From NCBI GenBank assembly GCA_002840355.1, contig PHAL01000018.1, positions 1-42,382 on the forward strand: DNA of 42,382 nucleotides. The letters run 5' to 3'. Position numbers and translations under genes: made by a program. Positions 1 through 42,382 of this stretch are shown one piece after another; position 1 is the stretch's first letter, and every line of letters starts with the position of its first letter. Under the pieces are notes generated by a model. The model was not told the origin of the DNA and searched no databases. It was given only the letters and a program-made list of their open reading frames with translations. This DNA is from Elusimicrobia bacterium HGW-Elusimicrobia-3. Its GTDB lineage: Bacteria; Elusimicrobiota; Elusimicrobia; Elusimicrobiales; UBA9959.

Positions 1-28
1 GCGGGCCGCCCTTAAAGGACGGCCCGCG
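1..28 (-). terminator. Intrinsic-like hairpin after the salvage operon
   Basis: A GC-rich inverted repeat (GCGGGCCGTCC paired with GGGCGGCCCGC, short A/T loop) lies just past the stop of the last gene of the minus-strand operon. The base run after the stem is outside the window, so a U-tract cannot be confirmed. Confidence 0.6.
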
Positions 29-51
29 GCGCCACGCTCTCTCGTTTTTCT

Positions 52-450
52 TCAGGCGGGTTTCTTCAGCTCCGCCAGCAGTTTCTTCAGTTCGGCCACT
101 ATAGCCAGCTCCCGGTTGGCCAGCACGTTCATGGCTTCCTTGTATTCAGGTTTGTTCATCACCCGCACCAGGGCCGCGTAGACGGCCGTGGCCTTCTCGG
201 CGCGCAGGGCGCGCGCGCGCAGCGCGGCCTCTACGGAGCGGGACACGTGTTTGGCGCGCTGGCGAAAGCCCGTGCCCTCCTTGAAGATCCTGCCCAGGGC
301 CGGCAGGCGGCCCCGCTTCTCCTCGGCGAGGGCGGTGAAGTAGGCGGCCACCTCCACGGCCTGCGGAAAGGCCTCGGCGTCGGTCTCGCAGGCGGTTATG
401 TCTTCCATCTCGCCGTTTATCGAGGCGCGTACCAGTTCTTTGAGGGTCAT
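52..450 (-). CDS. Small all-helical protein, unknown function
   Basis: This 132-residue protein is rich in Ala, Glu, Lys and Arg and should be almost entirely helical; no signal peptide or membrane segment is seen. Acidic residues near the N-terminus (EMEDITACE) followed by long amphipathic helices recall ferritin-like or four-helix-bundle proteins, but the metal-binding ExxH pairs of that family are not evident, so no function is assigned. Its ATG overlaps the stop of the YhcH-like gene by ATGA, and a GGAG lies six bases before it, so it is translationally coupled as the last gene of the sugar-salvage operon. Confidence 0.8.
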   Translation of the reverse strand: MTLKELVRASINGEMEDITACETDAEAFPQAVEVAAYFTALAEEKRGRLPALGRIFKEGTGFRQRAKHVSRSVEAALRARALRAEKATAVYAALVRVMNKPEYKEAMNVLANRELAIVAELKKLLAELKKPA

Positions 451-905
451 TTTATCTCCACTTTGACTACTATCTTGGTAACCGGCGCGGGAGCTCCCGC
501 GGCCAGCCGGGGCGCGTGCGCGTCCTCGGGGTAAAGTATAGCAAGCTCGCCCGCGGCCAGCACCAGCAGCGAGGCCCGGCCGGCCGGCACGGCGCCGAAA
601 CAGACGTCCTTGCCGGCGTCGTAGGCCTCGGTCACGGCCAGCGCGGCCAGCGGCGCGGCCGCTATGGTCTCGGCGCCCGCGGCCAGGTACTGCACGTCGG
701 CGTAGCGGCGGTGCGCCTCGAAGCGCGGCTCCCCCGCCAGGGTCTCGTAGCGCTGCACCAGGGCGAAGACCCGCTCCCCGTCTATCTCGTACCTGCCGTC
801 GGGCAGGCCGGCCGCCTCCGGGCGGCGCAGCCAGGCCAGCGCCAGGGCCAGGCCGGGCAGCGCCGGGGCCTGCCTGTCGGCGAGGGTGAGCGGGACGGCT
901 ATCAT
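447..905 (-). CDS. YhcH/NanQ/EbgC family protein (probable sugar anomerase)
   Basis: The 152-residue length and the motifs FEAHRRYADVQYL, then AILYPEDAHAP, and the ending VTKIVVKV are those of the YhcH/YjgK/YiaL (DUF386) cupin-like family. E. coli members act on sialic acid or related sugars as anomerases or isomerases. The conserved His and Glu residues expected to bind metal are present in these motifs. It sits 41 bases after the MurU-like gene and overlaps the next gene. Beside an AmgK-like anomeric kinase, a role in supplying the correct anomer of N-acetylmuramate is a reasonable inference, not shown. No clear Shine-Dalgarno precedes the ATG, although the upstream 41 bases contain AT-rich TAAGATATATAGAT, which could be an internal promoter. 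Confidence 0.85.
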   Translation of the reverse strand: MIAVPLTLADRQAPALPGLALALAWLRRPEAAGLPDGRYEIDGERVFALVQRYETLAGEPRFEAHRRYADVQYLAAGAETIAAAPLAALAVTEAYDAGKDVCFGAVPAGRASLLVLAAGELAILYPEDAHAPRLAAGAPAPVTKIVVKVEIK

Positions 906-946
906 AGGCGGGCGGGCAGGCTGGTCATATTCTTAATCTATATATC

Positions 947-1657
947 TTACCGGGGAAAGTCAACCGCGGCGCGCGCGCGCACCGTCTCCAGGCGGGCCGG
1001 GTCGCCGATGTCGCACCAGAAATCGGAGCCGTCCTCGTAACCCATTATCCGCTCGCCGGCGGCGGCCAGGCGCAGGTGCACCGGCGTGATGGAGAAGACG
1101 CCGCTCTCCGTGATCTTTTCCAGGTAGGCCGGAGAGAGCACCTGTATGCCGCTGAAAGCCAGCGGCCGCAGGCCGGCCGGGGCCGCCTCCCCCTCCCGCC
1201 CCCGGAGGTTCATGGCGGCGTCGAACAGCAGGCGCCTTTTGGACGGGCGCTCGCGCACGGCCAGCGTGGCCAGCGCGCCCGAGGCCAGGTGCGCGGCGTA
1301 AAGCGCGCGCAGGTCCAGCGCGGAGTAGACGTCGGAGTTGCAGGCGAAGAACGGTTCGCTCCCGGCCAGCAACGGAGCCGCCTTCTTTAAGCCGCCGCCG
1401 GTCTCCAGCGGGAACGCCTCCTCGCGCGACAGGGCTATGTCCAGGCCGAAATTTTTCTTCTCCTCGAGGAAAGCGGCTATTCTTTCGTGGAAGTGGTGGG
1501 TGTTGACCACCAGGCCGGTCACGCCGGCCGCGGCCAGCCGCCGGATGACCAGCTCCAGCATGGGCGCGCCGTTGACGTCCACGAGGGCCTTGGGCAGGCT
1601 GTCGGTCAGCGGGCGCAGGCGGGTGCCCAGGCCGGCCGCGAAAACGATGGCCTTCAC
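947..1657 (-). CDS. murU: Sugar-1-phosphate nucleotidyltransferase, MurU-like
   Basis: This 236-residue cytoplasmic enzyme starts with the nucleotidyltransferase signature AAGLGTRLRPLTDSLPKAL and carries CNSDVYSALDL, the metal-binding Asp region of the family. Its length matches the short MurU / mannose-1-phosphate guanylyltransferase type without a C-terminal left-handed helix domain. MurU joins UTP and MurNAc alpha-1-phosphate to give UDP-MurNAc in the peptidoglycan salvage bypass. The assignment over other sugar nucleotidyltransferases rests mainly on the adjacent AmgK-like kinase. The start codon is GTG and overlaps the TGA of the kinase gene (GTGA), so the two are translationally coupled. 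Confidence 0.8.
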   Translation of the reverse strand: MKAIVFAAGLGTRLRPLTDSLPKALVDVNGAPMLELVIRRLAAAGVTGLVVNTHHFHERIAAFLEEKKNFGLDIALSREEAFPLETGGGLKKAAPLLAGSEPFFACNSDVYSALDLRALYAAHLASGALATLAVRERPSKRRLLFDAAMNLRGREGEAAPAGLRPLAFSGIQVLSPAYLEKITESGVFSITPVHLRLAAAGERIMGYEDGSDFWCDIGDPARLETVRARAAVDFPR

Positions 1658-3111
1658 TTGGCCGTCCCGATTTCCCTGTGCGCCAGCTCCACGCGCACGC
1701 CGTACTTCTTCTTGAGCCGCGCGGCCAGCGCCTCGGCGCAGTAGACGGAGCGGTGGCGCCCGCCGGTGCAGCCGAAGGCCGCCGAGAGCGAGCTGAAATT
1801 GCGCGACTGGTAGTTCTCGACGCTCATGTCGGTCATGGCGAACACGTTCTCGAGGAATTTGGCCACCTCGGGCTCCTTCTGCAGGAAGTCGATGACTGGC
1901 TTGTCGCGCCCGGTGAGCTGCGAGTACTCGGCGTGGCGGCCGGGGTTGGGCAGCGCGCGGCAGTCGAACACGAAGCCGCCGCCGTGGCCGCTGTCGTCCT
2001 GCGGCACGCCGTTCTTATACGAGAAGCTCATGACCCGCACCGTCAGCCCCAGCCGGGTCTTGCCGAACTGGCGCAGCGCGGTGGAGGCGGCGATGCGCTT
2101 GAAGCAGGCGGTCAGCTCGGGCACGCTGACCTCGGGCTCGGCCTGGCGCAGCAGCCATTCCAGGTTGCGCACGGCGTAGGGCACGCTGGCCAGGAAATGG
2201 CTCTTCCGCTCGTAGAAGCCGCGCAGGCCGTAGGCGCCCATCGCCTGCATGATGCGGATATAGACGAAGGCGTGGTAATGCCGCATGAACTCTTTTTCTT
2301 TCAGCCCGGCGGCCTCCACGTAGGCCTTGCGCAGATTGGTGCGGAACTCGGGCGACAGGTCGGCCTTGGCGTCGTAGAGCAGCGAGGCCACGTCGTAATG
2401 CGGCGCGCCGCGGCGGCCGCCCTGGTAGTCTATGAACCAGGGCTCGCCGCCACGCAGCATGATGTTGCGGCTCTGAAAGTCGCGGTAGAGGAAGCACTCG
2501 GCCGGCGCCTCCAGCAGGAAATCGGCGAAGCGGCCGAAGTCGTCCTCCAGCTTGGCCTCGTTGAACGGGATCTTGGCCAGCTTGAGGAAGTAGTACTTGA
2601 AATAGTTCAGGTCCCACATGATGCTCTGCCGGTCGAAGGCGGCCCGCGGGTAGCAGTACTTCAGGTCCAGGCCCTGCTTCACCTGCTCCTGGAAGCGCGG
2701 CAGCCAGCCCAGCACCTTCTTGTAGGCGTCCTCCACCGTCGCGGGGATCTCGGCCCCCTTTCGCTCGGCGGAGAGGAGCTCGAAGAGCGTGGTGCTGCCC
2801 AGGTCCTCTTCCAGGTAGAAGCCCTGCGCCTGGTCCTCGGCGTAGATCTCGGGCACCGGCAGCTTGGCCGCGCGGAAATGGCGGGAGAATTGCAGGAAGG
2901 CGCGGTTCTCCAGCTTGTCCGGCCCGTAGGCGCCTATGGCCGTGCGGTCCCCGTCGCGCATGCGGTACAGGCGGCGCGCCGAGCCGTCCTCGCGCAGCGG
3001 CTCGAAACTCTCCGGCTCGCGGCCGAAGGTCTTGCGGTACATGGCCCTGAGCTGCGCCTCGTACTGCGCCTTGGTGTCGGAGATCTCTTTTTCCTGGTTC
3101 TTTGGCGGCAT
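1654..3111 (-). CDS. AmgK-like sugar kinase fused to RapZ C-terminal domain
   Basis: Residues 1 to about 330 form an aminoglycoside-phosphotransferase-type kinase: FYLEEDLGSTTLF is the hinge region, FLYRDFQSRNIML the catalytic loop with its Asp, and PWFIDYQGGRRG the metal-binding region. This is the AmgK group that phosphorylates MurNAc or GlcNAc at the anomeric carbon. From about residue 350 on, the protein continues as a RapZ C-terminal domain (VRVMSFSYKNGVP, FDCRALPNPGRH, FGCTGGRHRSVY), the part of RapZ that binds glucosamine-6-phosphate in E. coli. The kinase lacks the RapZ N-terminal P-loop domain. The ATG at 3111 is preferred over one eight codons upstream because TATAAT ends six bases before it, suggesting a leaderless message. 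MurU follows directly. Confidence 0.88.
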   Translation of the reverse strand: MPPKNQEKEISDTKAQYEAQLRAMYRKTFGREPESFEPLREDGSARRLYRMRDGDRTAIGAYGPDKLENRAFLQFSRHFRAAKLPVPEIYAEDQAQGFYLEEDLGSTTLFELLSAERKGAEIPATVEDAYKKVLGWLPRFQEQVKQGLDLKYCYPRAAFDRQSIMWDLNYFKYYFLKLAKIPFNEAKLEDDFGRFADFLLEAPAECFLYRDFQSRNIMLRGGEPWFIDYQGGRRGAPHYDVASLLYDAKADLSPEFRTNLRKAYVEAAGLKEKEFMRHYHAFVYIRIMQAMGAYGLRGFYERKSHFLASVPYAVRNLEWLLRQAEPEVSVPELTACFKRIAASTALRQFGKTRLGLTVRVMSFSYKNGVPQDDSGHGGGFVFDCRALPNPGRHAEYSQLTGRDKPVIDFLQKEPEVAKFLENVFAMTDMSVENYQSRNFSSLSAAFGCTGGRHRSVYCAEALAARLKKKYGVRVELAHREIGTAK

Positions 3112-3117
3112 AGCCCA

Positions 3118-3123
3118 ATTATA
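3118..3123 (-). promoter_or_regulatory. -10 box for leaderless transcription of the kinase operon
   Basis: TATAAT reads on the minus strand with six bases before the ATG at 3111, so transcription should begin at or next to the start codon. No good -35 or Shine-Dalgarno is visible. TTG precedes the box, as at 6943. Confidence 0.6.
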
Positions 3124-3138
3124 CAAAAGGGGCAAACA

Positions 3139-3166
3139 AAAACCCCGGCAGGGCCGGGGTTTTCGG
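3139..3166 (-). terminator. Rho-independent terminator
   Basis: AACCCCGGC pairs with GCCGGGGTT around a three-base loop and is followed on the minus strand by TTTTTG. It ends the two-gene secreted-protein operon that stops at 3184. A shorter T run on the other side may give weak bidirectional function. Confidence 0.8.
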
Positions 3167-3183
3167 GAAGGGGCGGCGCGCGG

Positions 3184-3765
3184 CTAGCGGTTCAGCGGCT
3201 TGAACGAGGCCACCACGGCCGCGTAGTCCCGCAGGTGCGCCTTGGCGCGGGCGGCCGGCGCGCTGTAGCGCAGCACGAAGAAGCCGTCCTTCACCGGCAC
3301 CACGTGGAATTTCTCGTAGACGGCTATCTTTTTGGGGTGCAGGCTCTCCTGCGGGGTGAAGTCAAAGATCTTCCGGTCGAAGACCCGCGCGTACTGCCGG
3401 CCGGCCAGCCCCCTCTTCACGGAGCTGTACTTCTGGCCGTCCAGCGCGGCGCCGAGGGCCGGGCGGGAATGGGTGCGAATGAACTTTTCGGCGGTCTTGT
3501 GCAGCAAATTGCCCGGCGCGTAGTAGCGCACCGAGATCTTCGGAGCCAGGCCGTCGGCGTCGCGCTCGCCGGAGACTTCTGCGCCGTAGACCTTCTTCTC
3601 GGCGTCCGAGAGGCCGAACGGGGCCTCCGTCTTCTGCCAGCCGGCCGGGAACCGGACCTCGAAATAGCCAGTTTCGGTATGCGTCATCCCGGCCTCCTTG
3701 CCGGCGTCGGCCGCCAGGGCCGCCGCGGGAGCGAGCAGAACTGCCAGTGCCAGTATTTTTCTCAT
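3184..3765 (-). CDS. Secreted protein of unknown function
   Basis: A 193-residue protein with a clear signal peptide (MRKILALAVLLAPAAALAA, cleavage after AlaLeuAla-Ala). The mature part begins with YFEVRFPAGWQKTE and ends with a segment (VPVKDGFFVLRYSAPAA...YAAVVASFKPL) that resembles the alternating-strand layout of PsbP/Mog1-like secreted domains; the similarity is of pattern only. It lies 22 bases after the secreted metalloprotease-like gene, with an AAAGG before the start, so both are exported from one message. It may assist or be regulated with the protease, but nothing in the sequence proves this. Confidence 0.75.
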   Translation of the reverse strand: MRKILALAVLLAPAAALAADAGKEAGMTHTETGYFEVRFPAGWQKTEAPFGLSDAEKKVYGAEVSGERDADGLAPKISVRYYAPGNLLHKTAEKFIRTHSRPALGAALDGQKYSSVKRGLAGRQYARVFDRKIFDFTPQESLHPKKIAVYEKFHVVPVKDGFFVLRYSAPAARAKAHLRDYAAVVASFKPLNR

Positions 3766-3787
3766 GTTGTTTACCTTTAACCGCAGG

Positions 3788-5614
3788 TCAGGCCCCGGGC
3801 AGGGGCACGACCGAAACCGTAGGCGCGTCGAAGCCCTCGCGCCACTCGAGCATTTTGCGCTCGTCGGCGGCGGACTTCTGCTGTATCATCGTGTACCACT
3901 TGAAGCGCTTATCCATGGCTTCGCGGTAGAGCTTCAGGTCCGCCTGCTCCGCCTCGGTCAGGCTGGCGGGGGCGTCGCGCCGCTTGTCCTCGAGCAGCTT
4001 CACGTAGGCGGCGGCGCCCTGCGCCTTCCTGAATTCCTGCGCCGAGGCGCCCTCCATGGAGGAGATGCCGGTATAGAGCTTGTGCTTCTCGGTGCGCATG
4101 GCGTCCACGCCGTCTTCCATGAAGCGCTCGGCGTTGGCCCGGTGCGAGGGCGAGATCTGGGCCAGGTAGGCGGGGCCGGTCTTCTTGGCCTTCTCGGCCG
4201 AGAAAGCCGCCTGCATGGAGAAGGCTTCCGTCTCCATCTCCATCTGGTAGGGCTGGCCGGTGCTGCCGCCCCGGTACTTGATATAGTCCAGGCCGTTGCG
4301 GGAGGCCCAGGCGTCCTGGCGCTGGTGCATGGTCTCGTGCACGAAGTTCGGGGCCACGTAGCGGGCCACGCCCTTGAGGTGCTCGTCGCTCTTGAGCATC
4401 TGCTCCGGGGTGATCTTCTTGCCGGCGCAGTAGTCGTCCACCAGATTGGTGTTCACGGTGGTGGTCTTCTTGTCGCCGCTCCACCAGCCCAGCGCGTTGG
4501 AGAGGTTGCCGGTGCCCCTCTCGAACTTCAGGTTGAGCGCGTTGCCGCCGCTCGCGGCGTAAGTCTTGTCCCCGAAGAATGCCACGACTTCGTCGCCGGC
4601 CTTGGTGCCGCGCACCTCGTCGGCCAGGTAGCCGGTGAACTTGCCGTCTTTTACGGTGCCCATCTTGGCGGAGAGCTGTACCGCCTGCGCCGGGGTTATC
4701 GGCACCGGGGTGAACTTGGCGCTCTTGCCGCCGGTCTCCACGGCCGGCACGCCGGAGCCGGGCAGGGCGTTGTCGAAAGCGCCGTCCAGGTAATCCTTCT
4801 GCTCCGAGGCGCTGCGCCCCTTGAGGGCTGCCGCCTTCCCCGCGGCGTCGGCCGCGGCTTTATCCTTCTTGGCCGCGGCGGCGGCGCCGGCCGGGGCCGC
4901 CTTGGCCGCGTTGATGGCCAGCGAATCCAGCTGATCCACATAATAGTCGTCGCCGTCCATCACCAGGTCGGCGCGCAGCGTGTCGGCCAGGGCGGCGAAA
5001 TCCGGCTTGGCGGCGGCGGCCGCGGGCGCGCGCGTCAGGATGTCGGTGTTCTTGCGGGCCCAGGTGGAAAGGCGCTCGTAGCGGGCCATGATCTGCTGCC
5101 CGTTCCAGGAATCCCTGGCGTAGTTCTCAGCCTCGGCCGCCAGCGAGCGGGTGCGCGTGGCGCCCAGCGCGTCCCAGGTGCGCACGGCGCGCTTGACGGT
5201 CTCGAGCCGCCCGCCGGAATTGGTCTCCAGCCAGGAGAAAGCCGCCTCGGGCCGCGGGCCCAGGCCCAGGTCGCACAGCGCGCAGTAGTCGCTCTCCATC
5301 TCGCGCGCCAGCGCTTCGGCCAGCGACTTGCCGGAATAGTTGGAGGTGAGTTTCTTGAAGTCCACCAGCGCGTTGTTATATGAGATTATGGCGGCGGCCT
5401 TTTCCGGGTCCGCGTTCTTGAGCTCGGTGAGCGCGGGGCCGTTGAGCTTCTGCACGCATTCCTGCGCCACCACGGGCGAGAGCTGTTTCTTGGCCTTGTC
5501 CACGTTGTCCTGGCATTTCTGCACCAGGTCGGCGCCGGGGCCGGCCGCGGCCAGCAGGTATTGCGGCAGCAGCAGCGCTGCGGCCAGGGAGAGTATTTTA
5601 AGTTTATTTTTCAC
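3788..5614 (-). CDS. Secreted HExxH protein, probable zinc metallopeptidase of unknown family
   Basis: I place the start at the GTG at 5614, which follows GAGG by eight bases and begins a good signal peptide (KNKLKILSLAAALLLPQYLLAAAG); an in-frame ATG 16 codons upstream has neither. The mature protein of roughly 585 residues has a helical N-terminal half with a Cys pair (YCALC near residue 120), an Ala/Lys-rich low-complexity linker, and a C-terminal half with VHETMH, a zincin HExxH motif at His426-Glu427-His430. Glu461 or Glu463 in EMETEAF could be the third ligand, as in gluzincins. I do not recognise the family. A strong promoter lies upstream and the next secreted gene follows at 22 bases. 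Confidence 0.8.
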   Translation of the reverse strand: MKNKLKILSLAAALLLPQYLLAAAGPGADLVQKCQDNVDKAKKQLSPVVAQECVQKLNGPALTELKNADPEKAAAIISYNNALVDFKKLTSNYSGKSLAEALAREMESDYCALCDLGLGPRPEAAFSWLETNSGGRLETVKRAVRTWDALGATRTRSLAAEAENYARDSWNGQQIMARYERLSTWARKNTDILTRAPAAAAAKPDFAALADTLRADLVMDGDDYYVDQLDSLAINAAKAAPAGAAAAAKKDKAAADAAGKAAALKGRSASEQKDYLDGAFDNALPGSGVPAVETGGKSAKFTPVPITPAQAVQLSAKMGTVKDGKFTGYLADEVRGTKAGDEVVAFFGDKTYAASGGNALNLKFERGTGNLSNALGWWSGDKKTTTVNTNLVDDYCAGKKITPEQMLKSDEHLKGVARYVAPNFVHETMHQRQDAWASRNGLDYIKYRGGSTGQPYQMEMETEAFSMQAAFSAEKAKKTGPAYLAQISPSHRANAERFMEDGVDAMRTEKHKLYTGISSMEGASAQEFRKAQGAAAYVKLLEDKRRDAPASLTEAEQADLKLYREAMDKRFKWYTMIQQKSAADERKMLEWREGFDAPTVSVVPLPGA

Positions 5615-5665
5615 GCTGTTTTCCTCATGAAGCGGCGCATACGGAACGGGTGAACCCCGCAATGA

Positions 5666-5694
5666 ATTGTAATCCGCACGGCGTAAATTGTCAA
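5666..5694 (-). promoter_or_regulatory. Sigma-70 promoter of the HExxH protein operon
   Basis: On the minus strand TTGACA (5689-5694) and TACAAT (5666-5671) are separated by exactly 17 bases, about 50 bases before the GTG start at 5614. This is one of the best housekeeping-type promoters in the window. Confidence 0.85.
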
Positions 5695-5707
5695 GGGCCC
5701 GGCGGCC

Positions 5708-6943
5708 CTAGTCAGCCGCGGCCAGCGCCGCCAGCGCGGCGGCCAGCACCCCGGAGAATTCTCCGGCGTCCGAGTCAGCGGCCCCGCCGTTCCAGGCGGC
5801 GGCCAGGCAGGTCCACCGGCCTTTCTTATCTTGCAGCAGCCAGGCCGCCGCCAGCGCGCCCGGCCCGGAGCCGCTCTTATGGCCGGCATAGGCGAAATTC
5901 TCCGCCGCGGCCGGGCGGCCGGGGTTCAGCGCCAGTATGGCCAGGGCCCGCTCGTCCGCGCCGGCCAGGAAATAGTCCATCAGCCGGCAGAGGTCGGCCG
6001 GGGAGGCCTGCCAGCCGATCTTGTTAACTCCGAGGGAGGAGCGCGGCGCCGGCGCGGCTGCCGGAGGTGCGGCGGCCAGGGCTCCGAGGAAGGCGTACCG
6101 CCGCCCGGGCGGCAGGTTCAGGTACTCCAGCGCGGCCTCCGTGCCGGATCTCAATTGCAAAGCTTCCGAGGTTTTCAGGAAAGGCCGGAGGCGCTCCGGC
6201 GCGCCGTGCCCCAGAGCGGGCAGCAGGGCTTCTATCCGGCGCCGGCCCAGGCCGTCTATCAGCGCGTCGCCGGCGGCCCTGTCGCCCCCGGAGATCATCC
6301 TGGCGGCCAGCGCCTGCGCCGTAAGCGGTGAACCTGCCGGCCAGGCGGACAACCTGCCGCGCGGGGACGGCCCGCCCCCGGCGGGCAGCCTGAAGACCTT
6401 GCGCCACGGCGTCCCGCTCCTGAGCAGCGCGCCCAGCAGGTAAAGGTCCGACACCGCGCCCACGGAGAAATATTCTTCCTCGTTGAGCGCCTCCAGCGTC
6501 TCGGGGGTTTTCCCGAGGCGGCGCGCCAGCAGCCCCTTGCGGCCCGGCAGCGCGGCCAGCCTGTCGCGCGCCGCCGCCAGCGCGGCGCTCTTGCGGTAAG
6601 CCGGGCCGAGGAAGAACCCTTTTATTTTCCCGCCGCGGGGGTTCAGCGAGACCGCCACCGGCAGCCGCCAGCCGCCGGCCGTGTCGTAAAAATAATGGCC
6701 GCCCCGGGGTTCCGAGCTGACCAGCAGGGTGGCGGTCACCGCCCCCCGCTCCCGGTACAGGTCCCGGAACAGCGCGTTGAGTTCTTCCAGCGAGATCCGG
6801 GAGAAGAATTCGCGGTCGAAGAGAGCCTCCGCGCCGCGCGGCTCGGGCGCCGCGAGCACGGCCGCGGCCCGGGCGGCCTCGTCCGCCCCCGCCGCGGCGG
6901 GCGCCGGCAGCGCGAGGGCGAAAAAGAAGAATAGACTTTTCAT
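5708..6943 (-). CDS. Secreted beta-lactamase-fold protein with degenerate active site
   Basis: A signal peptide (MKSLFFFFALALPAPAAAG) leads into an N-terminal domain of about 100 residues typical of proteins that carry a class A beta-lactamase-like (Beta-lactamase2) domain. The hydrolase domain aligns by eye: SVGAVSDLYLLGAL falls where the family has G-S-x-x-K-L-Y-x-L, so the catalytic Ser is Ala163 and the Lys is Asp166. The SDN loop reads Gly220-Asp221-Arg222. Only the third motif, HKSGS with Lys356, is kept. The protein is therefore probably a non-catalytic binder rather than a lactamase. The start at 6943 is chosen because it begins the signal peptide and follows TATAAT by six bases. Confidence 0.82.
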   Translation of the reverse strand: MKSLFFFFALALPAPAAAGADEAARAAAVLAAPEPRGAEALFDREFFSRISLEELNALFRDLYRERGAVTATLLVSSEPRGGHYFYDTAGGWRLPVAVSLNPRGGKIKGFFLGPAYRKSAALAAARDRLAALPGRKGLLARRLGKTPETLEALNEEEYFSVGAVSDLYLLGALLRSGTPWRKVFRLPAGGGPSPRGRLSAWPAGSPLTAQALAARMISGGDRAAGDALIDGLGRRRIEALLPALGHGAPERLRPFLKTSEALQLRSGTEAALEYLNLPPGRRYAFLGALAAAPPAAAPAPRSSLGVNKIGWQASPADLCRLMDYFLAGADERALAILALNPGRPAAAENFAYAGHKSGSGPGALAAAWLLQDKKGRWTCLAAAWNGGAADSDAGEFSGVLAAALAALAAAD

Positions 6944-6949
6944 CCCAAA

Positions 6950-6959
6950 ATTATACAAT
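6950..6959. promoter_or_regulatory. Overlapping divergent -10 boxes
   Basis: The minus-strand TATAAT (6950-6955) serves the beta-lactamase-fold gene at a six-base distance from its ATG. The plus-strand TACAAT (6954-6959) could serve scpB, with a weak TAGACT 16 bases upstream. Because the boxes share two bases, the two promoters should exclude each other. Confidence 0.5.
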
Positions 6960-6993
6960 TAGTCACGGCGCCGCACCGGCGAGGAGGAACCGC

Positions 6994-7776
6994 ATGGACA
7001 GACTTATTATAGAAGAGATCAAAGAAGGCATCGGCGTGCTGACGCTCAATAACCCCGCGCGCCGCAACGCCCTCAGCCTGGAACTCTGCAAGCAGCTGGT
7101 AGTCTCGCTCGACTCGCTGAAGAAGCAGCGGGTGCCGGTCATCGTCCTGCGCGCCGAGCCCGGCGCGCGCGTCTGGAGCGCCGGCCACGATATCACGCAG
7201 CTGCCCAAGGTGCACCACGACCCGCTGGCCTACGACAGCCCGATGGAGGTGGCTTTCCGCGCCATCCAGTCCTACCCGGGCCCGGTCATAGCCATGATAC
7301 AGGGCAGCGTCTGGGGCGGGGCCACCGACCTGGCCGTCACCTGCGACCTGGCCATAGGCGACGAGACCTCGTCCTTCGCCATCACGCCGGTGAAGATGGG
7401 CCTGCCCTACAACGCCTCGGGCATCATGCACTTCATCAACCGCGTGGGCAGCAACATCGCCAAGGAGATGTTCTTCACGGCCGAGCCGGTGAAGGCCGAA
7501 CGCGCCTATCACTTCGGCATCCTCAACCACCTGGTCAGTTCCAGGGAGATAGAGGAGTTCACTTTCGGCCTGGCCCGCACCATAGCCGGCAACTCCCCGC
7601 TGGCGGTATCGGTGGTCAAGGAGCAGTTCCGCATCCTCTCCGAGGCGCACCCGATCAGCCCGGAGTCTTTCGAGCGCATACAGGCGCTGCGCCGCAAGGT
7701 GTACAACAGCGGCGACTACGAGGAAGGCATCAAGGCTTTCATGGAGAAGCGCAAGCCGGAGTTCAAGGGCAAGTAA
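6994..7776 (+). CDS. scpB: Methylmalonyl-CoA decarboxylase
   Basis: This 260-residue enoyl-CoA hydratase-fold enzyme follows E. coli ScpB (YgfG) along its whole length: VWSAGHDITQLP, GSVWGGATDLA forming the oxyanion hole, TPVKMGLPYNASGI, FTAEPVKAERA and the ending GIKAFMEKRKPEF. ScpB decarboxylates methylmalonyl-CoA to propionyl-CoA. The Trp-Gly-Gly and Tyr-Asn residues that separate ScpB from ordinary crotonases are present. A strong AGGAGG lies six bases before the ATG. The gene stands alone, ended by a hairpin terminator; the mutase and CoA-transferase partners of the sleeping-beauty pathway are not in the window. Confidence 0.9.
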   Translation: MDRLIIEEIKEGIGVLTLNNPARRNALSLELCKQLVVSLDSLKKQRVPVIVLRAEPGARVWSAGHDITQLPKVHHDPLAYDSPMEVAFRAIQSYPGPVIAMIQGSVWGGATDLAVTCDLAIGDETSSFAITPVKMGLPYNASGIMHFINRVGSNIAKEMFFTAEPVKAERAYHFGILNHLVSSREIEEFTFGLARTIAGNSPLAVSVVKEQFRILSEAHPISPESFERIQALRRKVYNSGDYEEGIKAFMEKRKPEFKGK

Positions 7777-7791
7777 AACCCGCCAGCAAAT

Positions 7792-7825
7792 AAAAAGACC
7801 GCCGGTCGCCCGGCGGTCTTTTTTT
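7792..7825. terminator. Bidirectional terminator between scpB and prlC
   Basis: GACCGCCGG pairs with CCGGCGGTC around TCGC, flanked by AAAAA on the left and TTTTTTT on the right, so it can end transcription of both convergent genes. Confidence 0.92.
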
Positions 7826-7839
7826 ATCTCCGGCGGCGC

Positions 7840-9894
7840 TTATTCTTTAAGCAGGCCGTTGTGGCGCAGCAGCGCGCGGGCGCTGTGGGCGCGGCCGCGG
7901 AACGCCTTGAACACCTCGGCCGGGTGCTCGCTGCCGCCCAGCCCGAGCACGGTCTCCCTGAACCTGGCCCCGGTGGCCGCGAGCGCCTCCGGGTCGTCCA
8001 GGCCGGCCTCTTCGAAGGCCTCGAAGGCGTCGGCGCTGAGCACCTCCGCCCACTTGTAGCTGTAGTAGCCGGCGGCGTAACCGCCGGAGAAGACATGGGT
8101 GAAGCCGCACAGGAACCGGTCCTCGGGCAGCGGCGGGATGACGGCGGTCTTGGCCGCCACCTCGGCTTCCACGGCCTTGATGTCGGGGTCCTTGGCGGTA
8201 TGCAGGGCCATGTCGGTCATGCCGAAGTTGATCTGGCGCAGCATGATCATGCCGGCCCGGTAGGCCTTGGCGGCCCGGATCTTCTCGAAGGTCTCCACGG
8301 GCAGCGTTTCGCCGGTCTGGTAATGCTTGGCCATGCCGAGCAGGGTTTCTTTGTGGTAGCACCAGTTCTCCATGAACTGGCTGGGCAGCTCCACGGCGTC
8401 CCACTCCACGCCGCCGATGCCGGCCACGTCGGGATAGGTGACGCGGGTCAGCATGTGCTGCAGGCCGTGGCCGAACTCGTGGAACATCGTGGTCACCTCG
8501 TCGAAGGACAGCAGCGAGGGCTTCTCGCCCACCGGGGGCGTGAAGTTGCAGACCAGGTGCGCCACCGGGAGGCGGTCCACGCCGGGCGCCACGCGCCGGC
8601 CCACCACGTCGTTCATCCAGGCGCCGCCGCGCTTGTTCTCGGGGCGCGAGTAGGCGTCCAGGTAGAACGAGGCCATGTGCTTGCCGGACTTGTCGAATAT
8701 CTTGAAGAAGCGCACGTCCGGGTTCCAGATGCGGGCTTCGCCGTCGGCCGGCTTCACGGTCACGCCGAAGATCCTGCCCACCAGCGCGAACATGCCGGCC
8801 AGCACTTTCTCCAGCGAGAAGTACGGGCGCAGCTGGTCGTCGGTGTAGCCGTACTTCTTCTCCTCCAGCCGCTTGCCCCAGTAGGAGACGTCCCAGTGGT
8901 TCAGCGCGCCGGGGTGGCCCTCGGCGTTGGCCAGCGCGGTGATCTCGGCGAGCTCGGCGCGGGCCGGCTCGAGCGCGGCCTGGCGCAGCTCTTCGAGCAG
9001 CGCCAGCACTTCCCCGGGGCCGCCGGCCATCTTGGTGGCCAGCGAGACCTCGGCGTAATTGGCGTAGCCGAGCAGTTCCGCTTCCTCGCGGCGCAGGCGC
9101 AGGATGTCGGTCATCAGCGGGGTATTGTCCTTCTCGCCCGAGGAGGCGCGGGAGACGAAGGCGCGGTAGAGTTTCTCGCGCAGCGCGCGGTTCTTGCCGA
9201 ACTGCATGAAGGCCACGTAAACCGGGGCGTCGAGCGTGAGCAGCCAGGGGCCGTTGGCCGGGTCGGGCTTGGCGGGCGGGTTCTGCCGCGCGTAGGAATG
9301 CGCCAGCATTTCCTTGGCGGAGTCGGTCAGGCCGTCCACCTCGGCGGGCGAGGTGAGGACCAGCTTGAATTCCTTGGTGGCGTCCAGCACGTTGTTGCTG
9401 AACTTGGTGGAGAGCTGGGAGAGCTCCTCGGCGATCTTGTTGAAGCGCGCGCGCTTCTCTCCCTCCAGCGCTATACCCGAGAGTTTAGCGGAGAGCAGGC
9501 TCTTCTCTATGGCCCGGCGCTGGCCCTTGTCCAGGGCGTTCCAGCCGGGGCCGTCCTTGATGGCCAGCAGCCGGGCGTAGACGGCGGCGGACTGGCTCAT
9601 CTTCAGGCCCAGCGCCACTACCTTCGGCTGGGCGGCCTGGTAGACCTCGCGCAGCTCTGGGCTGTTCTTGACGGCGTTGAGGTGGCCCACCGGGGACCAG
9701 ACGCGCGTGAACCATTCCTCGAGGGTATTGAGCTCTTCCACCACGGTGCTCCAGGACGGGGGGCGGGTATCGGCCTCGATGCGGGCCAGCCCCCGCTCCA
9801 CCTCTTCTATCATCTTTTCCACGGCCTCGGCCACGTGGCCGGGCTGTATCTCGTCGTATTTGGGCAGTTCGGCGCCTGAGAGTAAGGGGTTCAT
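7840..9894 (-). CDS. prlC: Oligopeptidase A (M3 family zinc peptidase)
   Basis: A 684-residue cytoplasmic peptidase with the M3 zinc motif FHEFGHGLQHML (His472, Glu473, His476) and the following VEWDAVELPSQFMENW, the signature of OpdA/PrlC in which the third zinc ligand (Glu of VELPSQF) lies about 28 residues on. The family's N-terminal start (NPLL...PKYDEIQPGHV) and full length are conserved. It degrades short peptides, including cleaved signal peptides. A GGAG six bases upstream supports the ATG. It is followed by guaB upstream on the same strand only 23 bases away, so the two may be co-transcribed. Confidence 0.93.
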   Translation of the reverse strand: MNPLLSGAELPKYDEIQPGHVAEAVEKMIEEVERGLARIEADTRPPSWSTVVEELNTLEEWFTRVWSPVGHLNAVKNSPELREVYQAAQPKVVALGLKMSQSAAVYARLLAIKDGPGWNALDKGQRRAIEKSLLSAKLSGIALEGEKRARFNKIAEELSQLSTKFSNNVLDATKEFKLVLTSPAEVDGLTDSAKEMLAHSYARQNPPAKPDPANGPWLLTLDAPVYVAFMQFGKNRALREKLYRAFVSRASSGEKDNTPLMTDILRLRREEAELLGYANYAEVSLATKMAGGPGEVLALLEELRQAALEPARAELAEITALANAEGHPGALNHWDVSYWGKRLEEKKYGYTDDQLRPYFSLEKVLAGMFALVGRIFGVTVKPADGEARIWNPDVRFFKIFDKSGKHMASFYLDAYSRPENKRGGAWMNDVVGRRVAPGVDRLPVAHLVCNFTPPVGEKPSLLSFDEVTTMFHEFGHGLQHMLTRVTYPDVAGIGGVEWDAVELPSQFMENWCYHKETLLGMAKHYQTGETLPVETFEKIRAAKAYRAGMIMLRQINFGMTDMALHTAKDPDIKAVEAEVAAKTAVIPPLPEDRFLCGFTHVFSGGYAAGYYSYKWAEVLSADAFEAFEEAGLDDPEALAATGARFRETVLGLGGSEHPAEVFKAFRGRAHSARALLRHNGLLKE

Positions 9895-9917
9895 GTTGTC
9901 TCCTTTTATGTTCCGGT

Positions 9918-11375
9918 CTAATCGTTGCTGGCGTAGTTGGGCGTTTCCTTGGTGACCTTCACGTCGTGCACGTGGCTTTCCCTCAGCCCGGCGTTGGTCA
10001 GGCGGACGAAGCGCGCCTTCCGCTTCAACTGCGCGAGGTCCTTGCAGCCGCAGTAGCCCAGGCCGGCGCGCAGGCCGCCGGTGAGCTGGTGCACGATGTC
10101 GGCCACCGGGCCCTTGTAGGGCACCTGGCCTTCTATGCCCTCCGGCACCAGCTTGTCCTTCCGCACGCCGCTTTGGCCGTAGCGGTCCTTGGAGCCGGCC
10201 TCCATGGCGCCCACCGAGCCCATGCCGCGGTAGGCCTTGTAGCTGCGGCCCTGGAAGAGGATGATGTCGCCGGGGGCTTCCTGGGTGCCGGCCAGCAGCG
10301 TGCCCAGCATCACGGCGCTGGCGCCCGCGGCCATGGCCTTGGTGATGTCGCCGGAGAACTTGATGCCGCCGTCGGCGATGACCGGGGTGCGGCTGCGCGC
10401 GGCGGCGCGGCAGCAGTCCTTTATGGCGGTGAGCTGCGGCACGCCCACGCCGGAGATCACGCGCGTGGTGCAGATGGAGCCGGGGCCGATGCCCACCTTG
10501 ATGGCGTCGGCGCCGGCCTTGATGAGGTCCAGCGCGCCCTGGTAGGTGGCCACGTTGCCGGCTATCACCTCGCAGCCGTAGCGGCGCTTCACTTCCCTCA
10601 GCGTCCTCAGCACGTTGGCTGAATGGCCGTGGGCCGAATCCAGCGAGATCACGTCCGCGCCGGCGGCCGCCAGCTCGCCGGCGCGCTCCACGGCGTCGGG
10701 GCCGGCGCCTATGGCCGCGCCCACGCGCAGCCGGCCGGCCTGGTCCTTGCAGGCGTTGGGGTACTGTTTCTTATTGAGGATGTCGCGCACGGTGATCAGG
10801 CCTTTCAGGGCGCCGTTGCGGTCCACGAGCGGCAGTTTCTCTATGCGGTGTTCCTGCAGTATCTTCTCGGCCTGCTCGGGGGTGGTGCCGGGGCGGGCGG
10901 TGACCAGCTTGGTGGTCATGGCGGTGGAAACTTTGCGGTCCAGGTCCCGGAGGAAGCGCAGGTCGCGGTTGGTGAGCAGGCCCACGAGCCGGCCGCCGGA
11001 GACCACGGCCACGCTGGACACTTCGTGCTTGGCCATCAGGGCCACGGCGTCGCTCAGCCGCTCGTCGGGCGAGACCGTGAGCGGGGCGGAGATCACGCCG
11101 CTCTCGTGGCGCTTGACCTTGCGCACCTCTTCGGCCTGCTGGCGGGCGGGCATGGCCCGGTGTATGATGCCGATGCCGCCCTCGCGGGCCATGGCCATCG
11201 CGAGGCCGGCTTCGGTGACGGTGTCCATGGCGGCCGAGACCAGCGGGAGGTTCAGCGCTATCTTGCGGGTGAGCATGGTGCCGATGTCGGTCTCGCGCGG
11301 CATCACGGAGGATTTCGCCGGCAGCAGCAGCACGTCGTCGAAAGTAAGCCCCAAAGGGATCTTGTCGCTCAGCAT
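9918..11375 (-). CDS. guaB: IMP dehydrogenase
   Basis: The 485-residue protein has the full IMPDH plan: N-terminal [14 protein letters not shown], two CBS domains between about residues 95 and 205 ([40 protein letters not shown]), then the barrel with [17 protein letters not shown] holding the catalytic Cys, and the flap region [20 protein letters not shown]. It oxidises IMP to XMP with NAD+, the first committed step to GMP. A GGAG precedes the ATG. guaA lies upstream on the same strand after a 167-base gap, so the enzymes of consecutive steps are linked. Confidence 0.96.
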
Positions 11376-11542
11376 GTTTTCTCCTTAATCTCTCTCTTTT
11401 TCCGCCGGGCAGACAGGGGGCCGGGTTAGCAAAAGCCCCCCGGAGGCCGAGGCTTGCGTAAGCGCCGAGGCCGAGGGCGGCAGGCGCGGCCACGGTGTGG
11501 CCGACGCCGATTTTGCGTTCCGGCCCCCTGGCTGACCGACCG

Positions 11543-13075
11543 TCACTCCCATTCGATAGTCGCGGGGGGCTTGGAGGTGACGTCGTAGACCACGCGGTTG
11601 ACGCCGCGCGCCTCGCTGACTATCCTGGACGAAATTTTCTGCAGCAGGTCGTGCGGCAGGCGGCTCCAGTCGGCCGTCATGCCGTCCACCGAGCTGACGC
11701 AGCGCACGGCTATCGTGTATTCGTAGGAACGCTCGTCGCCCATCACGCCCACGGAGCGCACCGGCAGCAGCACGCAGAAGGCCTGCCAGATCCTGGAGTA
11801 CCAGCCTGCCTTCTGTATCTCCTCGCGCATCAGGCGGTCGGCCTCGCGCAGGATCTTCAGCCTGGCGGGCGTGACTTCGCCCAGCACGCGGATGGCCAGG
11901 CCGGGGCCGGGGAACGGGTGCAGCATCAGCACGCTCTCGGGGATCTTCAGACTGCGGCCCAGCTCGCGCACCTCGTCCTTGAAGAAATAGCGCAGCGGCT
12001 CGATGAGGCCCAGCTTCATCCGGGCCGGCAGGCCGCCCACGTTGTGGTGGCTCTTGATCACGGCGGAGGGGCCCTTCACGGAAACGGACTCGATCACGTC
12101 GGGGTAGAGCGTGCCCTGCAGCAGGTGGGCCGCGCCTTTTATCTTTTTGGCCTCCCTGTCGAACACTTCTATGAAGGTATGGCCGATGATCTTGCGCTTC
12201 TTCTCCGGCGAGGTGACGCCCTTCAGCCGGCCCAGGAACAGCGCCGAGGCGTCCACGATCTTGAGGCTGTAGCCGAATTTTTTCTTGAACACTTCGGTCA
12301 TGCGCTCGCGGTCGCCGTGGCGCAGCACGCCGGTATCCACGAAGATGCACTTGAGCTTGCTGCCGATGGCCTTATGGGCCAGCACGGCCGCCACCGAAGA
12401 GTCCACGCCGCCGGACAGGCCGCAGATGACGGCGCCGCCGGCGGCCTGTTTCCTGATCCCGGCGACGCTGTCATTCAGGAAGGAGGCGGGGGTCCAGCGC
12501 TCTTTGTAACCGCAGACGCCGCGGGCGAAATTCTCTATCATCCGCGCGCCCTGTTCGGTGTGGTGCACCTCGGGATGGAACTGCAGCGCGTAGAGGTTCA
12601 GCGCCGGGTTCTCCATCGCCGAGATGTCGGAGCCGCCGGCGCGGGCGGTGACGTGAAAGCCGGGCGGCACCCGCTTCACCTCGTCGCCGTGGCTCATCCA
12701 GACGCTGACCGGGCTCTTTATGCCCTTGAACAGCCTGGAGCCCTTCAGGATCTTCAGCTTGCTGAAGCCGTACTCGCGGGAAGCCGCCTTGGCCACCCGG
12801 CCGCCGTACTCGCGCGCCAGCAGCTGCATGCCGTAGCAGACGCCCAGCACCGGCACGCCCAGGTTGAAGACGGCCGGGTCGGGTTTGGGCGCGTCAGCGT
12901 CGTAAACGCTGGACGGCCCGCCGGAAAGGATAATGCCCCGGGGCGACCGGGCGAGGATGTCCTCCACCGGCGCGCTATAGGGAAGTATTTCGCAATAAAC
13001 CCGCAGGCTGCGGAGCCTGCGGGCGATAAGCTGGGTGTACTGGCTGCCGAAGTCCAAGATAAGGATTTGATCCAT
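11543..13075 (-). CDS. guaA: GMP synthase (glutamine-hydrolysing)
   Basis: A 510-residue two-domain enzyme. The N-terminal class I glutamine amidotransferase domain begins ILDFGSQYTQLIARR and has the nucleophile in LGVCYGMQLLA with His-Glu in QFHPEVHHTE. The synthetase part has the PP-loop GLSGGVDSSVAAVL and the usual C-terminus ending KPPATIEWE. It converts XMP to GMP using ATP and glutamine. It is followed by guaB on the same strand. The 167 bases between them contain small GC-rich dyads (for example GGCCAC-GGT-GTGGCC) but no U-tract, so read-through into guaB is possible. Confidence 0.96.
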   Translation of the reverse strand: MDQILILDFGSQYTQLIARRLRSLRVYCEILPYSAPVEDILARSPRGIILSGGPSSVYDADAPKPDPAVFNLGVPVLGVCYGMQLLAREYGGRVAKAASREYGFSKLKILKGSRLFKGIKSPVSVWMSHGDEVKRVPPGFHVTARAGGSDISAMENPALNLYALQFHPEVHHTEQGARMIENFARGVCGYKERWTPASFLNDSVAGIRKQAAGGAVICGLSGGVDSSVAAVLAHKAIGSKLKCIFVDTGVLRHGDRERMTEVFKKKFGYSLKIVDASALFLGRLKGVTSPEKKRKIIGHTFIEVFDREAKKIKGAAHLLQGTLYPDVIESVSVKGPSAVIKSHHNVGGLPARMKLGLIEPLRYFFKDEVRELGRSLKIPESVLMLHPFPGPGLAIRVLGEVTPARLKILREADRLMREEIQKAGWYSRIWQAFCVLLPVRSVGVMGDERSYEYTIAVRCVSSVDGMTADWSRLPHDLLQKISSRIVSEARGVNRVVYDVTSKPPATIEWE

Positions 13076-13159
13076 CAGTATTTAACCTCAAGACCCGCCA
13101 GGAGTGTGGGACTACAATAGGATTCTAACAAATTAACGGGGTCCGCGCCCTGAGAGGGG

Positions 13160-14197
13160 TCAGCGGCCGGGCCGGACGAACTTCCGCAAGAACTCATCGC
13201 AGAAGCCGGCGAGGTTGGCTTGCTGCAACACGGAGCGGCGGGCCGCGGCGCCGAGCCGCTTCAGCCCGGCAGGGGACAGCCGCAGTATGCGGTTGAGGCC
13301 GCGCGTAACCGCTCCCGGCGACAGGCTGGCGTAGAAAAAGCCGTTCACGCCGTCCTTTATAAAGCGCTCCATGTACGGGGTGCGGCGGGTCAGCACCGGG
13401 CGCCCCAGCGCCATGGCGAGAAAGGCTATGGAATTGCCGGCCGCCTCGTTGATATGGTCGTCCTTCACGGGGATAACCACGGCGCGCGCGCCGGCGGCCG
13501 CGGCCTTGAGGTTATGCAGGTTCTTGGCCAGCGGCAGGAACTGTACGCCGCGCGGCACCCGGCCGGGCTTGGCGTCGCTGAAGATGGTCAGGCCGAGGCC
13601 GGTAGCCTTCACCCCGGCGGACAGCGCTGCGAACTCGCGCCCCGCGGAACCGGCGGAGAAGAAATAGTCCCCGGCCGCGGCCGGCGCCGGGCTGTAATAT
13701 TCGCAGTCGGTGGCGTAGCCGCGCGTCAGCAGCCGTCCCCCCTCCAGCCCCATCTCGCCCCAGAGGCCGCGGTCGTCGAATTCCAGCATATAGCCGGCGT
13801 CCAGGCCGGACAGGGCCCTGAAGCGCCGGCCCAGGTCCGCCGTGAGGTTATGGCCGGGCATGGGGATGAGGTGGTTGGCGATGTAGATCTTTTTGGCGGC
13901 CGGGGCCTCGCGGGCCAGCCACAGGAAAGCCGGGGCGCAGCGGGCGCGCTTGGGGAAATCCAGCAGCACCAGCAGGTCGTACGGGCCGCGGAACTCGCGT
14001 TTCAGTTCGGCGAGGCCGGCGTATTTCAGCCGCCGGCCTCCCGGCGGCACCTGCGCGCCGATGAACCGGTAGTCGAAATCGAAGTCGTGAACGATGTCGA
14101 GCGAAGCCCGCCGGCCGGCGAGGGCACGCACGAAAGCCCGCTCGAAATGCAGGTTCTCGGGGCACTCGGCGAAGTTGGCCAGCAGGATCTTCTTCAC
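13160..14197 (-). CDS. GT-B fold glycosyltransferase
   Basis: A 345-residue soluble protein. The C-terminal half has the GT4-type pattern: GARAVVIPVKDDHINEAAGNSIAFLAMALGRPVLTRR is the acceptor of the nucleotide sugar with the conserved Glu, followed by YMERFIKDGVNGFFY. The N-terminal half (MKKILLANFAECPENLHFERAF, YDLLVLLDFPKRA) is a variable acceptor domain, so the sugar and acceptor cannot be told. The start is GTG; TAGAAT lies six bases before it, which suggests a leaderless transcript. No other polysaccharide genes are nearby. Confidence 0.8.
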   Translation of the reverse strand: MKKILLANFAECPENLHFERAFVRALAGRRASLDIVHDFDFDYRFIGAQVPPGGRRLKYAGLAELKREFRGPYDLLVLLDFPKRARCAPAFLWLAREAPAAKKIYIANHLIPMPGHNLTADLGRRFRALSGLDAGYMLEFDDRGLWGEMGLEGGRLLTRGYATDCEYYSPAPAAAGDYFFSAGSAGREFAALSAGVKATGLGLTIFSDAKPGRVPRGVQFLPLAKNLHNLKAAAAGARAVVIPVKDDHINEAAGNSIAFLAMALGRPVLTRRTPYMERFIKDGVNGFFYASLSPGAVTRGLNRILRLSPAGLKRLGAAARRSVLQQANLAGFCDEFLRKFVRPGR

Positions 14198-14203
14198 GCC
14201 ATC

Positions 14204-14209
14204 ATTCTA
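14204..14209 (-). promoter_or_regulatory. -10 box at a GTG start (leaderless type)
   Basis: On the minus strand TAGAAT is followed by GATGGC and then the GTG start of the glycosyltransferase gene, the same six-base distance seen at 3111 and 6943. No Shine-Dalgarno is present. Confidence 0.5.
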
Positions 14210-14211
14210 TA

Positions 14212-14247
14212 AAAAAATACCCCGGCTTACCGCCGGGGTACTTTTTT
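14212..14247. terminator. Rho-independent terminator of the clostripain-like gene
   Basis: TACCCCGGC and GCCGGGGTA form the stem, with an A-run on the left and TTTTTT on the right. On the minus strand this ends the protease gene that stops at 14264. Confidence 0.9.
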
Positions 14248-14263
14248 CAGCCTCCCTCACCTG

Positions 14264-15640
14264 CTATTGCGCGCCGTAAACGAACGTGGCGAAGTCGTGC
14301 CACCGGGTGGCCTTGTCGAACGCGAAGTCGGTGTAGGGCGCCTCGAAGATACCCTCCAGCCGCTCCTGCGAAATGCGGGTCTCCACCGGCGGGAGGTAGA
14401 CGGAGATGCCGCTGCTCTCGGAGAGGTCGCGGCCCACTCGGTTCTGGCCGGAGGCGCCTTTATGTATGACCAGCTCCTTGTTTATATACTCGCCCAGCGC
14501 GGCGGCCATCGCCTTGAGCTCCTCGGCCTTGGGATGCTCCTTGAGGTTGTCCGCGGTGAGCCTGGCGAACTGCGCCACGTCGCCGTAGAATGAGACCGTC
14601 ATCTGCGGGTCGGAACCGGCGCCCACCGCGTCATAGCGTATGACGCCGTTGCGCGCGGCCTTGAGCGCTTCCAGGTCGCCTATCTCTTTGGCCAGCGAAG
14701 CGAAGCCGGCCATGTGCTCTCCCAGGCCCGCCACCTTGGCCGACCTGATGGCCGAGAGGTTGGCGCCTTTCTTGACCGCGTCGTAGAACATCTTGAAGGC
14801 CTCCACCATCACCGCGGCGGTGCCCTCGGTGGTCATGTCGGGCTTCTTGGCCATCGCGCCCAGGAACATGTCGTAGGGGAAGCCCAGGCCGGGCACGGTC
14901 TCTTCGGCGCCCACGATCACCTCGGCATAGTCCTTCACCTCGTAGGCCACCTCGGCCATCTGCATCAGGCAGGCGTCGAATGCGAGGATGTCCACCTTGC
15001 CGGCCTCCTTGAGGATCTGGCCGATCTGCGGCGTGCGGATGTAGTTGCCGGTCTCGTCGTCGAAGGAGATGCCCTTCTGCGAGCTGCGCGGGTCCATCCA
15101 GCCGCTGCCGTGGTTCCAGATGATCAGCATGTAGCGCTTGGCCGGGAAGTTCTTCTTGGACCATTTCACGAAGTCCACGGCGCGCTTGTAGTCGCCCATG
15201 TCCACCGTCTTGGTCTCCATCAGGACCGGCGAGGTGATGCGCTCCTCGTCCTTGTCTTTCTTGACCAGCATGCGCCGGCTGCCGGTCCAGTCGCCGTCCA
15301 GGTCGGTATGCCCGGCTATGCGGCCCTGCTCGACCACGATATTCATTTTCCTGGAGGAGCCCACCTTCTCCATCTGGTTGACGTTATAGAGGCCGGCCAT
15401 CTCGAGGTCGTTCTTGCCGTTGATGAAGACCATGACCGTCCATTCCTTGGGGGCCGCCCTGTCTTCGGCCCTGGCCGCGGCGCGGGCTTCCACCGCCGTG
15501 GGGGCGGAAACCGCCGGGATGTCGGAGCCCGGGGCGCGGCCGCGCTGCCCCCTGCCATCGAGCTCGGTGCGCGCTTCCTGCGCTACTGCCGCGGAGGCGG
15601 ACATTACCGCCACCAAAGCCGCTATAAATAATTTTTTCAT
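14264..15640 (-). CDS. Secreted clostripain-family (C11) cysteine peptidase
   Basis: The 458-residue precursor has a signal peptide (MKKLFIAALVAVMSASAAVAQ), an Arg/Ala-rich stretch to about residue 65, and then a caspase-fold C11 domain: WTVMVFINGKNDLE, the His motif IIWNHGSGWMD (His177) and the Cys motif LAFDACLMQMAEVAYE (Cys224), followed by GAEETVPGLGFPY. All catalytic features are intact, so an active Arg- or Lys-directed protease exported to the periplasm or surface is likely. Family members often self-process. A strong promoter and a GGAGG five bases before the ATG lie upstream. Confidence 0.92.
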   Translation of the reverse strand: MKKLFIAALVAVMSASAAVAQEARTELDGRGQRGRAPGSDIPAVSAPTAVEARAAARAEDRAAPKEWTVMVFINGKNDLEMAGLYNVNQMEKVGSSRKMNIVVEQGRIAGHTDLDGDWTGSRRMLVKKDKDEERITSPVLMETKTVDMGDYKRAVDFVKWSKKNFPAKRYMLIIWNHGSGWMDPRSSQKGISFDDETGNYIRTPQIGQILKEAGKVDILAFDACLMQMAEVAYEVKDYAEVIVGAEETVPGLGFPYDMFLGAMAKKPDMTTEGTAAVMVEAFKMFYDAVKKGANLSAIRSAKVAGLGEHMAGFASLAKEIGDLEALKAARNGVIRYDAVGAGSDPQMTVSFYGDVAQFARLTADNLKEHPKAEELKAMAAALGEYINKELVIHKGASGQNRVGRDLSESSGISVYLPPVETRISQERLEGIFEAPYTDFAFDKATRWHDFATFVYGAQ

Positions 15641-15666
15641 ATTTCCTCCGGTCCCCCTACGCTAAT

Positions 15667-15694
15667 AGTATAGCAGACGACTTTGACCTGTCAA
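15667..15694 (-). promoter_or_regulatory. Sigma-70 promoter of the clostripain-like gene
   Basis: TTGACA (15689-15694) and TATACT (15667-15672) are 16 bases apart on the minus strand, and GGAGG (15645-15649) precedes the ATG at 15640. Confidence 0.85.
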
Positions 15695-15825
15695 GTGCGG
15701 GGGGCCGGCGCGCAAGGCCCAGGCGCGGCGGGGCCAAAAAACCCCTCCCGGCTAGGCCCTGCGCCCGATGCGCCGGCGCGCGGTTTCGGGCATAATATAT
15801 AGAGATACAGGAGGTCTTTACCTAA

Positions 15826-16776
15826 ATGATTAAAACGCCTTTCATAGCCGCAGTCCTGCTTTCCGCTTCCCTGCTCCCGGCCGCCGCCAGCAGCGCGGTG
15901 CTAAAAGACGCCGGTTTTTCCCTCCCCTCCGTGGAAATCCCCTCGCCCGAGGCCCCCAAGGCCAACCAGTGGCTGACCCTCCGCAAAATTACCGTCAACA
16001 CCGCCCAGCCAGAGAACGACGACGCCCTGATCGGCATCGTGCGCGGCATGGACATAGACAAGGCGGTCAAAGAACTCAACGAGAACGGCTTTAAAGCCGC
16101 CGCCTACCAGGACAATACCGGCGGCTACATGGTGATCGTGGACGTGAAAGGCCAGAACGCCGCCGACCTGGCCGTGGGCCTGGCGCGCTACTACTATGTC
16201 ACCGAAGTTAAGGTGGGCCAGCGGACGCACAACCAGCTCTTCGGCCTCGGCAACAAATCCACCTACGCCGTAAAGCAGGGCACCATCAAGGGCGGCATGA
16301 ACCACAGCCCGGTGGACCTCAAGATCAACAAAGTGGCCTGGACCATTACCGGCGGCCTGAACCACTCCCCTGTGGACGTGCGGATAAACCATGACGAGAA
16401 GACGATCACCGGCGGCGCCAACCTCTCCCCCGTCAGCCTTAAGTTCGACTGGAGCACCAGGGAAGTGAAGGTCTACGGCGGCGCCAACCACAGCCCCGTG
16501 AACTACACCGTCAACTGGGACAAGGGCCTGCTGGAAGGCTACGCCAATAATTCCCCGGTCAGGCTGGAGTTCAGCACGCAGGACGGTTTCGCCGGCCCCA
16601 TCACCTCCATAAAGGGCTACGCCAACCACGCCCCCGTGGACCTGACCTTCAACGGCGTCAACGGCCACCTGGGCGGCGGCATGAACCACAGCCCCGTGGA
16701 CGTGAACCTGGTCAACTGCGACATCTACGACTTCCTGCAGTACTTCTTCCTGTTCCTGTATAACCCGGCGCTTTGA
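15826..16776 (+). CDS. Secreted protein with seven NHSPV repeats
   Basis: A signal peptide (ending LPAAASSA) is followed by a small domain to about residue 135, containing MDIDKAVKELNENGFKAAAY. Residues 156-293 then hold seven copies of a G-[GY]-x-N-H-S-P-V core, at 156, 176, 196, 218, 238, 264 and 284, mostly 20 residues apart. Between cores the residues alternate polar and hydrophobic, as in a beta-strand repeat or beta-solenoid. The last core runs into an aromatic tail (FLQYFFLFLY). I do not recognise the repeat family. AGGAGG stands 11 bases before the ATG and CATAAT about 25 bases further up could be its -10. A terminator follows. Confidence 0.85.
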   Translation: MIKTPFIAAVLLSASLLPAAASSAVLKDAGFSLPSVEIPSPEAPKANQWLTLRKITVNTAQPENDDALIGIVRGMDIDKAVKELNENGFKAAAYQDNTGGYMVIVDVKGQNAADLAVGLARYYYVTEVKVGQRTHNQLFGLGNKSTYAVKQGTIKGGMNHSPVDLKINKVAWTITGGLNHSPVDVRINHDEKTITGGANLSPVSLKFDWSTREVKVYGGANHSPVNYTVNWDKGLLEGYANNSPVRLEFSTQDGFAGPITSIKGYANHAPVDLTFNGVNGHLGGGMNHSPVDVNLVNCDIYDFLQYFFLFLYNPAL

Positions 16777-16789
16777 TCCCCGGGTCCTA

Positions 16790-16825
16790 AAAAAGCCCTC
16801 CCCGCGGTCTCGGGGAGGGCTTTTA
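16790..16825 (+). terminator. Rho-independent terminator
   Basis: AAAGCCCTCCCCG and CGGGGAGGGCTTT pair around a short loop, followed by TTTTAATTT. It ends the NHSPV-repeat gene; the A-run on the other side makes it symmetrical. Confidence 0.9.
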
Positions 16826-16855
16826 ATTTCGAGCGTTGATTCGGATGTTTTAATA

Positions 16856-16861
16856 TATAAT
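16856..16861 (+). promoter_or_regulatory. -10 box just before the barrel gene
   Basis: TATAAT is followed by seven bases and the second of two adjacent ATG codons at 16869. No ribosome binding site fits in the space, so the message for the barrel/kinase operon is probably leaderless. Confidence 0.55.
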
Positions 16862-16865
16862 ATAA

Positions 16866-17732
16866 ATGATGAAACGACTACTGCTCGCGGCCGCCCTATT
16901 AGCCGCCTCCATCTCACAGGCCGGCGCGGTCTGGTGGCTGGAGAACGACTACTCTTTCGGCTCCAACGGCCTCAAGAAGAACTCGCTGACCGTTTTCCGC
17001 AAGACCTCCCGCGCCTTCACCTCCGGCCTCAACGTCTCTTTCTACCGCGACTCCGCCTCCTACCGGGAGCGGGTCTATTCCGCCCGCCTGCCGCTGATGT
17101 ACTCCGGCCCCGCTTATTTCATCTCGCTCAAGCCCTTCCTGTACCCGGTTGCCCCCAGCACGCGCTCCGGGGCCTACGGCGGCAAACTGTACGGCCTGGT
17201 CTCCATCGACGAGGGCCAGGACGAAAGCTTCACGCACCTGGTCTTCTCGGGCGCCTGGGCCAGGCAGAAAGCCTACTTCGGCGATACCGCGGCGCCGGAG
17301 AGGAAAGAATTCTCGCAGTACGCCTTCGAACTGCAGGCCGAGAAATCCTTTTACGGCCAGTTCTTCTTCCTGGCCTCCGCCGCCGGCTTCTCCACCCCCG
17401 GCAACGGGGCGTCCAACGCCAACCTGGTCACCCCGGTGCTGGACCAGGCCGAACTGGCCTACCTGGGCACTTTCCGCCACACCACCGCCATCCCGGAATG
17501 GGTACTGGCCGCGCAGGTCGCCCGCAACATGCGGCCGGAATACGACAGCCATCTTTACGCGGGATATAGTAAAATATCCTTCAGGGACGCGGACCGGGCA
17601 AATTCGCTGGTAGGGGGCCTCAAGCTGAACCTCAACGAAAAAAGCACCCTGGACCTGGCCTACAACGCCTACAAAGCCGAAGGTACGGGCTGGAAGAGCT
17701 ACTACAAACTGCTGCTGCAGCTGTTTTTTTAG
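16866..17732 (+). CDS. Probable small outer-membrane beta-barrel protein
   Basis: A 288-residue precursor with signal peptide MKRLLLAAALLAASISQAGA. The mature protein is made of alternating aromatic-rich strands (WWLENDYSFGS, YFISLKPFLYPV, QYAFELQAEKSFYGQFFFLAS) and ends in LLLQLFF, the terminal Phe typical of outer-membrane barrels. Family and cargo are not recognised; the size suits a barrel of about 10 to 12 strands. Two ATG codons are adjacent and the second (16869) sits best behind the TATAAT. The histidine kinase gene begins 9 bases after its stop, which suggests that the two share a regulatory theme such as envelope sensing. Confidence 0.78.
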   Translation: MMKRLLLAAALLAASISQAGAVWWLENDYSFGSNGLKKNSLTVFRKTSRAFTSGLNVSFYRDSASYRERVYSARLPLMYSGPAYFISLKPFLYPVAPSTRSGAYGGKLYGLVSIDEGQDESFTHLVFSGAWARQKAYFGDTAAPERKEFSQYAFELQAEKSFYGQFFFLASAAGFSTPGNGASNANLVTPVLDQAELAYLGTFRHTTAIPEWVLAAQVARNMRPEYDSHLYAGYSKISFRDADRANSLVGGLKLNLNEKSTLDLAYNAYKAEGTGWKSYYKLLLQLFF

Positions 17733-17741
17733 GATGAACGG

Positions 17742-19307
17742 ATGATTACCCAATCGCAGGAAAGCCTGGAAATGCTGGTGATGGTGAGCCGGCTGCTTTC
17801 CTCCAAACTCGATATTTCGGAACTGCTCACCACCATCATGCGCCTGGCTTCGCGCGTGGTAGGGGCCGAGCGCGCCTCGCTGTACCTGCTCGACGAGAAG
17901 GCGCAGGAGCTCTATTTCGACGTGGCCCTGGGCCTGCCCGAGGAAGTGCAGAAGATGCGCTTCAAGCTGGGCGAAGGCATCGCGGGCACCTGCGCCAAGG
18001 AAGGCCGCTCCATCATCATCACCGACGCGGCCACCGACCCCCGCCATTCCAAGAAGGCCGACGCGAAGAGCGGCTTCATCACGCGCTCGCTGCTGACCTG
18101 CCCGATGATCATCAAGGGCAAGGTGATAGGCGTGGTGCAGGCGGTCAACCGCATAGAGGGCACGTTCGCCGAATCCGACAAGAACAATTTCGAGGCCTTC
18201 GCCAGCCAGGCCGCCATCGCCATAGAGAATTCCCGCCTGTTCTCCACCGTCAAGGAAGAGAAGCGCAAGATGGAGATCGTCTTCAAGCGCATCAAGGAAG
18301 GCGCCATCCTCACCGACATGGACGGCGGGATCCTGCTGATCAACCAGTCGGCCAAGACCTACCTGGGCCACGAGAAATACAAGTTCACCAACATCAGCGG
18401 GGCGTTCGAGGACTTCGAGATCAAGCCCCCCCTGGATACCTTCATCAAGTGCAGCGCGCCGGTCTGCAATTTCGACCTGTTCCGCGCCAAACCCAAGAAA
18501 TTCTTCATGGACGGCACGGCCATCCTGCTCTTCAAGGACGACGCCGACGGCAACCAGGTCCCGGAAGGGCGCCTCTGGATACTCTCCGACGTCACCGCGC
18601 GCAAGCTCGAGGAGTACATGGCCAGGAACTTCCTGTCCCTGATCTCCCACAAGTTCAAGACGCCGCTGGCCTCCATCAACGGCTTCGCCCAGATCCTCAA
18701 GGACGAGGCGGACAAGGGCGCGAACCTGCCCGAGATGGTGGGCAAGGCCTCCGGCACCATACACGCCCAGGGCCAGAAACTCAACAAGCTCGTGGAGAGC
18801 CTGCTTAATTTCGTCACGGTGGACAGCCTGGACCAGGCCGCGCTGGAGAAGATAGAGTTCGACGCCGGCGAGTTCCTGTCCGAAGTGGCCGAGGCGGCCA
18901 AGATCTGGCTGAAGGACACCCCCGGGGTCAGCATAAAGGTGGTGGCCCCGGAGCCGGTGCGCCTGACGGCCGACCGCAAGCTGCTGGCATCGGCGATGAA
19001 GAGCATGCTCGACAACGCCGTAAAGTTCAACCCGGCCAAAGACAAGCTGGTCATCCTTTCCGCCCAGGCCAGGGACGGCTTCGCGCTGCTCTCCGTGGGC
19101 GACAACGGGCCCGGCATCCCGGGCGAAGAGCTGGAGAATATTTTTCAAAAGTTCTACCAGGTGGAAGCCGCTTTCACCGGCCAGGTGGAAGGCTGGGGCC
19201 TGGGCCTGCCGCTCGTGAAGAAGATCGCGGAAGCCCACGGCGGCCGCGTCTTCGCCAAGTCCCAGCTGCAGAAAGGCTCCGCCATCACGATCGCCCTGCC
19301 CGGCTGA
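17742..19307 (+). CDS. GAF-PAS-like sensor histidine kinase, soluble
   Basis: The 521-residue protein has no membrane segment. A GAF domain covers about residues 20-165 (GAERASLYLLDE, LGEGIAGTCAKEG, GVVQAVNRIEG). A PAS-like region follows to about residue 285. The dimerisation helix has FLSLISHKFKTPLASI with the phospho-acceptor His303; Lys rather than Glu follows the His, which can weaken phosphatase or catalytic roles in HisKA proteins. The catalytic domain is complete: N box MLDNAVKFNP, G1 GDNGPGIP, F box FQKFYQ and G2 GWGLGLPLVK. It is co-transcribed with the barrel gene (AGG nine bases before the ATG). No response regulator is adjacent, so the partner is elsewhere. Confidence 0.93.
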   Translation: MITQSQESLEMLVMVSRLLSSKLDISELLTTIMRLASRVVGAERASLYLLDEKAQELYFDVALGLPEEVQKMRFKLGEGIAGTCAKEGRSIIITDAATDPRHSKKADAKSGFITRSLLTCPMIIKGKVIGVVQAVNRIEGTFAESDKNNFEAFASQAAIAIENSRLFSTVKEEKRKMEIVFKRIKEGAILTDMDGGILLINQSAKTYLGHEKYKFTNISGAFEDFEIKPPLDTFIKCSAPVCNFDLFRAKPKKFFMDGTAILLFKDDADGNQVPEGRLWILSDVTARKLEEYMARNFLSLISHKFKTPLASINGFAQILKDEADKGANLPEMVGKASGTIHAQGQKLNKLVESLLNFVTVDSLDQAALEKIEFDAGEFLSEVAEAAKIWLKDTPGVSIKVVAPEPVRLTADRKLLASAMKSMLDNAVKFNPAKDKLVILSAQARDGFALLSVGDNGPGIPGEELENIFQKFYQVEAAFTGQVEGWGLGLPLVKKIAEAHGGRVFAKSQLQKGSAITIALPG

Positions 19308-19321
19308 GCCCGGCCGGACGC

Positions 19322-19353
19322 AAAAATACCCGCCCTGTGGCGGGTATTTTTTT
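19322..19353. terminator. Bidirectional terminator
   Basis: ATACCCGCC and GGCGGGTAT pair around CTGT with A5 on the left and T8 on the right. It separates the kinase gene from the convergent proline-rich protein gene. Confidence 0.92.
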
Positions 19354-19367
19354 TGCCTGACAAGAGC

Positions 19368-20459
19368 CTACTTCGTTATCTTGTCGGTGCTGCCCTTGTT
19401 GACATACTCGCCGGTGGAGACGCTGCCCACGCGGCGGAAGCCCCACTTCACGTAGAACTTCTTGGGACCGCGCAGGTCGCCGCTGGCATCCGCGTAGTCG
19501 GCGGTCTTCTGCAGGTCGCCCTCGGCGAAAGCCAGCTCGTAGTTATTGGCGGCGTCGAAGGTGAATTCCTTCTCGCCCTGGCTGCTGTTGAAGAACAGGA
19601 AGCCGTCCTTCATCAGCTCTACTTTTATGGTCACTTTCTCGCCGGCATACTCGCGGGCCCAGCGGTCGTTGACGCTCAGCGTGAACTTGCCGTCGCGGAA
19701 AGCGAAGGCGGCGCTGTACAGGCCGGCCGAGTCCGGGGCGGTAGGAACGCGGTAGTTGGGGGTCAGGTTGAAGGTGACGTCGTAGAGGCCCTGCCTGTCC
19801 ACGTAGTACCGGTACGGGGAGTGGCTGGTCTCCAGCTCCACGCGGTCGGCCTGCATGCAGACCTCGAAGCGCTCGCTCTCCCAGGGGTACATCCGGCGGG
19901 GGGCGACGTTCACCTGCGCGGTGGCGCGGAACTCGCGGCCGCGGCGCTCGCGGCAGTGCCACGTGCCCTGCTGGTTGCCGTAATGGCCCTCGTACGAATA
20001 GTTCCCGTGCGGGCCGTTGTCGTCATAGCCGGGCTGGCCGGGATAATAGTCCTTCACGTCGGCGGCCTTAGGATTGCCCGGCTTGGGCGGCTTGGGGCCG
20101 TTCGGGTTGGTTTGCGGCGGCTTGGGCGGTTTGGGCCCGTTGGGATTCACCTGGGGCGGGGGCGGCGGAGGAGGAGGCGGCTTGGGGACGAAGCGGCATT
20201 CCTCGATATACTCGGTGCTGCTCAGGTAAGCGCGCTCCGAGGCCTGAGCGAAATCGCCGGGGCCGAAGGAGAACGATCTGCATTCCTTGCTGAACCGCAC
20301 GCGCTGCGGGCCGTAATAGGGATAAGGGGCTTTGACATCGGAGTTGACGGCCTGCTCTATGGCGCTTTTAATGTCCACGCCCTGGTCGAAGTTCACTTCC
20401 GCGCCGGCGCCGGCGGTAAGGCCCAGGCATGCTAGCGCTAAGACAAGTCTATTTGTCAT
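19368..20459 (-). CDS. Secreted proline-rich protein of unknown function
   Basis: A 363-residue precursor with signal peptide (LVLALACLGLTAGAGA). Near residue 92 there is a run of nine Pro followed by two tandem copies of NPNGPKPPKP, which should form a stiff polyproline spacer. The C-terminal 200 residues (FRATAQVNVAPRRMYPWESERFEVCM, LYDVTFNLTPNYR, VTIKVELMKDGFLFF) look like an all-beta, possibly immunoglobulin-like domain. Four Cys residues may pair after export. GGAGG lies about 9 bases before the ATG. No family is recognised; a surface or periplasm-spanning role is a guess from the spacer. Confidence 0.78.
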   Translation of the reverse strand: MTNRLVLALACLGLTAGAGAEVNFDQGVDIKSAIEQAVNSDVKAPYPYYGPQRVRFSKECRSFSFGPGDFAQASERAYLSSTEYIEECRFVPKPPPPPPPPPQVNPNGPKPPKPPQTNPNGPKPPKPGNPKAADVKDYYPGQPGYDDNGPHGNYSYEGHYGNQQGTWHCRERRGREFRATAQVNVAPRRMYPWESERFEVCMQADRVELETSHSPYRYYVDRQGLYDVTFNLTPNYRVPTAPDSAGLYSAAFAFRDGKFTLSVNDRWAREYAGEKVTIKVELMKDGFLFFNSSQGEKEFTFDAANNYELAFAEGDLQKTADYADASGDLRGPKKFYVKWGFRRVGSVSTGEYVNKGSTDKITK

Positions 20460-20596
20460 TCGGTGCTACCTCCAGTATGCTGAAACATGACTTCACAGTT
20501 AAAGTTTAATACAAACCCCCTCCTTATATAAGGGCCGAAGGCCCCCCGCGGCCCGGCATTCGGCCTAACCGCCCCTGGGCACTACAGTCCCCCCAG

Positions 20597-20628
20597 AAAA
20601 AAGAACCCCGGGCGGGGGCCCGGGGTTC
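20597..20628 (-). terminator. Rho-independent terminator of thrC
   Basis: GAACCCCGGGC pairs with GCCCGGGGTTC around four G bases; on the minus strand TTTTTT follows. It lies 17 bases past the thrC stop. Confidence 0.9.
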
Positions 20629-20644
20629 CATCTGGCGCGCCGGC

Positions 20645-21883
20645 TTAAGCCAGCTTGTTGTCCGCCACCAGCTTCTTCAGGTCGTCCATCGTGGGCGTGA
20701 TGAGGTGCGGCTTGCCCACCGACTTCATCGCGCTCTGAATGTCCTTGAGGCCGTTGCCGGTGATGAGCAGCACCACGCTCTCGTTCTCCTTCACCTTGCC
20801 CTCCTTGACGGCCTTGAGCAGGCCGGCATAGGTGGCCGCGGCGGCGGGTTCGGCGAAGACGTTGGAGCCGCGCGCTATGCGCGGTATCGCGGCCAGGATC
20901 TCCGCGTCCGTCACGCTGACGGCGAAGCCGCCGGAGTCCTTGATGGCCATCACGGCCGCCATGCCGTCGCGCGGCAGGCTGACCGAGATGCTGTCGGCCA
21001 CCGTCTTGCCGCTCACCGGCTGCACGTCCGTGCCGGTCTCGAAGGCCCGCTTGATGGAATCGGAATGCTCGGCCTGCACGGCCACCAGCTGCGGCAGGCG
21101 CTCGATGATGCCCAGGCGGTGGAACTCCACGAAGCCCTTCCAGATGCCGCTGATGATGTTGCCGTCGCCCACGGGGACGAACACCTTGTCGGGCGTCTCC
21201 CACTTGAGCTGCTCGCAGATCTCGAAGGCGCAGGTCTTTTTGCCCTCGCGGGTGAAAGGGTTGATGCCGGTGCTGCGGTTGTACCAGCCGTACTCCTGCG
21301 AGGCCTTCAGGCACAGGTCGAAAGCGTCGTCGTAGGTGCCCTTCACCATGATGACGGTGGCGCCGAAGACCAGCAGCTGGGCCACCTTGGCCTGCGGCGC
21401 GGTCTCGGGCACGAAGATCATGGTGCGCATATCCAGGCTGCCGGTCAGGCAGGCCAGCGACGAGGCCGCGTTGCCGGTGGAGGCAGTGGTGATCACCTTT
21501 TCCTCCAGCTCCAGCGCGCGGGCCGTCACGACGGCGCTGGCCCGGTCCTTGAACGAGGCGCTCGGGTTGCGCCCCTCGTCCTTGATGTAGAGGTTGTTCA
21601 CGCCCGCCTCGTCGCCGAGCTTCTCGGCCCGGTACAGCGGCGTCCAGCCCACCTGCACCGGCGGCACGTGCCTGATGCTCGACACCGGCAGGATGTCGAG
21701 ATAGCGCCAGATGCTGCGCTCGGGGTTGTCCTGCAGCACCTCGTAGTTCAGCCGCTTCTTGATCAGGTTGTAATCGTAAAGCACCTGCAGGTTGCCGCCG
21801 CAGGCCGTGCAGTTATAGTTGGTCTCCGTCAGTTTATGGTCTTTGCCGCAGTGTATGCACTGTAAAGTCTTTATTTTTTTCAT
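20645..21883 (-). CDS. thrC: Threonine synthase (zinc-ribbon type)
   Basis: The 412-residue protein starts with a zinc ribbon (Cys9, Cys12, Cys25, Cys28) and has the PLP Lys112 in NPSASFKDRAS, then TTASTGNAASSLA, GATVIMVKGTYDDA and the phosphate-binding region VPVGDGNIISGI of fold-type II PLP enzymes. This is the archaeal/actinobacterial type of threonine synthase, which turns O-phosphohomoserine into threonine. In this window it follows carbamate kinase rather than homoserine genes, so a substrate other than phosphohomoserine, such as one parallel to YgeX diaminopropionate lyase, is possible though unproven. The gap to arcC holds a long inverted repeat that covers the ribosome binding site GGAAG. 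Confidence 0.88.
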   Translation of the reverse strand: MKKIKTLQCIHCGKDHKLTETNYNCTACGGNLQVLYDYNLIKKRLNYEVLQDNPERSIWRYLDILPVSSIRHVPPVQVGWTPLYRAEKLGDEAGVNNLYIKDEGRNPSASFKDRASAVVTARALELEEKVITTASTGNAASSLACLTGSLDMRTMIFVPETAPQAKVAQLLVFGATVIMVKGTYDDAFDLCLKASQEYGWYNRSTGINPFTREGKKTCAFEICEQLKWETPDKVFVPVGDGNIISGIWKGFVEFHRLGIIERLPQLVAVQAEHSDSIKRAFETGTDVQPVSGKTVADSISVSLPRDGMAAVMAIKDSGGFAVSVTDAEILAAIPRIARGSNVFAEPAAAATYAGLLKAVKEGKVKENESVVLLITGNGLKDIQSAMKSVGKPHLITPTMDDLKKLVADNKLA

Positions 21884-21886
21884 TAT

Positions 21887-21973
21887 GGACGTTGCTTCCT
21901 ATCTTCCTGAATAGCCGTGAGCCCGGGGACGCCGCCCGTATCTTGCCGGTTAGGAAGATAAGAAGCAGCGTCC
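21887..21973 (-). repeat. Long inverted repeat over the thrC ribosome binding site
   Basis: Arms 21887-21908 and 21952-21973 are 22 bases each and agree at 20 positions. In minus-strand RNA this gives 20 Watson-Crick pairs, one G-U and one mismatch. The 3' arm contains GGAAG (21895-21899), the thrC Shine-Dalgarno 11 bases from its ATG. In the loop, GGGGACGC (21925-21932) can instead pair with GCGTCCCC (21968-21975), competing with the 5' arm. No U-tract follows, so it is not a terminator. It could be a regulator of translation or a REP-like mobile palindrome. Confidence 0.8.
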
Positions 21974-21984
21974 CCTGAGCAGGC

Positions 21985-23085
21985 TCAGCCGGGGATGACC
22001 GTGGTGCCGGCCTTGCCGGCCAGCGTCTCCTCGAACAGCTCGGTCTTGGAGATATAGGCCACGCTGCCGCCGTTCTTGATGAACTCTATGACGGCCTTGA
22101 TCTTGGGGCCCATGGAACCGGCCGGGAAGGGCGGTGGCACCTGGTTGTAGATGGCCTCCAGCTCGGAGACCTTGATCACGCGCAGGCTCTTCTCGTCGGG
22201 CTTCTGGTAGTTCAGCTTGGCGCCGTCCTCGCCGGTGAAGATGGTCAGGCTGACCTCCACCTCTTCGCCGCGGGCCTTGGCGCGCTTCATCAGCATGCAG
22301 CCCAGCAGGGCGCTGGCGAGGTCCTTGTCGATGACGGCCTCCACGCCGGTGTACATCTTCAGCGCCTTTTCGCCCTTGTGGGGCTTGCTGAACTTCACGC
22401 CGAAATTGGTGGTATAGGTCTCGACGCCGTCCTTCACCTCGGGCGTCACCTCGCGCACGGGGATGCCGCCGCCGCCCACGGTGATCGGCACTATGCCCTT
22501 GTCGAGCAGCGCCTCTATGGCGTCGATCTCCACGATGTCGGTGGGCACGGGCGAGGGCACCACGCGGCGCCAGATCTCGTTGCCGGCGGCGTCCTTCTTG
22601 TACATCTTCATCGTCCAGCCGTCGGCCATGCGCTGCTTGGCCTCTTCGGCGTTATAGGACTGGCCCACGTACTTGGAGGGGGTCTTGAAATCGGGGTCGT
22701 CCTTGTCCACCACCACCTGCGTCACGATGCCGGCCAGGATATTGTCGATGCCGCGGATGTTGAGCTCGTTGTTGAGCTGCGCCATCATGAAGGACATCGC
22801 GCCCTGCGTGTCGGCCACGCAGACGTCGAGCGGCAGCGGGAACATGGCGGGGCGGCACATCTCGGCGCGCATCAGGATATTGCCCACCTGCGGGCCGTTG
22901 CCGTGCGTGATCACGTACTTGTCGTTCGGGTGCTTCTCGAAGATGTCAGCCACCAGCTTGCCGGTCTCGGCGGTGCGCTGCCACTGCATGGCGATGTCGG
23001 GGTTGATGGTCTTGCCGTCCTTGTCCTTGAGGCCGACCGGGGCCACCTCGTTGCCGCCGAAAGCGAAGATCCTGATCTTTTTCAT
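21985..23085 (-). CDS. arcC: Carbamate kinase (YqeA/ArcC type)
   Basis: The protein of 366 residues, somewhat longer than the usual 310, has the amino-acid kinase features of carbamate kinases: IFAFGGNEVAP at the N-terminus, ITHGNGPQVGNIL, SFMMAQLNNEL, PITVGGGGIPV and the ending PPPFPAGSMGPKIKAVIEFI. It makes ATP from carbamoyl phosphate in catabolism. Its ATG overlaps the stop of the upstream PghP-like lipoprotein gene (ATGA), and thrC follows after 101 bases. With the divergent ygeW 0.9 kb away, the likely source of carbamoyl phosphate is the YgeW reaction. Confidence 0.93.
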   Translation of the reverse strand: MKKIRIFAFGGNEVAPVGLKDKDGKTINPDIAMQWQRTAETGKLVADIFEKHPNDKYVITHGNGPQVGNILMRAEMCRPAMFPLPLDVCVADTQGAMSFMMAQLNNELNIRGIDNILAGIVTQVVVDKDDPDFKTPSKYVGQSYNAEEAKQRMADGWTMKMYKKDAAGNEIWRRVVPSPVPTDIVEIDAIEALLDKGIVPITVGGGGIPVREVTPEVKDGVETYTTNFGVKFSKPHKGEKALKMYTGVEAVIDKDLASALLGCMLMKRAKARGEEVEVSLTIFTGEDGAKLNYQKPDEKSLRVIKVSELEAIYNQVPPPFPAGSMGPKIKAVIEFIKNGGSVAYISKTELFEETLAGKAGTTVIPG

Positions 23086-23768
23086 TTTTGCGTCTCCTGT
23101 GCTGTGTTTGGTACGGAACTGACAAATTCGAGGGCCGCCTGGCGCACGGCGTCGGTAAATTTTGATAAATACTCCCCGTCCTTTTCAAGCCGGGCCAGCA
23201 GGCGCAGGGTTACCTCCACCTGCACGCCGCCCAGCGCGGGCCGGTTGACGATGTTCCTGGGGGAGGTGCCGGGCAGGCGCCGGCAGGGGGTCTCGGCCTC
23301 GAAGCCGGCGTCGAGCAGGCGCCGCGTCACGAGCTGCGCCGCGCGCGTATTGCTGCCGCCCACGCAGACCCAGGCGCCGCGGTCGGCCTGGGCGTGGAAA
23401 GCCAGCCCCAGGAGGCTGGAGGAGGAGAGGGCCAGGGCCGCCGGGTCGGCGAAGCGCGTGGAGGTGACGTGCAGCCGCCCGCTGTCGCCCCCCAGCCAGC
23501 CGTTGAAGAGATAAAGGTTGAAGTCCCGGCCGGCGGTGCGCCGCGCCAGGCGCGAGGTGGCCAGCTCTATGTCCCCCCCGTGCACGGCGAACACCGTGAC
23601 CGGCGAGCCGCGGTAGTAGACCTCGCGGGAATAGTCCAGCCCCTCGGTATGGGCGGCCGTCATGGAGGCGTAATCGGGGTATACGTCCCCGCCGCGCCGC
23701 ACGGAGGCGCCGGGGGCGCAGGCCGCCAGGAGTAAAGCCGCGCAGGGCAGGAGCAGGAGGTTTCTCAT
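23082..23768 (-). CDS. PghP/YjqB-family zinc amidase, lipoprotein
   Basis: A 228-residue protein with a lipobox (LLAAC, Cys17). The rest follows the poly-gamma-glutamate hydrolase (PghP, DUF867) family: VFAVHGGDIELATSRLA with His63 and Glu68, LYLFNGW, LHVTSTRFADP with His100, LAFHAQADRGAWVCVGG with His125, and a final LRLLARLEKDGEYLSKFTDAVR. These His and Glu residues are the zinc site of a carboxypeptidase-like amidase that cuts gamma-glutamyl or similar amides. Membrane anchoring is unusual for this family. Translational coupling to carbamate kinase suggests that it releases a substrate for the same catabolic route, which is inference. Confidence 0.82.
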   Translation of the reverse strand: MRNLLLLPCAALLLAACAPGASVRRGGDVYPDYASMTAAHTEGLDYSREVYYRGSPVTVFAVHGGDIELATSRLARRTAGRDFNLYLFNGWLGGDSGRLHVTSTRFADPAALALSSSSLLGLAFHAQADRGAWVCVGGSNTRAAQLVTRRLLDAGFEAETPCRRLPGTSPRNIVNRPALGGVQVEVTLRLLARLEKDGEYLSKFTDAVRQAALEFVSSVPNTAQETQK

Positions 23769-23867
23769 TGAAAACGCCCGGGCAGCCGGGTCTGGATATC
23801 ATATAAAAAATGGGGCCGCCGCAAGAAACCGCCCCGGCGCGCGGCGGCCGCCGGCCGGGCCGCCGCC

Positions 23868-23897
23868 TTGACAATACCGCGGGGAAATACCTTTAAT
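23868..23897 (+). promoter_or_regulatory. Sigma-70 promoter of ygeW
   Basis: TTGACA (23868-23873) and TTTAAT (23892-23897) are 18 bases apart. The expected start of transcription near 23904 lies at the edge of a perfect palindrome. Confidence 0.75.
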
Positions 23898-23906
23898 TGA
23901 TAGTCA

Positions 23907-23923
23907 TTGGCGCGACGCGCCAA
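23907..23923. promoter_or_regulatory. Candidate operator, perfect 17-base palindrome
   Basis: TTGGCGCG-A-CGCGCCAA is an exact inverted repeat with a one-base centre, just downstream of the ygeW -10 box, where a bound repressor would block transcription. LacI-type operators have this size and GC-centred form; the cognate regulator is not in the window. Confidence 0.6.
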
Positions 23924-23955
23924 GACGGCAAGACTCTGGAGACATTAAACCAACT

Positions 23956-25140
23956 ATGGATATCAACAACTCTATCAACGAACTCGGGAAGCTGGGCGCC
24001 GACCTCTACGGCAAGGACTTCCTGCTGACCTGGGAGAAATCCGACGCCGAACTGCACGCGGTGCTCAAGATCGCCGAGATCCTCAAGGAGATGCACGCGC
24101 AGAATATCGACGCCGCCATGTTCAAGACCGGCCTGGCCGTGTCCAACTTCCGCGACAACTCCACCCGCACCCGCTTCTCCTTCTCCAGCGCCTGCAACCT
24201 GCTGGGCCTCGCGGTGCAGGACCTCGACGAAGGCAAGAGCCAGATCGCCCACGGCGAGACCGTGCGCGAGACGGCCAACATGATCTCGTTCCTGACCGAG
24301 GCCGTCGGCATCCGCGACGACATGTTCATCGGCAAGGGCCACACCTACATGAAGGAAGTCGCCGAGGCCCTCGACGACGGCTACAAGCAGGGCGTGCTCA
24401 ACCAGCGCCCCCCGGTGGTCAACCTGCAGTGCGACCTGGACCACCCCACGCAGAGCATGTCCGACCTGCTGTTCATCAAGAACCACTTCGGCGGCTTCGA
24501 CAACCTCAAGGGCAAGAAGATCGCGATGACCTGGGCCTACTCCCCCAGCTACGGCAAGCCGCTCAGCGTGCCGCAGGGCGTCATAGCCCTGATGACCCGC
24601 TTCGGCATGAACGTGGAGCTGGCCTACCCGGAAGGGTACGACCTGCTCCCCGACACCATCGAGGTCGCCAAGAAGCACGCCGCCGCCTCCGGCGGTTCGT
24701 TCAAGGTGTCCAACAGCATGGAGAGCGCCTTCCAGGACGCCGATATCGTTTACCCCAAGAGCTGGGCGCCGTTCAAGGTGATGGAGCGCCGCACCGCGCT
24801 GCTCGAGAAGAACGACCACCCGGGCCTGAAGGAGCTCGAGAAGGAATGCCTGGCGCAGAACTCGAAGTTCACTTCGTGGGAATGCGACGAGGCCAAGATG
24901 GCGCTCACGAAGGGCGGCGAGGCCGTCTACATGCACTGCCTGCCGGCCGACATCACCGACGTCAGCTGCAAGCAGGGCGAGGTTTCCGCCAAGGTGTTCG
25001 AGAAGTACCGCATCGGCACCTACAAGGAAGCCGGCTACAAGCCCTTCGTCATCGCGGCCATGATAGCCGCCTGCTCCAAGAAGAAGCCCGCCGAGGTGCT
25101 CGCCGGGCTGATGAAGGCCGCCGGCAAGCGCGTGCTGTAA
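23956..25140 (+). CDS. ygeW: Knotted carbamoyltransferase YgeW
   Basis: The 394-residue protein tracks E. coli YgeW closely: FRDNSTRTRFSFSSA (carbamoyl-phosphate site), LDEGKSQIAHGETVRETANMIS, NLQCDLDHPTQSM, MTWAYSPSYGKPLSVPQG, YPKSWAPFKVMERRT and the active-site MHCLPADI. It belongs to the knotted subgroup related to N-acetylornithine carbamoyltransferase. Its natural substrate is still debated, and in gut bacteria the ygeW cluster takes part in purine breakdown. Working in reverse it would yield carbamoyl phosphate for the carbamate kinase divergent to it. A sigma-70 promoter with a palindromic operator and a GGAG 14 bases before the ATG lie upstream, and a terminator follows. Confidence 0.95.
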   Translation: MDINNSINELGKLGADLYGKDFLLTWEKSDAELHAVLKIAEILKEMHAQNIDAAMFKTGLAVSNFRDNSTRTRFSFSSACNLLGLAVQDLDEGKSQIAHGETVRETANMISFLTEAVGIRDDMFIGKGHTYMKEVAEALDDGYKQGVLNQRPPVVNLQCDLDHPTQSMSDLLFIKNHFGGFDNLKGKKIAMTWAYSPSYGKPLSVPQGVIALMTRFGMNVELAYPEGYDLLPDTIEVAKKHAAASGGSFKVSNSMESAFQDADIVYPKSWAPFKVMERRTALLEKNDHPGLKELEKECLAQNSKFTSWECDEAKMALTKGGEAVYMHCLPADITDVSCKQGEVSAKVFEKYRIGTYKEAGYKPFVIAAMIAACSKKKPAEVLAGLMKAAGKRVL

Positions 25141-25155
25141 GCGGCGCGGCCAAAA

Positions 25156-25190
25156 TAAAAACCGGGCTCCGCGGGGAGCCCGGTTTTTTT
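25156..25190. terminator. Bidirectional terminator after ygeW
   Basis: ACCGGGCTCC and GGAGCCCGGT pair around GCG with A-runs before and T7 after the stem. It also serves the convergent membrane-protein gene. Confidence 0.92.
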
Positions 25191-25205
25191 GCGCCCCGGC
25201 CGGGC

Positions 25206-25616
25206 TCAGGCGTTATCGCCCAGCCAGCGCGGCGTCCTGAAGCGCCTGAAGTGGGAGAAGGTCTCGCGCAACCCGCCGGCGCTCAGCAGCGCCGCCAGGA
25301 TGAAGAACACGCCCCCGGCGAACATCGCCCGCGCCCAGACCATCAGGCCGGGCCGCGCCAGCGCGTCGGAGAGCATCCACGCGGTATTCATCCAGATCCA
25401 GCAGTTGATGGCCAGGTTTATCCGAAAGACCGCCGGGCGCTTCTCTATATAGAGCAGGCCGAGGCCGGTCAGCACGGTGGGGACGATGAAGGCCAGCCCG
25501 GCGCCGTTGAGGCCGAGCATCCAGAAAGCGTCCATGAAGAACCAGGCGAAGGAATTAGCCGTGTCGAGCGTGTCTTTGGAGAGGATGAAGGGGCGTTCGT
25601 TGGGGGTGTTTTTCAT
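25206..25616 (-). CDS. Small integral membrane protein, unknown function
   Basis: From the ATG at 25616 the protein has 136 residues and about four hydrophobic segments (FAWFFMDAFWMLGLNGAG, FIVPTVLTGLGLLYI, LAINCWIWMNTAWML, AMFAGGVFFILAALL), with basic residues on the C-terminal side (HFRRFRTPRW). Upstream in-frame ATG codons exist to 25733 but their extra residues are polar and atypical. A GGAGG lies 20 bases before this ATG, further than usual, so the exact start is uncertain. The YIEK and WIWMNTAWML segments suggest a 2TM-type or YrhK-like hydrophobic module, but I cannot name the family. Confidence 0.72.
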   Translation of the reverse strand: MKNTPNERPFILSKDTLDTANSFAWFFMDAFWMLGLNGAGLAFIVPTVLTGLGLLYIEKRPAVFRINLAINCWIWMNTAWMLSDALARPGLMVWARAMFAGGVFFILAALLSAGGLRETFSHFRRFRTPRWLGDNA

Positions 25617-25742
25617 TTTTCCGAGTTTTTTATAAACCTCCTTGAATTTTACTACGAGTGTAGTGTAGCGCAGGCGCGCGGCCAGCGCAACCATCTTTAG
25701 ACCTACGGGGGAGTAGTACTTTTGGCGGAGCACGGCGGCGGG

Positions 25743-26789
25743 CTAGGGCAGGTCCTGAAAGCGCAGCCGCGCGGCGGCGCGGGCGCGCGCCGGCCAGCCG
25801 GCGTAGAAAGGAGGCACGGCCGCGGGCAGCGGCTCGAAGCCGGCCGGCCCGAAAACGGTCAGATAATTAGCGTCTATGCCCTGGCAGCCGGCGCGGCAGG
25901 CACAGCGCGCGCAGCCGGGCAGGTAGACCAGGTCCTTGTAAGCCCGGCCCAGCGAGGAGTCGGCGCCCTCGCCCGGGTGCAGGCAGCCGTAGTCGGCGTC
26001 CCGGCGGGGCCGCGCTTCGGGGTAATAATCGGTCATCCGCTCTTCGAAGCCGGGCAGCAGGCAGGGCGGGAAATGCTCTATCAGCGGGGGCATGGCGGCC
26101 CGCCGCCTGAACCAGCCGAACAGGTCGCGCACGGCGGCGGCGGCCTGCGGCGCGCCGATCAGGAAACGCCTGGCGCGCAGGGCCTCCTCCACCACCCGCC
26201 CCTGGAACTTCATGCCGAACATCACATAGCGGCTCACGCCCAGGGCGCTGAAATATTCGGCGTACTGCCGCAGGTAGCGCGCGTTGCGCCGCTGCACCAC
26301 GCAGATCAGCACCGGGTATACGCCGGCCGCCAGCAGGTTCTTCACGCCGGCCACCGCCTTGCGGAAGGAACCGGGCACGCCGGTAACGGCGTCGTGCAGG
26401 GCCGGGGTATGGCCGTGTATGCTCAGGTAGGAACCGAACAGCCCGGCCTCTTTCATCCGCGCTGCGAAGGCGGGGTCGGCGTAGCGCTGGCCGTTGCTGA
26501 AAGTGAATACGCGCGCGAAGCCCAGGTCCCGGGCCAGCGCCACTATCTTCTCTATGTCTGGGTGGGCGGTGGGCTCGCCGCCCAGCAGCGACAGCTCCGT
26601 ATGCCCGCGCCGCCTGGCAGCGCGGATCTCGCGGGCCAGCCTGGCGAAGGGGATGGTGCCGGAGCGGCGCAGCTCGCCGGGGGTGAAGCAGAAGACGCAG
26701 CGCTGGTTGCAGGCGTAGGTCAGGTAGCACTCGAAAGTGCCCCTCTCCCCGGCCGCCCGGCCGCGCGTCGCCTCATTGTTCTTTTTCAT
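25743..26789 (-). CDS. Radical SAM protein with auxiliary Cys-rich tail
   Basis: A 348-residue enzyme with the SAM-cluster motif Cys27-NQR-Cys31-VF-Cys34 and the GGEP motif (SLLGGEPTAHPDI). A C-terminal tail has FPPCLLPGF, then GCLHPG and CARCACRAGC, ending in YLTVFGPAGFEPLP; these Cys residues probably hold a second iron-sulfur cluster. The same plan (PPC, Cys cluster, Tyr, hydrophobic-Gly-Phe) is found in the radical SAM genes at 37.2, 39.4 and 40.8 kb, so they form one family. It stands alone with a possible CATAAT promoter about 25 bases upstream. The substrate is unknown. Confidence 0.88.
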   Translation of the reverse strand: MKKNNEATRGRAAGERGTFECYLTYACNQRCVFCFTPGELRRSGTIPFARLAREIRAARRRGHTELSLLGGEPTAHPDIEKIVALARDLGFARVFTFSNGQRYADPAFAARMKEAGLFGSYLSIHGHTPALHDAVTGVPGSFRKAVAGVKNLLAAGVYPVLICVVQRRNARYLRQYAEYFSALGVSRYVMFGMKFQGRVVEEALRARRFLIGAPQAAAAVRDLFGWFRRRAAMPPLIEHFPPCLLPGFEERMTDYYPEARPRRDADYGCLHPGEGADSSLGRAYKDLVYLPGCARCACRAGCQGIDANYLTVFGPAGFEPLPAAVPPFYAGWPARARAAARLRFQDLP

Positions 26790-26838
26790 GCGGTAGCGTC
26801 AGGGATATTATGCGACAATGGGAGGCCCAAGGCAAATG

Positions 26839-26863
26839 CGCGAGGCGCGCCGGGCGCCTCGCG
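26839..26863 (-). terminator. GC hairpin after the PorV-like gene
   Basis: CGCGAGGCGC and GCGCCTCGCG pair perfectly around GCCGG about 60 bases past the PorV-like stop. No U-tract follows, so it may be an RNA-stabilising or weak terminating structure. Confidence 0.4.
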
Positions 26864-26924
26864 ATTTCGGGTAGGAGTGCCCGGCCCTCAGATCAAGGAA
26901 TAATTTCAGCGACAGAATCGGTTT

Positions 26925-27815
26925 TTAGAATTTCTTCTTCAATGTTATCCGCTGCACGCTGCCCATACCCGTCTCCGGTGAAACGGCGTAGTCCAGCTGC
27001 GCTCCCAGGGCCATCACGCCGGCGCCAACACTAAGGCCGCTATCACCGTTGTCGCGCGTAAGCCCCGTCAGGCCGTAGCCGCCGCGCAAGGCGAACCCCA
27101 GATCATTACCGGTCATCATGGCATACTCGGTACCGGCGGAAAAGACCGTCTGCTTATCATAAACCAGCCTTTTCACTTCGAGCGACAGCCCCATGCCGGG
27201 CAGCACCGCCACAGTAAAGCCGGCATTGACGCTCAGCGGCAGGTTGTCGCGCTGGGACAGGTACTTTATGCCGGTGCCCAGGTTCTGCACGCCAACGCCC
27301 AGCGTGACCGGCAGCCTGCTCAGTTTCTGCCTGCCCCCCAAGTCCACGGCAAAGGCATCCGCCTTTACCCCGGCTATGCTGCTCTGGATGTATTTCACGG
27401 CGCCGCCCACGTTACGGAAGCCGAAGCCAAGGCTTACCGCCTGGTCATAGGCGCTGTAGCCACCGGCGGCACTGCCGTCGTCGGCACGCGCTTCCATCTT
27501 GCCGTTGGTCAGCCTTGTAATACCCAGCGCCAGCGACATTTTCTTAACAGGCATACCGAAACCTATAAAGTCATGGCTGGAATCCATCAGCCACTGGCTA
27601 TGGCTGAAGGCCACCTCGGGGCTGTTTATGGCGCTAAGGCCTGCCGGGTTGTAGTTCAAGGCGTTAACGCCCAGCGCCGAGGCTACCCCCGCGGAGGCCA
27701 TGCCGCTAAGTCGCGCGTCCGTGTCTATCTTCAAGAACTGCGCGCCCGTCTGCGCGGCGTTGGCCGCGGCGGAAACCAGCAGGATAGCGGAAAATATTTT
27801 TATGGTGTTTTTCAT
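26925..27815 (-). CDS. PorV/PorQ-like outer-membrane barrel protein
   Basis: A 296-residue precursor with signal peptide (ILLVSAAANAA). The mature N-terminus FLKIDTDARLSGMASAGVA and LNYNPAGLSAI are hallmarks of the UPF0164/PorV-PorQ family, and the protein ends in LKKKF with a terminal Phe. In Bacteroidetes PorV shuttles type IX secretion cargo and helps to attach it to the surface. Here it lies 8 bases after the gene for a giant protein with a type IX-like tail, so it is likely that cargo's partner. No type IX core components (PorK, PorL, PorM, Sov) occur in the window. Confidence 0.85.
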   Translation of the reverse strand: MKNTIKIFSAILLVSAAANAAQTGAQFLKIDTDARLSGMASAGVASALGVNALNYNPAGLSAINSPEVAFSHSQWLMDSSHDFIGFGMPVKKMSLALGITRLTNGKMEARADDGSAAGGYSAYDQAVSLGFGFRNVGGAVKYIQSSIAGVKADAFAVDLGGRQKLSRLPVTLGVGVQNLGTGIKYLSQRDNLPLSVNAGFTVAVLPGMGLSLEVKRLVYDKQTVFSAGTEYAMMTGNDLGFALRGGYGLTGLTRDNGDSGLSVGAGVMALGAQLDYAVSPETGMGSVQRITLKKKF

Positions 27816-27823
27816 ATTTTCCT

Positions 27824-30800
27824 TTACCTCACCACCGAGAATCTGCCCCGGGCCTTCAACTTCTTGCCCGCCCGCTCGGCCTCGACGGTGTAGTAGTAGA
27901 CGCCGCTGGCTATATGGCCGGTCCAGGCGTATTCGTAGGCGTAGACCAGCCCCACTGCCTGCGGGTTGCCGGTCAGGGCAGCCTCATGGGCCAGTTGGCC
28001 GGCTACGGTGAAGACCTTCAGCTTCACGCTATCAGCCGTGCCCACCTCTATGTGGAAGGTGGGCACCTTGCCGCCCTTGGCCGGGTCGGGATAGACATAG
28101 ACCTCGCCCAGCTTGAACTCCAGGGCGGAAGGTCCGGTGCCGGGCCGCAGCATCGACGGGTTGTAGCCGCCGGGGATGTAGAACTCCAGGCCATTGGACA
28201 GCGCCTGGCCTCTTGCGGCCACCACGGTGTGCGTGCCGTAGCTCAGGGCTGAAGGCACCGTGCCGGTTATCCTGGTATCCGTCCACAGGCTAAGGGCGCA
28301 CTGCACCCCGCCGACGAACACTTTGGTTATTGTGGCATCATAAGGCCCGAAGCCGGTACCGTAGAGGTTGAACACACTGCCAACCGCGCCGCTGGCAGGC
28401 GTCATGCTGGATATGACCGGCTCCTCCACGCTTATGTAGGCCGTGGCGCTTTCAGCCAGGCCGCCATTGAGATACCTCTGCACCTGCACCGGGTAAGTGC
28501 CGGCAAGCAAGTAGGGCAGTTTGCCCTGTATTTTGGTGTCGGTCCACAGGCTAAGCGCCGTGGTGGCGCCGTTTATCAGCACCTTGGTATAGTTGGCCAC
28601 GTAGTTGCCAAAGTTGTGGCCCGTTATGGTGAACGGGGCCACTACTGCGGCCGTGGACGGGCTGATAGTGTCCAGGTAGGGCGTCCCGACGGCAAAACTG
28701 AACGTAGAAGCACGCACCACGCCGCCGTTGAGGGCGCGCTCGACGACAACCTCATGGTCGCCATCGGCGAGGCTGCCGGGGATGCTGCCTTTTATCTGCG
28801 TGTCGGTCCACAGGGTCAAAGGCGCGGTTGCTCCGCCAATGAGCACCCTGGTGTAGTTGGCCACGTAGTTGCCGAAGTTGGCGCCCATTATCGTGAAGGG
28901 GAGCCCTATGGGCCCCGACGACGGGTTCAGGCCATAAGCCTCGGGCGCAGCCACGGTGAAGGCCACCGGCACGGATTGCACCTGCCCGCCGTTGAGCGCG
29001 CGTTCCACCACTACGGGGTGCTCGCCCGCGGCGAGGCTGCCGGGGATGGTGCCCTGTATCTTGGTGTCGGTCCACAGCGTCAGCGGGCAGGTAGTGCCGC
29101 CTATCAGCACTTTCGTATACCCCGCCGAGAAATTACCGAACCCCGTGCCATAGATGGCGAAAGGCAGGCCAATAGGCCCGGCGACAGGGGTCATGCTGGC
29201 CACGCTCACGTTGACCACTTCAAAGGTCATGGGCAGGGTCTGCATAACGCCGCCGTCCGCCGTTTTGCGTTCCACCAGCACGGGGTACTGACCCGAGACC
29301 AGGCTGCCAGGCACGGTGCCCTGGATCCTGGTATCCGTCCACAATGTTAACGGCGCGGTGGCGTTGCCTATCAACACCTGGGTGTAGGCGGCAGAATAAT
29401 TGCCGAACCCGACACCCGTGATGGTAAAGGGCATACCTATGGGCCCCGTGGACGGGGCCAGCCAGTAGGCTTCCATATTCCGCAAGCTGAACGCGGTGGT
29501 GGAGGTGCGGACCACGCCGCCGTTCAGGGCGCGCTCGACGAGAAGTTCGTAGTCGCCCGCCGGCAGGGTGCCGGGAATGGTACCCTGGATCTTTGTATCG
29601 GTCCAGAGAGTAAGAGGCATCGTCGCCCCACCCAACAGCACGCGGGTGAGACCCGGTACATAGTTGCCAAAGCATTCACCGGTTATGGTGAAAGGCAACC
29701 CTATGGCCCCCGACGACGGGGTAAGCGCGTAAAGCGCGGGCTGGGTAACGCTGAAAGGCGAAACCTCGGCCAGCACCTCCGCGCCCCGCTTCACAATAAC
29801 AGGATACTGCCCCGCGGTCAGCGTGCCGGGGATGGTGCCCTGTATTTTGGTGTCGGTCCATAATGTCAGCGGCGCGGTCGCATTCCCCAGCAGCACCACG
29901 GTAGTGCCGGCGGAGTATGTGCCGAAGCCGGTGCCCTCTATAGTGAAGGGAATACCGATGGGGCCGGAGGAAGGGGAAATAGGCAAAGCCGATTCCTCCG
30001 CGAAGACTATGAAATTTACCGCGTCCCCCTCTCCCATATTGCCGGCATTATCCACCGCGTTAAAATATACCGTATGCGTACCGACAGGCAGGCTGAATTG
30101 CCCGGCGTACAGATAATTCTGGCATGTTCCGCGAGGCGCCTGGGGATCCACAGGGCCCAACTCTCCACAGGTATCGGGATCCATATCAAGGAGGTAGTAC
30201 ACCGCCGCCACTCCCGAGGTAGTGTAGCCGGGCAGATCCGGGTCTGTCGCGCTCAGCGTTATCAGGGCCGAAGTGGAGATCTCCATCCCACCCTCGCCCA
30301 GGCCGCCTTCCGGAGTTACGGACAGCGCCACCACGGGCGCCGCAGCATCCGGCAACAAGCCGGCCGGCGGCTCGGTGTCGGTAAGCACGGCGAAATACGA
30401 ATGCAGCATGGAGACGGGCGCGATATAGCGCGTGCCCGATGCTGATGATATCTTTTGCTTGGGATGCTTTATAAATACTGACAAGTCGCCGCTGAATTCA
30501 TAAATATCGAAGTTTTCAGCATCTTCGCGATTCACTTCTAAGCTTACCAGCGCGGCAGGGGAGAAAGTTTTCCCCTCCGGAGACACAAAGTGCAGCCCCG
30601 TAAGTGCGGTTTTTGATTTTTGCACGACCAGCGCGGTCGACAATCCCGCGAACTCATCGGAACCGGGCATCACCGTGCGGAGAGTAATCCCCGGCTCGCC
30701 TGAAATGAAACCCATGTCTTCGGCTTGCTGTTCGTATGCGGCCGGATATACCTGCGCGGCCAGTATGAACGGGGCCAACGCGCTGGAACTCCAGCTCAGC

Positions 30801-33355
30801 GTTTTGTTGACCGCGTCCAATGCCGCATCCTGCAGCGCGTAGGTCCCAGTGCCGCTCGGGTAAAACACACCGAGACTTTCTTCCTGCGAAGGGGTCAGGC
30901 CCAGGTCACCAAAAGCCGCCCGCACCTGTACCGGGCCGGAATACTGCAGCGAACTGTCCGCGGTAAGAACCACCGCCCCGCCCAGCAGGTTTGTATGCGC
31001 GTAAGGTGCGCTGCCTGAAGTAAAGGCCAGGCTAAGCCGGCCTTCCTGCGTAACGCTAGGGAAACTAACGTTTATACGACCCCCTAGCGTAACCGAAATA
31101 TTTTCACCGGACGGGACCCGCACGGAATTCCAGGTATTGCCCAAAGCCGTACCTTCCGACAGACCAATCCCGTGGATCGCGTACAGTATGCTTGGCGAAG
31201 GAGTAAATTCAGTCCAAGCCTCGCAACTGTCAGGATCAAGTTCGCTTCTCCTGGAGCACACCATCGCCTGCGCGGCCGAGGTTGTGGCCGTATACGCCCT
31301 GTAATAGCGCTGCAGGTCAATAACCACATTGTCCCCGACGGTGTCCCTGTAACAGATAGCAATCGCATTCTCACCCTCGGCCAGGCAGTACGGCGGAATC
31401 GGTCCGCTGTCATGCCTGACGGTAAAATAAGTGCGTTTGACCAAGGCCAGGTCCTGCCCGTCCGACAGGTCTGGCTCATTGCCGGTTTTCAGCCTGAATT
31501 CCATCTCGAATAGCGGGTCGGCTAACGGCGGCACCGGCCTGGAGGCCTCGCCTGTTCCCGAGCCATAGACAGCGGTAAGATAACGGCTGACATTCTGCTC
31601 CAGCAACGTGAACCCACTCTCCGTTTTCACCGGCAACACGGCACTGCGAAGCATGGAACCGCCGGCGCTGGAAAGGGTGTCATAGATGGGCGTGGAAGAC
31701 GCGCCATTAACCAGGTCCATGACATAATGAAATCCGTAGTCAAGATGATATTCAATACTTATACCGTTCCCGGCATAGTCCTGCGCCCTTAAGACATATG
31801 CCCTTCCCTGATTCTCCCAGTCCGCAGGCGGCTGGAACCGCCAGGCCTTAAAACCAAGCCTGGAATACAACAGTAGATCCGGTTTCAAAGGATCAAGCGG
31901 GACCGTTACGTCATCAACCACATATTCCAGATTTTTAATACCGAAACTGGCAGACACATGCGCGGCCACCCGGGCAGTATAGCTGTCCTCCGTGAGGTCA
32001 TAGAGGGCGCCGGAATTCTCCGGCAGGAATTCGGCCTTAAGATCACCGACATTCAGATAAATATTAAGCGTTTTGTCCTGCCCGTTGATTGCGGCAATGG
32101 TGTATGCCCCAGTAGCCAAGTTGGAGAGGTCTTTGCTGTATTCTTCCGGGTAGGGCTGGGAATATGCGGCATTTTCCAGCTCGGCTCCGCCGGGACCTAT
32201 TATTGTTACGCTCCTGATCCCGACCGCTTGGTCGCTTATGCGCAGCGGCAAGTCTTTCTCAATGGTGTAAACGGTCTTTTCGCTTTCGGTCCACCCCACC
32301 AACAGTCCGCCAAGATCGATGGCTGGGCCGGTTGTGTCAATCGCGAAATCCACCGAATTATCTTGGGCAATATTATTGCTCAGATCTTTGGCCCGTATGG
32401 TCAGTTGATATTGCCCGTCGGGCTGAATTTCTCCATTGATTCTGCCGTCCCAGGCCCAGGTAAGATTTTCTTTTTTATATCCGCCTTCGATTTTGGGGAG
32501 TTTAACTCCATCGAGGCAGGTGTAAGGAAAAGTATGGACCAATTGTGTGTTAATAAAAAGTTCAATAGAAACTGCGCCGGTTTGAGTGTCAGAAACGGAG
32601 AATGTCAAGCCGGAAGTATCATTTACGCCATCCCCATCGGGGGTAAAAGGATTCGGCGAGGCGGACACATCGCTGATAACCGGCGGCGCCACATCTTGGC
32701 CATGCCTATACAATTCATATCCGGCCTCAAGACTAAAACCTGAGACACGTCGGACGCCATATTCAGGTTGACCGTAATAAGCCTCATAAAAAGTTACAAT
32801 TGGATCCCCCACCTCAAGATTCCCACTTTCATATAACCGAACATGGCCAGGCCCCAAGAGTGAGTCTAGCGTCTGGGCATCCCATCTTGGCACACGATAA
32901 GCAATCGTTGCCCAATACCCTGTCGCAGTATGTGGTTCTCCCCAAATATTGCAAACAAAGCCGCTACAATCTACGCCAGTCGCCCATGATTCAACACCCG
33001 CATCACCCCATTTATTGTAATGCGCTGTATGATTGCCAGCGCCAAACCCATTGTTAATATTTGAAACGAATATTCCTGGCGTGTCATTTTGACCAAAACC
33101 ATAAGCGACCCTCCCCATGTTCTGACTGGGAGCAAAATCGCATCCTTGAGACGTATAGCGCGGCAGAGTAGTAGATAATGGCTGATGGAAATATTCCCAG
33201 TGACCTTGAGCGTTTTGATCAATGTCGGTATTTTGATTGCCACAGGTAATGGGAAACATATACGCGTCTGCCGCGGGAATTTCCGCATATAGCGGCATCT
33301 TTACAAAGCACCACGTCTGCACCGCAAACAGTACGAATAACAGTCTTCGCCACAT
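27824..33355 (-). CDS. Giant secreted TIG-repeat protein with type IX-like sorting tail
   Basis: The 1843-residue precursor has a signal peptide. Residues 80-215 contain GVDCSGFVCNIW (Cys130) and GPGHVRLY (His171), resembling an NlpC/P60 amidase core, though the motif order is imperfect. Residues 231-340 follow SPNPFTPDGDGVND, the FlgD/CHU_C-like Ig type. A long Ig-like and HYR-like region comes next. Residues of about 1120-1720 hold seven IPT/TIG repeats sharing LTLWTDTKIQGTIPG. The end (VYVYPDPAKGGKVP ... ASGVYYYTVEAE ... GRFSVVR) is a type IX secretion C-terminal sorting domain. The start follows GGGGG and overlaps no gene; the propeller gene ends one base before it. Base composition becomes AT-rich toward its 5' end. 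Confidence 0.9.
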   Translation of the reverse strand: MWRRLLFVLFAVQTWCFVKMPLYAEIPAADAYMFPITCGNQNTDIDQNAQGHWEYFHQPLSTTLPRYTSQGCDFAPSQNMGRVAYGFGQNDTPGIFVSNINNGFGAGNHTAHYNKWGDAGVESWATGVDCSGFVCNIWGEPHTATGYWATIAYRVPRWDAQTLDSLLGPGHVRLYESGNLEVGDPIVTFYEAYYGQPEYGVRRVSGFSLEAGYELYRHGQDVAPPVISDVSASPNPFTPDGDGVNDTSGLTFSVSDTQTGAVSIELFINTQLVHTFPYTCLDGVKLPKIEGGYKKENLTWAWDGRINGEIQPDGQYQLTIRAKDLSNNIAQDNSVDFAIDTTGPAIDLGGLLVGWTESEKTVYTIEKDLPLRISDQAVGIRSVTIIGPGGAELENAAYSQPYPEEYSKDLSNLATGAYTIAAINGQDKTLNIYLNVGDLKAEFLPENSGALYDLTEDSYTARVAAHVSASFGIKNLEYVVDDVTVPLDPLKPDLLLYSRLGFKAWRFQPPADWENQGRAYVLRAQDYAGNGISIEYHLDYGFHYVMDLVNGASSTPIYDTLSSAGGSMLRSAVLPVKTESGFTLLEQNVSRYLTAVYGSGTGEASRPVPPLADPLFEMEFRLKTGNEPDLSDGQDLALVKRTYFTVRHDSGPIPPYCLAEGENAIAICYRDTVGDNVVIDLQRYYRAYTATTSAAQAMVCSRRSELDPDSCEAWTEFTPSPSILYAIHGIGLSEGTALGNTWNSVRVPSGENISVTLGGRINVSFPSVTQEGRLSLAFTSGSAPYAHTNLLGGAVVLTADSSLQYSGPVQVRAAFGDLGLTPSQEESLGVFYPSGTGTYALQDAALDAVNKTLSWSSSALAPFILAAQVYPAAYEQQAEDMGFISGEPGITLRTVMPGSDEFAGLSTALVVQKSKTALTGLHFVSPEGKTFSPAALVSLEVNREDAENFDIYEFSGDLSVFIKHPKQKISSASGTRYIAPVSMLHSYFAVLTDTEPPAGLLPDAAAPVVALSVTPEGGLGEGGMEISTSALITLSATDPDLPGYTTSGVAAVYYLLDMDPDTCGELGPVDPQAPRGTCQNYLYAGQFSLPVGTHTVYFNAVDNAGNMGEGDAVNFIVFAEESALPISPSSGPIGIPFTIEGTGFGTYSAGTTVVLLGNATAPLTLWTDTKIQGTIPGTLTAGQYPVIVKRGAEVLAEVSPFSVTQPALYALTPSSGAIGLPFTITGECFGNYVPGLTRVLLGGATMPLTLWTDTKIQGTIPGTLPAGDYELLVERALNGGVVRTSTTAFSLRNMEAYWLAPSTGPIGMPFTITGVGFGNYSAAYTQVLIGNATAPLTLWTDTRIQGTVPGSLVSGQYPVLVERKTADGGVMQTLPMTFEVVNVSVASMTPVAGPIGLPFAIYGTGFGNFSAGYTKVLIGGTTCPLTLWTDTKIQGTIPGSLAAGEHPVVVERALNGGQVQSVPVAFTVAAPEAYGLNPSSGPIGLPFTIMGANFGNYVANYTRVLIGGATAPLTLWTDTQIKGSIPGSLADGDHEVVVERALNGGVVRASTFSFAVGTPYLDTISPSTAAVVAPFTITGHNFGNYVANYTKVLINGATTALSLWTDTKIQGKLPYLLAGTYPVQVQRYLNGGLAESATAYISVEEPVISSMTPASGAVGSVFNLYGTGFGPYDATITKVFVGGVQCALSLWTDTRITGTVPSALSYGTHTVVAARGQALSNGLEFYIPGGYNPSMLRPGTGPSALEFKLGEVYVYPDPAKGGKVPTFHIEVGTADSVKLKVFTVAGQLAHEAALTGNPQAVGLVYAYEYAWTGHIASGVYYYTVEAERAGKKLKARGRFSVVR
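28190..29985 (-). repeat. Seven tandem TIG-repeat units in the giant gene
   Basis: Seven units of roughly 250 bases recur, each encoding SGPIGxPFTIxGxxFGNY then LTLWTDTKIQGTIPG. Units 3, 5 and 6 share near-identical stretches of codons (for example GGCGCGCTCG...), so the array may change length by recombination. Confidence 0.8.
32346..32506 (-). repeat. Inverted duplicate, copy inside the giant gene
   Basis: These 161 bases code for the segment VKLPKIEGGYKKENLTWAWD through NSVDF and recur in opposite orientation at 34502-34663 with about five differences. Confidence 0.9.
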
Positions 33356-33356
33356 A

Positions 33357-34445
33357 CTATTTCCCCCACTTTACGATTCTAACCCCACCCTTCATGGAAT
33401 ACAATTGATAGACATTGCCGTTTCCATCCACTTCAATGAGCACGGGAGCAAAAGCCAATCCCGGCAAATTAGTGAAGCGTCGCACAACAAGCAACACTTC
33501 GCCTTTTTCGTTGCATTTTTGAATCGCGGAAAACCCTTTTTTAGGATAATAAGGACTTGCGAGACTAAACCCCCTCATAAAGTAAATATTCCCCTGATTA
33601 TCATCGCCAATAATTTGAGGATTATCGGCGGCCTGATATCGCGACAATTCTTTAGCCTTTTCTATTACGACCCCTGTCTTTCGTTCCTCTTTTCCCTGTT
33701 TATCAAGATGCACAATCCGAACAACATCCGTCGAGCCGGGGACCAAATAATTTCTGTCAAAAAATCTAGAGGGATAGCCTTTGGTTTGTTCGAAATATTT
33801 GGCTTTCTTGTCTTCCTTAAAAGAAGCCAAATTATATCCCCCTTTATCTTTCTCATTACTAATAACCAGGGCGTTGTGTCCCTCTCCCGTCCACACATAA
33901 AGCTGGTCCTTTCTCTGAATAATTTTTTTAATGGACGACGATGTCGGTGGCAGCCGAAATTTATACAAATACCCCCCTTCCGCATTATACACCCTGCCTC
34001 TCCCATCAACGATTTCGCCATTATTAAGAACCCCGTGTATATATTCTATCCCCCGCAAATAGCGCATCGTTTTTTTGTGTGGAGAATACTTGATCATTCT
34101 GCCCGTTCCGCGTCCATGATACTTCCCAGGGTCGTTAATATAGATATTTCCAACATTGTCCACTAAAAAATTCGTAGGACCTGCCTTAGCCTCCCCCTCA
34201 CTCGACATTGTGATTTCATTTTCTCCATTCCCCCAGGGAATGAAAAGCACCTCACTCAATTTGTAGCCCTCCTTGTTTAAAAGAATTTCTCCTTCAGCCG
34301 GAATCGAATCACCCCCCGCAATAGAGTCTGTTGTTTCCGTATGATTATTTCTCTCTGGTTTGCTCTGCCCATGCGACCAGTCTGTCGCAACCACGCAGAC
34401 CGCCATTGCCACCACAGAGATTGCACAAATTTTTTCAATTTTCAT
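33357..34445 (-). CDS. Secreted NHL-like beta-propeller protein
   Basis: I start this at the ATG at 34445, six bases after GAGG and at the head of a signal peptide (KIEKICAISVVAMAVCVVATDW); ATG codons further up lack both. The 362-residue product has the recurring pattern of a beta-propeller with short blades: NFLVDNVGNIYINDPGK, NGEIVDGRGRVYNAEGG, IIGDDNQGNIYFMRG and LIEVDGNGNVYQLY, each hydrophobic-D-x-x-G-N-x-Y. It is AT-rich compared with the flanking genome and its stop is one base before the giant gene, so it is the first gene of that operon. Its function is likely surface binding, but no ligand can be inferred. Confidence 0.85.
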   Translation of the reverse strand: MKIEKICAISVVAMAVCVVATDWSHGQSKPERNNHTETTDSIAGGDSIPAEGEILLNKEGYKLSEVLFIPWGNGENEITMSSEGEAKAGPTNFLVDNVGNIYINDPGKYHGRGTGRMIKYSPHKKTMRYLRGIEYIHGVLNNGEIVDGRGRVYNAEGGYLYKFRLPPTSSSIKKIIQRKDQLYVWTGEGHNALVISNEKDKGGYNLASFKEDKKAKYFEQTKGYPSRFFDRNYLVPGSTDVVRIVHLDKQGKEERKTGVVIEKAKELSRYQAADNPQIIGDDNQGNIYFMRGFSLASPYYPKKGFSAIQKCNEKGEVLLVVRRFTNLPGLAFAPVLIEVDGNGNVYQLYSMKGGVRIVKWGK

Positions 34446-34985
34446 AAAAACCTCTCTTATCTGGTATCTCCGCATCATCACCAACACTTTGCCCCTATGA
34501 CGTTAAGCTCCCCAAAATCGAAGATGGGTATAAAAAAGAAAATCTTACCTGGGCCTGGGACGGCAGAATCAATGGAGAAATTCAGCCCGACGGGCAATAT
34601 CAACTGACCATACGGGCCAAAGATTTGAGCAATAATATTGCCCAAGATAATTCGGTGGATTTTCTCAGGAATTTCAATTTTTCTCTCGTCGGGTAGTACC
34701 ATAAGATGATTTCCCAAACTCTTTCAAGAACAGCCTAAAATCCAGCACCCCAGGATTACCATGTCCCACCAGGATTACAACAAGCGGTATACTGCGCCAT
34801 GTGCGGCGAGATATAAGGCTGCTTACTTGTTAATAGTGCCCCAACCCCTTTTGCGCTACCCCGCAAACACAATGTGGCGCCCTGCCCAATCTCCAAATCG
34901 CCTAGGCTATTCATCAAAGCCTGCCCTATTTATATCAAACAGGTACTAGTTAAACAATACCCCTTTTGGGGTAGATATTAATATT
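34446..34985. other. AT-rich gene-poor stretch at the edge of the acquired block
   Basis: No credible intact gene is present here. The left end holds the propeller ribosome binding site. At 34502-34663 lies an inverted gene fragment, and 34960-34971 has a small CCCC-TTTT-GGGG hairpin. Beyond about 34990 the sequence abruptly becomes GC-rich and begins to match a B12-binding domain. Confidence 0.7.
34502..34663 (+). pseudogene. Fragment of a giant-protein gene (inverted duplicate)
   Basis: Reading on the plus strand, this codes for VKLPKIEDGYKKENLTW and onward to NSVDF, then diverges and stops. About 156 of 161 bases match the reverse strand copy at 32346-32506. Flanking codons differ, so it is the remnant of a duplicate or of a former paralogue, with no start or complete domain. 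Confidence 0.85.
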
Positions 34986-35013
34986 TCAGAGCTGGGGCCA
35001 GAACCCGCAAATC

Positions 35014-35253
35014 CGGCGCAGCAGGCCGGCCATCCTGGGCATCTCCGTCATGATGCCTTTCAACCTAGCCAAGGCGGAGCAGCTGATAGCGGCAGTGCGG
35101 GCGGAGCCGGAGCTCTCCGGCGTCAAGATAATGGTCGGCGGCGGCGCCGTGAACCTGGCGCCGGAAATAAAGGAGCGCATAAGGGCCGACGGCTGGGCCG
35201 GAGACGCGGCGCAGGCCGTGCAGGTGGCCGCCGGCTGGAGCGAGGCAAAATGA
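35014..35253 (+). pseudogene. 5'-truncated cobalamin-binding domain gene
   Basis: The open frame reads RPAILGISVMMPFNLAKAEQ, then VKIMVGGGAVNLAPEI and ADGWAGDAAQAVQVA, which is the C-terminal half of a B12-binding domain (hydrophobic strand, VGG and ADG.A.DA motifs). The DxHxxG cobalamin-binding motif and the helical cap that should precede it are missing. In-frame sequence before about 35005 is AT-rich and ends at a stop at 34972. A 67-residue product from ATG 35050 is possible but would be half a domain. The stop overlaps the ATG of the PAS gene by ATGA. Confidence 0.8.
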
Positions 35254-35867
35254 AAGAACTGGAAGCTTTCGTGACCGAACACGGCGGGGCGCTGATGCGG
35301 ACCTACGCCGCCAATACCGCGGCGCCGCTGCTGCTGCTGGACGCCGACGGGCGCCTGCTGGACTGCAACCCCGCTTTCCTTAAACTGACGGGGCGCAAGG
35401 AATTGCCCGCGGGAGAACGGCTGGCCGGGCTGCTGTCCGGCCCCGCCGCGCCGCTGCCGGCCGCTGCGCCGTTCGCGCGGGCCAGGCTGAATTTCTCCGA
35501 CGGCCTGGGCGGCACCCAGTCCCTGGACTGCCTGCTGCTCGGCACTCCCGGCGCCACGCTGGTCGTCGGCGAGCGCAGCATGCTGCTGCAGAGCGGGGCG
35601 GTCACCTCCATGTCGGCCATCAACGACGAGCTGGTCAACGCCACGCGGGAGCTGCAGAAGAACAAGGCGGCCCTGGAAGCCGCGCTGGCCAAGGTAAAGA
35701 CGCTGGAGGGTATGCTGCCCATCTGCGCCTCCTGCAAGAAGATCCTCGACGACAAGGGCGCCTGGCAGCCGGTGGAAAAATACATCAAGGCGCGCACCGA
35801 CGCCCAGTTCTCGCACGGGCTTTGCCCGGACTGCGCGCGGCGGCTCTACCCGGGCTTCGCCAAGTAG
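35250..35867 (+). CDS. PAS-domain protein with C-terminal zinc-like Cys motif
   Basis: A 205-residue soluble protein. Residues 20-120 look like a PAS domain (APLLLLDADGRLLDCNPAFLKLTGRKEL). A coiled-coil helix (ELVNATRELQKNKAALEAALAKVKTLEGM) links it to a C-terminal module LPICASCKKILDDKGAW ... FSHGLCPDCARRLYPG with CxxC and CxxC pairs, a module common at the ends of PAS and receiver proteins in environmental bacteria. No kinase or output DNA-binding domain is present. It was translationally coupled to the B12-binding gene, which suggests that it was the partner in a cobalamin- or light-linked sensor that has since been damaged. Confidence 0.85.
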   Translation: MKELEAFVTEHGGALMRTYAANTAAPLLLLDADGRLLDCNPAFLKLTGRKELPAGERLAGLLSGPAAPLPAAAPFARARLNFSDGLGGTQSLDCLLLGTPGATLVVGERSMLLQSGAVTSMSAINDELVNATRELQKNKAALEAALAKVKTLEGMLPICASCKKILDDKGAWQPVEKYIKARTDAQFSHGLCPDCARRLYPGFAK

Positions 35868-35888
35868 ATCCTTCCGTTAAAAAAAGAA

Positions 35889-35925
35889 GAAGGCCGGTCA
35901 CTCGCGTGACCGGCCCTCTTTTTGT
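35889..35925. terminator. Bidirectional terminator
   Basis: GGCCGGTCAC and GTGACCGGCC pair around TCGC, followed by CTCTTTTT on the plus side and preceded by an A-run. It serves the PAS gene and the convergent ygeY. Confidence 0.88.
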
Positions 35926-35937
35926 TCGCTGCGCTCT

Positions 35938-37128
35938 TTACAGGAACTGCGGCAGCGCGGCGTAGAACGCGGCGGCTTTCACCAGGTCCTCGGCCGGCAT
36001 GAACTCGTTGACGGTGTGCGCGTGCACCTCGTTGCCGGGGCCGAAGCCGATGGTGGGGATGCCCAGGCGGCCGGCCGAAGCCACGCCGTTGGTGGAGAAC
36101 ACCCACTTATCCACCACGGGCATTTTCTTAAGGGCGACTTTACCGGCTTCCACGCCGGCGTTCACCAGCTTGTGAGCGCGGGGCAGCACCCAGGTGGGGA
36201 AGTATTTTTCCTGGCCCACTTTCAGGCCGGTCCAGGCGACGGCGTCGTAATGCAGCACTTCCACCTTGGCCTTGGCCCGCTTCACGGAGGGCAGGCGCTG
36301 TATCTCGGCCACCGAGCTCTTGAGCGTCTCGCCTATGGTCAGGCGGCGGTCCAGGTAGATGGTGCATTCGTCGGGCACGGCGTTGTAGGACGGGGTCTTG
36401 CACTCTATGGCGGTCACGGCCACGGTGCCCTTGCCTATGAACTTGTCCACCTTGAGCTTCTTGTTCAGGGCGGTTATTTCCTTGGTGATGTCGGCCATCT
36501 TCACGACGGCGTTGTCGCCGCGCTCGGGGGCGGAGGCGTGGCAGGAGCGGCCCTTGGTGATCACCTTCATCTCCATGCGGCCGCGGTGGCCGCGGTAGAC
36601 CTTCAGGTCGGTGGGCTCGGTGATCACCACGAAGTCGGGGCGGAGCTTCTCTTTGTTGATGATGTGCAGCAGCGGCAGGCCGTCGCAATCCTCTTCCATC
36701 ACGGAGCCGACCACCATCAGGGTGTAGTCGCCCTGGAGCTTGAGGTCCTTGATGATCTTGCCGGCGTAGACCATGGAGGCCATCGACAGCTTCTGGTCGG
36801 TGGCGCCGCGGCCGTAAATGGTGTCGTTCTTGTAGATGCCCGCGAACGGGTCTATCTTCCAGGCCTTGGGGTCGCCGATACCGACGGTGTCGATGTGCGC
36901 GTCCATCATGATCTTCTTCTTGCCGTGGCCGATGAAGCCGATGATGTTGCCCATCGCGTCGATCTTCACCTTGTCGAAGCCGACCTTTATCATTTCTTTC
37001 TTGATCAGCTCCACGAGCTTGCCTTCCTGGGTTGAGAAACTGGGGGTGCGGATGATATTGCGGGCGAAAGCGACTATGTCTTTCTTGTACTTGTTGGCTG
37101 CTTTGCGGATAAGTTCGGCGTTGTTCAT
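35938..37128 (-). CDS. ygeY: YgeY-family M20 hydrolase
   Basis: A 396-residue M20 amidohydrolase with DAHIDTVGIGDPKAW (metal Asp/His), YGRGATDQKLSMASMV, GSVMEEDCDGLPL (catalytic Glu pair), ITEPTDLKVYRGHRGR and SCHASAPERGDNAV. These match the YgeY group linked to selenium and purine catabolism rather than general peptidases. YgeY is thought to hydrolyse an amide or deacylate an intermediate in the same E. coli cluster as YgeW and carbamate kinase, both of which are 11-14 kb away here. GGAGG lies six bases before the ATG, and it is transcribed alone. Confidence 0.92.
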   Translation of the reverse strand: MNNAELIRKAANKYKKDIVAFARNIIRTPSFSTQEGKLVELIKKEMIKVGFDKVKIDAMGNIIGFIGHGKKKIMMDAHIDTVGIGDPKAWKIDPFAGIYKNDTIYGRGATDQKLSMASMVYAGKIIKDLKLQGDYTLMVVGSVMEEDCDGLPLLHIINKEKLRPDFVVITEPTDLKVYRGHRGRMEMKVITKGRSCHASAPERGDNAVVKMADITKEITALNKKLKVDKFIGKGTVAVTAIECKTPSYNAVPDECTIYLDRRLTIGETLKSSVAEIQRLPSVKRAKAKVEVLHYDAVAWTGLKVGQEKYFPTWVLPRAHKLVNAGVEAGKVALKKMPVVDKWVFSTNGVASAGRLGIPTIGFGPGNEVHAHTVNEFMPAEDLVKAAAFYAALPQFL

Positions 37129-37156
37129 TATTTTCCTCCGTTCTGCTGTTTATATT

Positions 37157-38110
37157 CTATCCAATAGCTCTCTGCTTTGTAAATCTGGCCGCGGGCCGGT
37201 TGAGCGCCAGCTGCCCGCGCGCTATCTTCTTTATCACCGGGCCGGCCGCGCCGGCCGGGGCCGCCCTGAAACCCGCCTCGCCGCGCAGCGCCACGTAGTC
37301 GGCCCGCGGCCCGGCGCAGATGGCCGCGAAACCGCAGCGGGCGCAGGCCCCGACGGCGGCCTTCTCGCGCAGGTAGGTGCGGTCGCCGCGCAGCAGCGTG
37401 TCGGCGTCGCGCGCGTAAGCCTCGAAGCCCCGCAGGAAACAGAGCGGCACGCCGTCCACCAGGCAGGGCAGGCCCAGCGCGCGGGCCTTGCGCAGCGCGG
37501 CCAGCAGGTAAGGGCGCGCCTTGGCCAGCTCCGGCACCAGCCAGAGGTTCTTCTTCACCAGCCCTTTAACTTTTATGAAGTTGAAGGCGACGTAGAACAG
37601 CCCGGGGAACTGCCGCGCGGCGTAGGCCGCGTAGGCCGGCAGGTATTTGTAATTGAGCGAATTGATCACGCAGACCAGCGCGGCCGCCTCGGGCCCCGAA
37701 GCGGCGGTCTCCTTTATGGTGCGCACCTGGGCCTGGAAGGCGCCGCGGGTGCCGGTGAGCAGGTCGTGCAGTTTTTCCAGGTGGGACGGGAAGTTGAAGT
37801 GAAAATGTTTAATACCGGCGGCGGCCAGCGCCGCGCGGCGCGCCGGCGTCAGCCCCGCGCCCGAGGTGAGCAGCGTGGCGTCGCTCGTGCCTTTTTTAGC
37901 CGCGGCCCGCACCCATTTTTCCAGGTCGGCGCACAGCAGCGGCTCGCCGCCCTCGAACACCAGCGCCGGGTGCCGGCGCGCCAGCACGGAGCGGATCTGG
38001 GCGGGCGTCATGCCGCGGTCCTCGCCCTTGGCCGAGCAGTACAGGCAGGCCCGGGCGCAGCGCGCGGTCACGAAGACATTGGGGTCGGGCGGGCCGGCCT
38101 TCTTTTTCAT
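37157..38110 (-). CDS. Radical SAM protein, PPC-tail family
   Basis: The 317-residue enzyme has Cys18-ARA-Cys22-LY-Cys25 (a CxxxCxxC SAM motif) and LVFEGGEPLL. The tail has GVPLCFLRGF, then CARCGFAAIC (CxxCx5C) and GPRADYVALRGEAGF. The PLC and CxxCx5C Cys residues probably bind an auxiliary cluster. It starts three bases after the stop of the SufS-like gene and is last of a three-gene operon that begins with another family member, so the two radical SAM enzymes and the PLP enzyme likely act in one pathway. The substrate is unknown; no obvious precursor peptide was found nearby. Confidence 0.88.
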   Translation of the reverse strand: MKKKAGPPDPNVFVTARCARACLYCSAKGEDRGMTPAQIRSVLARRHPALVFEGGEPLLCADLEKWVRAAAKKGTSDATLLTSGAGLTPARRAALAAAGIKHFHFNFPSHLEKLHDLLTGTRGAFQAQVRTIKETAASGPEAAALVCVINSLNYKYLPAYAAYAARQFPGLFYVAFNFIKVKGLVKKNLWLVPELAKARPYLLAALRKARALGLPCLVDGVPLCFLRGFEAYARDADTLLRGDRTYLREKAAVGACARCGFAAICAGPRADYVALRGEAGFRAAPAGAAGPVIKKIARGQLALNRPAARFTKQRAIG

Positions 38111-38113
38111 GCG

Positions 38114-39364
38114 CTAGCCCACCAGGTCCAGGTATTTGCGCAGGGCCGCGGTGAAGCAGGCGGCGTCGGCCGGGGTATTGTAGGCGAAGAACGAGAGGCG
38201 CACCGTCTCGCTGTAGCCGGAGTTGAGGCAGGCCAGGTCGGCGCAGTGGCGGCCGGTGCGCACGGCTATCATGCGCCCCTTCGCGGCCGAGTTCAGGTAC
38301 AGCGTGAAATCCGGCACCGAGAATTTTTTCTTCAGGGGCGCCAGGGTGATCAGCGACCCCTGCAGCAGGTCCTCGCGGCGGCCCAGCACCCGCACGCCCT
38401 TCACGCCTTCCAGGCCGTCCAGGGCCCCGGCCACCAGGCCGGAGACATGCTCCCTGATGGCGGCAAAGCCCGCCCGCTGCAGGCGCGCTATGGCCGCGCT
38501 CAGGCCGGCCGCGCCCGAATAGTTCTGCACGCCGGCCTCGAAGCCCTGGTAGCCGCCCAGGTAGCTGGCCGTGTAGCGCCCGCCGGCGGCGGTGACCCGC
38601 TCCACCGTGCCGCCGCCCACGCGCCACGGGCGCAGCCGTTCGAGCAGCGCGCGGCGCACGTAGAGCCCGCCGGTAAAGAACGGCGCGCCCAGCTTGTGGC
38701 CGGAGAAGGCCGCCGCGTCGGCGCCCAGGGCCGCGCCGCCGCCGCCGTGAGTGGGCGCGTATTGCGCGTCGTCGCAGAAAAGATAAGCCCCGGCGTCATG
38801 CGCCAGGCGCGCGGCCGCGGCCACGTCGGAGACGCCGCCGAAGATGTTGGAGGCGTGGTTCAGGCAGACCAGCGCGGTGCGGGGGCCTATCAGCCGGGCC
38901 AGACCGGGCAGGTCCACGCGCAGACCGTCCAGCGGGGCCACGCGGAGCTTGATCCGGCCGGCGGCGGCCAGGCGCTCGAAAGGCAGGAAGACCGCGTTAT
39001 GCTCAAGCGGGGACAGCACCACCTCGTTGCGGCGGGGCGTGAACGGGAAGGAGTTGGCCAGCAGGTTGGCCGCGTCGGTGACGCCGGAGCAGAAGATGAC
39101 TTCCTCCGGCGAGGAGGCGCCCATGAAGCCGGCCACCCGGGCGCGCGCGGCGAGGAAATCCTCCTCCATCGCCGAGGCCAGCGAGTGCATGGAGCGCTTG
39201 CCGCCGCAGCCGCCCAGCAGCAGCATGTGCCGGCGCTGGGCGTCGGCCGCGCAGCGCAGCTTCAGCACGGTGCAGGCGCTGTCGAGGTAGACCAGCCTGC
39301 GCCCGCCGAAATCCTCGTCGAGCGCGGGGAATTCCTTCCTGAGGGCGGCTATTTTCGGGTTCAT
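38114..39364 (-). CDS. SufS-like class V PLP enzyme
   Basis: A 416-residue fold-type I PLP enzyme of the cysteine desulfurase group: VYLDSACTVLKLRC, SMHSLASAMEEDFLAARARV, LSPLEHNAVFLPFERL, FCDDAQYAPTHG, the PLP Lys in FSGHKLGAPFFTGGLYV, and RTGRHCADLACLNSG where SufS has its persulfide Cys. The Cys-Gly-Gly-Lys-Arg before SMHSL is unusual, as is the ALPFFTGG-type loop after the Lys. No SufE or iron-sulfur scaffold gene is adjacent. Flanked by two radical SAM genes with ATGA overlap at 39361, it could supply sulfur for a radical SAM thiolation or instead carry out another PLP reaction. Confidence 0.88.
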   Translation of the reverse strand: MNPKIAALRKEFPALDEDFGGRRLVYLDSACTVLKLRCAADAQRRHMLLLGGCGGKRSMHSLASAMEEDFLAARARVAGFMGASSPEEVIFCSGVTDAANLLANSFPFTPRRNEVVLSPLEHNAVFLPFERLAAAGRIKLRVAPLDGLRVDLPGLARLIGPRTALVCLNHASNIFGGVSDVAAAARLAHDAGAYLFCDDAQYAPTHGGGGAALGADAAAFSGHKLGAPFFTGGLYVRRALLERLRPWRVGGGTVERVTAAGGRYTASYLGGYQGFEAGVQNYSGAAGLSAAIARLQRAGFAAIREHVSGLVAGALDGLEGVKGVRVLGRREDLLQGSLITLAPLKKKFSVPDFTLYLNSAAKGRMIAVRTGRHCADLACLNSGYSETVRLSFFAYNTPADAACFTAALRKYLDLVG

Positions 39365-40203
39365 AGTTTTTTATGCGCGGCCATGTAGTCCTTGCGCGGC
39401 CCCGGGCACAGGGCCAGGAAACGGCAGCCGCGGCAGGCCGCCACGCGGGCCTTCTCCTGCAGGTGCGGGCCGGGGCGGCCTTCCTTCATTTTAACAATAT
39501 CGACGTTGAGGCGGTAGAAGCTCCCGAGGTAGCAGGGCGGGATATGGTCCACGTCGCAGCGCAGGCCGGCGGCGCGGCACAGCCTCAGCGCCTCCAGCAG
39601 GTACGGCTTCACCTCGCCGTATTTTGGCAGGTAACGGGCCTCGGCCCGGCCGACGCCCTTGATATAGCTGAACTGCAGCCAGGCTATGCCTTTCAGCTCT
39701 TTCGCCGCGAAAGCCGCGAAGGCGGGCAGGCTCTTGTAATTGAGAGAGCTGATCACGTGGGTGAGGCGCACGGCGGCGCCGGCCTTAACCAGCCGCCGCA
39801 CCCCGGCCAGCCGCCTGCCGAAAGCGCCGCGGGTTTTGGTTATCCTGAAGTCCGCGGCCGGTGAGGCGGCCGGAAAATTCACGTTAAAATAGCCGCCCGC
39901 GGCCTTGAGGGCCTTGCACAGGCGCGTCAATTCGCCGGCGGGCAGGCCGGCGGCGGCTATGGCGTTGGTCTGCAGCTCGGCCTTGCGGCCCAGTTTCTTC
40001 ACGGCGGCCAGCAGCAGGCAGAGACGGCTTGTGCCTGCCAGCAGCGGCTCCCCGCCGGAGATCTGCACCGGCCCGGGCGGCATGGCCGCTATCTCTCGCA
40101 GCCAGTCCCCCAGTCCGGCGGGGCCGTCCGCGCCCGCGTCCGCGGGGTAGGAGCAGAACACGCAGCGCTGGTTGCAGCGCCTGAACAGGTGTATCAGCGG
40201 CAT
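39361..40203 (-). CDS. Radical SAM protein, PPC-tail family
   Basis: A compact 280-residue member with Cys10-NQR-Cys14-VF-Cys17 only ten residues from the N-terminus, then VQISGGEPLLAG. The tail has HIPPCYLGSF, ACRGCRFLALC (CxxCx5C) and GPRKDYMAAHKKL, where the Gly-Phe end motif of the relatives is lost. It is the first gene of the operon that continues with the SufS-like enzyme (ATGA overlap) and a second radical SAM protein. TACAAT lies seven bases before its ATG and no ribosome binding site is seen, so the message is probably leaderless. Confidence 0.88.
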   Translation of the reverse strand: MPLIHLFRRCNQRCVFCSYPADAGADGPAGLGDWLREIAAMPPGPVQISGGEPLLAGTSRLCLLLAAVKKLGRKAELQTNAIAAAGLPAGELTRLCKALKAAGGYFNVNFPAASPAADFRITKTRGAFGRRLAGVRRLVKAGAAVRLTHVISSLNYKSLPAFAAFAAKELKGIAWLQFSYIKGVGRAEARYLPKYGEVKPYLLEALRLCRAAGLRCDVDHIPPCYLGSFYRLNVDIVKMKEGRPGPHLQEKARVAACRGCRFLALCPGPRKDYMAAHKKL

Positions 40204-40210
40204 GATACAT

Positions 40211-40216
40211 ATTGTA
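40211..40216 (-). promoter_or_regulatory. -10 box of the radical SAM operon (leaderless type)
   Basis: On the minus strand TACAAT is separated by seven bases from the ATG at 40203. An alternative TATACA overlaps it. No convincing -35 is visible. Confidence 0.45.
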
Positions 40217-40318
40217 TAAAGGAACCGCCCGGGATTTGAGGAAAATCTGAGCTTTCACTGAGAGTTACCGGAGTTCCGCGGGCAACAATCTAATATACCT
40301 AAACGGCAGGGGGATATT

Positions 40319-40831
40319 ATGAAAAACGGCCAAAATCCTTCGGAAGACAGCTTCAGGGCGCTGCGCAATATCGAGGCGGAACTCTTCGAGCGAGCGCCCG
40401 GCAGGACGGCCGAGCCGCAGCCTCCGGCGGGTCGGGACAGCTGGCAGCTGAACCGCGAGGTACTGGACCTGCACCGGAAATGCGCCGACCTCAAAGACGA
40501 ACTGGAAGCCGCCAGGACGCTGCTGACGGAGCAGAACGTGCTGGCCGCGTCCTCGCTGTCGGCGCTGCGCGAAGTGGGCCGCGACCTGGAGCGGGCCCGC
40601 GCGGATCTGCAGAAGAAGGAGGAGGAGAAAAGCGCCCTGCGGACCGAGCTGGAACAGGAGAAGGCCCGCCGCGAGAATATACGGGAACAGCTGGCCCGCG
40701 AGAGCGCCCACAGGGAGGAGATCAGCGGCCTGCTGCGCGGGGCCGTCCGCGCCGAGACGCCCGCCGAGACGCCCGCCAAGCCCCGGCCCGCGCCGGAGCG
40801 GCCGGGCAGGTTCGCCCGCCGGTTCTTCTAG
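40319..40831 (+). CDS. Coiled-coil protein
   Basis: A 170-residue soluble protein with a central coiled coil of about 90 residues (heptads such as ELEAARTLLTEQN, LERARADLQKKEEEKSALRTEL) and a Pro/Ala-rich C-terminal tail that ends GRFARRFF. It lies divergently from the radical SAM operon in a 116-base shared control region with GGGGG six bases before the ATG, and is convergent with another radical SAM gene four bases away. Its role as scaffold or partner of those enzymes is a position-based guess; no family is recognised. Confidence 0.78.
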   Translation: MKNGQNPSEDSFRALRNIEAELFERAPGRTAEPQPPAGRDSWQLNREVLDLHRKCADLKDELEAARTLLTEQNVLAASSLSALREVGRDLERARADLQKKEEEKSALRTELEQEKARRENIREQLARESAHREEISGLLRGAVRAETPAETPAKPRPAPERPGRFARRFF

Positions 40832-40835
40832 CGGG

Positions 40836-42029
40836 TTACAGCAGTTTCTTTATCTCGGAATACGGTTTGGCCAGTGACCAGCGGTATACGCCCCTCGTAA
40901 AACTGCTGGTCACCAGCCCCTTGGCCGCCAGCGAGGAGGCCGAAGTAAGGACGGCGTTGCCGTCCGAGCAGTCGCGGCAGAGCACGATGTCCCTGGACAG
41001 GGCCAGCACCTCGCGGGTGGAGGCCCCCGGCTTGCGCCTCAGTATCTCCACCATGCAGCGTTCGTTGTCGGAAAGGTAGATCCGGCCCCCGGGGCCGGCT
41101 TTTTTTTCGCCGCCGGGCCGGGCCACCGGCACGAAGCCGCGCCAGCCGAAGCGCTCTATATAATGCGTGTCGGCGCCGCGGCATTTTTTGGCCAGCGCGC
41201 AGCGGCGGCAGGGCGGCCCCTTCACCCTGGAGGCGGCGGCGTTGGCGTCCAGGTCGGTGCGGCCGCCGGCGGGATCGGTCACCACGGTGTTGAACAGGTC
41301 CAGCCCTATGGCCAGCGACTCGCGGCCGCGCAGGAAACAGGGCGGCGTGTTCAGGAAGAGGATCTCGCCCGGCAGGCCGGCGGCCTCCATCACCCGCACG
41401 GCCTCGGCGAAGTACGGCTCGCAGTCGGAGAGCCGAACGCCGAGCTTTTTGCAGTTGTCGGCCATGGCGCCGATATAGACCGGGTAGATGACCACGAAAT
41501 TGGTGATGCCGCGGCCGAGGTAGAACTTCACGATCTCCGGCAGGCGGGCATAGTTGCGCCTGTTGACGAGGATGTTGGTGCCGAGGCGCAGTTTCAGTTT
41601 GCGCAGGTTCTCCAGGCCGGCCAGCGCCTTGTTCAGCGCGCCCGGCACGCCCACCAGCCGGTCATGCTCTGCGGCCCGGTCGGTGGTGAACGAGAACTTG
41701 CAGAAGGTCAGGCCGGCCCGGGCCAGCGCGCGGCAGAAAGCCGGGTCCGCCAGGGCGATGCCGTTGGTCTGCACGCGTATGAAGCGGAACCCCACCGACT
41801 TGCCCAGCGCTATGACCTTGAGGATATCAGGCCGGATCAGCGGCTCTCCGCCGGTAAGGCCCAGGCGGCGGTAGCCGTCGCGGTAGGCGGAATAGATATT
41901 GCGGGCTATGTCCTCGAAAGGAGCGTTGAGCGACTTGTCGAAATCGCCCTGAGAGCAGAAACGGCAGCGCGCGTTGCAGTTATAGTTGAGTATCAGCTCG
42001 TAGCAGCGGCCTGTTTCCGGGGATCTCAT
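40836..42029 (-). CDS. Radical SAM protein, PPC-tail family, with extra C-terminal domain
   Basis: The 397-residue protein has Cys18-NAR-Cys22-RF-Cys25 and LGLTGGEPLIRPD. The tail motif NTPPCFLRGRES is followed by CRRCALAKKC (CxxCx5C), ADTHYIERFGWRGFVP. Beyond it, residues of about 325-397 form an added module (LSDNERCMVEILRRKPGASTREVLAL ... SSLAAKGLVTSSFTRGVYRW) that resembles a winged helix. The closest upstream gene ends nine bases before its ATG, and AAGG lies 13 bases upstream, so it is probably in that gene's operon. Substrate unknown. Confidence 0.88.
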   Translation of the reverse strand: MRSPETGRCYELILNYNCNARCRFCSQGDFDKSLNAPFEDIARNIYSAYRDGYRRLGLTGGEPLIRPDILKVIALGKSVGFRFIRVQTNGIALADPAFCRALARAGLTFCKFSFTTDRAAEHDRLVGVPGALNKALAGLENLRKLKLRLGTNILVNRRNYARLPEIVKFYLGRGITNFVVIYPVYIGAMADNCKKLGVRLSDCEPYFAEAVRVMEAAGLPGEILFLNTPPCFLRGRESLAIGLDLFNTVVTDPAGGRTDLDANAAASRVKGPPCRRCALAKKCRGADTHYIERFGWRGFVPVARPGGEKKAGPGGRIYLSDNERCMVEILRRKPGASTREVLALSRDIVLCRDCSDGNAVLTSASSLAAKGLVTSSFTRGVYRWSLAKPYSEIKKLL

Positions 42030-42038
42030 GGATAAATC

Positions 42039-42382
42039 TTACCTTATATGGTGAACGCGCCGGAAAGCCGGAAAACCCAGCCCCGCGGCGGCCAGCCCCT
42101 TCAGCCAGCGGCGCGCCAGCTGGCGAACGGCGGCCTGGCCCGCGAAGTAGCTCCGGCGGGCGGCCAGCGCCTTGCCCGCCGGGCAGCCGGCGGCGGCCCA
42201 GGGCGCCACCGGGCACATCAGGCCGTAGGGCCGGAAGCCGGCGGCGGCGGCGGCCGAGAAGAAGGCGGCGCGGTCACGCGGCAGCCCGGGGCCGGGAGCG
42301 CCCAGGCCGGCCAGTTTGTCGCAGGGATAGATACGCCCGTCGGGGCCCAGCGTGAGGCTGAGGCAGCCGCGCGCCGGCGGGC
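42039..42382 (-). CDS. Partial radical SAM/SPASM protein, C-terminal end
   Basis: A reading frame enters from beyond the right edge and stops at 42039. It reads RGCLSLTLGPDGRIYPCDKLAG, then GLMCPVAPWAAAGCPAGKAL and ends GFPAFRRVHHIR. The Cys-x(n)-GPDGRIYPC pattern is that of a SPASM or related auxiliary cluster domain, so this is a further radical SAM gene, the fifth in the window. The N-terminal part with the CxxxCxxC motif is outside. The next gene starts nine bases on. Confidence 0.7.
   Translation of the reverse strand, partial: PPARGCLSLTLGPDGRIYPCDKLAGLGAPGPGLPRDRAAFFSAAAAAGFRPYGLMCPVAPWAAAGCPAGKALAARRSYFAGQAAVRQLARRWLKGLAAAGLGFPAFRRVHHIR

Follow-up and report, generated by a model that had tools for sequence, protein, structure and literature searches.

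HxsC-like radical SAM enzymes and a SufS-like partner as the probable distal end of an enlarged HXS peptide-maturation cluster in Elusimicrobia

Which substrate could unite a group of radical SAM enzymes that are encoded around a cysteine-desulfurase-like PLP enzyme? The question is raised by the window, that is, the whole stretch of 42,382 nucleotides analyzed here, which forms one complete contig (C79) of a groundwater-type Elusimicrobia genome totaling 2.88 Mb in 95 contigs. An earlier note on this DNA had described such a cluster, and the description holds: the genes at 37157, 39361, 40836, and 25743 all carry the CX3CX2C motif and score above the Pfam Radical_SAM cut-off (44–77 bits against 29.5), and the fragment at the right edge is a fifth radical SAM gene. 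Paralogues of the window genes are also found on contigs C62 and C49; by our own count from a genome-wide search, C49, C62, and C79 together hold 16 of the 51 radical SAM matches in the genome. What the sequences show is which genes are present, how they are linked in relatives, their shared ancestry, their coupling, and their co-variation; all of the chemistry is inferred.

The C-terminal tail of these enzymes points to a known family. The motif P-x-C ... CxxCx5C with a following tyrosine, previously assigned to three of the radical SAM proteins, is common to all four (25743, 37157, 39361, and 40836), with C243, C293, C296, C302, and Y309 (25743 numbering) invariant. The superfamily-wide form of the HxsC-like tail, (P/Q)-x-C ... 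CxxCx5C-x-G after the radical SAM core, is likewise found here. The proposal that the tail holds an auxiliary cluster is reasonable, but the motif is not new, as it belongs to the HxsC family: the same tail, LC ... CxxCx5CxG, is present in the canonical HxsC proteins of six plasmids (Acidiphilium, Nostoc, Methylobacter, Hymenobacter, Paraburkholderia, and Novosphingobium). Judged by sequence, it is diagnostic of HxsC, the second of the maturases in the His-Xaa-Ser (HXS) system that Haft and Basu described (cited in PMC9062424).

Among NCBIfam models, HxsC and HxsC4 fit the four radical SAM proteins best, with scores far under the cut-offs. With HxsC, 39361 reaches 65.6 bits, against 28.6 for the next best family; the window proteins score 65–82 bits and F5 of the same cluster type 157 bits with the HxsC equivalog TIGR03977, whose cut-off of 267.9 bits is not reached. 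HxsC4 (NF038332) is the best radical SAM model for 25743, 40836, F8, and F9, at 85–141 bits against a cut-off of 500. No SPASM (TIGR04085) match to 39361 appears in the complete NCBIfam list at E ≤ 0.1. In a tree of 43 radical SAM sequences, the tail-bearing enzymes and canonical HxsC fall on one side of a branch with moderate support (88/79). F5 and the F5-like proteins of a second SufS locus type cluster with canonical HxsC (99/96). F2 joins the radical SAM enzymes paired with SufS in that locus type (93/92), and F2p stands beside them (98/96). This placement marks the four window proteins as HxsC-like paralogues, not as HxsC itself or its orthologues. HxsC-like arrays were also seen at L140, L147, L150, and L157, from Bradymonadales, Woesearchaeota, Omnitrophota, and another Elusimicrobia genome, and multi-HxsC clusters may be wider than the Elusimicrobia lineage studied. 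A stop codon inside the radical SAM match at C62:3260, considered as selenocysteine, is gone with a shorter alignment and therefore reflects read-through past the gene end.

A candidate peptide substrate is encoded on C49, where a 110-aa protein ending in (HGS)n-HSRGGWC passes the cut-off of the HxsA4 model (NF038313). HxsA4 scores 60–64 bits against a cut-off of 55 in this genome and its relatives, and was found in 32 of the 61 genomes searched. In this genome the HxsA4 model matches on C49 only, with no HxsA4-type precursor in the window. HxsA4 proteins of this genus are ~91–110 aa long and consist of a leader with SEEGKMLDSD.., then HGS repeats, and an end of either HGSY (or HGQW/HGAW) or RGGWC. 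HxsB reaches 479–496 bits in this genome and its relatives against a cut-off of 370, the two copies of this genome scoring 496 bits (C49) and 424 bits (C62). The HxsD-like proteins score 29 and 17.6 bits against a cut-off of 50. Among other forms of HxsA4, those of G002, G007, G008, G010, and G031 have a cysteine just before the repeats (EAAC-SHS), and distant precursors at L182, L183, L188, and L199 end in HCRGGWCNPRC, with three cysteines.

Within this genome, linkage of C49 and C62 to the window is by synteny, as they are separate contigs with one inferred gap. In the relative G014, the counterparts of the C49, C62, and C79 genes lie on one contig over ~30 kb, and the G014 orthologue of F20 (340 aa) bridges two of the contigs, with residues 1–198 at the right end of C62 and 228–340 at the window edge. 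C62 would then abut the right edge of the window with ~84 nt missing between them; the rightward extension that had been called for is thus proposed from a syntenic relative, not taken from an assembly. The gene order HxsB–F8–F5–A24–F9–(F20)–F1–F2–SufS recurs across dozens of contigs of relatives, and the syntenic clusters contain HxsA4, HxsB, HxsD-like proteins, an HxsC-like gene, U32 proteins, and an A24-like peptidase. The U32-family proteins have a shorter unmatched partner adjacent to them (L058:1160-2101, L051:590-3885), in a UbiU/UbiV-like arrangement; U32 proteins recall UbiU/UbiV-type oxygen-independent hydroxylation. Of the peptide, cofactor, or sulfur insertion pathway envisaged in the earlier note, the peptide part is strongly supported by the HXS genes and HxsA4 on C49, while sulfur insertion is only possible. 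It is very likely that the window genes belong to the HXS system, and the window probably holds the distal end of an enlarged HXS peptide-maturation cluster with its own sulfur donor.

Table 1. Features of the window and of the adjoining contig end (coordinates refer to the window unless a contig is named).
Feature	Coordinates	Strand	Remarks
F20, C-terminal 113 aa of 340; SPASM-type radical SAM	42039..42380	-	94% identity to G014 F20 residues 228-340
F20, residues 1-198	C62:8559-9152		5' part, C62 right end
F1, HxsC-like radical SAM with HxsC tail and C-terminal winged-helix-like domain (~320-390)	40836..42029	-	
Coiled-coil ORF between F1 and F2	40319..40831	+	among mapped clusters only here and in G014
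F2, minimal HxsC-like radical SAM, translationally coupled to the SufS-like gene	39361..40203	-	
SufS-like PLP enzyme, distal end of the HXS block	38114..39364	-	K224 (PLP lysine), C374 (loop cysteine)
F2p, HxsC-like radical SAM, sister group of F2, accessory	37157..38110	-	
HxsC4-like radical SAM paralogue, not in the core block	25743..26789	-	most closely related to F67 in the G014 cluster
YgeY hydrolase, flanking, block boundary, not a member	35938..37128	-	retained in G023, which lacks HXS genes
YgeW knotted carbamoyltransferase, flanking, not a member	23956..25140	+	

The genes at the right end of the window are not one uninterrupted operon, since a 633-bp gap with an opposite-strand ORF inside separates 40836 from 39361; the coiled-coil ORF is probably incidental. 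F1 precedes F2 in relatives, where its position is conserved. F2p has no counterpart at the matching place in G014 and follows SufS in G035 (another genus) and L122. The predicted fold of F1 (pLDDT 74.5) includes a C-terminal helix-helix-helix-strand-strand unit at residues 321–386 with the look of a winged helix, and it may be guessed that this unit, like RiPP recognition elements, binds the leader peptide. For the predicted fold of F2 (pLDDT 88.5), the best solved matches include the RiPP maturases SuiB and SkfB and also PFL activase and viperin; because of this mixture, the comparison establishes a radical SAM fold and not a substrate.

The SufS-like enzyme matches the class V aminotransferase family with 234 bits in Pfam. 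Its best NCBIfam model is SufS (TIGR01979), with 248 bits against a cut-off of 475. It resembles the group II cysteine desulfurases, including the E. coli SufS structures, in fold family, PLP lysine, and the cysteine of the RxGxHCA loop; both residues are kept in 22 of 22 homologues, and alignment to solved SufS agrees. Besides the lower score, it differs in its genomic partner, which is an HxsC-like radical SAM gene and not SufBCDE. The translational overlap reported previously is confirmed: the start codon overlaps the stop of 39361 in ATGA, and the stop lies 3 nt from the start of 37157. A same-strand SufS gene follows within 45 nt in 37 of the 39 loci with a real F2. Exceptions are L124 and G034, with F2 and no adjacent SufS; at L123 the SufS match lies on the opposite strand. 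In the second locus type, whose SufS is 39–44% identical, an F2-type radical SAM gene again directly precedes SufS in most copies. These loci (L070, L071, L072, L074, L075, and L076) comprise HxsC-like genes, the F2-type gene, SufS, a 187-aa protein, and an A24-like peptidase, and several of them adjoin very large secreted proteins. A role as sole housekeeping desulfurase is ruled out by the two NifS enzymes encoded elsewhere in the genome. On balance, the evidence favors a SufS-like enzyme dedicated to F2.

How such a pair might act on the peptide can be outlined as follows. HxsB and F5 would be the ancestral pair acting on the HGS repeats of HxsA4, and the HxsC-like paralogues, F1, F2, and F2p among them, may act on the same peptide in further steps or at further sites. 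The SufS-like enzyme would draw sulfur from cysteine and deliver it to F2, the partner with which it is coupled; the tail cysteines of F2 may hold an auxiliary Fe–S cluster. F2 would then either put sulfur on the peptide or have its cluster rebuilt, two outcomes that are about as likely as each other. BioB- and RimO-type enzymes provide the analogy for the auxiliary cluster of F2 as the likely sulfur donor. HxsA4 of the HGSY type at the main locus type is usually cysteine-free, and therefore any SufS-derived sulfur in the product must be inserted from outside. That sulfur ends up in the product at all is considered doubtful.

The strongest competing explanation, and a plausible one, is that SufS serves as an on-site supply or repair station for a cluster rich in Fe–S enzymes and passes no sulfur to the product. 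The demand would be high, given sixteen radical SAM proteins that would each carry two or more clusters, provided that the tails are cluster-binding, and U32 proteins are nearby as well. SufS is also missing from a few HXS genomes (G017, G032, and G034) and therefore is not essential to the HXS system. However, two NifS enzymes are already available to the cell, SufS is fixed to F2 by a 0–45 nt junction, also in the second locus type, instead of moving around the cluster, and no SufE/SufU/SufBC-like neighbor was recognized among the proteins scanned.

Co-variation with the precursor singles out a further enzyme. F20, whose gene lies between those of F9 and F1, occurs in all 15 genomes whose peptide ends in RGGWC and in none of the 16 without this end (Fisher p = 3e-9, relatedness ignored). 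The count covers genomes with the F9–F1 junction on an examined contig; for seven genomes (G062–G068), presence or absence of F20 had been noted before their peptides were known, and the earlier genomes are post hoc. Four changes are required on the F1 tree, where the three independent pairs that lie on supported branches are all in agreement; with three pairs, significance is out of reach when relatedness is taken into account. F20 may thus act on the C-terminal RGGWC, with the cysteine probably crosslinked in analogy to PapB-type enzymes. F20 is matched best by the model of these SPASM ranthipeptide maturases (NF047865), which also ranks among the top models of F30, and the acceptor cysteine likewise sits at the peptide end; the differences are the scores of 80–98 bits for F20 and F30 against a cut-off of 340 and the HXS peptide as substrate. 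A more elaborate outcome, which we regard as unlikely, is a multiply modified repeat peptide in which a relay of HxsC-like enzymes edits each His-Gly-Ser unit, F2 and SufS add sulfur (e.g., to histidine or serine) in a cysteine-free precursor, and F20, as a lineage-specific enzyme, finishes the C-terminal GGWC. A point against an enlarged HXS system is the uniformity of the HGS units, which offers no reason for ten HxsC-like enzymes.

The genomic distribution defines the extent of the cluster. SufS occurs in 32 of 61 genomes, all 32 of which have HxsB, and SufS, HxsA4, and HxsB are found in none of 24 sister-family genomes. All three are also absent from G023, a 90% complete genome of the same genus, which has an intact empty site (G023:C3, L216:1-4300): PhoH-like gene, barnase, barstar, 165 nt, YgeY, and YgeW, the first three being named by likeness to the annotated copies of relatives. 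In G012 and G030, the F10-to-SufS block sits between barstar and YgeY. SufS, or SufS with the accessory radical SAM gene as in the window, is therefore the distal end of an all-or-none block, while YgeY and YgeW lie outside it as neighbors only. Barnase-like and barstar-like genes (L050:2286-3253 and relatives) flank the HXS block and remain when it is absent. Of the two contrary outcomes that the earlier note had allowed for, neither is seen: the genes are not scattered over unrelated subfamilies, and their neighbors co-occur.

These observations bear on the view that F1, F2, SufS, and F2p merely adjoin HXS and constitute a pathway of their own that acts on a different substrate, such as secreted or pilin-like proteins encoded close to some copies. 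HxsA4 often lies 10–30 kb away, beyond YgeY/YgeW, the second locus type is close to large secreted proteins and an A24 peptidase, and 25743 adjoins a large secreted protein. The all-or-none presence with HxsB and HxsA4, the shared barstar–YgeY block with its empty site, and the common descent from HxsC-type enzymes argue against this view and leave it improbable. The secreted protein in question (1843 aa, window 26925-33355) has seven TIG domains, a weak type IX secretion (CHU_C) tail, and a PorV-like neighbor; at L080, a large protein and a PorV-like gene likewise lie upstream of F2–SufS.

The neighbors of the block could also suggest a selenium or anaerobic ureide/purine pathway, with SufS as a selenocysteine lyase acting with YgeY and YgeW. 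YgeY bears a name linked to selenium metabolism, and carbamate kinase, threonine-synthase-like, and YgeW genes occupy window 20645-25140, with YgeY nearby, a group possibly devoted to anaerobic ureide or purine breakdown. This pathway is very improbable, as G023 has YgeY and YgeW but neither HXS genes nor SufS, while G033 and G036 have HXS and SufS without YgeY; on the same pattern of retention and absence, YgeY and YgeW were rejected as members of the system. A place in a nitrogenase-paralogue or metallocofactor pathway, prompted by the mention in the earlier note of groundwater Elusimicrobiota genomes reported to combine nitrogenase paralogues with many radical SAM genes, is hardly credible, since NifH-like genes are located on C87 (C87:16230-17009, beside a radical SAM match) and C71 (C71:2050-2829), with weaker matches on C80 and C42 and none on C79, C62, or C49.

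The preferred reading, an enlarged HXS cluster, can be set against the known system (TIGR03979, TIGR03978, TIGR03977, TIGR03976; HxsA/HxsB/HxsC/HxsD). Shared are the HxS-repeat precursor, an HxsB above its cut-off, an HxsD-like protein that scores below the HxsD cut-off, and HxsC-type radical SAM enzymes with the LC ... CxxCx5CxG tail. The plasmid HXS cassettes examined are compact, with three or four genes in ~3.5 kb that include a single HxsC and lack SufS, whereas the enlarged cluster comprises about ten HxsC-like and one to four HxsB-like genes together with SufS, U32 proteins, and an A24-like peptidase, distributed over ~30 kb. With respect to HxsA4/HxsC4, the precursor conforms and the HxsC4 scores do not. 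Neither an HXS product nor an enlarged HXS form was reported in the openly licensed papers searched. HXS has already been named as a two-enzyme system, and the best reading is a variant of it, enlarged by many more enzymes and a dedicated sulfur-handling one.

This locus offers a natural dissection of the system, with a defined block and a genome bearing its empty site, a fixed radical SAM–desulfurase pair, and one enzyme, F20, whose occurrence predicts the last residues of the peptide. Experiments can thereby be directed to matched pairs of enzyme and precursor, and to the modifications expected of them, in a phylum known almost entirely from metagenomes.
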